35,730 bases of DNA from Halobellus clavatus (GTDB lineage: Archaea; Halobacteriota; Halobacteria; Halobacteriales; Haloferacaceae). Made by a program: the position numbers and the translations under genes. Positions 1-35,730 of this stretch are shown here, one piece after another; positions within the stretch are counted from its first letter, which is position 1, and each line of letters starts with the position of its first letter. The notes beneath the pieces are model-generated. The model searched no databases. It had not been told where the DNA came from and saw nothing but the letters and a program-made list of their open reading frames with translations. Where the stretch lies: assembly GCF_900107195.1 (NCBI RefSeq), contig NZ_FNPB01000021.1:1-35730 (forward strand). Reading direction: 5' to 3'.

Positions 1-119
1 CGGAACGGTTTCCGAGACTCACCGCAGAACCACGCGCCGAGCGGGTTCAGGCGGAAGCTGGATTGCGCGCACATCACACGGTCACGTACGCAGCCCAACC
101 GACACTGGCACGAACACTC

Positions 120-154
120 GAGATCGAGACCGAAATCGAAATCGAGATCGAGAG
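120..154. repeat. short ATCGAR tandem repeat in the spacer before 5S rRNA
   Basis: The spacer upstream of the 5S gene contains consecutive six-base units of the form ATCGAG/ATCGAA, with one variant unit. It is followed by a perfect 5-bp hairpin (GACGG / CCGTC, 160-176). No tRNA fits here. I see no gene in bases 1-184; I take it as the 23S-5S spacer or processed 3' flank, but a 23S 3' end could not be placed with certainty. Confidence 0.45.
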
Positions 155-184
155 TTCGAGACGGTTCGAGTCCGTCAGTCGGCA

Positions 185-307
185 TAAAGGCGGCCAGAGC
201 GGCAGGGAGACACCCGTACCCATCCCGAACACGGAAGTTAAGCCTGCCAGCGTGCGAGGTAGTACTGGAGTGAGCGATCCTCTGGGAACACTGGCTCGCC
301 GCCTACC
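185..307 (+). rRNA. rrf: 5S ribosomal RNA
   Basis: The segment matches the haloarchaeal 5S rRNA along its length. It has the 5' arm GGCGGCC, the highly conserved loop CCCGTACCCATCCCGAACAC, then GTACTGGAGTG and CCTCTGGGAA, and the 3' arm CGCCGCCTACC that pairs with the 5' end. The length of about 122 bases is the family's usual size. The ends are set by the pairing of the terminal helix and are good to within 2-3 bases. In many haloarchaeal rRNA operons a tRNA-Cys follows the 5S gene; here a hairpin follows directly instead. Confidence 0.95.
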
Positions 308-320
308 CATTCATACTTCA

Positions 321-353
321 GCGCCCACGAGGAGCGACCTCGTGGGCGCTTTT
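321..353 (+). terminator. strong hairpin terminator after 5S rRNA
   Basis: A perfect 12-bp, very GC-rich stem (GCGCCCACGAGG / CCTCGTGGGCGC) with a 5-base loop is followed by TTTT and a T-rich stretch, 13 bases after the 5S 3' end. It resembles a bacterial intrinsic terminator. In archaea the T tract alone usually suffices, so the hairpin may mainly protect or process the rRNA 3' end. Confidence 0.8.
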
Positions 354-497
354 CATTTCGAACGCGCGAGCGATGCGACGGTCAATCGCTCGCCGAACAG
401 CGGTACGCTCCCGACTGATCCGACGATCCGAGTCCGAAACGACGGTTAATTCGGTTAAATCGGGCTAAATCGGGCGGAAGGCGGCCTGAGCGAATAC

Positions 498-507
498 CCG
501 CTTTATG
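498..507 (+). promoter_or_regulatory. TATA-like box of the secreted repeat protein gene
   Basis: CGCTTTATGC lies about 30 bases before the ATG at 535, the usual spacing for a haloarchaeal TATA box and a leaderless transcript. The ATG at 505 sits inside this box, which is why the start at 535 is preferred. Confidence 0.55.
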
Positions 508-534
508 CGTCCGAGGCCGGAAGCGGGGAGTGTA

Positions 535-2238
535 ATGAATCACAGCAGATCACTCACGATCGCCGTGGTCGTCGCGCTCCTCGGGATGGCCGCCATCCCG
601 GCGGCCGCGAGCGCGGCATCGGGACTGGCAGTCGACGTCGATCAGCGCCCGGACACAGGCGACGCCGTAGTGACAGTCACGCACAACGATAGCGCAGTCG
701 AGAACGCAACCGTAGAAGTCACCGGCGAGTCAGCGTACGCCGGGAACGGCACGTACACGACGGACGCCGACGGAACGCTCGTCCTCCCCGAACCGAACGA
801 GACGGTGTCGGTGACAGTGACCACGACCGCGGACAACACGACCGCGACGAAGCAGGTCGACCTCGTCCCGCGCTCGGCGGCGCTCTCGGTCTCCGCAACG
901 CAGAATGACGATGGAACGGCGACGGTGACCGTGACGCAGTACGACGAGGCGATCGAGAACGCGACCGTGGCAGTCTCCGCCGCGGACGCGTACAGCGGGA
1001 ACGGCACGTACGCGACGGACGCAGACGGGACCGTCACGCTCCCGGCACCGAACCAGACCGTCTCGCTGACGATCGACGCTTCGGCCAACAACGCGACGGC
1101 GAGCACGGATCTCACGGCCGTTCCGCTCGCAGCGTCCCTGGACGTCACCGTGAACCAGACCGAAGGCGGCTCGGCGATCATCACCGTCACCCAGTACGGT
1201 GAGGTCGTCGAAGGCGCAAACGTCTCGATCGAAGCCGACGGGGACATCGCCGGCACCGACACCACCGACGCGAACGGTACGGTCACCCTCGAACAGCCGG
1301 AAGACGATCAGACCGTGACCGTGACCGCGACCGATGGGAACCTGACGGCCGAGACGACAGCCGAACTCACGGGCACCGCTCTGGACGTGAGCGCCGCGCA
1401 GACCGACGACGACGTCGAGGTGACCGTCACCGACGGCGGCAACTCGGCCGCGGACGCGACGGTCGAAGTCGAGGCTGACGGCGAGTACGCCGGGACCGGC
1501 ACATACGCGACGGACGCAGACGGCACCGTCACGCTCCCGCTCCCGCAAGAGAACGTGACGATCACCGTGACCGCGACGGCCGAGAACGAGACGGCCAATA
1601 CGACGGCTGACCTGACCGTTGAATTCGCCCAGGAAGGGCCGTTCGGACAGGCCGTCTCCTCGTTCGTGAGCGCGCTGCAGTCCAGCGGGTTCGACGGCCC
1701 GCCGGGCGAGACGATCTCCGACTTCGTCACGGGGAACAACCCCGGTAACGCCGACGACGCGCCCGGCCAAAAGGGCGACGAAGCCGACGACGGCACCGGG
1801 ACTGACGACGGCAACGAGACCGACGAGGCATCCGGTCAGTCGGGATCGGCTCCCGGCCAGTCGGACGACGCCCCGGGCCGTGAGGACGACGGCAACGAGA
1901 CTGACGAGGCGTCCGATCAGTCGGGATCGGCTCCCGGGCAGTCAGACGACGCCCCGGGCCGTGAGGACGACGAGAACGAGACCGACGACGACGGTCCCGG
2001 CGCGAACGCCGGTAACGGCAACGGCCCGCCGAACGCCAGCGAACGCGGCGGCCCGGCTGACGACGACGCCCCAGAAACGGACGAGGAAGACGATGAGACG
2101 GACGCTGAGGAAGAATCTGCGGACGATGCGGACGACGAAGCAGAGGACGAGGAAGCCGACAGCGACGACGATGACAGTCGATCCGGCGGCTCCAGCGGAT
2201 CGCCCGGTAACTCCGGGAACGCCCCGGGACAGAACTAG
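535..2238 (+). CDS. secreted protein with four beta-sandwich-like repeats and an acidic low-complexity tail
   Basis: This is a 567-residue exported protein of unknown role. From the ATG at 535 a Sec-type signal peptide is visible (SLTIAVVVALLGMAA, then AAASA). Four repeats of about 78-85 residues follow to roughly residue 360. Each has a TVTV-rich strand, the motif Y-(A/S)-G-x-G-T-Y-x-T-D-A-D-G-T and an LPxPxxxVxxT strand, like small carboxypeptidase-regulatory or Ig-type extracellular domains. The C-terminal third is extremely rich in Asp, Glu, Gly, Ser and Asn, contains a near-exact 27-residue duplication and has many N-x-S/T sequons. No C-terminal membrane helix or PGF-CTERM signal is seen, so it is probably released or bound loosely to the surface. 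The 30 bases between the ATGs at 505 and 535 overlap the promoter. Confidence 0.75.
   Translation: MNHSRSLTIAVVVALLGMAAIPAAASAASGLAVDVDQRPDTGDAVVTVTHNDSAVENATVEVTGESAYAGNGTYTTDADGTLVLPEPNETVSVTVTTTADNTTATKQVDLVPRSAALSVSATQNDDGTATVTVTQYDEAIENATVAVSAADAYSGNGTYATDADGTVTLPAPNQTVSLTIDASANNATASTDLTAVPLAASLDVTVNQTEGGSAIITVTQYGEVVEGANVSIEADGDIAGTDTTDANGTVTLEQPEDDQTVTVTATDGNLTAETTAELTGTALDVSAAQTDDDVEVTVTDGGNSAADATVEVEADGEYAGTGTYATDADGTVTLPLPQENVTITVTATAENETANTTADLTVEFAQEGPFGQAVSSFVSALQSSGFDGPPGETISDFVTGNNPGNADDAPGQKGDEADDGTGTDDGNETDEASGQSGSAPGQSDDAPGREDDGNETDEASDQSGSAPGQSDDAPGREDDENETDDDGPGANAGNGNGPPNASERGGPADDDAPETDEEDDETDAEEESADDADDEAEDEEADSDDDDSRSGGSSGSPGNSGNAPGQN
1810..1971 (+). repeat. two tandem 81-bp units in the acidic tail coding region
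   Basis: Units at 1810-1890 and 1891-1971 differ by only a few bases and encode two 27-residue copies starting GNETDEAS and ending DDAPGREDD or nearly so. The period is a multiple of three, so the reading frame is kept. A third, degenerate start of the unit follows at 1972. This is a recent in-frame duplication, a likely site of length variation between strains. Confidence 0.8.
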
Positions 2239-2267
2239 CTAACACGCACTTCGACCGACGTTTTCTC

Positions 2268-2783
2268 TTATTCCGATTCCCCGTGGCCCCGGTTTGACGA
2301 GTCCGAGCGTGAACGACGGTCCCCTGCGACAGTGAAGCGACCACCGAGTCGATATCGGGGGAGTCCGGCGCGGGCCGCGACCGTTTCAGGGTCCGTCTCG
2401 AATCGTCGGAGCGCGAGTCTCGCGCCGGTCGCGACGAGGTCCGACTCCGGGTCGTCACCTGGAAGCCACGCAGTGGCGTCGATGCCGTCATCGCGGGTGG
2501 CTTCGAGCGCGCGGACGGCGACCGTGCTCACGAGTGCCGCTCCGACGCGATTGAGGGAGGGCGCCGACTGCTCATCGGATCGCCCGGGGCGGTTCGCAGC
2601 CGGTCCGCACGAACCATCAGGCCGACCGCGAGCGGTGGCCTCGTCGACTTCGGTCGCGGTCCCTGCATCTGTGCGGGCCCGTTCGAGTGCCCCGGCGAGC
2701 GCGAAGTAGCGACGGGCGTCCGTCCCGTCGACGAGCGCACGTTCCAGTGCCGTGTCGACGACGGCGTCGAGTGCGTCGGTCAC
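2268..2783 (-). CDS. uncharacterised haloarchaeal protein, 171 aa
   Basis: I do not recognise a characterised family. The protein is soluble, rich in Ala, Asp and Arg, and predicted mostly helical, with an N-terminal part (ALDAVVDTALERALVDG) and a conserved-looking C-terminal half (ALVSTVAVRALEATRD, then AGLPRYRLGGRF). No signal peptide, helix-turn-helix or metal motif is seen. The start is GTG at 2783, which overlaps the stop codon of the upstream gene (GTGA), so the two are almost surely translated together. An internal segment around residues 48-75 is Arg/Pro-rich and may be a variable linker. Confidence 0.65.
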   Translation of the reverse strand: MTDALDAVVDTALERALVDGTDARRYFALAGALERARTDAGTATEVDEATARGRPDGSCGPAANRPGRSDEQSAPSLNRVGAALVSTVAVRALEATRDDGIDATAWLPGDDPESDLVATGARLALRRFETDPETVAARAGLPRYRLGGRFTVAGDRRSRSDSSNRGHGESE

Positions 2784-3139
2784 GATTCGACGGCGACGTC
2801 GCGAAACGCCGCCTCAGTGACTGTCCCGTCAGGACGGAGCGAGACGCGGCCGAGCGTGACGGTGTCGCCCGTCTCTGACGTCCGGGCGACGGCCCGGAGC
2901 GTGGCCTCCTGGTCGAGTCGCTCCCAGACGGTCCGTTCGAGCAGTTGCTGGAACGCCTCCGGGTCGGTCCAGCCGGCATCGACGTCCGACGGAACGTGCA
3001 CGACGAACTGGAACTCCGTCTCGGTGACGTGGATCCCCACGCCGAACGTGTCGCCAGCGGCGTCAGCCGATCCGGCCCGGTCCGACTGGTCTGCGGACTC
3101 GTCGCCGGCGTCGTCGTGATCGGCGTCCGTCTCGGTCAT
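2780..3139 (-). CDS. uncharacterised haloarchaeal protein, 119 aa, coupled to the 171-aa gene
   Basis: This small acidic protein has no function I can assign. The first 35 residues are a disordered Asp/Ser-rich stretch. The rest (FGVGIHVTETEFQFVVHV, WERLDQEATLRAVAR, TVTLGRVSLRPDGTVTEAAF) looks like one compact alpha/beta domain. I chose the ATG at 3139 over an in-frame start 66 bases further out, because the extra residues do not look like protein of this kind and would reach into the promoter area shared with the divergent YchF gene. It forms a two-gene operon with the next gene through a GTGA overlap. Confidence 0.65.
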   Translation of the reverse strand: MTETDADHDDAGDESADQSDRAGSADAAGDTFGVGIHVTETEFQFVVHVPSDVDAGWTDPEAFQQLLERTVWERLDQEATLRAVARTSETGDTVTLGRVSLRPDGTVTEAAFRDVAVES

Positions 3140-3263
3140 ATCTTCGAGTGAGGCCCGAGGGGGCAAATACTCCGCGATGCGGCCCGTCGTGCCCCGTGGA
3201 ACCACCTCACAGAGCGGCGGCGGATGGGATCGTTTTTGAGCGGCGAACCGCTGAGAGACGGCA

Positions 3264-4454
3264 ATGAGTTACAAAATCGGACTCGTCGGCAAGCCCTCTG
3301 TCGGCAAGTCCTCGTTTTTCAACGCTGCGACGATGAACGACGTGCCGGAGGGTGCGTACCCGTTCACGACGATCGATCCCGCGGTCGGAGAGGCGTACGT
3401 CCGCGTCGAGTGTGCGGCTCCGGAATTCGACGAGACCTGCACGCCCTCAGTGGGTTTCTGCGACGACGGCACACGTTTCGTCCCGGTCAAACTCGTCGAC
3501 GTCGCGGGGCTGATCCCGGGCGCACACGAGGGGAACGGACTGGGGAATCAGTTCTTGACGGACCTCAACGAGGCCGACGTCCTCGTCCACGTCGTCGACT
3601 TCTCCGGGAAGACGGATCTGGAGGGCGAACCGACGACTGGCCACGACCCGCGGGACGACATCGACTTCCTCGAGGAGGAACTCGATATGTGGTATCTCGA
3701 CATCTTAGAGAAGGGTCTCGAGCGCTACCGATCGGGGTACAACGGCGAGGAGAACCACATCGAAGTGGACCTCGCAGAGCAGATGTCGGCGTTCAAGACG
3801 AACAAAGACGAGATCAAGCAGGTCCTGTTGGCCACGGACGCCGGTCTCGACCCCGACGAGTGGGACGAGGAGACGAAAGCCCGCGTCGCCCGCGAGATCA
3901 GAAAGCGAACCAAGCCGATCCTGATCGCGGCGAACAAGATGGACACGCCAGCGGCCCAGGAGAACTACGCGGAGATCACGGCCGACCCGGACCACGATCA
4001 TCTCACATTCGTCCCCACGAGCGCACACGCGGAGAAAGCGCTGAAGAAGGCCGACGAGGCGGACGTCGTCGACTATCGCCCCGGCGCGTCCTCGTTCGAG
4101 ATCGTCGGCGATCCCTCCGAGGAACAGGCCGCAGGCCTCGAGCAGATCCGCGAGTACGTCGAGTCCTTCGAGGGAACGGGCGTCCAGGCGGTCCTCGAAT
4201 CGGCGCTCTTCGACGTGATGGGCGCGATCGCGGTGTTCCCCGGGAGCGCCAACGGCCGATCCGACACGCAGGGCGTCTTTCGGGACTGTTTCATCCTCCC
4301 CGACGGGTCGACGACGGAGGACTTCGCGTATCACCTCCACTCTGACATCGGCGACGGCCTGCTGCACGGAATCGACTGCCGGTCGAACCGCCAGGTCGGT
4401 TCGACGCACGAGCTCGGCCACCGCGACGTCGTCGAGATCGTGACGACGAACTGA
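3264..4454 (+). CDS. ychF: YchF/OLA1-type P-loop NTPase (Obg superfamily)
   Basis: This is a translation-associated nucleotide-binding protein of the Obg/YchF group, cytosolic and conserved in archaea. Visible motifs are the P loop GKPSVGKSS (residues 9-17), the G3 motif DVAG (79-82) followed by LIPGAHEGNGLGNQFL, and NKMD (224-227) as the G4 motif. A helical insert lies between G3 and G4. The C-terminal 80 residues form the TGS domain that in relatives contacts ribosome-bound partners. The length of 396 residues is normal for the archaeal branch. A T-rich box (CGTTTTTGAG) lies about 30 bases before the ATG. YchF proteins often hydrolyse ATP rather than GTP; the base preference here cannot be decided by eye. 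Confidence 0.92.
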   Translation: MSYKIGLVGKPSVGKSSFFNAATMNDVPEGAYPFTTIDPAVGEAYVRVECAAPEFDETCTPSVGFCDDGTRFVPVKLVDVAGLIPGAHEGNGLGNQFLTDLNEADVLVHVVDFSGKTDLEGEPTTGHDPRDDIDFLEEELDMWYLDILEKGLERYRSGYNGEENHIEVDLAEQMSAFKTNKDEIKQVLLATDAGLDPDEWDEETKARVAREIRKRTKPILIAANKMDTPAAQENYAEITADPDHDHLTFVPTSAHAEKALKKADEADVVDYRPGASSFEIVGDPSEEQAAGLEQIREYVESFEGTGVQAVLESALFDVMGAIAVFPGSANGRSDTQGVFRDCFILPDGSTTEDFAYHLHSDIGDGLLHGIDCRSNRQVGSTHELGHRDVVEIVTTN

Positions 4455-4518
4455 CTCCCGCTCGGGCGACGGTCTGTCCGCCCAACATTCAATTCGCCGC
4501 TCCACGAAACACCGGTCG

Positions 4519-5142
4519 ATGCCGCCGACTGAGACACCGCTGCGAGAGTTGACGGCGGGAATCGCCTCCGAGCAGGTTGCTCCGGCGGGGATCACGGCCG
4601 TGGCCGCGGCCGCCGCGATGGGGACCGCCCTGTGTGAGATGTGTTGCATTCACACGATCGAAGCCCAGCGCGCGACCCGGACCCTCGAAGACCTGGGAGA
4701 ACCGGTCGATCAGAGCGATTGCGACCCCACACACGCGAGCGATCACTCGCTCGAAGCGGTCCGGTCGAGGCTCGAGACGCAGCGGGAGACGCTGCTCACG
4801 CTCGCGGACCGCGACGCTGCCCTCGTTTCGGAGTTGTTTGCGGGCGAAGCCGCCCCGTCGGCCGAGACCCGACGGCAGGCGGCGAGGATCCCACTGGCCG
4901 TGATCGAAGCGGCCGTCGAGGTGTTAGCGGATGCCCCACTCGCGATCGAACGGGGTCGCCCCGGCGTCGCGGCAGACGCACGAACGGGGGCGCTCCTCGT
5001 CGAGGCGGGGTTGCGAGCATCGGCGGCGACAGTCCGATCGAATCTCGAAGGCGACGACACCGACGCGGCGACCGAGCTGCTAGACCGACTCGCGGCGGCT
5101 GAGCGGCGCGCGGCCGCGGTGGACCTGGACGGAATCGGTTAG
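4519..5142 (+). CDS. cyclodeaminase/cyclohydrolase family protein (FTCD C-domain type)
   Basis: This 207-residue, mostly helical protein resembles the formiminotetrahydrofolate cyclodeaminase/cyclohydrolase domain, which works on one-carbon units carried by folate. The N-terminal part shows the family pattern: LRELTAGIASEQVAPAG, a run of Ala in AAAAAMGTALCEM, then a long helix and a charged middle segment. The C-terminal half (IPLAVIEAAVEVLADAPLAIERG, then LLVEAGLRASAATVRSNL) matches the order of helices in that family. It stands alone between YchF and a histidine kinase. In haloarchaea such domains occur beside folate genes, but no other folate gene is present here. The family assignment is fairly firm, the substrate is not. 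Confidence 0.7.
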   Translation: MPPTETPLRELTAGIASEQVAPAGITAVAAAAAMGTALCEMCCIHTIEAQRATRTLEDLGEPVDQSDCDPTHASDHSLEAVRSRLETQRETLLTLADRDAALVSELFAGEAAPSAETRRQAARIPLAVIEAAVEVLADAPLAIERGRPGVAADARTGALLVEAGLRASAATVRSNLEGDDTDAATELLDRLAAAERRAAAVDLDGIG

Positions 5143-5150
5143 TTATATTA
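5143..5150 (+). promoter_or_regulatory. TATA box of the histidine kinase gene
   Basis: TTATATTA begins just after the stop codon of the preceding gene and is the clearest AT-rich box in that area. With the usual spacing, transcription would begin near 5172-5176, so the ATG at 5177 would be read leaderless and the ATG at 5198 would have a leader of about 25 bases. Confidence 0.6.
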
Positions 5151-5176
5151 TCCTGACACGAATAACCACTAAGAGG

Positions 5177-7057
5177 ATGCCGATATTTGGGGACTGTATG
5201 GGTTCCCAGATCCGGGTTCTGCACGTCGACGACGATCCCCAGTCTACGGATCTGGTCCGAGGGCTCTCGCGCCACAGCGATCGACTGGACGTCGACGCCG
5301 TCTCGACGGCCGCGGCGGCGCGTCAGGAGTTGCAGCGCGGCGGTATCGACTGCGTCGTCTCCGAATACGACCTGCGGGAGGAGACCGGAATCGATTTTCT
5401 CCGCGCGGTCCGCCCGGAGTACCCCGACCTCCCGTTTCTCCTCTTCACCAGCACGGGATCCGAAGAGATCGCGAGCCGAGCCATCTCCGCGGGCGTGACT
5501 GACTACCTCCGGAAGCGACCTGAGACCGGCCAGCTCGCCCTGCTGGCCAATCGGATCGAAAACGCGGTCGACCGCGTTCGCTCGGACCACGTCGCGGAGC
5601 GACGGACCCGCCGGCTCGAGACGCTCGTCAGTAACCTTCCGGGGATGGTCTATCGCTGCCGAAACGAGGGCGGATGGCCGATGGAGTACGTGGTCGGAGA
5701 GGTCGAGCGGCTCGTGGGATACGAACCGGAGGCACTGGAGTCGGGGGCGGTCAACTGGGGCGAGGAGGTTCTCCATCCCGACGATCGCGATCGCGCGTGG
5801 GAGGCCGTCCAGTCATCAATCGACGGCGACGAACCGTTCGAGGTGACGTATCGGGTACGGACTGCCGACGGCGACGTCAAGTGGCTGTGGGAACGGGGAC
5901 GCGTCGTCGAGGCGCCGTTCGGCGACGACGACTCCGCGATCCTGTGGGGCGACGGCTCGGCGATACCGAGGGACGGCGACGGTGCCGACACGGAGATGAT
6001 CGAGGGGTTCATCACCGACATCACCGAACGAAAGAAACGCGAATCGGAACTCCGCCGGAGCGAGCGCCGGTTTCAGGCCATTTTCGACGATCCGAACCTC
6101 CTCGTCGGACTCACGGCTCCGGACGGCACGGTCGAGGAAGTCAACACGACGGCCCTCCGGTACGTCGACGCGGATCGAGCGGACATCGTCGGAATGCCGC
6201 TTCCAGAGACACCGTGGTGGGATGGTGAATCGAACGTCGACGCGTGGGAGGCGATCGAGCAGGCGGCGAACGGCGAGTACGTCGAATTCGAGGCCGAATA
6301 CGCGGCGGAGGGCGAACGGCCGCTCTTCGTCGAAGGGTCGTTCCGCCCGGTGACCGACGAGAATGATGAGGTGACAGCACTCGTCGTGTCTGCGCGAGAC
6401 GTCTCCACGCGACGGCGGCGGGAGGCGGCACTCCAGCGGCAGCACGACCGGCTCAACGAGTACGCGAGCTTTGTCTCTCACGACTTTCAGAGTCCGATCT
6501 CGACGATCCGCGGACGGTTAGAACTGGCGCTGGAGACCGACGACCTGACGCACGTCGAGCGCGCGATCGACGCGGTCGAACGTGTCGACGAACTCCGGAC
6601 CGGCCTCGTGGAAACACTCCGCAGCGGGGACATCGTCCGCGAGACCGAGCTGGTCCGACTCACCGACGTGTTCGAGGACGTGTGGGCGACGACCGATCCC
6701 GGCGGCCACGCGTCCTACGAGGTCGTCGACGAACGCAGGATCGAAGCCGATCCCGAGGCGATCCGACGAGTGTTCGAAAACCTCGTCAGCAACTCGATCG
6801 AACACGGCGACGGCGACGTCACGGTGCGGGTGGGAGCGACTGCTGAGGGACTGTTCTACGAAGACGACGGGCCGGGTATCGCCCCCGGAATCAGAGACGA
6901 GGTGTTCTCGCCCGGATTCTCGACGAAGGCGGGCAGCGAGGGCATCGGTATGGGGATGGCGAGTGTCCGGCAGATCGTCGCCGCCCACGGCTGGACGATC
7001 GGCGTTGGGGCTGCCGAAACGCTCGGTGGTGCGCGCTTCGAGATCGTGACCGAGTGA
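5177..7057 (+). CDS. HTR-like hybrid sensor histidine kinase (receiver-PAS-PAS-HisKA-HATPase), receiver with Glu at the phospho site
   Basis: This is a soluble signalling kinase with no membrane helices. Order: an N-terminal receiver (about residues 12-125), a PAS domain (about 149-285), a second PAS (about 298-410), the dimerisation/phospho-acceptor helix with VSHDFQSP (His435), and the ATPase domain with N box NLVSNSIEHG, G1 EDDGPGI and G2 GIGMGMASV. In the receiver the acidic pocket (VDDDP), the Thr of FTSTG and the Lys of YLRK are kept. The residue aligned with the phosphorylated Asp is Glu63 (SEYDL), and the following loop lacks the usual Pro. Such a receiver may be fixed in one state. 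The ATG at 5198 (MGSQIRVL) is an equally good start and gives 619 residues. No partner gene is adjacent. Confidence 0.88.
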   Translation: MPIFGDCMGSQIRVLHVDDDPQSTDLVRGLSRHSDRLDVDAVSTAAAARQELQRGGIDCVVSEYDLREETGIDFLRAVRPEYPDLPFLLFTSTGSEEIASRAISAGVTDYLRKRPETGQLALLANRIENAVDRVRSDHVAERRTRRLETLVSNLPGMVYRCRNEGGWPMEYVVGEVERLVGYEPEALESGAVNWGEEVLHPDDRDRAWEAVQSSIDGDEPFEVTYRVRTADGDVKWLWERGRVVEAPFGDDDSAILWGDGSAIPRDGDGADTEMIEGFITDITERKKRESELRRSERRFQAIFDDPNLLVGLTAPDGTVEEVNTTALRYVDADRADIVGMPLPETPWWDGESNVDAWEAIEQAANGEYVEFEAEYAAEGERPLFVEGSFRPVTDENDEVTALVVSARDVSTRRRREAALQRQHDRLNEYASFVSHDFQSPISTIRGRLELALETDDLTHVERAIDAVERVDELRTGLVETLRSGDIVRETELVRLTDVFEDVWATTDPGGHASYEVVDERRIEADPEAIRRVFENLVSNSIEHGDGDVTVRVGATAEGLFYEDDGPGIAPGIRDEVFSPGFSTKAGSEGIGMGMASVRQIVAAHGWTIGVGAAETLGGARFEIVTE

Positions 7058-7083
7058 GCAGCCGCCGTCCCGTCGGCGAGTGG

Positions 7084-8097
7084 TCACTCGTCCGCCGAGG
7101 ACCGCGTGACGAAACTGAGTCGGTAGTCGTAGTACCCGCCGTCGTATCGGAGCATCGTCCGGCCGCCGTCCTCGACACCAGCGTCTTTCGCGACGTTGCC
7201 GTCGAGGTACGCGCGTTCGTGTATCGCCCGCAGTACTGCCCGGTAGGCCTCCGAGTACGGGTGTGCTTCCGTGTACTCCGACGCGGCGGCCTGTTCGACG
7301 ACGTCCACGGCGGCCGAGGAGCGGTCCTCGCGGTCGAATCGGGCGTCGACGAACTTCGCCCGAAGGACGGCTTCCATCTCCTCGGGGGCCGTCGCAACCG
7401 CCTCAGCGGTCGCTCGATACACCGGTTCGTAGAACGTCTCTCGCGTGATCTCGACTGCGTAGCGACGGTCGCGGTAGTCGACGAACGCCGCCGCGTCGTC
7501 GGACAGGAGGTCGCTCCGTTCGACCGCCTCGTCCGTTCGATAGACGTAGCCGCCGCGCTGGACGAGTCCCCACGGAACGCCTCCGCTGGTCCCGCGAGCG
7601 CGCGTCGCCATCTGTGCCACCCGCACGGCTACCGCGTCCACCTCCGGGAGTTGCTCGGCTGAAACTGCTTCGGGGGCGTCTCCGCCGTCCGTTTCGTCGA
7701 TCGCTGCCGCCTCGGTGAGTCGCAACACCGGATGCGTGGTTTCGACTTCGTCGACGACGATTGCGCCGAGTCGGTAGTACGTGCCGTTGTGGCGCGTGTA
7801 GACCGGATCCTCGGGAGCGGAGCCGAAGGGAGTGCGGTACTGCGTGGTGTATTCGGTCCCGTTCAGGCTCGCCTCGAAGGCCGCTTCGTCCAACTCGGAG
7901 CGCGTCTGTGAGAGGTCCGTGACGTAGGTTTCGCGGAGCGGGCCATCGGTGTGAGAGAGTGTCAACTGGAGAACGCGTTGCTCGTCGGGTGACTGAACGA
8001 CGTCGCTGACGGCACCGAGACACCCAGCAGAACTGAGCAAGGCACCTGCACCGAGTGCACCGAGGAACTGGCGTCTCACGGGCTGATTGTCTGTCAT
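7084..8097 (-). CDS. Tat-exported lipoprotein of unknown function
   Basis: This 337-residue lipoprotein was probably placed on the outer face of the membrane. From the ATG at 8097 the N terminus shows a twin-arginine signal (VRRQFLGALGAGALL) and a lipobox SSAGC with Cys26 as the attachment site. The mature part alternates short beta-rich pieces (LQLTLSHTDGPLRETYVTDL, YRLGAIVVDEVE, YAVEITRETFYEP) with helices and ends YDYRLSFVTR. I recognise no enzyme or binding-protein signature. Similar haloarchaeal lipoproteins are annotated as hypothetical. An ATG 27 bases further upstream is in frame but would put nine residues ahead of the twin Arg. A T-rich box lies about 35-40 bases before the start on this strand. 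Confidence 0.75.
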   Translation of the reverse strand: MTDNQPVRRQFLGALGAGALLSSAGCLGAVSDVVQSPDEQRVLQLTLSHTDGPLRETYVTDLSQTRSELDEAAFEASLNGTEYTTQYRTPFGSAPEDPVYTRHNGTYYRLGAIVVDEVETTHPVLRLTEAAAIDETDGGDAPEAVSAEQLPEVDAVAVRVAQMATRARGTSGGVPWGLVQRGGYVYRTDEAVERSDLLSDDAAAFVDYRDRRYAVEITRETFYEPVYRATAEAVATAPEEMEAVLRAKFVDARFDREDRSSAAVDVVEQAAASEYTEAHPYSEAYRAVLRAIHERAYLDGNVAKDAGVEDGGRTMLRYDGGYYDYRLSFVTRSSADE

Positions 8098-8166
8098 TGG
8101 AGGGCAGCGTTGGGTTCGGCGCAACGGGGTAAAAAAGGTCCGCGTTCGGTCACTCGTGATCTGGTT

Positions 8167-8280
8167 GCGACCGATCCTGGTCCCTCATCGGCCGATTACG
8201 ACCGCTCTCGATTACTCGTCGCCCGAATGCGACCGGTTCTGGTCGCCTGTCGGCCGATCGCGACCGCTCTCGATCACTCG
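8167..8280. repeat. imperfect tandem duplication, 62-bp period
   Basis: The segment 8167-8218 recurs at 8229-8280 with about nine differences in 52 bases; both contain CGACCGCTCTCGAT and TCGGCCGAT. The second copy ends inside the last codons of the universal stress protein gene, and the first copy lies just beyond it. The intergenic space between this gene and the lipoprotein gene was therefore partly made by duplicating the 3' end region. No gene is seen in 8098-8273. Confidence 0.75.
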
Positions 8281-8720
8281 ACCGGCGTCTTGATCACTGT
8301 CACGGGCATCTCCGCGAGACGGAGGACGCGGTCCGTGACGCTGCCCAGGAGGCTCCGGTACTCGTCGGGTCGCCGGCGGGTGCCCATCACCACGAGGTCG
8401 GCGCCGACCGCTCGCGCCACGTCGACGATGGTTTCGGGAGGCCGGCCGTGCCGAATGGTCGGTTCGACGTCGACCCCGGCCTCACGCGCCCGTTCCGCTA
8501 CCGTCTCGACAGCCTCCTCGCCGACTTCCTCCAGCCCGTGTTCGGGGCCCTCGCGTTCGTCGACGTACTCGTCGCCGCTGTACGCGTCGTACACGTCGCT
8601 GTCGACGACGAAGAGGACGTGCAGCGTCGCGTCGTGGTGCGCGGCGAGCTCGATCGCGTGGTCCGTCGCACGGTCCGATGCGGCTTCGCCACCCGTCGCG
8701 AGCAGGATGTCACTGTACAT
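8274..8720 (-). CDS. universal stress protein (UspA family)
   Basis: This single-domain Usp-type nucleotide-binding protein of 148 residues is cytosolic. It starts MYSDILLATGG, in place of the usual PTDGS turn, and ends with the ATP-binding region VVMGTRRRPDEYRSLLGSVT and PVTVIKTPVE. The second Gly of the G-x2-G-x9-G-S motif is replaced by Arg, so ATP binding may be altered. The insertion VDSDVYDAYSGDEYVDE between the first strand pair and the long helix is usual in haloarchaeal members. The ATG at 8720 is chosen because the protein then begins directly at the first beta strand, and TGCTTTTTG lies about 20-30 bases before it. The gene lies just upstream of the importer operon but reads away from it. 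Confidence 0.88.
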   Translation of the reverse strand: MYSDILLATGGEAASDRATDHAIELAAHHDATLHVLFVVDSDVYDAYSGDEYVDEREGPEHGLEEVGEEAVETVAERAREAGVDVEPTIRHGRPPETIVDVARAVGADLVVMGTRRRPDEYRSLLGSVTDRVLRLAEMPVTVIKTPVE

Positions 8721-9280
8721 ACGGGGAGGTAGCACAGGAGACGACAAAAAGCACGATGGTCAGACAGCTGACCGGAACACGGCCGCGACCGTAGCGTTTC
8801 ACCGAACGCGCTCGGCTGATCTCCTACGCCGGCAAAATAAACTTTTTTGTTGTTTCTTATTACAGACCCACAAGGAAATACGTACTGCGGCCGTATGAAA
8901 CGTATTTATCGTTAGTTATTAAAATCGTATGTTAGTTTCTTTTCCGCATTGCAACAGCCCCCGAGACAGCAGCGATCGGGTCCCGATCGGCACAGCATGC
9001 GGTGGAAGGAAGGTTTTTGTATAATGGTGACCGTATCGACATCGTGTTACGTGGTAGCAATAGCGGTCTCGGCCGCTTGCACGCGTCATCCGGGCGGATC
9101 TCGGACAGCACCCTGGTGGTGTGGTGGCGGTGACGTCCTCGCTTTGGGACCGCCGGTACGAAGGCTCAGGCAACACAGTGCGGCTCACACGGGAATTCAT
9201 ATGATCACGAACGACAGCGACGACGAACACGCGGCGACGAACCACTACGCTCGACGGACACGAACAGGGGTGCAGTGGTG
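8721..9280. other. long intergenic region before the ABC importer operon
   Basis: About 560 bases lie between the divergent stress protein and importer genes. Bases 8832-8945 are markedly AT-rich and hold an inverted repeat (separate entry). Bases 8950-9200 are GC-rich with open frames on both strands, but these are rich in Cys, His, Trp and Arg and do not look translated. Possible promoter boxes for the importer are GTTTTTGTATAATGG (9014-9028) and ATTCATATGA (9194-9203). The first would leave a leader of over 200 bases. I see no RNA gene. Confidence 0.5.
8876..8907. promoter_or_regulatory. inverted repeat AAATACGT-N16-ACGTATTT
   Basis: Perfect 8-base arms at 8876-8883 and 8900-8907 sit in the AT-rich part of the spacer between the stress protein and the importer operon. 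A second nested pair (ATACG / CGTAT) lies inside. The symmetry suggests a protein-binding site. The regulator is unknown and no transcription start has been shown. Confidence 0.4.
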
Positions 9281-9281
9281 A
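9201..9281 (+). CDS. possible 26-codon ORF coupled to the importer ATPase
   Basis: An ORF beginning MITNDSDDEHAATN ends with TGA at 9279-9281, and the ATPase ATG begins on the last base of that stop (TGATG). The layout would allow coupled translation. The start lies in the ATTCATATG stretch and no good TATA box stands at the right distance, so this may be chance. No similarity to anything known to me. Confidence 0.22.
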   Translation: MITNDSDDEHAATNHYARRTRTGVQW

Positions 9282-10063
9282 TGGACGGACGAGTCAGCAT
9301 CTCCGAACTGGAGAAAGTGTACGGCGAGGGCGCAGAGCGGACGAAAGCGATCGAAGACCTCACGTTCGAGGTCGATGGCGGCGAGTTCGCCAGCGTCGTT
9401 GGACCCAGCGGCTGCGGCAAGAGTACGCTCCTGTATCTCATCGCTGGCTTCCTCGACGTGACGAGTGGGACCATCTCGGTCGACGGGAACCCGATTCAGG
9501 GGCCGGGCACCGATCGGGGCGTGGTCTTTCAGAACTACGCGCTGTTCCCGTGGCGGACCGTCTTCGAGAACGTGACCTACGGCCTCGAAGAAGACGGGGT
9601 GCCCAAAGAGGAGCGGCAGAGCATCGCCCAGCAGTACATCGATATGGTCGATCTCAGCGGCTTCGAGGACAAGTACCCCAAGGAACTGTCCGGTGGGATG
9701 AAACAGCGCGTAGCGCTCGCACGGACGCTCGCGTACGAACCGAAGATCCTCCTGATGGACGAGCCGTTCGGCGCGCTCGATCAACCGCTTCGGGAGTCGC
9801 TCCAGGACCAACTGCTCGACATCTGGGGCGACTTGGAAAAGACGGTGGTGTTCATCACCCACGACGTCGAGGAGGCGGTCTATCTCTCCGAGCGCGTGAT
9901 GATTATGACCCGCCACCCCGGGACGAAAAAGACCGTCTCGGAGATCAATCTGGACCGCTCGGGGTCGCGCGAGGAGATCGTCACCTCTGACGCGTTCGCC
10001 GACTACAAGAACACCGTCTGGAAATCCCTCCACGAAGAGACACAAACCGAGGTGACACTGTAG
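9281..10063 (+). CDS. ABC importer ATPase, nitrate/sulfonate/taurine type
   Basis: This is the cytoplasmic ATPase of an importer for small organic or inorganic anions, 260 residues. All motifs are intact: Walker A GPSGCGKST (residues 41-49), Q loop VVFQNYALFPW, signature LSGGMKQR, Walker B ILLMDEPFGALD and H loop VFITHD. The pattern TRHPGTKK after the H loop and the length fit the SsuB/TauB/NrtD subfamily. GTG codons at 9275 and 9278 are in frame; the ATG at 9281 gives the cleanest N terminus (MDGRVSISELEKVYG). The next gene begins two bases after the stop, so the three transporter genes form one operon. The substrate cannot be read from the ATPase. Confidence 0.92.
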   Translation: MDGRVSISELEKVYGEGAERTKAIEDLTFEVDGGEFASVVGPSGCGKSTLLYLIAGFLDVTSGTISVDGNPIQGPGTDRGVVFQNYALFPWRTVFENVTYGLEEDGVPKEERQSIAQQYIDMVDLSGFEDKYPKELSGGMKQRVALARTLAYEPKILLMDEPFGALDQPLRESLQDQLLDIWGDLEKTVVFITHDVEEAVYLSERVMIMTRHPGTKKTVSEINLDRSGSREEIVTSDAFADYKNTVWKSLHEETQTEVTL

Positions 10064-10065
10064 CC

Positions 10066-10857
10066 GTGGGATACGCGACTTCACGACACATCGAGGGGCT
10101 CCCCGCCCCGCTGCAACGGGTCGCCGGGGCGCTCGTCGATTGGATTCCGCTCGCGATCGTCGTCGTCCTGTGGGACCTGATCAGTGGGGCGGTCGTCGCG
10201 ACCGCGATCCTACCCGCTCCGGGGACGGTGGCTGGGAAGATCGTCGAACTCTTCGTCACCGGCCAGGTGTTTTCACACCTCTACATCTCGCTGTTCCGCG
10301 TCGTGGTCGGGCTGGGCCTGAGCATTATCGCCGGCATTCTTCTGGGCATCGGGATGGCCCGTTCAGACCCCGTCGAGAACTTCTTCGACGTGTTCCTGGC
10401 GATGACGTACCCGATCCCGAAGACTGCGCTGGTTCCCCTGGCGATCCTGTGGCTCGGCGTCGGCACGAGTACGGCGATCCTCATCGTCTTTCTCGCGTGT
10501 CTCCTGCCGATCGTTCTCAATTCGTACAACGCCGCGGGCAACGTGGACCAGAACCTCATCTGGTCGGCGGAGATGATGGGAACCGAGGGTCGGGACGTCT
10601 TGCTGAAGGTGATCTTCCCGGCGACGATCCCCGAGATCCTGACCGGGATCCGCCAGGCCGTCCCGATCGCGTTCGTCGCGCTGGTGAGCGCAGAACTCAT
10701 CGCGTCGAATCAGGGAATGGGGTACCTCATCCTCACCTCCGGTCAGATCGGTAACTACCCGAGGATGTTCGCCAACATCGTCGTCATCTCGGCTGTCGCC
10801 TTCGTGGCAGTCCGCCTGTTCGAGGAGGTCAGAGAGAGGTGGTTGGTATGGACGTGA
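10066..10857 (+). CDS. ABC importer permease, SsuC/TauC type (first of two)
   Basis: This inner-membrane permease of 263 residues has about six hydrophobic helices, the first at WIPLAIVVVLWDLISG. It carries the ATPase-contacting EAA loop EMMGTEGRDVLLKVIFPATIPEIL followed by a helix. It starts with GTG two bases after the ATPase stop. A full Shine-Dalgarno match, GAGGTGA at 10049-10055, stands ten bases upstream inside the ATPase gene and supports this start. Family members pair with an NMT1/SsuA-like binding protein; such a protein is encoded at 14506-15534. Because two different permeases follow each other here, the membrane channel is probably a heterodimer rather than the usual homodimer. 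Confidence 0.9.
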   Translation: MGYATSRHIEGLPAPLQRVAGALVDWIPLAIVVVLWDLISGAVVATAILPAPGTVAGKIVELFVTGQVFSHLYISLFRVVVGLGLSIIAGILLGIGMARSDPVENFFDVFLAMTYPIPKTALVPLAILWLGVGTSTAILIVFLACLLPIVLNSYNAAGNVDQNLIWSAEMMGTEGRDVLLKVIFPATIPEILTGIRQAVPIAFVALVSAELIASNQGMGYLILTSGQIGNYPRMFANIVVISAVAFVAVRLFEEVRERWLVWT

Positions 10858-11633
10858 CAGCGGACGCCAACCCCCGGTTCGACCTTTCGAGCGCCCTCAG
10901 CCTCGTGAAGTCGATCTATTCGCTCGTGATCGTGTTGGTCCTCTGGGAAGCCGTGGCCCAACTCGGCCTGATCCACTACTACTTCCTCCCGCCGCTGTCT
11001 GACATCATTATGCGGTTCGTCGAGTTGACGCTCAACGGCCAGATGCTGTACAACGCGTACCTCACGCTGATGCGGGCGATGGTCGGCCTCGCCATCGCCT
11101 CGGTGTTCGGCGTCCTCGTCGGCGTGCTCTCGGCGCAGAACGACCTCGTCGATTGGTTCTTCGATCCGATCATCAAGATCGGCTATCCAGTGCCGATCAT
11201 CTCGCTGATTCCCGTGTTTATGCTCTGGTTCGGAATCGGCGACATCTCGAAGATCATCATGGTCGCTGTCGGGACGTTCTGGCCGGTCGCAATCAACGCC
11301 CGCGACAGCACCCGGCAGGTCGAGACGAAACTCCTCTGGTCGGCGAAGATGATGGGAACGAGCGACCGCAGGCTGCTGTGGCGCGTCGTGATGCCCGCCG
11401 CGATGCCGGGCATCCTGACCGGCTTTCAGATCGCGATGCCGCTGTCGCTCATCATCACGTTCGTCTTCGAGATGGTCGCCGGTGGCGGCGGTCTCGGTGC
11501 CCTCGAGATCGCGGGCGTCCGGTCGTTCGAGTCGACGCAGGTCTACGCCGCGATCATCGCCATCATGTTGATCGGTATCGCGCTCGATCGCCTCCTTCGT
11601 ATGGCTCGCGGCCGTCTCCTGCACTGGACCTGA
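10848..11633 (+). CDS. ABC importer permease, SsuC/TauC type (second of two)
   Basis: This second permease of 261 residues is clearly homologous to the first but divergent. Helices begin at IYSLVIVLVLWEAVAQ, the EAA loop reads KMMGTSDRRLLWRVVMPAAMPGIL, and a Gly-rich turn VAGGGGLGALEIAG lies near the C terminus. The gene overlaps the end of the first permease by ten bases. A GTG at 10839 is a possible earlier start with GAGGAGGT at 10822-10829 as its ribosome site. The ATG at 10848 also has GAGGTGG six bases before it. Either way translation is coupled. It is the last gene of the importer operon; about 107 bases separate it from the next promoter-driven ORF. Confidence 0.9.
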   Translation: MDVTADANPRFDLSSALSLVKSIYSLVIVLVLWEAVAQLGLIHYYFLPPLSDIIMRFVELTLNGQMLYNAYLTLMRAMVGLAIASVFGVLVGVLSAQNDLVDWFFDPIIKIGYPVPIISLIPVFMLWFGIGDISKIIMVAVGTFWPVAINARDSTRQVETKLLWSAKMMGTSDRRLLWRVVMPAAMPGILTGFQIAMPLSLIITFVFEMVAGGGGLGALEIAGVRSFESTQVYAAIIAIMLIGIALDRLLRMARGRLLHWT

Positions 11634-11708
11634 GCAGCCGACGGTCACCGCACTCACACTTCGTCCGCGGGGCTCCATCCGCTGTCAGTCTGGATGGGAG
11701 CACAAAAA

Positions 11709-11716
11709 CCTAAATG
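11709..11716 (+). promoter_or_regulatory. TATA-like box before the 30-codon ORF and amidohydrolase
   Basis: CCTAAATG, followed at once by a second AT-rich stretch TATATCAAAG, lies 25-32 bases before the ATG at 11741. It does not stand at a proper distance from the amidohydrolase ATG at 11830, so the first translated codon of this transcript should be 11741. Confidence 0.5.
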
Positions 11717-11740
11717 GAAGTATATCAAAGACTTCTCTGT

Positions 11741-11833
11741 ATGCCAACCATACACAGCCACGGACAGGTGAGGCAGCAGGTCCCCCAAGCGGTAGCGAAC
11801 GCGACGGTTGGTGAGCGGGAGGGCGGCCGATGA
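11741..11833 (+). CDS. putative 30-aa leaderless small protein coupled to the amidohydrolase
   Basis: This ORF begins MPTIHSHGQVRQQV and ends VGEREGGR, with no predicted domain. Its ATG stands at the leaderless distance from the TATA-like box. Its stop TGA at 11831-11833 overlaps the amidohydrolase start as ATGA, the same coupling used between the amidohydrolase and the Rieske gene downstream. It could be a leader peptide whose translation carries ribosomes to the amidohydrolase, or a small subunit. No similarity to a known leader peptide is visible, and comparison with relatives would be needed to call it real. Confidence 0.45.
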   Translation: MPTIHSHGQVRQQVPQAVANATVGEREGGR

Positions 11834-12918
11834 TCGACGCCGCGGAGGAGACGGTCATCGACTGCGACTGGCACTACCAGGACTCGTTCAAAGAGGTCGC
11901 CGAGTATATGCCAGAGCCCTGGTACACCAAGTACAAGCGTAGCAACTGGGACGACGCCGGGGTGAAGCAGAATCTCAGTTCGTTCTTCCCGACGTCGACG
12001 GGTGACAGACAGAATTACGGGAAGGTCCTCCGAGAACACTCGAATTACCCCGACGCGCCCGAGGAACCCGAACGCGTCACCGAGGGGATGGACTTCCTGG
12101 ATATCGACATTTCCCTGCAGATCTCGCATCTGATCCTCGCGATGGGCGGGGTAACCGCCGACGACGAGCGCGTCCAGGCCTTCACGAGAGGATATATCGA
12201 GTATATGCTCGAAGAGGTCCTCGATCCCGACGAAGGCGTCTACGGCCTCGCGCCGATGCCCTACGGCGACGTCGAGGCTTCCCTCGACATCTTAGAGCGG
12301 GTCGAAGACGAGGAGGCCTACGTCGGGGCGTGTTTCGTCACTGCGGGTGCGAGCCCACCGCTCGGCAACCGCAAGTACGACCCGATCTACGAGCGCTGCG
12401 AGCAACTCGATATGCCCGTCGTCTACCACACGGGCGGATCGGGGCTCGACGAGTACGTTCGTGCCGGCTACCAGGAGATGATCGAGACGCACACGCTCGG
12501 GTTCCTGGAGTCGAATATGTCCCAGATCGTCAGCGTCGCCTGCCAGGGCGTCCCCGAGAAGTACCCCGACCTCGACATCGTCTTTATGGAATCCGGCGTC
12601 ACCTACATCCCCGGATTGGTGAGTCGGCTCGACGAGGAGTACCTCAAGCGCCCCGAGGAAGCACCGTTGCTCGATACCCGCCCCAGCGAGTACATCACTG
12701 ACTTCTACTTCGGCACCCAACCGCTGGAGGTATCGGCCCGCAACGACCTCTTGGACCTGTGCTTCGATATGATCGGCACGGACCGTCTCCTGTACGCCTC
12801 CGATTATCCCCACTGGGACTTCGATAGCCCCTCGATAATCAACGAGTTGCCGATGCTCGACGACGACGATCGCCGGGCGATTCTCGGCGGCAACGCAATC
12901 GAGGTGTTCGGCGTATGA
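11830..12918 (+). CDS. amidohydrolase_2 family metal-dependent hydrolase or decarboxylase
   Basis: This 362-residue TIM-barrel protein belongs to the amidohydrolase_2 group, which includes aminocarboxymuconate semialdehyde and resorcylate decarboxylases as well as hydrolases. The N-terminal metal motif is DCDWHY (Asp13, His15), where many relatives have H-x-H. A later metal His is in VVYHTGG (His200), and the catalytic Asp is in YASDYPHWD (Asp325). FMESGVTYIPGLVSRLDEEY is a strong family signature. It is translated together with a Rieske protein through an ATGA overlap, so the two probably work together. The close importer operon suggests its product acts on an imported compound. Whether it hydrolyses or decarboxylates cannot be told from sequence. 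Confidence 0.85.
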   Translation: MIDAAEETVIDCDWHYQDSFKEVAEYMPEPWYTKYKRSNWDDAGVKQNLSSFFPTSTGDRQNYGKVLREHSNYPDAPEEPERVTEGMDFLDIDISLQISHLILAMGGVTADDERVQAFTRGYIEYMLEEVLDPDEGVYGLAPMPYGDVEASLDILERVEDEEAYVGACFVTAGASPPLGNRKYDPIYERCEQLDMPVVYHTGGSGLDEYVRAGYQEMIETHTLGFLESNMSQIVSVACQGVPEKYPDLDIVFMESGVTYIPGLVSRLDEEYLKRPEEAPLLDTRPSEYITDFYFGTQPLEVSARNDLLDLCFDMIGTDRLLYASDYPHWDFDSPSIINELPMLDDDDRRAILGGNAIEVFGV

Positions 12919-13298
12919 GTGTCGACGCAGACGACCTGGTCAAGGTGGGCCCAGCGTCCGAATTCGACGACGGCGATGCCGAGATCATCGAGGTCGGCCG
13001 CGCCGAAGTCGGAGTCGTTCGCGCCGACGGGGAGTTCTACGCCATCCGCAATCAGTGCCCCCACGACGGCGGCCCCGTCTGTAAGGGCAACGTCCAAAAG
13101 GAATTGGTCGGCGAATTCACGGGCACGGGCCAGCGCGTCGAACAGCAGTACAGCGACACCGACATCATCTCGTGTCCCTGGCACGGCTGGTCGTTCGAAC
13201 TCGAGACCGGGATCCACATCGGCGACGACCGTATCCAGGTCCCGACGTACGAGGTAGTTGTCGAGGACGAAATCGTCTACGTGCATACCGGCGACTGA
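12915..13298 (+). CDS. Rieske-type 2Fe-2S protein with an enlarged cluster loop
   Basis: This small electron-transfer protein of 127 residues has a Rieske fold. Ligand pairs are CPH (Cys48, His50) and CPWHGW (Cys87, His90). The stretch between the two pairs is about 36 residues, roughly twice the usual Rieske spacing of 16-17, and includes an extra Cys in GGPVCKGN and a charged loop VEQQYSDTD. No signal peptide or membrane helix is present, so it is a soluble ferredoxin-like partner rather than a bc1 subunit. No oxygenase large subunit is in the window. The start ATG overlaps the amidohydrolase stop (ATGA), so both are made from one message. Confidence 0.9.
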   Translation: MSVDADDLVKVGPASEFDDGDAEIIEVGRAEVGVVRADGEFYAIRNQCPHDGGPVCKGNVQKELVGEFTGTGQRVEQQYSDTDIISCPWHGWSFELETGIHIGDDRIQVPTYEVVVEDEIVYVHTGD

Positions 13299-13361
13299 GT
13301 CGGAGTCGTCCCGACATTCGCCACTCGTGGGAGTAGCGAGATCCTTCGGGGGTGCCGGGGG

Positions 13362-13370
13362 AATTTACTT
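13362..13370 (+). promoter_or_regulatory. TATA box of the lactate/malate dehydrogenase-like gene
   Basis: AATTTACTT lies about 28 bases before the ATG at 13395, the spacing expected for a leaderless haloarchaeal transcript. It shows that the dehydrogenase can be transcribed apart from the amidohydrolase-Rieske pair. Confidence 0.55.
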
Positions 13371-13394
13371 GTGGTTGAGTGGTGAGGTCGGACT

Positions 13395-14393
13395 ATGCAC
13401 GTTGCAATCATCGGCGGGGCGAGTACCATCGGGACGACCGTCGCGTACACGCTGTCGGGGCTGGCCCCACGGCTCGACGTCTCGCTCGTCGACATCAACG
13501 ACGGTGCCGCGTGGGCTCACGGGACGGACATCGAGCACGCGAGCTACCACTTCGCGCACGCTCCGGGCGCGGACGAAGGCCACGACTCCGAGACGGCCGG
13601 CAGCGTCCGGTCGGCAACGCCGGAGGAGATTGCAGAACTGGATCCGGATCTGCTCATCTTCAACGCCGCGGCCCCGCAACCTGACGACGCGACCGATCCG
13701 AGCGCCCGGGAGGCCGAACTCGAACGGAACCGATCGATCGTCGAAGACGTCGCAGAGAGTCTCCGCCCGCTGGACCCGACACCCCTCCTCGTCGTGACGA
13801 ACCCGATCGATCGGCTCGTCTACGACTTTTACTCGCTTCTCGGGTGGCCGCGGCGCTACTTCCTGGGGTACTCGCTCTCGGAGACGGCCCGCATCGCCGA
13901 CGGGATTGCCGACCTCGTCGACGCGCACCGAACCGACGTCTACTGCCCGACGATGGGCGAACACGGCGAGCATATGATTCCCGTCTTCAGTCGCGCACGC
14001 GTCGACGGCGAACCGATCGACGTCACCGACGCAGAGCGCGCCGAACTGATGGCGTACGTCCGTGACATCCCCTTCGAGATCGCCGAGGAGCGCGGCGTGG
14101 ACGAGACCTCGCGATGGGTGACGAGCGCGGGCGTCTCACGAGTCGTCCGGACGATGGCTGCGGCGGCCGACGACAGTTCGGTCGACGGGACAGGAGTGGA
14201 GGCCGACGGCGGCGACTGGACGTTCTGTCTGTCGACGCCACTCGACGGCGAGTACGGACTCGAAGACGTGGCCCTCGGCGTGCCGGTCGATCTCGACGCA
14301 GACGGCGTCGCAGCGATCCACGAGTGGGACCTCGATGACGCCGAAGCGGCGGAACTCGAGCGGGCCGCCGAATCCGTACAAGCGGACCTCTGA
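13395..14393 (+). CDS. lactate/malate dehydrogenase superfamily protein with altered active site
   Basis: This 332-residue NAD-dependent 2-hydroxyacid dehydrogenase has the LDH/MDH fold. Seen: the dinucleotide loop GGASTIG, an acidic residue ending the second strand (LVDIN) that favours NAD, NPID, and the active His in GEHG (His190). By alignment the catalytic loop Arg is kept (SAREAELERN) and the specificity position is Gln (AAPQP), as in lactate dehydrogenases. The loop is about four residues longer, and the Asp of the usual D-x-A-R segment is Glu (SETARIADG). Malate is therefore not a safe substrate call. The gene follows the Rieske gene after 96 bases but has its own TATA box, and it converges on the binding-protein gene. 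Confidence 0.8.
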   Translation: MHVAIIGGASTIGTTVAYTLSGLAPRLDVSLVDINDGAAWAHGTDIEHASYHFAHAPGADEGHDSETAGSVRSATPEEIAELDPDLLIFNAAAPQPDDATDPSAREAELERNRSIVEDVAESLRPLDPTPLLVVTNPIDRLVYDFYSLLGWPRRYFLGYSLSETARIADGIADLVDAHRTDVYCPTMGEHGEHMIPVFSRARVDGEPIDVTDAERAELMAYVRDIPFEIAEERGVDETSRWVTSAGVSRVVRTMAAAADDSSVDGTGVEADGGDWTFCLSTPLDGEYGLEDVALGVPVDLDADGVAAIHEWDLDDAEAAELERAAESVQADL

Positions 14394-14505
14394 GACCACA
14401 CCGACGAGGTGTCGAGGGCGCGGACACGACTCTCAGTCTGCACTGACGACGACTGTATCGGCACCTCGCGGTCGAATGGCCGCGATTGTCTCTCCGAGGT
14501 CGTCC

Positions 14506-15534
14506 CTAGTTCGAGGGGACGAACTCGTTCGTCGCGTACTCCTGGACGTCGAAGCTCTCCTGCAGGAAGTCGAGTTCGACGAGTTCGTCCATCGCGAACT
14601 GAAGCCGATCGAAGTCGATGGTGATGTCCTGTCTGAAGTAGTCGTTCTGATTGAGGAAGAAGCCGTCGACGACCGGTTCCGGGAGTTCGAAGTACTCGGC
14701 CGCGAGAGAGACGACCTGCGAGCGGTTGTCGTAGGAGTACTCCACGAGTTCGGCGAGGTCTTCACCCCACGCGGCGATGGCGTCGGACTTCTCGTCGATC
14801 GAATCGTTCGAGCCGACCGTGAAGGCGAACGGGTAGGCCTCGTCCCAGAGATCCTGGCTCGAATACACCTCGTTGAAGCCCTCAGACCGGGCTGCGACGG
14901 CGAAGAGCGCGGGGAAAATCCCGGCGTCGATCCGCCCGTCGTTGAGTGCGGAGACGAACGTCGGGAACGGCAGTTCGACGATCTGGGCGTCGCTCCCGTA
15001 CTCGAAGCCCTCCTGTCTCGCAGCCTTCCGGAGGACGGCGTGGGTCCCGGTCCCCTGCGCGTTGACGCCGACGTTCTGTCCCTCCAGATCGGAGATTTCG
15101 GTGATGTCCGAGTCGCTGCGGGAGAAGATGGTGAAGCCGTACCATTCGGGGTGGGCGTCCCAGAAGTCGGTGGCGACCATCGAGATGTTCCCCGGCACCG
15201 CCTCCTGTGTGACCGCCGAAGCGTAACTCACCGTCGATAGCAACGCCAGATCGACCTCTCCGGCAGCCATCGCGTTGAGCGAATCCGGCGTACTCTCATT
15301 GCGTGTCACGCTGAGTTCGTACTCGGAACCGACGTTCGTGAGTTCGTTTCTGATCTCTTCGATCGCGAACAACGAGCCGAAGTTCTCGACAGGAACAGTG
15401 AACGCGAGCCCGAGTTCCGGTGTCCCACCACCCGTGATGCTCGAACACCCTGCGAGTCCTGTCAGTCCGACGGTACCGGTCGCTGCGCCGGCCTTCAGAA
15501 AGGACCGACGGCGTATGCTATCGAATGGCATCAT
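14506..15534 (-). CDS. Tat lipoprotein ABC substrate-binding protein, NMT1/SsuA-like
   Basis: This extracellular binding lipoprotein of 342 residues has a twin-arginine motif (RRRSFLK) and a lipobox GLAGC with Cys30 as lipid anchor. The mature part begins ELGLAFTVPVENFG and follows the periplasmic-binding fold of NMT1/SsuA/TauA proteins. It has AAGEVDLALLS, ISDLEGQNVGVNAQGTGTHAVLRK, LNDGRIDAGIFP and a C-terminal helix-rich lobe. It is the natural partner of the ATPase/permease operon at 9281-11633, which has no binding protein of its own; it lies about 3 kb away on the other strand. The TATA-like box TTTTATGTAC lies about 28 bases before the ATG on this strand. The ligand is unknown; sulfonates, nitrate, pyrimidine precursors and aromatic acids are all bound by relatives. 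Confidence 0.87.
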   Translation of the reverse strand: MMPFDSIRRRSFLKAGAATGTVGLTGLAGCSSITGGGTPELGLAFTVPVENFGSLFAIEEIRNELTNVGSEYELSVTRNESTPDSLNAMAAGEVDLALLSTVSYASAVTQEAVPGNISMVATDFWDAHPEWYGFTIFSRSDSDITEISDLEGQNVGVNAQGTGTHAVLRKAARQEGFEYGSDAQIVELPFPTFVSALNDGRIDAGIFPALFAVAARSEGFNEVYSSQDLWDEAYPFAFTVGSNDSIDEKSDAIAAWGEDLAELVEYSYDNRSQVVSLAAEYFELPEPVVDGFFLNQNDYFRQDITIDFDRLQFAMDELVELDFLQESFDVQEYATNEFVPSN

Positions 15535-15554
15535 TAAATGTGGATGATTCGATA

Positions 15555-15566
15555 GTACATAAAACC
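15555..15566 (-). promoter_or_regulatory. TATA box of the binding-protein gene
   Basis: On the minus strand GGTTTTATGTAC stands about 28 bases before the start at 15534. The very similar GATTTATGTAC serves the stress protein gene at 16120. The shared TTTATGTAC core is worth noting as a possible common promoter type. Confidence 0.55.
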
Positions 15567-15619
15567 ACGTGCCGACGATACCAGGAGCATTCCCCTGGAG
15601 AAACGCCGCGGTCGTCCGG

Positions 15620-16120
15620 TCAGTTCTCGGACATCACGGCGACCACGGGACGGTTCGCAGAGAGCAGGATCGACTGCGTCTTGCTCCCGAAGAGCGCTTT
15701 GCCGGTGGGCGACCGCTTCCGCCCGCCGATGACCAGATAGTCGGCCTCGCGGCGGTCCGCCTCTGCGAGTAACTCTTCGACCGGTTCGCCGACGCGACCC
15801 ATCAGGACCGTCTCGTCGGGATTATCGAGGGTATCGCGAACCACCTCTCGGGCGACGCCCGTCGCGTGGCGTTCGCCGTCTTCGATGGTGTAACTGTCCC
15901 CTTCTCCAGTGGGTCTGCTATCGTGGCCGCCGTAGGAGGCGGGTGAGGTGACAGCCCCGCTCGACCCGCTGCCGGCGGCCGATCGGAACTCCTCGAAGGT
16001 GTCCTGCGGCATCACGTGGAGAACGATGTGTTCGACCTCTAGTGCCGACGCCAACTCTGCGCCTCGTTCGACGGCCTCGCTGGGTGTCGTCTCGCCGTCG
16101 ACTGCTGTTAGCACCGTCAT
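15620..16120 (-). CDS. universal stress protein (UspA family) with central insertion
   Basis: This Usp-type protein of 166 residues starts MTVLTAVDGE, with the first strand and the VDG turn kept. It has an unusual low-complexity insertion of about 40 residues (from SAAGSGSSGAVTSPASYGG to YTIEDGERH) between the second strand and the long helix. The nucleotide-binding end is typical: YLVIGGRKRSPTGKALFGS, then PVVAVMSEN. The ATG at 16120 is chosen over one 27 bases upstream because GATTTATGTAC (16142-16152) lies at the right distance for a leaderless start. It is divergent from the 2-oxoacid dehydrogenase operon and shares its 126-base promoter region. A role with the neighbouring catabolic genes is possible but not shown. 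Confidence 0.87.
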   Translation of the reverse strand: MTVLTAVDGETTPSEAVERGAELASALEVEHIVLHVMPQDTFEEFRSAAGSGSSGAVTSPASYGGHDSRPTGEGDSYTIEDGERHATGVAREVVRDTLDNPDETVLMGRVGEPVEELLAEADRREADYLVIGGRKRSPTGKALFGSKTQSILLSANRPVVAVMSEN

Positions 16121-16207
16121 ATGTGGAGACTCCCGGCGGGTGTACATAAATCGTGGTGCCGATTCCTCACGCTCGATACCGCACCCGAGACCGATCGCCC
16201 CACCCGC

Positions 16208-16218
16208 GATTTTATTAC
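16208..16218 (+). promoter_or_regulatory. TATA box of the 2-oxoacid dehydrogenase operon
   Basis: GATTTTATTAC lies about 30 bases before the ATG at 16247 and supports that codon, not the in-frame one at 16121, as the start of E1alpha. Confidence 0.6.
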
Positions 16219-16246
16219 CGGGCCCCGAAAATGTACCCGTCGTAGA

Positions 16247-17407
16247 ATGAGCGATAGAGAGTCAGACAGGCGAGTACCGTCGGCTGTCGGCGACGGTGGT
16301 GTGGGACTCCTCACCCAGGCGGATCTCTCGGTGCCGACCCACCAGATCGTCGACCCGGACGGTTCGTACGATCCCGAAGCCGTCCCAGATCTCTCCGCGG
16401 AGGAACTGTGCGACCTCTACCGGTGGATGGTGACCGACAGGGTGTTCTCCCGGCGGATGGTGAATATCCAGCGCCGCGGCGAGTTGGGGACGTTTGGCTC
16501 GACGCGGGGCCAGGAGGCGAGTATCATCGGGAGTGCGTTTACGCTCGAACCCCAGGATTGGTTGTACGTCGGTCGCGCCTGGACACCGATGTTTATGCGG
16601 GGGGCGTCGATGACGGATATGATCCACTTCTGGCGCGGCATCGAAACGGCCCAGCAGTCGTTCGCGAAGCAGAACTCCCAGATCGCGATCTCGATCGGCT
16701 CACACATCCCGCTCGTCGCCGGACTCGCGTGGGGGATGCAACTCGACGACGCAGACGCCGTGGCGACCGCTTACATCGGCGACGGCGCGACGAGCACCGG
16801 CGCGGCCCACGAGGGGATCAACCTCGCAGGCGCGCTGTCGTTGCCGGCGCTGTTCTTCTGTCAGAACAACCAGTACGCGATTTCGCTGAACGTCGAGGAG
16901 CAGACCGGCGCGAAGACGCTGGCCCAGAAGGCGCTGGCGTACGGCATCGATGCGATCCGCGTCGACGGCCAGGACGTCCTCGCGGTCTACGACGCCGTGC
17001 AGACGGCCAGAGAACGCGTGAAGGACGGGAATCCAGTCTTCGTCGAATCGGTCACGTACCGGCTGGACGCCCACACCACGAGTGACGACCCGACTCGGTA
17101 TCGTGACGAGGAGGAAGTCCAGGAGTGGGAGGCGAAAGACCCCATCGAACGGTACCGCTCGTTCCTGCAGTCCGAGGGCCTGTGGTCGCGGATTGACCAC
17201 GATTCGATCGTCGACGACATCGAAACCGAGTTCGACGAGGCACTCGCGACTGCCGACGAACTGGAGGAGCGACGGGTCAGGGAGCTGTTCGCACACGTCT
17301 ACGACGAACTCCCGTCGGAACTCTCCCGGCAGCTGGAGGCGTTCGAGGCACTGCTCGAAGAGCGACCGGAGATGGACGACTACATCGAACAGCGGCCCAA
17401 GGGGTGA
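16247..17407 (+). CDS. 2-oxoacid dehydrogenase E1 component, alpha subunit
   Basis: This is the thiamine-diphosphate-binding half of the E1 decarboxylase of a pyruvate/branched-chain-type complex, 386 residues. The cofactor motif is complete: GDG at 178-180 and NN at 207-208, with the typical STGAAHEGINLAGAL between them. RGELGTFGSTRGQEA and WTPMFMRGASM give the family N-terminal half, and RLDAHTTSDDPTRYR the C-terminal signature. It starts at 16247 (MSDRESD); the 42 extra codons of the longer frame cross the promoter. The next gene overlaps it by four bases (GTGA). In haloarchaea pyruvate is oxidised mainly by a ferredoxin oxidoreductase, so these complexes probably serve other 2-oxoacids. 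Confidence 0.9.
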   Translation: MSDRESDRRVPSAVGDGGVGLLTQADLSVPTHQIVDPDGSYDPEAVPDLSAEELCDLYRWMVTDRVFSRRMVNIQRRGELGTFGSTRGQEASIIGSAFTLEPQDWLYVGRAWTPMFMRGASMTDMIHFWRGIETAQQSFAKQNSQIAISIGSHIPLVAGLAWGMQLDDADAVATAYIGDGATSTGAAHEGINLAGALSLPALFFCQNNQYAISLNVEEQTGAKTLAQKALAYGIDAIRVDGQDVLAVYDAVQTARERVKDGNPVFVESVTYRLDAHTTSDDPTRYRDEEEVQEWEAKDPIERYRSFLQSEGLWSRIDHDSIVDDIETEFDEALATADELEERRVRELFAHVYDELPSELSRQLEAFEALLEERPEMDDYIEQRPKG

Positions 17408-18375
17408 CTATGCAGGCAACAATCGTTCAGGCGGTCAACGAGGCGCTGCACGGAGCGATGGAACGCGACGATCGGGTCGTCGTCTTCGGCGAGGACGTCG
17501 CCGAGAGCGGTGGGGTGTTCCGCGCGACCGACGAACTGCTGGAGGAGTTCGGGAGCGACCGCGTCGTCGACACGCCGCTCTCGGAGATCGCGATCGTCGG
17601 GGGCGCGACCGGGATGGCGATGTACGGCTACCGCCCCGTCGTCGAAATCCAGTTCTCGGGGTTTCTCCCCCCGGCGTTCGACCAACTGGTCACGAACACC
17701 AGCCGGATCCGCTGGCGAACGCGCGGTGAACTCACGGCGCCGATGGTGGTCCGGATGCCCTACGGGGCGGGCGTCCGCGCTCTCGAGCACCATTCCGAGA
17801 GCCTCGAAGGTGCCTACGCGCACATCCCCGGTCTCAAAGTCGCCGTCCCCAGTACGCCCGCAGACACGAAGGGGCTGCTCACGGCGGCGATCCGCGACCC
17901 CGATCCGGTCCTGTTTATGGAACCGAAGCGGATCTACCGCTCGATCCGCGAGGAGCTCCCGGAGGGCGACCACGAGGTCCCGCTGGGTGAGGCCGCGGTC
18001 CGCCGGGAGGGTGACGCCGTCACCGTCGTCGCCTGGGGGGCGATGATGCCGCCGACGCTCGAAGCGGTCGACGACAGCGGAATCGACGCCGAAGTGATCG
18101 ATCTCCGGACGATCTCGCCGATGGACACAGAAACCGTCGTCGAGTCGGTCAAAAAGACCGGCCGCTGTGTCGTCGTCCACGAGGGGCCGCGGACGCTCGG
18201 CGTGGGGAGCGAACTGATCGCCCGAATCAACGACGAGGCGCTGATGTACCTCGAGGCACCGATCGAGCGGGTGACTGGCTTCGACACGCAGGTCCCGCTG
18301 CTCTCGATGGAGGACTTCTACCTCCCGCATCCGCCGCGAATCCTCGACGGAATCGAGCGCGCGCTGACGGCCTAA
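17404..18375 (+). CDS. 2-oxoacid dehydrogenase E1 component, beta subunit
   Basis: This is the partner subunit of E1, 323 residues. Family marks are VVVFGEDVAESGGVFRATD, DTPLSEIAIVGGATGMAM (with the TPP-contacting Glu), EIQFSGFLPPAFDQL, GAGVRALEHHSES in place of the usual HSQS, and the transketolase C-terminal domain with VVAWGAMM and VVVHEGPRTLG. GTG at 17404 overlaps the E1alpha stop; an ATG two codons later (17410) is the alternative start and would remove only Met-Thr. A 72-base gap with an AT-rich box separates it from E2. Gene order alpha-beta-E2-E3 is the classic one. Confidence 0.92.
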   Translation: MTMQATIVQAVNEALHGAMERDDRVVVFGEDVAESGGVFRATDELLEEFGSDRVVDTPLSEIAIVGGATGMAMYGYRPVVEIQFSGFLPPAFDQLVTNTSRIRWRTRGELTAPMVVRMPYGAGVRALEHHSESLEGAYAHIPGLKVAVPSTPADTKGLLTAAIRDPDPVLFMEPKRIYRSIREELPEGDHEVPLGEAAVRREGDAVTVVAWGAMMPPTLEAVDDSGIDAEVIDLRTISPMDTETVVESVKKTGRCVVVHEGPRTLGVGSELIARINDEALMYLEAPIERVTGFDTQVPLLSMEDFYLPHPPRILDGIERALTA

Positions 18376-18447
18376 CTCACCGGTTCGTCTCGGTTCGCTC
18401 GGCCTTTCCAGGGAAATACTGAAAGGGTTGTGCGTCGACCGGCCGGT

Positions 18448-20127
18448 ATGGTCGCACGAACCTTCGAGTTGCCGGACCTCGGTGAGGGAATCGCCGAGGG
18501 CGAACTCGTCTCCTGGCTCGTCAACGAGGGAGACACTGTCGAGGAAGACCAGGTCATCGCCGAAGTCGAGACCGACAAGGCGCTCGTCGAAATTCCCAGC
18601 CGGTACGACGGGACCGTCGAGGAACTCCACTACGACGAGGGCGACACCGTTCCCGTGGACGCGACGTTCGTGACCTTCGAGGTCGACGACGAAGACAGCG
18701 GGGCGGCCGCTGGTTCGGGTGCCGCGAGCGACACCGACGATGCCGAGGGTGTCGGTGCAGGTGCCGAGAGTGCCGCCGGCGACGACGCAGGAGCGAACAC
18801 CGGGACGGCAGCGGCCGAAGCCACCGCAGGGACCACAGACGCGACCGGCGCGCAGGACCCCTCTGTTACCAACGGGACAGAGCCGACGGTGAGCGAGCCG
18901 CCAGTCCCGGACGAACGGGTGTTCGCGTCGCCGAGCAAGCGCTCGCTCGCCCGGGAACTCGGTATCGACATCGGGCAGGTCCAGGGGTCGGGGCCGGGCG
19001 GTCGCGTGATGGCCGCCGACCTGCGGGCGTACGCCGAATCGGCCGGCGACCCGACCGTGACCCAGGCGAGTGATGGTGTCGCCGAGCAGACGACTGCCGA
19101 GCGGGAGGAACCAGTCGTCGTCGACGAGGGCGGCGGCCGTGAGCGGACGCTCGCGATGCCAGCGACGCGGAAGTTGGCCGGCGAACTCGGCGTGAACCTC
19201 GACGCGGTCCCCGCCAGCGAGGAGCGTGACGGTGAACCGTTCGTGACGCCCGATGACGTCCAGCGGTACGCGGAGCGGGGCGGCAAACCCGAGACCGCCG
19301 ACAGTGCGGCGGCGACGACCGCGCCCGAACCGACGACCGACGCGGACGCCGCACCCGCGACGAACGGGTCGGTAGAGGGCGCCTCTGGAGCCGCGAGCGC
19401 CGGCGGGAACGGCGAGACAGCCCAATCGGACCGCCCGGGCGAGCGTGTCCCCTACCGCGGGGTCCGACGGACGATCGGGGAGCAGATGGCGCAGTCCAAG
19501 TTCACGGCGCCGCACGTCTCCCACCACGACGAGTTCGACGCGACCGAACTCGTCGAGTTGCGCGAGGAACTCGATGCGGCCGCCGGCGAGGACGTGAAAC
19601 TGACGTACCTCCCGTTCGTCGTGAAGGCGATCACCAGCGCGCTGAAAGAGCACCCGTACCTCAACGCCAGCCTCGACGAGGACGCCGAGGAGATCATCCT
19701 CCACGACGAGTACAACATCGGCATCGCCGTCGCGACCGACGCCGGCCTGATGGTTCCCGTCGTCGACGACGCCGATACGAAGAGTCTCAAACAACTGGCC
19801 ACCGAAATCGCGGATCTCGCGACGCGGGCGCGGAACCGAGAGATCCAGCCGGCGGAGATGCAGGGCGGAACGTTCACCATCACGAACGTCGGGGTCATCG
19901 GCGGCGAGTTCTCCTCACCCATCATCAATCACCCCGAAGCCGCCATCTTCGCGATGGGGCCGATACAGAAGCGTCCGTGGGTCGTCGACGACGAGGTGGT
20001 CGCTCGGACCACGATGCGCTTCTCGATGTCGGTCGATCACCGGCTCGTCGACGGCGCTGACGCCGCGGAGTTCTCGAATCACGTGAAGGAACTGCTGGCG
20101 GATCCGCTCCCGCTCCTGCTGGAGTAG
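18448..20127 (+). CDS. 2-oxoacid dehydrogenase E2, lipoyl acyltransferase with two subunit-binding domains
   Basis: This is the core acyltransferase of the complex, 559 residues. An N-terminal lipoyl domain carries the lipoylated Lys in ETDKALVEIP (Lys44). An Ala/Gly/Asp-rich linker follows. One clear peripheral subunit-binding domain lies at about 158-197 (ASPSKRSLARELGID, GSGPGGRV). A second, weaker one lies at about 235-277 (AMPATRKLAGELGVN, VTPDDVQRYAE), where the GTGPGGR-type loop is replaced by a charged stretch. After another linker the catalytic domain starts near 334 and holds the active DHRLVDG (His531, Asp535, Gly536). The ATG at 18448 is preferred to a GTG 18 bases upstream. No lipoate ligase or lipoyl synthase is nearby, so lipoylation must come from elsewhere. 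Confidence 0.93.
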   Translation: MVARTFELPDLGEGIAEGELVSWLVNEGDTVEEDQVIAEVETDKALVEIPSRYDGTVEELHYDEGDTVPVDATFVTFEVDDEDSGAAAGSGAASDTDDAEGVGAGAESAAGDDAGANTGTAAAEATAGTTDATGAQDPSVTNGTEPTVSEPPVPDERVFASPSKRSLARELGIDIGQVQGSGPGGRVMAADLRAYAESAGDPTVTQASDGVAEQTTAEREEPVVVDEGGGRERTLAMPATRKLAGELGVNLDAVPASEERDGEPFVTPDDVQRYAERGGKPETADSAAATTAPEPTTDADAAPATNGSVEGASGAASAGGNGETAQSDRPGERVPYRGVRRTIGEQMAQSKFTAPHVSHHDEFDATELVELREELDAAAGEDVKLTYLPFVVKAITSALKEHPYLNASLDEDAEEIILHDEYNIGIAVATDAGLMVPVVDDADTKSLKQLATEIADLATRARNREIQPAEMQGGTFTITNVGVIGGEFSSPIINHPEAAIFAMGPIQKRPWVVDDEVVARTTMRFSMSVDHRLVDGADAAEFSNHVKELLADPLPLLLE

Positions 20128-20203
20128 CGGGCGGTTCCACCCCGAAACGGAGTGCAGGCGGAGACGGATGATTTTTTGAGGGCTCGAACGAGAGCATCAG
20201 CGT

Positions 20204-21628
20204 ATGGTAATGGGCGATATCGCGACGGCGACGGACCTCCTCGTCATCGGTGCGGGACCCGGCGGCTACGTCGCCGCGATCCGCGGCGCACAGCTCGGAC
20301 TGGACACCACGCTGGTGGAAAAGGACGCCTACGGCGGTGCCTGTCTCAACCGCGGCTGCATCCCGTCGAAGGCGTTCATCCACGGCGCGGACGTCGCCCA
20401 CGAGGCAGCGAACGCGGAGGATCTGGGTATCCACGCCGACCCGGCGATCGATATGCGGCAGATGCAGCAGTGGAAAGCAGGCGTCGTCGATCAGCTCACC
20501 TCCGGCGTCGAGAAGCTCTGCAAGGCCAACGGTGTCTCCCTCCTCGAAGGGACGGCCGCCTTCGAGGACGAACACACCGCACGCATCGCTCACGGTGGCG
20601 AGGGACAGGGAATGGAGACCGTCGAATTCGATCAGGCTATCATCGCGACGGGGTCGCGACCGCTCGCAATCCCCGGCTTCGACTTCGCTGACGACCCGGT
20701 GCTCTCCTCGGCCGAACTCCTCCAGATGGAGTCGACACCGGACAGCCTCGTCGTCGTCGGTGCGGGCTACATCGGTATGGAACTGTCGACGATGCTGGCA
20801 AAACTCGGCACGGACGTGACCGTTGTCGAGATGCTCGACGACGTCTTGCCCGCATACGAAGACGACATTGCCCGGACCGTTCGGTCACGGGCAGAAGACC
20901 TCGGAGTCGACTTCCACTTCGGTGAGGGTGCGACAGGCTGGGAGCACGGGGGCGACGGCGTCGTCGTGACGACCGAGACCGACGACGGTGAGACCGCAGA
21001 GTACCACGGCGATGCCGTCCTCGTCGCCGTCGGACGGCAGCCGGTGACTGACACGCTGGAACTCGAATCGATCGGCCTCGAACCGACCGAGAACGGTTTC
21101 ATCGAGACTGACGACCGGGCCCGGACCGCGGTCGAGAACGTGTTCGCGGTCGGTGACGTCGCCGGTGAGCCGATGCTGGCACACAAAGCCAGCGCCGAAG
21201 GAATCGTCGCCGCCGAAGTCGCCGCGGACGAACCAGCCGCGCTCGACCAGCAGGTGATCCCCGCGGCGGTGTTCACTGATCCCGAGATCGCGACGGTCGG
21301 GATGACAAGCCAGAAGGCCGAGGCCGAGGGCTTTGACCCCGTGGTCGGTGAGATGCCGCTCCGAGCCAGCGGTCGGGCGCTCTCGATGGGCGAGTCGGAG
21401 GGCTTCGTCAGAATCGTCGCCGACGAATCGAGCGGGATGATCCTCGGTGGCCAACTCGTCGGTCCGAACGCCGCAGAACTCGTTGCCGAGGTCGCCCTCG
21501 CCATCGAGATGAGTGCCACACTCGAAGATGTCGCTGGCACGGTTCACACGCATCCGACGCTCGCTGAGGCTGTGATGGAGGCGGCGGAGAACGCCCAGGG
21601 ACAGGCGATTCACACCCTCAACCGCTAA
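20204..21628 (+). CDS. lpdA: dihydrolipoyl dehydrogenase (E3)
   Basis: This is the FAD-containing enzyme that reoxidises dihydrolipoamide with NAD, 474 residues. Seen: the FAD loop GAGPGG, the redox disulfide CLNRGC (Cys47, Cys52), the NAD loop VGAGYIGMELS, the second FAD segment NVFAVGDVAGEPMLAHKAS, and the C-terminal active pair in HTHPTLAEAV (His450, Glu455). The start is ATG 20204, with a second ATG two codons later. GATTTTTTGAGG, 26-35 bases upstream, is a likely separate TATA box, so E3 may also be made apart from E1/E2. It completes the four-gene complex and would also serve any glycine cleavage system in the cell. Confidence 0.95.
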   Translation: MVMGDIATATDLLVIGAGPGGYVAAIRGAQLGLDTTLVEKDAYGGACLNRGCIPSKAFIHGADVAHEAANAEDLGIHADPAIDMRQMQQWKAGVVDQLTSGVEKLCKANGVSLLEGTAAFEDEHTARIAHGGEGQGMETVEFDQAIIATGSRPLAIPGFDFADDPVLSSAELLQMESTPDSLVVVGAGYIGMELSTMLAKLGTDVTVVEMLDDVLPAYEDDIARTVRSRAEDLGVDFHFGEGATGWEHGGDGVVVTTETDDGETAEYHGDAVLVAVGRQPVTDTLELESIGLEPTENGFIETDDRARTAVENVFAVGDVAGEPMLAHKASAEGIVAAEVAADEPAALDQQVIPAAVFTDPEIATVGMTSQKAEAEGFDPVVGEMPLRASGRALSMGESEGFVRIVADESSGMILGGQLVGPNAAELVAEVALAIEMSATLEDVAGTVHTHPTLAEAVMEAAENAQGQAIHTLNR

Positions 21629-21696
21629 TTCAGATCAGATAACCTCGGAGTTTTCTCGATCCCAGGAACTATTTTCCGGCGTGCAGAGCCTCCGGT

Positions 21697-22644
21697 ATGC
21701 CGAAAGATGGATCGATCGAACGCGTCGGAATCTCCGAGTGGGGGACCCATCCGTGTCCGCCAGAGTACCTGTGTGATCTGCTCTCGGAGACAGTTTCCGA
21801 CTGCGAGTTCACGCTGTTGGAAGGCGACGACGTGGTCGACGTCGAAGCGGTTGTCACACTGTATCATCACGATGCATACCTCGATGGGGATCTCCGATGG
21901 GTCCACGACATCCGATCCGGATACGAGGACTTCCCCGTCAGTGCCTACGAAGACGAAGAGATCATCCTGACTAACAGCACCGGGGTCGCGGGTGATCTCG
22001 TCGGCGAGAGCGTCGTCGGATTGGTCCTGTCGCTGGCGAAGGGATTCCACCGGTATCGCGACAAGCAGGCGGCACGCGAGTGGGAACGGATTCCGTGGCG
22101 GCGCCCATTCGAGGTGAGCGGGTCGAGCGCGTGCGTCGTCGGCGTCGGCGAACTCGGCGGGAGCGTCGCGACCCGGCTGGGCGTCCTCGGGATGGATGTG
22201 GTGGGCGTCGACATCCGGCCAGTGTCGGGACTCGGTCTCGACCGCGTGTACGACGCCGCACGGATCCAGCAGGCAGTCGAGGATGCACGCTTCGTCGTGC
22301 TCACGACACCGCTGACGGAGGCCACGCGGGGACTCGTCGACCGCGACGTCTTCGATGCAATGCGTGACGACGCGTACCTGATAAACGTCAGTCGGGGGGC
22401 AATCGTCGATCAGGACGCCCTCGTCGAGGCGCTGGAGAACGACGACATCGCCGGCGCGGCCCTCGACGTGTTCTACGACGAACCGCTGCCGGCTGACGCG
22501 CCGTTCTGGGAGATGGAGGAGGTCATCGTCACTCCCCACGCGGCCGCGCAGGCAGCGACGTACGGCGACCGTATCGCCGACCTCCTCGAGACGAACCTCA
22601 GCCGACTCGGCGACGGCGGAACGCTGTGGAACCGAATCGTCTGA
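21697..22644 (+). CDS. D-2-hydroxyacid dehydrogenase family protein
   Basis: This NAD(P)-dependent oxidoreductase of the D-isomer-specific family has 315 residues. The nucleotide loop is GVGELGG (149-155), and the catalytic triad is readable: Arg233 in NVSRGAIVD, Glu262 in YDEPLP and His281 in TPHAAA. Family members interconvert D-2-hydroxyacids and 2-oxoacids (glycerate, lactate, phosphoglycerate and others). The residues around the substrate site do not point to one of them. It follows E3 by 68 bases with its own box (AACTATTTTCC) about 25-30 bases ahead. Its position next to a 2-oxoacid dehydrogenase makes a role in supplying or removing the 2-oxoacid plausible. Confidence 0.88.
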   Translation: MPKDGSIERVGISEWGTHPCPPEYLCDLLSETVSDCEFTLLEGDDVVDVEAVVTLYHHDAYLDGDLRWVHDIRSGYEDFPVSAYEDEEIILTNSTGVAGDLVGESVVGLVLSLAKGFHRYRDKQAAREWERIPWRRPFEVSGSSACVVGVGELGGSVATRLGVLGMDVVGVDIRPVSGLGLDRVYDAARIQQAVEDARFVVLTTPLTEATRGLVDRDVFDAMRDDAYLINVSRGAIVDQDALVEALENDDIAGAALDVFYDEPLPADAPFWEMEEVIVTPHAAAQAATYGDRIADLLETNLSRLGDGGTLWNRIV

Positions 22645-22947
22645 GTTGCGACGACCGCTGATCGTTCGCTGGCGGGCGACGCCCGTTCCGGTGTGTTGTT
22701 CGGATTCGGGGACTGATTGCTTCTCGTCTGGTTTAGGCAGTTGCCATTTAGTTATACTGAATATCAACTTGAAAAGGACGAAACACTGTCCGTCTATTCT
22801 GGATATACTGGAGTAAAAGCAGGCTCTCCTGTTCAGCGTGACCGTTTCTATGACGAAGAATCATTTTGATTTGGTCATACTGAACAGATGTTCGTAGTAT
22901 GAGGACTCCTGGCCCTCACAGCCGGAGACGAACGTGGGCAGAGACGA
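22645..22947. other. intergenic region between convergent genes, with repeated ATACTG motifs
   Basis: The dehydrogenase upstream and the IclR gene downstream both end here, so no promoter of either is expected. The region nevertheless turns AT-rich from 22735 and holds ATACTG at 22754, 22805 and 22877. An inverted repeat has arms CATACT / AGTATG (22876-22901) with inner GAAC / GTTC. T runs may serve as terminators on both strands. No convincing ORF is present. A small RNA or a regulatory site is possible but not shown. Confidence 0.4.
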
Positions 22948-23718
22948 TTACGAGTGTGTCTGATTGAGTTCGATAATATTGGCTGCTCTCCGGAGTTCGG
23001 GGAGAATTTCGGACTCGATACGGTCTTCGTCCATCCGACTAACCGGACCGGAGACGCTCAGGGATCCCGCGATGTCGTCGTCGGAGAGAATCGGGACTGC
23101 GACGCAGTTCAGGCCCTTGATCCGCTCTTCACGGTCGTATGCGTGCTCCCGTTCTCGGATCGCAGTGAGTGTCTCGAACAGGTCCGAACGGTCGGTGATC
23201 GTGTGCTCCGTTTTCCGAGGGAGTCCGTGACGCTCGATGATCTCTTCGACGCGTTCGTCTGGGAGGTACGCGAGAATGGTCTTGCCGAGCGCTGTCGTGT
23301 GAAGCTTGACCGACTGTCCCGCGTACGAATCCAGACTGACGGCGTTCTCGCCGCGCTCGCGCGCGAGAAACACCCCGAGCCCCTGCTCTTCGACCAGCAG
23401 GTTGGCGTACTCGCCAGTTGTCTCCGCGAGCCGTTCCATCTCCGGGAGCGCGATGGAGTACAGCCGCTCGCGGGATCGAGCGTAGCCGCCGAGGTCGAGG
23501 AACCGAAGCGAGACCTCGTACACCTGGTCTCGCTCCACGACGTACCCCAGGTGTTCGAGCGTCCGAAGGTAATTGTGGGCGCTGCTTTTCGGGATATCGA
23601 GGTGGTCCGACAGTTCGGTCAGTGTCGCGCCGTCGAGCGATTTGAGCGCCTCGACGATCTGGAACGTGGTCTGGGCCGTTTTCACCGGGGCGTTCGGTTC
23701 CGAAGCGGACGAATCCAT
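22948..23718 (-). CDS. IclR family transcriptional regulator
   Basis: This 256-residue regulator has a winged helix-turn-helix at about residues 14-70 (FQIVEALKSLDGATLTELSDHL, then IPKSSAHNYLRTLEHLGYV) and an IclR effector domain behind it. The effector domain shows LHTTALGKTILAYLP, GLPRKTEHTI and the Cys-containing strand GLNCVAVPIL, followed by SLSVSGPVSR. IclR proteins usually control small-molecule catabolic genes beside them, including aromatic and short-chain acid pathways. The ATG at 23718 fits the TATA box at 23743-23750; a longer frame to 23739 would cross that box. Repeats around the box suggest autoregulation. The targets are probably the island genes, but similar repeats were not found at their promoters by eye. 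Confidence 0.92.
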   Translation of the reverse strand: MDSSASEPNAPVKTAQTTFQIVEALKSLDGATLTELSDHLDIPKSSAHNYLRTLEHLGYVVERDQVYEVSLRFLDLGGYARSRERLYSIALPEMERLAETTGEYANLLVEEQGLGVFLARERGENAVSLDSYAGQSVKLHTTALGKTILAYLPDERVEEIIERHGLPRKTEHTITDRSDLFETLTAIREREHAYDREERIKGLNCVAVPILSDDDIAGSLSVSGPVSRMDEDRIESEILPELRRAANIIELNQTHS

Positions 23719-23730
23719 ACGGTACGAACA

Positions 23731-23759
23731 ATCGTTCACGATATTATAACTATCGTTCA
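23731..23759 (-). promoter_or_regulatory. IclR promoter with paired ATCGTTCA repeats around the TATA box
   Basis: ATCGTTCA occurs at 23731-23738 and again at 23752-23759, 21 bases apart, which is two turns of the helix. Between and overlapping them is a palindrome CGATA-N7-TATCG (23739-23755) whose centre is the AT-rich TATA box TTATAAC. GAAC-N4-GTTC adds a further small inverted repeat at 23727-23736 or so. A protein bound here would compete directly with the basal transcription factor. Confidence 0.6.
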
Positions 23760-23841
23760 GAACAGACAGGCTTGGATTCTCGCATCCGGTGCTCGCTCAC
23801 GGGATTCCGAGAGCGCTCGATCGAGTTCGGGTGACGGGACG

Positions 23842-24327
23842 CTACCCGACCTGATAGACCGCCAGCTTCACGCCCTTCGGTTGACGCGTTCCAGTCGCGA
23901 CGAAGATTCGGTTTTCGAGCCATTCGAGTTCGGGAGTCGCCACCTCGAACTCGGGGACCGAGCAGAAGTACACGTCTTCGGGGTCGACCGGCTTGCCCTC
24001 GCGAATCCGTTCGCTCACCGCCGGATCGGCGAATCGCATCCCTCGGTTCTGCACGTAGATCCGGTCGCCGTCGGCGGTCTCGATGGCGTACTTCGCGACG
24101 AGTTCGCTGGGCCGCCGGTCCCGGTAGAGCTGGTAGTCAGCCCCTGTCGAGAGGACTTCGCCCTCGATTTTCCCCGTCACCGTACCCCCGAGTATCGGGA
24201 TGATCCGACGCTGGCCGTCGCCCGTGTCGCCGATCTCGATCGGTGATTCGACCTCGACATCCAACTCCATCACTCGCTCGAGGCCCAGTTCGAGGTTCGG
24301 ATCGTCGCTCTGCCAGTCGTGTGCCAT
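23842..24327 (-). CDS. DUF3237 family protein
   Basis: This 161-residue cytosolic protein belongs to the DUF3237 (UPF0311) group, a small beta-barrel family without a settled reaction. Visible marks are GGTVTGKIEGEVLSTGADYQ, the middle strand KYAIETADGDRIYVQNRG, and YFCSVPEFEVATPELEWLENRIFVATG, which is the strongest family pattern. It starts at 24327 (MAHDWQ), and GATTATGTAG lies about 25-30 bases before it on this strand. Genes of this family often sit beside aromatic or hydroxyacid catabolism genes, and here it lies directly upstream of the IclR gene in the same direction. A binding or isomerase role is a guess only. Confidence 0.85.
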   Translation of the reverse strand: MAHDWQSDDPNLELGLERVMELDVEVESPIEIGDTGDGQRRIIPILGGTVTGKIEGEVLSTGADYQLYRDRRPSELVAKYAIETADGDRIYVQNRGMRFADPAVSERIREGKPVDPEDVYFCSVPEFEVATPELEWLENRIFVATGTRQPKGVKLAVYQVG

Positions 24328-24637
24328 ACTTCTCACAGCCGTCCGGATCTACATAATCGTTGTGTGTAAATCTCACCGCAGTCCCGCGGTTTTTCTGCCA
24401 CGTGATAACAAATGTACTATTGTTATTGAGGCTGTACAGAACGTATCGATATTGTGAATGGAGTGACCACTACTGTACGGTTTCGCAGTGTATTACCCGT
24501 AAACAATACTATTCATATAGAATATCTATTATTCACTACTATAAATAGAGCAGTTTTGATACCAATTCAACACGCTAAGAGATATTTGACTCAAATAGCG
24601 AGATTATACTTCCGCGAAATTATAAGGAAGACAGAAA
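24328..24637. other. AT-rich intergenic island with several palindromes
   Basis: About 310 bases with far lower GC than the flanks lie between the NDH-2 stop and the DUF3237 start. Palindromes are ACCGC-N6-GCGGT (24376-24391 or so), ATAACAA-N8-TTGTTAT (24405-24426), ATAGA-N3-TCTAT near 24517 and the perfect 15-base TATTTGACTCAAATA (24583-24597). Long T/A tracts near 24600 probably end the NDH-2 transcript. No coding frame with haloarchaeal composition is present. Together these could be terminators, an operator set or the remains of a mobile element. Confidence 0.45.
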
Positions 24638-25810
24638 TTAGGCTCGGAGTTCGGCCTCGGCCAGTTCGGCCGCGTTTCTGATCGCACCGACTGAACTCAG
24701 GTGGCCCGCCCCGACGGCCGTTTTCATCGCTTTCGCCGCGGCACCCGTGACGACTTCCGGCCCGAGTTGCGCGACTGTCTGATCGCCCACGGAGACGATC
24801 CACCCAGGGACCTCGAAGCGGTACGGGTCCAGCCGTGGGGTGAACCCGTCCGAGTTCGATCGCTCGTGATCCACGAGGCGAGCGATGTTGTCCGCCACGG
24901 TTCGTGCCTCTCGGAGCGCTGCGGATGCCGACGCGGGGATGGGTTCACCGTCGGCGTCGACGCCACGGCCCGCGTCGCCGACAGCGAAGGTCCGCTCGTC
25001 GATTCGGAGGTCGCTCTGTACGATCGGTCGGTCGCCGCCCATCGCGTCGGTCCCCGCGATACCGCCGGCCCAGACGAACACGTCGGCTGGGAACGTTCCG
25101 CGGTCGGTCTCCACGGCGCTTTCGGTGGCTCGCTCGACCGTGGTCCCAGTTTCGATGGACACCCCCGCAGACTCCAGCGCCGAGCGGACAGCCGTCTGGA
25201 AGTTCGCCGGGAAGTTCGGGGCCACGCGGCGTTCCTGCTCGATGAGCATCACGTCTGCATCGACAGCCTCCTCGCGGGCGAACGCTGCCAGTTCACCCGC
25301 CGTCTGGATCCCTGAGAGCCCTGCGCCGCCGACGACGACGTCGACGCCGCCCGAGTCCGTGTCTGATTCGGCCACATCCGACTCACCGGCCCTCGCTGCG
25401 GCCTCGCGGAACGCCTCGTTGATCTCCAGCGCGTCGTCGACCGAGGTGAGCGGGAGTCCGTGTTCTGCGACGCCTGGGATCCCATAATCGGCGGTTTCGG
25501 AGCCGAGACAGACCGCTGCGTAGTCGTACGAGAGAGTCTCGCCGTTTTCGAGGTGGACGGCGCGGGCCTCCCTGTCGACCGCGGCCACTCGCGCGGTCCG
25601 GATCGACGCTCGGTCGAAGAGGTCCGAGAGCGGCACGCGGATCGCCTCGCTCACGCTCGGGCGTCTGATAACGCGGTGAACTTCGTGCTTGACCAGGTGA
25701 GACTCGGACTCGTCGACGACGACCAGTTCGACCTCCGGCGGGAGCATCGATTCGAGTCGTCGAGCCACCGTCACGCCGGCATATCCGGCTCCGAGAATAA
25801 GGACTCGCAT
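24638..25810 (-). CDS. type II NADH dehydrogenase-like FAD oxidoreductase
   Basis: This 390-residue two-dinucleotide-fold flavoprotein is of the NDH-2/sulfide-quinone oxidoreductase superfamily. The FAD loop is ILGAGYAG (residues 7-12 core) and the NAD loop VVVGGAGLSGIQTAGEL. DVFVWAGGIAGT and FAVGDAGRGV are the two FAD-contact signatures. The C-terminal part is short and ends without a clear membrane anchor, though members of this group bind the membrane at its surface and pass electrons from NADH to quinone. The ATG at 25810 begins exactly at the first strand (MRVLILGAG); 26 further in-frame codons upstream are Arg/Ser-rich and unlikely. It is divergent from the coiled-coil gene. Confidence 0.85.
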   Translation of the reverse strand: MRVLILGAGYAGVTVARRLESMLPPEVELVVVDESESHLVKHEVHRVIRRPSVSEAIRVPLSDLFDRASIRTARVAAVDREARAVHLENGETLSYDYAAVCLGSETADYGIPGVAEHGLPLTSVDDALEINEAFREAAARAGESDVAESDTDSGGVDVVVGGAGLSGIQTAGELAAFAREEAVDADVMLIEQERRVAPNFPANFQTAVRSALESAGVSIETGTTVERATESAVETDRGTFPADVFVWAGGIAGTDAMGGDRPIVQSDLRIDERTFAVGDAGRGVDADGEPIPASASAALREARTVADNIARLVDHERSNSDGFTPRLDPYRFEVPGWIVSVGDQTVAQLGPEVVTGAAAKAMKTAVGAGHLSSVGAIRNAAELAEAELRA

Positions 25811-25967
25811 ACTTGTCGAAGGGGACGCACGGCCAAAGGTCGAACGGCCGAGGGGGGCCCGGTCACAACGTGAGTTCCTGTGTGGCACGGGCAGCGATCG
25901 AACCGGTGGACGAGACGGACCGCGCCCACGACAAACGATTTATCGGAGATTACCGTACGACGAACCG

Positions 25968-26459
25968 ATGGGAGAGAAAGACAGCGAGGACAGCTCGGAG
26001 CGTCTGGATCCGGATGTCACCGCCGCAATCGAGCGTGTCAGTACGACGTATGCCGCTGCCGAGGAGTCTTTCGAGGAGATGGCCGAACAGACAGGTCTGG
26101 AGTCGTATCTCAGCAGAGACGTTCAGACCATCACAAACCAGCTCATACGGGCACGAGAGTGGGAACACAAACTCGAGGCCGCGCGGTCTGGACTGCTCTC
26201 GCCGATGCAGGTCACAGAACAGATCGAGGACGGTCCGTTCGAGATTGAAGCCGAGGTGAATCGAGCAATCCGGTACGTCGACGGACTCGTCGATGACCTC
26301 CAGACCGTGAACGAACAGTTCGGCGACGACGCCGAGTTGGAATCGGCCCTCTCGGACCTCCTCGACGAGCTGCACACACAGCGGCAGGCGCTGACGGCGC
26401 TGAAGGAAATGGTAGACGACGTCCACAATTCCATCAAGGATAGCGGAATCCGGTGGTAA
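25968..26459 (+). CDS. coiled-coil protein of unknown function, 163 aa
   Basis: I do not recognise a family. The protein is acidic and almost wholly helical, without signal peptide or membrane segment. Helices run at about residues 15-45 (VTAAIERVSTTYAAAEESFEEM), 52-75, 95-120 and 125-160 (LSDLLDELHTQRQALTALKEMVDDVHNSI). A heptad-like pattern in the last two suggests an antiparallel coiled coil or a helical bundle. GATTTATCGG lies about 30 bases before the ATG. The last two codons and the stop (TGG TAA) are part of the first unit of the 25-bp tandem repeat that follows, so the C-terminal residues may have been set by repeat growth. Confidence 0.65.
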   Translation: MGEKDSEDSSERLDPDVTAAIERVSTTYAAAEESFEEMAEQTGLESYLSRDVQTITNQLIRAREWEHKLEAARSGLLSPMQVTEQIEDGPFEIEAEVNRAIRYVDGLVDDLQTVNEQFGDDAELESALSDLLDELHTQRQALTALKEMVDDVHNSIKDSGIRW

Positions 26460-26549
26460 CGCCCACCGGTGAGTCCGGTGGTAAGACCCATCGGTGAATC
26501 CGCTGGCGACGCTCACCGTTGAGTCCGCTGACAACGCCCTGCCGCGTCT
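26450..26549. repeat. four tandem 25-bp repeats directly after a stop codon
   Basis: Units begin at 26450, 26475, 26500 and 26525. The first two start CCGGTGGTAA, the last two CCGCTGGCGA and CCGCTGACAA. Similarity falls from the first to the last copy. Unit 1 folds as a hairpin with a 7-bp stem (CCGGTGG / CCACCGG), and unit 2 can form the same stem with one G-U pair. The period is not a multiple of three, so the array is not coding in any one frame. It includes the stop codon of the coiled-coil gene. The rest of the space to 26700 holds nothing else that I can support apart from a TATA-like GCTTATCAC about 27-33 bases before the next ATG. Confidence 0.8.
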
Positions 26550-26700
26550 CTTCAGTGGCGTCGCATCGAACCTGAGGACAGCAGGCAGCAGGCGGTGCAC
26601 ACAGGATGCCGGTCGGAGGAACGGCAGCCGACACACCGTGCGGACCGACGACACCGGCTGCGAACAGCTTATCACTCACAATCGGGAAACTGTCACAGTA

Positions 26701-27138
26701 ATGGACGATCGCGCCGATCCGTACGACCTACACCGGTTCGTCGAAGCGCAGGACCCCGTGATAGACCAGGTGAAGAAGGAGCTTCGATCGGGGCGCAAGC
26801 GCTCACACTGGATGTGGTTCGTGTTCCCGCAAGTGGCCGGGCTGGGGTCGAGCCAGCTGGCACAGCGCTACGCGATTTCGTCGAGAGACGAGGCCGAAGC
26901 GTACCTCGCGCATCCGGTGCTGGGCCCCCGCCTGCGCGAGTGTACTGAACTCGTCCTCGACATCGACGGTCGCTCCGCGAACGACATCTTCGGCTCACCG
27001 GACGATATGAAGTTTCGCTCGTCGATGACGCTCTTCGATGCCGTGACTGACGGGCCGACGCCGTTCACCGCGGCATTGTCACAGTACTACGACGGCGAGC
27101 CCGACGAAAACACGCTGCAGTTTCTCGCAGACGCGTAG
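26701..27138 (+). CDS. DUF1810 family protein
   Basis: This 145-residue protein of the DUF1810 family is widespread in bacteria and fungi but has no agreed function. Its signature is clear: YDLHRFVEAQDPVIDQVKKEL, the hallmark SHWMWFVFPQVAGLG, then YAISSRDEAEAYLAHPVLGPRL and DDMKFRSSMTLF. The length is that of the family. The open frame continues upstream to 26494, but those residues are encoded by repeat and spacer DNA and do not match the family, so the ATG at 26701 is used. The gene has no evident partner. It lies between the repeat array and the converging phosphomevalonate decarboxylase gene. Confidence 0.92.
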   Translation: MDDRADPYDLHRFVEAQDPVIDQVKKELRSGRKRSHWMWFVFPQVAGLGSSQLAQRYAISSRDEAEAYLAHPVLGPRLRECTELVLDIDGRSANDIFGSPDDMKFRSSMTLFDAVTDGPTPFTAALSQYYDGEPDENTLQFLADA

Positions 27139-27213
27139 TTCACCCCGTCGATTTCGAGCCCGCTCACTCAGAGACGGAGTGTTCGCGATCAGCGGAACGA
27201 GCGAGCGTCCGTC

Positions 27214-28188
27214 TCAGAACAGTGCCGCTGTGGATGAGAGGATCTGCGCGGGGCCGCCGACCTCCCAGACGTCGGTGTCGACGCCGACATCGGCCACCGC
27301 CGATTCGACCCGGTCGACGTGCGCGTCGGTCGTGTTCACGTACACGCTCGCGCCGGTGTCGGTCGAGAAGTACACCGGGATGTCGGCCTCCTCACGGAGT
27401 TCGCGGACGGCGTTGAACACGGCAATGGTGTCCGGCTGCCAGTAAACCCACCCGGCCGGCCCTGTCATCGTCGTCGCCGTGAGCGACAGCGAATCGTGCT
27501 CGGCCAGTTCGAAGGCACGCTCGAAGTCGGCGTCGTACAGCGCGTCGCGCATCGCGTCGATCTGATGGTGGACGTGCGCCATCCGCGCCTGGAACATATG
27601 GCTCTGGGCGGCCTCGCGGTGTGCCTCTTCGGTTTCTTTGTACGCCGGCACGTGTGCGGCGACGGTTCGCAGTTCGTCTTCGAGGTCGGTCTCGATCCGT
27701 TCTGCTCGGCAATCCTCGTCGTTCATCCCCGAATACAGGTGCGAGAACGCACCAGTCACGGCGCGCGCGGCCGACGAGGAGCCGCGACGGGCGATCGTCG
27801 ATACCGCCGGCCGAGTCAGATCGAGACCGGCAGCGTCCGCGAGCGCCATCGCCGCGGCGGCGAATCCCGACGACGAGGACCCGAAGCCGATGTTCGAGGG
27901 GAAGGAGTTCTCCGATTCGAGCCGTACTGGGTGGTCGATGTCGGCCAGTTCGCGGACGTGGTCGACGACGGCGTCGATGCGTTCGGCGCCGCGGCCCTCG
28001 ACGCGTTCCCCGCCGATGCGGTAGACGTCCTCGGTGGCGTCCGGCCGGAACTCGACCGTCGTCGTCGTTGCGCTCGGGGCAGTACAGACGCTGATGCTGT
28101 CGTGATACGGGAGGCGGAGTTCCTCGTCGCGCATCCCGTGGTACTTGATCAGACCCTGGATCGGGTGCGCTCTCGCAGTCGCCTTCAT
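27214..28188 (-). CDS. phosphomevalonate decarboxylase (haloarchaeal mevalonate pathway)
   Basis: This GHMP-fold decarboxylase of 324 residues acts in making isoprenoid precursors for archaeal lipids. In haloarchaea the homologue annotated as diphosphomevalonate decarboxylase was shown in Haloferax volcanii to act on mevalonate 5-phosphate, giving isopentenyl phosphate. Seen here: ATAPIQGLIKYHG-like N terminus (AHPIQGLIKYHGM), the nucleotide/phosphate loop SFPSNIGFGSSSSGFAAA (near residues 95-112), RRGSSSAARAVTGAF and STDTGASVYV with the catalytic Asp at 277. The ATG at 28188 is set by family length and by the box CGTTTAACCT (28211-28220), 27 bases upstream. A longer frame to 28446 overlaps the DoxX gene and is not real. 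No other pathway gene is adjacent. Confidence 0.9.
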   Translation of the reverse strand: MKATARAHPIQGLIKYHGMRDEELRLPYHDSISVCTAPSATTTTVEFRPDATEDVYRIGGERVEGRGAERIDAVVDHVRELADIDHPVRLESENSFPSNIGFGSSSSGFAAAAMALADAAGLDLTRPAVSTIARRGSSSAARAVTGAFSHLYSGMNDEDCRAERIETDLEDELRTVAAHVPAYKETEEAHREAAQSHMFQARMAHVHHQIDAMRDALYDADFERAFELAEHDSLSLTATTMTGPAGWVYWQPDTIAVFNAVRELREEADIPVYFSTDTGASVYVNTTDAHVDRVESAVADVGVDTDVWEVGGPAQILSSTAALF

Positions 28189-28415
28189 ACACTCACGCGT
28201 GAGCGACGCGAGGTTAAACGTCCCGATGGCGACGCCGGTCCCATTGGCGACGTCCAGTGGGACGAGCAGTGAGACGACCGAGACACTCCGAGGTACCGAT
28301 GCCAATACAGCGTCGACACTTCCGCAATACAAAAATGCGTCTGGTGAGGCCTGTCTCTCACGTCGGACTGCTGTTCGGGGGGGCGTCGACGGACGCCTCG
28401 ATGTGACGGCCGGCG

Positions 28416-28859
28416 TTAGAGGCCCACGTTGAGCGCGTACGGCCACGCACTCCCCGAAAGCGCGAGGAAGGCCAGCGCGCCGCCAAGCAGCGCGACGTTC
28501 TTCAGGAAGTTCGTCATCTCACTCTGCTGTTGATCCGGCGGGGCCGCCCAGAAGTCGTGGATCGTCGGCGTCGCGACGAGCAGGAACAGCGCGATTGCGC
28601 CCGCTGAGAGGGCCGGATACGCACCGATCGCGATCCCGAGACCTCCGGCCATCAACATCCCGCCGCTGAAGAGTACCGCGGCCCGTCCCGCGGGCAGGCC
28701 CTTCGCTTCGGCATATCCTGCCAACTGATCGACGCTCTGGAAGTGATTCAGTCCCATAAATGCCAGCACGACGCCGAACAGCACGCGCCCCAGAAGGAAC
28801 GCGACGCCGTTCGCACTGGTGTCCAGCTGCAGTACCATCGCCGAGATATCTGGTATCAT
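28416..28859 (-). CDS. DoxX family membrane protein
   Basis: This small integral membrane protein of 147 residues has four hydrophobic helices: about 18-38 (VAFLLGRVLFGVVLAFMGLNHF), 60-80 (AAVLFSGGMLMAGGLGIAIG), 85-100 (LSAGAIALFLLVATPTIHDFW) and 120-138. GRVLFGVVLAFMGLNHF and TPTIHDFW are the usual DoxX/SURF4-like marks. DoxX proteins are linked with quinone-dependent redox work or membrane redox homeostasis; the role of this branch is not defined. TATATTAG at about 28884-28893 stands some 30 bases before the ATG. It is followed on the same strand by the phosphomevalonate decarboxylase gene after 227 bases that hold no gene I can support. Confidence 0.85.
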   Translation of the reverse strand: MIPDISAMVLQLDTSANGVAFLLGRVLFGVVLAFMGLNHFQSVDQLAGYAEAKGLPAGRAAVLFSGGMLMAGGLGIAIGAYPALSAGAIALFLLVATPTIHDFWAAPPDQQQSEMTNFLKNVALLGGALAFLALSGSAWPYALNVGL

Positions 28860-29055
28860 TGCGTTATGTGGTAATGAGACGAACTAATATATCAGTTTCC
28901 GGACGTGAGTGATACCGGGTTACGAGCGTGTTACTTCGGTCCGGCCACCGGACTTTTGTCAAAGAGAGATAATTATAGAGGGACGCAAGCGCAATTGTTC
29001 TTGATCATCGCGGACGACGCGAGAACGAAATCGCTGTTTGTAGAAATTTACAATA

Positions 29056-29065
29056 GCTTTTATAC
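29056..29065 (+). promoter_or_regulatory. TATA box of the COG1361-RND-TrmB operon
   Basis: CTTTTATACC is the best AT-rich box upstream of the ATG at 29147 and predicts a start near 29088-29092, so a leader of about 55 bases. That leader contains an inverted repeat with arms CGCTG / CAGCG (29099-29125 or so), a candidate site for the TrmB regulator encoded by the last gene. The rest of 28860-29055 holds no gene I can support. Confidence 0.5.
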
Positions 29066-29146
29066 CTGGGATCCGTCTTCTCGATACGACCTGACGTACG
29101 CTGACGTTCGTGGTTCCCAGCGTCGGCGCAAGATGGTCACGAACCT

Positions 29147-30691
29147 ATGAAACGAAAGCTGTTTGCCGTCCTGATCGTCGCATCGCTTCTCCTGAGCGCG
29201 GTCCCTGCGGTGGCGCTGACGTCGAATCCCGAAATTCAAACCGTTATACAAGATCCCACGCTCCAGCCCGGCGGGGTCAACGAGGTCTCGTTTCAGCTCC
29301 TGAACGACGGAACTGGCGCTGAAGACGAGACGAGAGATGCATACAACGTCCATATTCGGCCGGCGAACAGCGTCGGCCCCATCGACGTCGAGACGAACGA
29401 GCTGTACGTCGAATCCCTCCCCGACGGCACACCGGCTGATCTCTCACTGTCACTCGATGTTCCTGCGAACATCGACAGCGGGACGTACCGGATCCCGCTC
29501 CGGCTCACGTACGAGTACGACAACGGCGCTGGCAACGATGTCGAGCGGAAGAAGACGATCTACCTCTCGGTCCGCGTCAAATCCGGCCCACAGTTCGATG
29601 TCGTCGACACCTCCTCGACGGCGACTGTCGGCGGGACGGGCACGCTCGAGGTGACGATGCGGAACGTCGGGACCACCGCCGCCTACGATTCGACTGTGTC
29701 GCTCTCCTCGTCGGCCCCGGCCATCTCGCTCGGGTCGGGAACGTCCAGCACGAGGTTCGTCGACGCGTGGGAACGCGGTGAGAACCGGACCTTCGAGTTC
29801 GAGACGACACTGCAAGACAGTGCCTCCGTCGGCAACTACTCGCTGTCGGCACAGATCGACTTCGAGAAGCCCGGTGGCACGACCGGATCGTCGCCCTCGC
29901 TGACGATCCCGCTTCGTGCGCTCCCGGAGATGACGTTCGACGTCTCAGACGTGAGCAGTTCCCTCCGAGTCGGTGAGGAGGGGACGGTCACGGGGACGGT
30001 CACGAACACCGGCCCGATGGCCGCCGACAACGCCGTGGTGACGCTCGAGAACCCGGGCCAGACACTGTCGCTGGTCGAGACCTCCGTCGCCGTCGGGTCG
30101 CTCGAACCCGGCGAGTCCGCCCCGTTCACCTTCGATGTCGAAGTGACGAGCAGCGCGTCGGCCGGGGCACGGCAGCTCGACTTCGGTGTGACCTACCGCG
30201 ATATGGCCGATCGCTCCCGTGAGTCCGATACGATCCCGACTCGCGTCGACGTCCAACAGGAATCGCCCGAGTTCGATGTCGAGCCGATCAACGCGACGTA
30301 CACTGCGGGCTCCGGCGGGACGTTCGAGGTGACCGTGACGAACAACCGCGACCACGCGCTCACGGACATCTCAGCGAAGATCTATATGGATTCACCGTTG
30401 TCCACGTCCGACGACGAAGCGTTCGTCGAGCGGCTCGAACCCGGCGAATCACAGACGGTTCGCTTCCAGGTCAGTGCGGGCGGGGACGCGACAGCGAAGA
30501 CCTATCCGGTCAAGATGGACTTCCAGTACGATCAGCCCGACGGGGATACGATCATCTCTGACACGTATCAGGTCCCCGTCGAGGTGACAGCAGACGCCGA
30601 CGGTGGCGGACTGCCGGTGCTCCCGATTGTCGGTGTCGTCGCCGTGCTGCTCGTCGGTGGCGGCTTCCTCTACTATCGGCGACAGGGCTGA
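29147..30691 (+). CDS. COG1361-type surface protein with repeated Ig-like domains and a C-terminal membrane anchor
   Basis: This exported, membrane-anchored protein has 514 residues. A signal peptide (KLFAVLIVASLLLSAVPAVA) is followed by three or four domains of the NEW3/CARDB type. Each has the pattern V-x-V-x-N-x-G/R-x-x-A-x-D-V/I near GTLEVTMRNVGTTAAYDS, GTVTGTVTNTGPMAADNA and GTFEVTVTNNRDHALTDI, and later a LEPGESxxxxF strand. The last 26 residues hold one helix (PIVGVVAVLLVGGGFLYY) and the cytoplasmic tail RRQG. The domains therefore stand outside the cell. It is separated by only three bases from the RND gene, and such pairs are common in haloarchaea. It probably acts as the external adaptor of the RND pump, replacing the adaptor used by Gram-negative bacteria; that role is inferred. 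Confidence 0.85.
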   Translation: MKRKLFAVLIVASLLLSAVPAVALTSNPEIQTVIQDPTLQPGGVNEVSFQLLNDGTGAEDETRDAYNVHIRPANSVGPIDVETNELYVESLPDGTPADLSLSLDVPANIDSGTYRIPLRLTYEYDNGAGNDVERKKTIYLSVRVKSGPQFDVVDTSSTATVGGTGTLEVTMRNVGTTAAYDSTVSLSSSAPAISLGSGTSSTRFVDAWERGENRTFEFETTLQDSASVGNYSLSAQIDFEKPGGTTGSSPSLTIPLRALPEMTFDVSDVSSSLRVGEEGTVTGTVTNTGPMAADNAVVTLENPGQTLSLVETSVAVGSLEPGESAPFTFDVEVTSSASAGARQLDFGVTYRDMADRSRESDTIPTRVDVQQESPEFDVEPINATYTAGSGGTFEVTVTNNRDHALTDISAKIYMDSPLSTSDDEAFVERLEPGESQTVRFQVSAGGDATAKTYPVKMDFQYDQPDGDTIISDTYQVPVEVTADADGGGLPVLPIVGVVAVLLVGGGFLYYRRQG

Positions 30692-30694
30692 CCG

Positions 30695-33259
30695 ATGCGT
30701 CTCGATTACCAACGGTTCGTCGACTGGGCGGACGACAACATCGTCAACCGTCCGAAGAAAGTGATGCTGGTGTTCCTGCTGGTCACGCTCGCCTTCGCGG
30801 GCGGACTGGGGGGAGTCTCGACCGAGTCCGGGACCCAGCAGTTCGCCGAGGACGTGCCAGCGGCCGACGCGAGCGAACGGATCGAGAACGAGTTCCTCTC
30901 CGTCTTCGGGGAGGACCCGGGTAGCACGCAGCTCGTCCAGCGCGAGCAGAACGTGCTCTCGAAGCGGTCGATGCTCTCGATGCTCAGAGCCCAGGAGGCG
31001 CTCGAGGATCGGAGCGATATGTACGTCTCCAGTACGTCCTCGGCCGCAGGGACGGTCGCACGAACGATTGATCCCTCGGCGACGACGCTGGAGGAGCAGA
31101 TCATCGCGCTGGAGGGCGCGACCCAGGGCGAAATCCGCCGAGCCGTACAGGAAAACGCCGACAATCCCGGCTTCACCGGCACGCTGAGTAACGACTTCAA
31201 CCGCGGGTCGGCGTCGGCATCGGCGACGATCGGGGTCGTTACCCACGACCTCCCGCAGGGGGCTGGCGGTGGCACCGCCGGCCAGTCGGGAGACAGTCCG
31301 CTGACGTCTATTCAGAACAATGCGCAGCGAATCATCGACACGGAACTGGATACCGACATCACGGTCTTCGGGAGCGGCATCATCGCCGACGAGTTCGGGA
31401 CCGTCATCACGGATTCGCTGTTGATAGTTACCCCCGCCGCGGTGATTCTCATCGTGGGCTTTCTGATCGTGGCCTACCGCGACCTCTTAGATCTCATCTT
31501 GGGGATCATCTCGCTGCTGATGGCGGTGATCTGGACGTTCGGGTTCCTGGGACTGGCGGGCATCCCGTTCAATCAGATTATGATCTCGGTCCCGCCGCTG
31601 TTGCTCGCGGTTGGGATCGACTTCGGCATCCACGCCATCAATCGGTATCGCGAGGATCGCGCGACCGGTCTCGACGTCGATTCGGCGATGACTGTCGCGA
31701 CCGATCAGTTGCTCGTCGCGTTCTTCATCGTCACGGGGACCACCGTCATCGGGTTCCTCTCGAATCTCACCTCCAGCCTGCCGCCGATCCGCGACTTCGG
31801 GATCGTCGCAGGTGTCGGGATTATGTTCACCTTCTTCATCTTCGGAATCTTCCTCCCGGCGGCGAAGGTGTGGCTCGACCGCAACCGCGAGGGGTGGCCG
31901 ATCCCGACGTTCAGCCAGCAGCCGCTCGGCAAGGAGGGATCAACCCTCGGCGAGGTACTCGCAGTCGGCGTCTTCGCCGCGCGGAAGGTTCCAGTGGTCG
32001 TGTTGATTCTCGCCTTGGTGTTCAGCGCGGGGGCCGCCGGGTACGCGACCGGAGTCGACACGTCGTTCTCACAGGAGGACTTCCTCCCACCGGAGGAGGT
32101 CTCGCCGTTCCTGAAGTCGCTCCCCGAACCGTTTGCACCCAGTGACTACGGCGTCGTCGGGACGCTGAACTTCCTCGAAGACAAGTTCACCACCTCACAG
32201 GGGGGGTCAGTCACCATATACGTTGAGGGGCGGATGGAGAACGATGCCGCCCTCGAGCGAATCTACCGGGCGGGAGAAGATCCACCCGAGGAGTTCGTCG
32301 ACGCCGGTAATAGACGCGCCGAATCGACGAGTATCGTCACGATCATCCAGGATTACGCCGATAGAGATCCGGAGTTCGCCGCGCTGGTCGAGCGGAACGA
32401 TCAAAACGACAACGGCGTCCCCGACGACAACCTCCCGACGATCTATCGGGAACTCGAACGATCGCCGGTCGGCGATCGGGCGTCGGAGTACCTCTCCGAC
32501 GACCATCGGAGCGCCCGGATCGTCTACTCCGTGACCGCCGATGCCTCGGACAAGGAGGCGACAGCGGCGGCTCGGGACGTAGCGGGCGAGTTCCGGTCGG
32601 ACGCGACGGCCACTGGCAACACCGTCGTCTTCCAACAGGTGTCTGATCTGATCTTCGAGTCGGCGATCACGAGTCTCGCGCTCGCGCTCGGAGCGACGGT
32701 GCTGTTCCTCCTGTTCATCTACTGGGTCCTCGAAGGCCTGCCCTCGCTGGGCTTCGCGAACCTCGTGCCGATCGTGGTCGCCGTTTCCGCCGTCGCGGGG
32801 ACGATGCGAGTCCTCGGCATTTCGTTCAACGCGTTCACGGCGACGATCCTCTCGCTGACGATCGGTCTGGGGATCGACTACTCGGTCCACATCGTCCATC
32901 GGTTCATCGACGAGCGGCGCGAGAACCCGCTCTTCGAGGCACTCAAACGAACCGTCATCGGAACGGGCGGGGCGCTGTTGGGAAGTATGGCGACGACCGC
33001 GTTCGGGATCGGCGTTCTCGTCTTGGCGGTGCTGTCGGTCCTCGGGCAGTTCGGGCTGCTGACGGCGATCTCGATCATCTACTCGTTCCTCGCCTCACTG
33101 CTCGTGCTTCCCTCGACGCTCGTCATCTGGGACTGGTTCGTCAACGACGATCCCGACGTGGCGATGGGACATCCCGGCGAGGAGGGGACGGGAACCGTCG
33201 AGTCAGACGACCCACTGGGGCCGAGCCCCGAAACCGACCTTGAGGGAGGGTCGGCGTGA
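30695..33259 (+). CDS. RND/MMPL superfamily transporter
   Basis: This 854-residue membrane protein is built as two similar halves. Each half has one helix (first at VMLVFLLVTLAFAGG), a large external domain and a block of about five helices. The two blocks start near residues 239 and 655. The equivalent motifs AVGIDFGIHAINRY (Asp309) and GLGIDYSVHIVHRF (Asp728) lie in the helix that carries the proton-relay Asp in MMPL/HAE-type pumps. The sequence resembles the archaeal SSD/MMPL group rather than AcrB. Likely cargo is lipid-like or hydrophobic, but this is not visible from sequence. The gene lies between the COG1361 gene (3-base gap) and a TrmB regulator gene (4-base overlap), so the three are one operon. 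Confidence 0.9.
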   Translation: MRLDYQRFVDWADDNIVNRPKKVMLVFLLVTLAFAGGLGGVSTESGTQQFAEDVPAADASERIENEFLSVFGEDPGSTQLVQREQNVLSKRSMLSMLRAQEALEDRSDMYVSSTSSAAGTVARTIDPSATTLEEQIIALEGATQGEIRRAVQENADNPGFTGTLSNDFNRGSASASATIGVVTHDLPQGAGGGTAGQSGDSPLTSIQNNAQRIIDTELDTDITVFGSGIIADEFGTVITDSLLIVTPAAVILIVGFLIVAYRDLLDLILGIISLLMAVIWTFGFLGLAGIPFNQIMISVPPLLLAVGIDFGIHAINRYREDRATGLDVDSAMTVATDQLLVAFFIVTGTTVIGFLSNLTSSLPPIRDFGIVAGVGIMFTFFIFGIFLPAAKVWLDRNREGWPIPTFSQQPLGKEGSTLGEVLAVGVFAARKVPVVVLILALVFSAGAAGYATGVDTSFSQEDFLPPEEVSPFLKSLPEPFAPSDYGVVGTLNFLEDKFTTSQGGSVTIYVEGRMENDAALERIYRAGEDPPEEFVDAGNRRAESTSIVTIIQDYADRDPEFAALVERNDQNDNGVPDDNLPTIYRELERSPVGDRASEYLSDDHRSARIVYSVTADASDKEATAAARDVAGEFRSDATATGNTVVFQQVSDLIFESAITSLALALGATVLFLLFIYWVLEGLPSLGFANLVPIVVAVSAVAGTMRVLGISFNAFTATILSLTIGLGIDYSVHIVHRFIDERRENPLFEALKRTVIGTGGALLGSMATTAFGIGVLVLAVLSVLGQFGLLTAISIIYSFLASLLVLPSTLVIWDWFVNDDPDVAMGHPGEEGTGTVESDDPLGPSPETDLEGGSA

Positions 33260-34071
33260 GTCCCGATGCGGGGTCGGGGAGCGAGCGAGACCCCGACACG
33301 GAGATCTCAGAGCACGAGACGGTCTCCTCGCTGGAGCATCTCGGTCTGGGGAACTACGCCGCCCGGGTGTTCATCGCACTCCAGCGGCTCGGCGTCGGGA
33401 CGGCCAAGCAGATCCACGACGAGACTGACGTGCCGCGGTCGCAGGTGTACGGGGCGGCCGACGAACTGGTCGACATCGGACTGGTCGAGCTCCAGCAGTC
33501 GACGCCGAAGCGGTACCGACCGGTGAGCCTCGACACCGCGCGGCGACAACTCGCAGAGCGGATGCAACGGGAGGCCGATCGCGCCTTCGCTTTCCTCGAG
33601 GCGCAGCGGGAGTCGCGGATCGAGAGCGAAACGCGCGACGACGTCTGGACCATCCACGGACGCGAGCCCGTCCACAACCGCGTCGTCGAACTCGCGAGAC
33701 AGGCGGTGGACTCCGTCTTCTTCGCGGCCCCGGGACCGGCGTTCGTCCCGTCTGACCTCCCGGAGACGCTCCGATCCCGCGCCGAAGCCGATGTCTCGGT
33801 GCGGGTCCTCAGCGAGGCCCCCGACGTCAGAGCCTTGTTTGCAGATATCGACGGCGTCGCGGTCGCGGAGGCGGTCGACCCACCGATGGACCACCCGGGA
33901 CGGGTGCTCATCGTCGACGACCGCGTCGTGTTGCTCTCGGCGACGCCACCGGGCGACGGCGCAGACGAGACCGCGATCTGGGCCGCCGACACGGCGATGG
34001 CAGAGATCCTCGCGCGCGTCATCGAAGACAGTATCGAGACGCTTCTCAACGGATCGTTCGGTGAGGACTGA
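33256..34071 (+). CDS. TrmB family transcriptional regulator
   Basis: This 271-residue regulator has an N-terminal winged helix (LGLGNYAARVFIALQRLGVG, then DVPRSQVYGAADELVDIGLVEL) followed by RYRPVS and a coiled linker (RRQLAERMQREADRAFAFLEAQ). A C-terminal TrmB effector-type domain begins near residue 130 (VWTIHGREPVHNRVVELARQ) and includes the strand RVLIVDDRVVLLS. TrmB proteins in archaea control sugar metabolism or, in this sub-branch, nearby transport genes. The GTG start overlaps the RND stop (GTGA), so regulator and pump are made together. This is the setup expected for local feedback. The effector molecule is not known. Confidence 0.9.
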   Translation: MSPDAGSGSERDPDTEISEHETVSSLEHLGLGNYAARVFIALQRLGVGTAKQIHDETDVPRSQVYGAADELVDIGLVELQQSTPKRYRPVSLDTARRQLAERMQREADRAFAFLEAQRESRIESETRDDVWTIHGREPVHNRVVELARQAVDSVFFAAPGPAFVPSDLPETLRSRAEADVSVRVLSEAPDVRALFADIDGVAVAEAVDPPMDHPGRVLIVDDRVVLLSATPPGDGADETAIWAADTAMAEILARVIEDSIETLLNGSFGED

Positions 34072-34089
34072 CTCTCGGGCTCTCCTCCG

Positions 34090-34383
34090 CTACTGGTCCT
34101 CGTACCACTTGACGCGGAAGCCGGACTCGCCGTCCGGTTCCTCGTACTCGACGTGTACCTCCTCGACCGATGCCGCGGGGCTCCCCGTGTGGCACCATTC
34201 GATCAGTTCCTCCACGGCCGATTCAGGGCCCTCGAAGACGGCTTCGACCCGCTCGTCGTCGAGGTTCCTGACCCAGCCGTCGACGTCGCGATCCCGCGCT
34301 GCGTCGCGAGTCGACGCGCGGTAGTAGACTCCCTGGACGGTCCCGCTGACGAACACGTGTGCGCGTACTCGGTCGTCGGTCAT
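34090..34383 (-). CDS. acyP: acylphosphatase
   Basis: This 97-residue cytosolic enzyme cleaves acyl phosphates such as acetyl phosphate or carbamoyl phosphate. Its signature is complete: VSGTVQGVYYRASTRDAA with the active Arg22, and GWVRNLDDERVEAVFEG with the active Asn40. The C terminus FRVKWYEDQ follows the usual closing strand. The ATG at 34383 (MTDDRVRAHV) is chosen because a longer open frame to 34596 adds Arg-rich residues with no family match. It converges on the TrmB gene with only 18 bases between the stops. The space from 34384 to 34617 holds its promoter (GCTCTTTCTG about 25-30 bases upstream) and no gene I can support. Confidence 0.93.
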   Translation of the reverse strand: MTDDRVRAHVFVSGTVQGVYYRASTRDAARDRDVDGWVRNLDDERVEAVFEGPESAVEELIEWCHTGSPAASVEEVHVEYEEPDGESGFRVKWYEDQ

Positions 34384-34617
34384 CTCGCGTGTTCGTTGGA
34401 CGGCCCACAGAAAGAGCGTACCGTTCGTCCGACCGGATCGGCGGTGGGCCAACCCTCGCTCGAAGCACTGACGGCGTGGCTGAGCGGGAGCGGATCGAGA
34501 GGCGGCGCGCCAAATGACCCACTCTCGCGCCGGAGTCACGAGACGGCGCCTTCCGGAGCGGTCGGTCGGAAAAATCGGAACGACGCCGTGGAGCACCCGA
34601 CTACCGATCCGTCTCGG

Positions 34618-35193
34618 TCAGCCGAGCAAGTACTTGAGCCACGGATTACTCTGGACGATCGACGTGTCTTCGAGATACTCGTCGACACCGACGACGCGGC
34701 CCGCACCGATCGCACCGAGACCGAACAGCAGTGCCGCGTAGACGATGTGGTCGTCGACGACCCACCCGTGGGCGAGCGGGAGTCCCGCTAGCAGGCCGCC
34801 CTGGAGGGCTGCCAGCCAGTAGAACAGCATCATCACCGCGCCCCAGAACGCGTTCCAGCGGACGAGCGCGCCGAGGATGAGCCCGAGCCCGGTCAGCGTC
34901 AGCCCCCACATATTGAGGACGTCGATGAGGGGGTTTCCAGCCATCCCGATGAACAGTTCGCGTGCGGGATTCGACTGCGGAATCGCGTTGGCGAGATAGC
35001 CCGCGGCCGTCCAGTTGTTCTCCGGGTTCGCGTCGAGGTAGGTGATGAGCTTCGTGACTCCACCTTGGAACAGCGTCCACCCCATCACGACGCGGAGGAC
35101 GAGGATCGCATAACCGATCCAGTGCTCTGAGTACTCGAAGTTCGTCGTGCGACCCAGGATTTCGGCGTCCAGTTTGCGTGTACTTGATGACAT
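34618..35193 (-). CDS. DoxX/DoxD-like membrane protein
   Basis: This integral membrane protein of 191 residues has about four helices: near 26-46 (IGYAILVLRVVMGWTLFQGG), 90-110 (VLNMWGLTLTGLGLILGALV), 113-135 (AFWGAVMMLFYWLAALQGG) and 148-168 (IVYAALLFGLGAIGAG). GWTLFQGGVTKL and WNAFWGAVMM place it with the DoxX/TQO small-subunit-like group, which in some archaea works with a thiosulfate:quinone oxidoreductase. No such partner is present here. A box CATATACC about 25 bases before the ATG and GAGGGAG close to it fit this start. It is larger than the other DoxX protein of this window (147 residues), with an external segment ANPENNWTAAGYLANAI. Confidence 0.88.
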   Translation of the reverse strand: MSSSTRKLDAEILGRTTNFEYSEHWIGYAILVLRVVMGWTLFQGGVTKLITYLDANPENNWTAAGYLANAIPQSNPARELFIGMAGNPLIDVLNMWGLTLTGLGLILGALVRWNAFWGAVMMLFYWLAALQGGLLAGLPLAHGWVVDDHIVYAALLFGLGAIGAGRVVGVDEYLEDTSIVQSNPWLKYLLG

Positions 35194-35331
35194 AATGTCT
35201 CCCTCTACAGTCTGAGGTATATGACCAGATTGTATATAATTACGGATGGGTCTCAGCGACTAAGAACCGCTACCCGTCTATCCTACGGTGTATAAAGTCT
35301 CCCGATTTGCGATCAGTTCTCGTAAATGTAA

Positions 35332-35356
35332 TGTATAGTAACTACAATACTATACA
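35332..35356. repeat. perfect inverted repeat TGTATAGT-N9-ACTATACA beside the insertion sequence
   Basis: Eight-base arms lie in an AT-rich stretch about 35 bases outside the presumed left end of the IS element and 140 bases upstream of the DoxX gene. It may be a terminator, an operator for the gene beyond or the target hairpin of the IS insertion. Bases 35241-35388 otherwise hold no gene. Confidence 0.45.
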
Positions 35357-35387
35357 ATAGTTTTGCGCAGACCGACGCCCGCACAGA

Positions 35388-35730
35388 GAGTCGTGTTTAG
35401 TTAAGGATGAAGAGTGAGGCGGAGTGATTTCTTGGTGATCTATGCCAGAAATCGCCCGCCTCACCGGATGTACAGACTGGATTGATTTGGATTTTGTGGA
35501 GCGTCAGCGGACACCCGAGCGTGCGATGAAGCTCGGTATTCAGTTGCAGTTAGCGGGGCTGTCGCTCCGGAATACCGTCCCGGTTCTCGAAGAGTGGGGT
35601 GTCGAGCGCTCGCCGAAAGCGATCCACGATTGGGTGCAGAAAGCCGATCTACAGCCCACAGAGGGTCGAAGCCCGAATCACGTTGCTCTTGACGAGACTG
35701 TGATTCGAATCGATGATCAGCAATTCTGGC
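35388..35730 (+). mobile_element. left part of an IS6-family insertion sequence, cut by the window end
   Basis: The element is recognised by its transposase (next entry). The sequence GTCGTGTTTAGTTAAG just before the gene looks like the terminal inverted repeat of haloarchaeal IS6 elements. This places the left end near 35388-35392, but the exact base cannot be fixed without the right end. The target duplication cannot be seen. Base composition changes from AT-rich flank to ordinary coding at this point. Confidence 0.7.
35442..35730 (+). CDS. IS6-family transposase, N-terminal part
   Basis: This is the first 96 codons of a DDE transposase, running off the window end. It begins MPEIARLTGCTDWIDLDF, continues with RTPERAMKLGIQLQLAGLSL and the helix-turn-helix-like part VLEEWGVERSPKAIHDWVQKAD. 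It reaches the first acidic active residue in HVALDETVI, followed by RIDDQQFW. This order is that of haloarchaeal IS6 transposases such as the ISH14/ISH15/ISH29 group. Full-length members have about 200-230 residues, so roughly half the gene is visible. No stop or frameshift occurs in the visible part, so the copy may be active. Confidence 0.88.
   Translation, partial: MPEIARLTGCTDWIDLDFVERQRTPERAMKLGIQLQLAGLSLRNTVPVLEEWGVERSPKAIHDWVQKADLQPTEGRSPNHVALDETVIRIDDQQFW

Follow-up and report, generated by a model that had tools for sequence, protein, structure and literature searches.

A histidine kinase of Halobellus clavatus with glutamate at the phospho-acceptor position of its N-terminal receiver domain

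Results

The kinase gene and its surroundings

The window analysed here, a stretch of 35,730 nucleotides from the haloarchaeon Halobellus clavatus, carries a gene for a histidine kinase of 626 amino acids, which lies between a stand-alone cyclodeaminase-like protein and a conserved protein on the opposite strand (Table 1). Pfam places Response_reg at residues 14-120, PAS_3 at 171-245, PAS_4 at 310-414 and HATPase_c at 525-623; a HisKA match at 427-473 reaches 23.1 bits, below the Pfam cut-off of 26.9. This order, in which a receiver is followed by PAS or GAF domains and then by HisKA and HATPase, is that of the REC-HisK proteins. The N-terminal domain is recognised as a receiver by PF00072 (57.2 bits, cut-off 30.2), and its AlphaFold model displays the five alternating strands and helices of the (beta-alpha)5 fold. 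The kinase side of the protein looks active as judged from sequence, because its characteristic residues (His435, Asn535, Asn539, Asp563, Gly565, Gly567, Gly591 and Gly593) are invariant among 23 aligned proteins. Translation may begin at Met8 (position 5198), from which the orthologs align, and the phospho-site residue, numbered 63 throughout, would then be Glu56.

Table 1. Coordinates of the kinase gene, its receiver pocket and its neighbours in the window
Feature	Position	Strand	Remark or basis
YchF-related GTPase	3264..4454	+	upstream syntenic neighbour
Stand-alone FTCD_C (cyclodeaminase-like) protein	4519..5142	+	between ychF and kinase; beside kinase in 9/9 orthologous loci; only a weak match to FchA cyclohydrolase model
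REC-PAS-PAS-HisKA-HATPase histidine kinase	5177..7057	+	626 aa; ORF from ATG 5177, Pfam
N-terminal receiver domain (Response_reg, residues 14-120)	5216..5536	+	Pfam E 2.2e-15; PF00072 genome search
Asp18-Asp19, acidic pair retained	5228..5233	+	alignment
Glu63 (GAA), phospho-Asp site, end of beta-3	5363..5365	+	ortholog alignment, AlphaFold model, PDB match
Arg67 at D+4, usual Pro replaced	5375..5377	+	alignment
Thr91, switch Thr retained	5447..5449	+	alignment
Lys113 retained	5513..5515	+	alignment
Alpha-5 (residues 118-153), one continuous predicted helix to PAS1	5528..5635	+	AlphaFold; pLDDT as low as 68 at 141-150
His435, predicted phospho-accepting His of kinase	6479..6481	+	invariant, 23-row alignment
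Conserved protein without Pfam match	7084..8124	-	beside kinase in 5/9 orthologous loci; lipoprotein-like N-terminal signal by eye
Universal stress protein	8274..8747	-	downstream syntenic neighbour, 9/9 orthologous loci

Farther along the window lie a row of genes assigned by Pfam to a 2-oxoacid dehydrogenase complex (16121-21628; E1 component parts, E2 and a dihydrolipoamide dehydrogenase-like protein), a diphosphomevalonate decarboxylase-like protein on the minus strand (27214-28446) and, on the plus strand, an MMPL-family protein followed by a TrmB-type regulator (30695-34071).

The phospho-acceptor position and the rest of the pocket

A sequence-only reading of the window had proposed that this receiver bears Glu where the phosphorylated Asp is expected, with the acidic pair, the switch Thr and the Lys retained, and both parts of the proposal are borne out. 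The motif aligns without internal gaps, Glu63 falling on the Asp of the orthologous S/A/T-D-H/Y, and an Asp stands opposite it in the best PDB sequence match, the dual sensor histidine kinase 6oap_A. In the AlphaFold model, where beta-1 spans residues 12-17, beta-3 59-63, beta-4 87-91 and beta-5 109-112, it is the last residue of beta-3; Asp18/Asp19, Glu63, Thr91 and Lys113 all fall at or just past strand ends, an arrangement like that of CheY. Gly71 at D+8 and Tyr110 at K-3 are present as well. The receiver thus departs from the canonical phosphorelay set of five residues (the acidic pair, D, T and K) at D alone. GAA, which serves for 25 of the 70 Glu residues of the protein, is nothing unusual for this gene and differs by one base from the codons found at the site in the orthologs (GAT in six, GAC in three). 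Since Glu occupies the phospho site, ordinary Asp phosphorylation would, on sequence grounds, be impossible there, and with a residue other than Asp at the D position the domain is an aspartate-less receiver (ALR), and so a pseudo-receiver, by the definition in the available text of PMC12632262.

Within an alignment of 22 kinases (the window protein and 21 others), Glu occurs at the site in two, the second being a paralogous receiver kinase of the window genome (L029, L052 in the alignment; G000:C15:143444-145186) whose receiver has an Asp-Gly acidic pair and Arg in place of Lys.

The usual Pro is missing at D+4, as had also been noted, and Arg67 stands there; its absence is not special to the Glu-bearing protein, since seven of the nine Asp-bearing orthologs lack it too. 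With Pro present in L034 and L035 alone and absent in 8 of 10 orthologs, its loss is not tied to Glu. In the wider survey described below, Pro is present in 2 of 7 receivers with Glu and in 99 of 110 with Asp (Fisher p 0.0005). We do not rely on this association: the rows are related, two of those with Glu are sisters, and most Asp-bearing orthologs of the window protein lack Pro. Asp65, at D+2, had been named as a residue whose alignment to the phospho site would overturn the assignment; it can be rejected as a relocated site, because D+2 is acidic in most of the Asp-bearing orthologs (8 of 9, with Arg in L034).

Orthologs at the same locus

A search of the genus, to which Halobellus inordinatus, captivus, rufus and rarus also belong, covered 17 genomes with the kinase protein and gave a match at E 1e-60 or better in 11, in 10 of which (the window's included) the gene occupies the same locus. 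The FTCD_C protein, the kinase and the stress protein are common to the window and all nine other loci; YchF falls inside the fetched stretch in eight of the nine (in L037 it lies farther upstream on the same contig), and the protein at 7084-8124 recurs in five. For comparison with the YchF-related GTPase at 3264-4454, five other genomes of the genus (L179-L183) show only a divergent YchF-like GTPase (~40-45% identity), and close and divergent YchF copies are both present in four genomes of three sister genera.

All nine other syntenic orthologs have Asp at the phospho site, and Glu is found in the window protein alone. The sequence-only reading had named ordinary Asp in relatives, as a sign of a single-strain change, among the findings that would overturn it, and ordinary Asp, not a Glu fixed in a clade, is what the genomes examined display. 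Because the other nine all have Asp, the Glu is, by sequence comparison, private to the window lineage among these genomes; this lineage has a long branch, of 0.45 substitutions per site in a joint tree, and species not sampled may share the residue. L032, the nearest ortholog, groups with the window protein to the exclusion of the others (support 99, unrooted tree); support is weak (57 and 62) for the deep split that places the outgroups L042 and L043.

The pocket varies among the Asp-bearing proteins as well. The acidic pair is Glu-Ser instead of Asp-Asp in six orthologs (L034, L035, L036, L038, L039 and L040), and the full set of five residues is kept in three (L032, L033 and L037), so that by the published definition seven of the ten sequences, the window's included, are pseudo-receivers. 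The pocket has therefore failed in two ways, six proteins lacking the second acidic residue and the window protein having Glu for Asp, and the receiver itself has stayed in all ten.

Several of the related genes show further irregularities. In L034 (Halobellus rarus, minus strand) an in-frame TAG interrupts the C-terminal ATPase region, which marks either a pseudogene or a sequence error; in Halobellus captivus (L062, 4853-4928) a 24-bp repeat of 3.2 copies (94% match) enlarges the beta3-alpha3 loop near the phospho site; and PAS1 is absent from L038, L039 and L040.

Glutamate-bearing receivers across the order

A survey of 134 loci yielded 129 distinct receivers; the set is not random, 80 of its loci having been fetched with beta-5 and alpha-5 motifs. 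At the site, 117 of them have Asp, 7 have Glu (the window receiver among them), 2 have Gly, and Ser and Arg occur once each, with one receiver unaligned. The acidic Asp pair, Thr and Lys are all kept in 5 of the 7 Glu receivers, the window's among them; in a larger set of 34 Glu receivers, the acidic pair, Thr or Ser, and Lys are complete in 10, with 6 unscorable at the acidic pair owing to gaps. The alignment-based search for relatives used the best 80 of 539 confirmed matches. A pattern derived from the single protein matched 5 stretches of the genome contigs, with no relative among them.

At the DNA level, 293 genomes of the order were scanned. A pattern for the Glu motif (D-C-x-x-S/T-E-Y/H, then a spaced Gly; its S/T position also admits Cys, Arg and Trp) matched 131 of them, the Asp version matched 262, and a reversed control pattern gave no match. 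Each of the 30 Glu matches that were fetched as loci falls within an open reading frame that encodes the motif, and 27 pass the receiver profile over at least 90 residues. Within the window's family (61 genomes) there are 299 Asp matches and 31 Glu matches, the latter in 27 genomes. The window genome itself has 31 receiver matches, of which 24 are readable by the profile (22 Asp, 2 Glu) and the other seven are unscored.

By eye, the Glu receivers form several distinct groups, with and without a kinase H-box as recognised by a simple text pattern, and some of these groups include two or more species with Glu (L124 and L134 of Haloarchaeobius; L187-L189, one of them assigned to Haloarcula argentinensis). 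Fitch parsimony on a tree of 148 receivers gives 12 changes between Asp and Glu, a rough figure for short sequences in a Glu-enriched set. Receivers of this sort are thus widespread in the order, and the one in the window is not unusual in kind. One further group, in eight genomes with the genus label g35 (L145, L147, L150, L152, L153, L154, L158 and L159), combines the Glu site with an Asp-Pro acidic pair (DCVVTE-H/Y).

Conservation, spacing and rates along the receiver

Across the ten orthologs, mean pairwise identity is highest in the alpha4-beta5 segment (0.85), followed by beta-4 (0.73) and beta1-alpha1 (0.66), and is lower in alpha-5 (0.65), beta3-alpha3 (0.57) and beta2-alpha2 (0.34). 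Strong conservation of alpha4-beta5 seems general among haloarchaeal REC-HisK receivers in the 134-locus survey, an impression inflated by the 80 loci that were fetched with beta-5 and alpha-5 motifs. In all ten proteins, the three that lack PAS1 included, 16 residues separate the conserved Val of alpha-5 from the beginning of the following PAS domain; as the loss of PAS1 was probably one event, the kept spacing in those three counts as one observation. The AlphaFold model of the whole kinase, built from a 23-row alignment, has a mean pLDDT of 82.5 and a pTM of 0.46, which leaves the arrangement of the domains uncertain. A Foldseek search with the full model returned mostly sensor kinases and PAS proteins, and little on the receiver.

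On the stem of the six Glu-Ser orthologs, the ratio of receiver to kinase branch length has a bootstrap median of 6.3 under a fixed topology (95% range 2.4-532, the upper bound arising because kinase lengths approach zero in some replicates). The ratio is 1.2 on the window branch (bootstrap 0.65-2.35) and 0.87 on that of its sister L032 (0.36-2.07). A speed-up of the window receiver relative to its own kinase is not significant (relative to L032 the ratio of ratios spans 0.43-5.2 and exceeds 1 in 70% of 100 bootstraps); no change of selection on the window receiver is thereby demonstrated.

Discussion

We hold, with slightly better than even confidence, that the window encodes a REC-HisK kinase whose receiver turned into an aspartate-less pseudo-receiver on the lineage of this species, and that the domain was kept as a phosphorylation-independent module for dimerisation and helix coupling. 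Having lost the usual route of phosphoryl uptake, the receiver would be retained because its alpha4-beta5(-alpha5) face still pairs, and the geometry of the dimer would travel along a continuous alpha-5 helix, itself a feature of the predicted model, into PAS1, then PAS2 and then the kinase core, so that control would lie mainly with the PAS domains. Thr91 and Lys113 are both in place, and with them Glu63 may in addition bias the receiver towards the active dimer. The earlier suggestion of a binding or dimerisation module in place of a phosphorelay input is plausible to this extent, with alpha4-beta5 as the best conserved part of the domain and the spacing from alpha-5 to PAS constant. The dimerisation of the receiver and its loss of phosphorylation are what we infer from these features, and the coupling through the helix would follow by analogy with the Rec-controlled kinase LvrB.

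A somewhat improbable alternative is that the receiver is vestigial and decaying under weak constraint, the Glu being one tolerated change without effect on signalling. The orthologs differ in the pocket residues that they have lost, and the enlarged loop in Halobellus captivus, the in-frame stop codon in L034 and the missing PAS1 of three proteins are what such a history would leave behind; yet the receiver persists at 10 of 10 loci with its alpha4-beta5 identity and a fixed helix spacing, and the other four pocket residues of the window protein are intact. The same residues (Thr91, Lys113 and Asp18/Asp19), kept along with Tyr110, and the retention of the rest of the pocket in 5 of the 7 surveyed Glu receivers speak for a special case of our preferred account, in which Glu63, Thr91 and Lys113 mimic phospho-Asp and hold permanently on a receiver that is regulated in its sisters. 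According to the available text of PMC12632262, many response regulators are partly switched on by Glu, and no residue is more common than Glu at the D position of ALRs (26% in PMC4395418). Both sources, as far as available, report that Glu activates some receivers and not others, the former calling the phosphomimic idea attractive, yet disproved in some cases, and the latter describing ChxR as still active after its Glu alone is changed; in our larger set, moreover, the full pocket is present in only 10 of 34 Glu receivers (6 of the 34 unscorable at the acidic pair). We regard the permanently-on receiver as doubtful, and the role of Glu63 as a phosphomimic as speculative.

It is highly improbable that phosphorylation has passed to another residue, be it Ser62 (D-1), Asp65 (D+2) or the Glu itself. 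Ser62 adjoins the site, and CheY mutants altered at the D site are known to be phosphorylated elsewhere; the acidic residue at D+2 is, however, shared with nearly all Asp-bearing orthologs. The available portion of PMC4395418 notes that phosphorylation of Glu has been demonstrated, but its authors were aware of no such modification that contributes to bacterial signalling. An error of sequencing or assembly, with GAT or GAC read as GAA, is very unlikely: the difference is a single base in one genome, but the protein sits on a long branch with many other differences and an intact frame, none of which is decisive at this base.

Returning to the pseudo-receiver as a dimerisation and coupling module, a bolder form of this account, rather unlikely in our judgement, would have receiver phosphorylation abandoned in two ways at one Halobellus locus, six species having lost the second acidic residue and one having exchanged Asp for Glu, with the dimer face and spacing kept; the family would then offer a natural series of kinases under Rec control that work without receiver phosphorylation, and Glu63 would be hard-wired 'on' in the window's species. 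The value of the finding lies in the comparison set at one locus and not in the Glu residue itself: one genus offers, at one gene place, three full pockets, six broken acidic pairs and one Glu, a small set that could probe whether a kinase-borne receiver needs phosphorylation at all.

Comparison with known systems

The window receiver belongs to a known class, the aspartate-less receivers, in a known architecture, that of REC-HisK. ALRs, a subset of the pseudo-receivers, lack the phospho-Asp and most often have Glu instead (PMC4395418 and PMC12632262, in the sections available), and the window receiver is alike, with Thr, Lys and the K-3 Tyr kept; what sets it apart from ALRs in general is its N-terminal position on an archaeal kinase. 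The available text of PMC12632262 gives about 10-15% of archaeal receivers as lacking Asp, and its authors state there that they are aware of no published functional study of archaeal pseudo-receivers. It also describes Glu at the D position in plant pseudo-response regulators and in the Rim15p receivers of Ascomycota; in these Glu is typical of the group, whereas in Halobellus it is found in one of ten orthologs.

Among archaeal REC proteins, REC-HisK make up almost 20%, none of them characterised at the time (Galperin et al. 2018, PMC5847659, in the part available); the Asp is conserved in the majority of these, not in all, and up to 40% may go unphosphorylated. The window kinase has the same order of N-terminal REC, PAS and HisKA-HATPase and does not differ from them in kind, being one more case, with Glu.

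A mechanistic parallel is LvrB of Leptospira, a Rec-controlled kinase with full-length structures, in which, as reported in the available text of PMC13269768, the Rec domains pair, once phosphorylated, in a 4-5-5 dimer, and a coiled coil of the alpha5-alphaS helices frees the catalytic domain. Both kinases begin with a REC whose alpha-5 continues into a signalling helix, which feeds the kinase core; in the window kinase this continuity is predicted (helix 118-153, pLDDT 68 at 141-150). LvrB is a Rec-DHp-CA protein without PAS domains and is activated by phosphorylation of its Rec, whereas the window kinase has two PAS domains in between and Glu at the site; we infer that its receiver holds or biases an LvrB-like dimer without phosphorylation.
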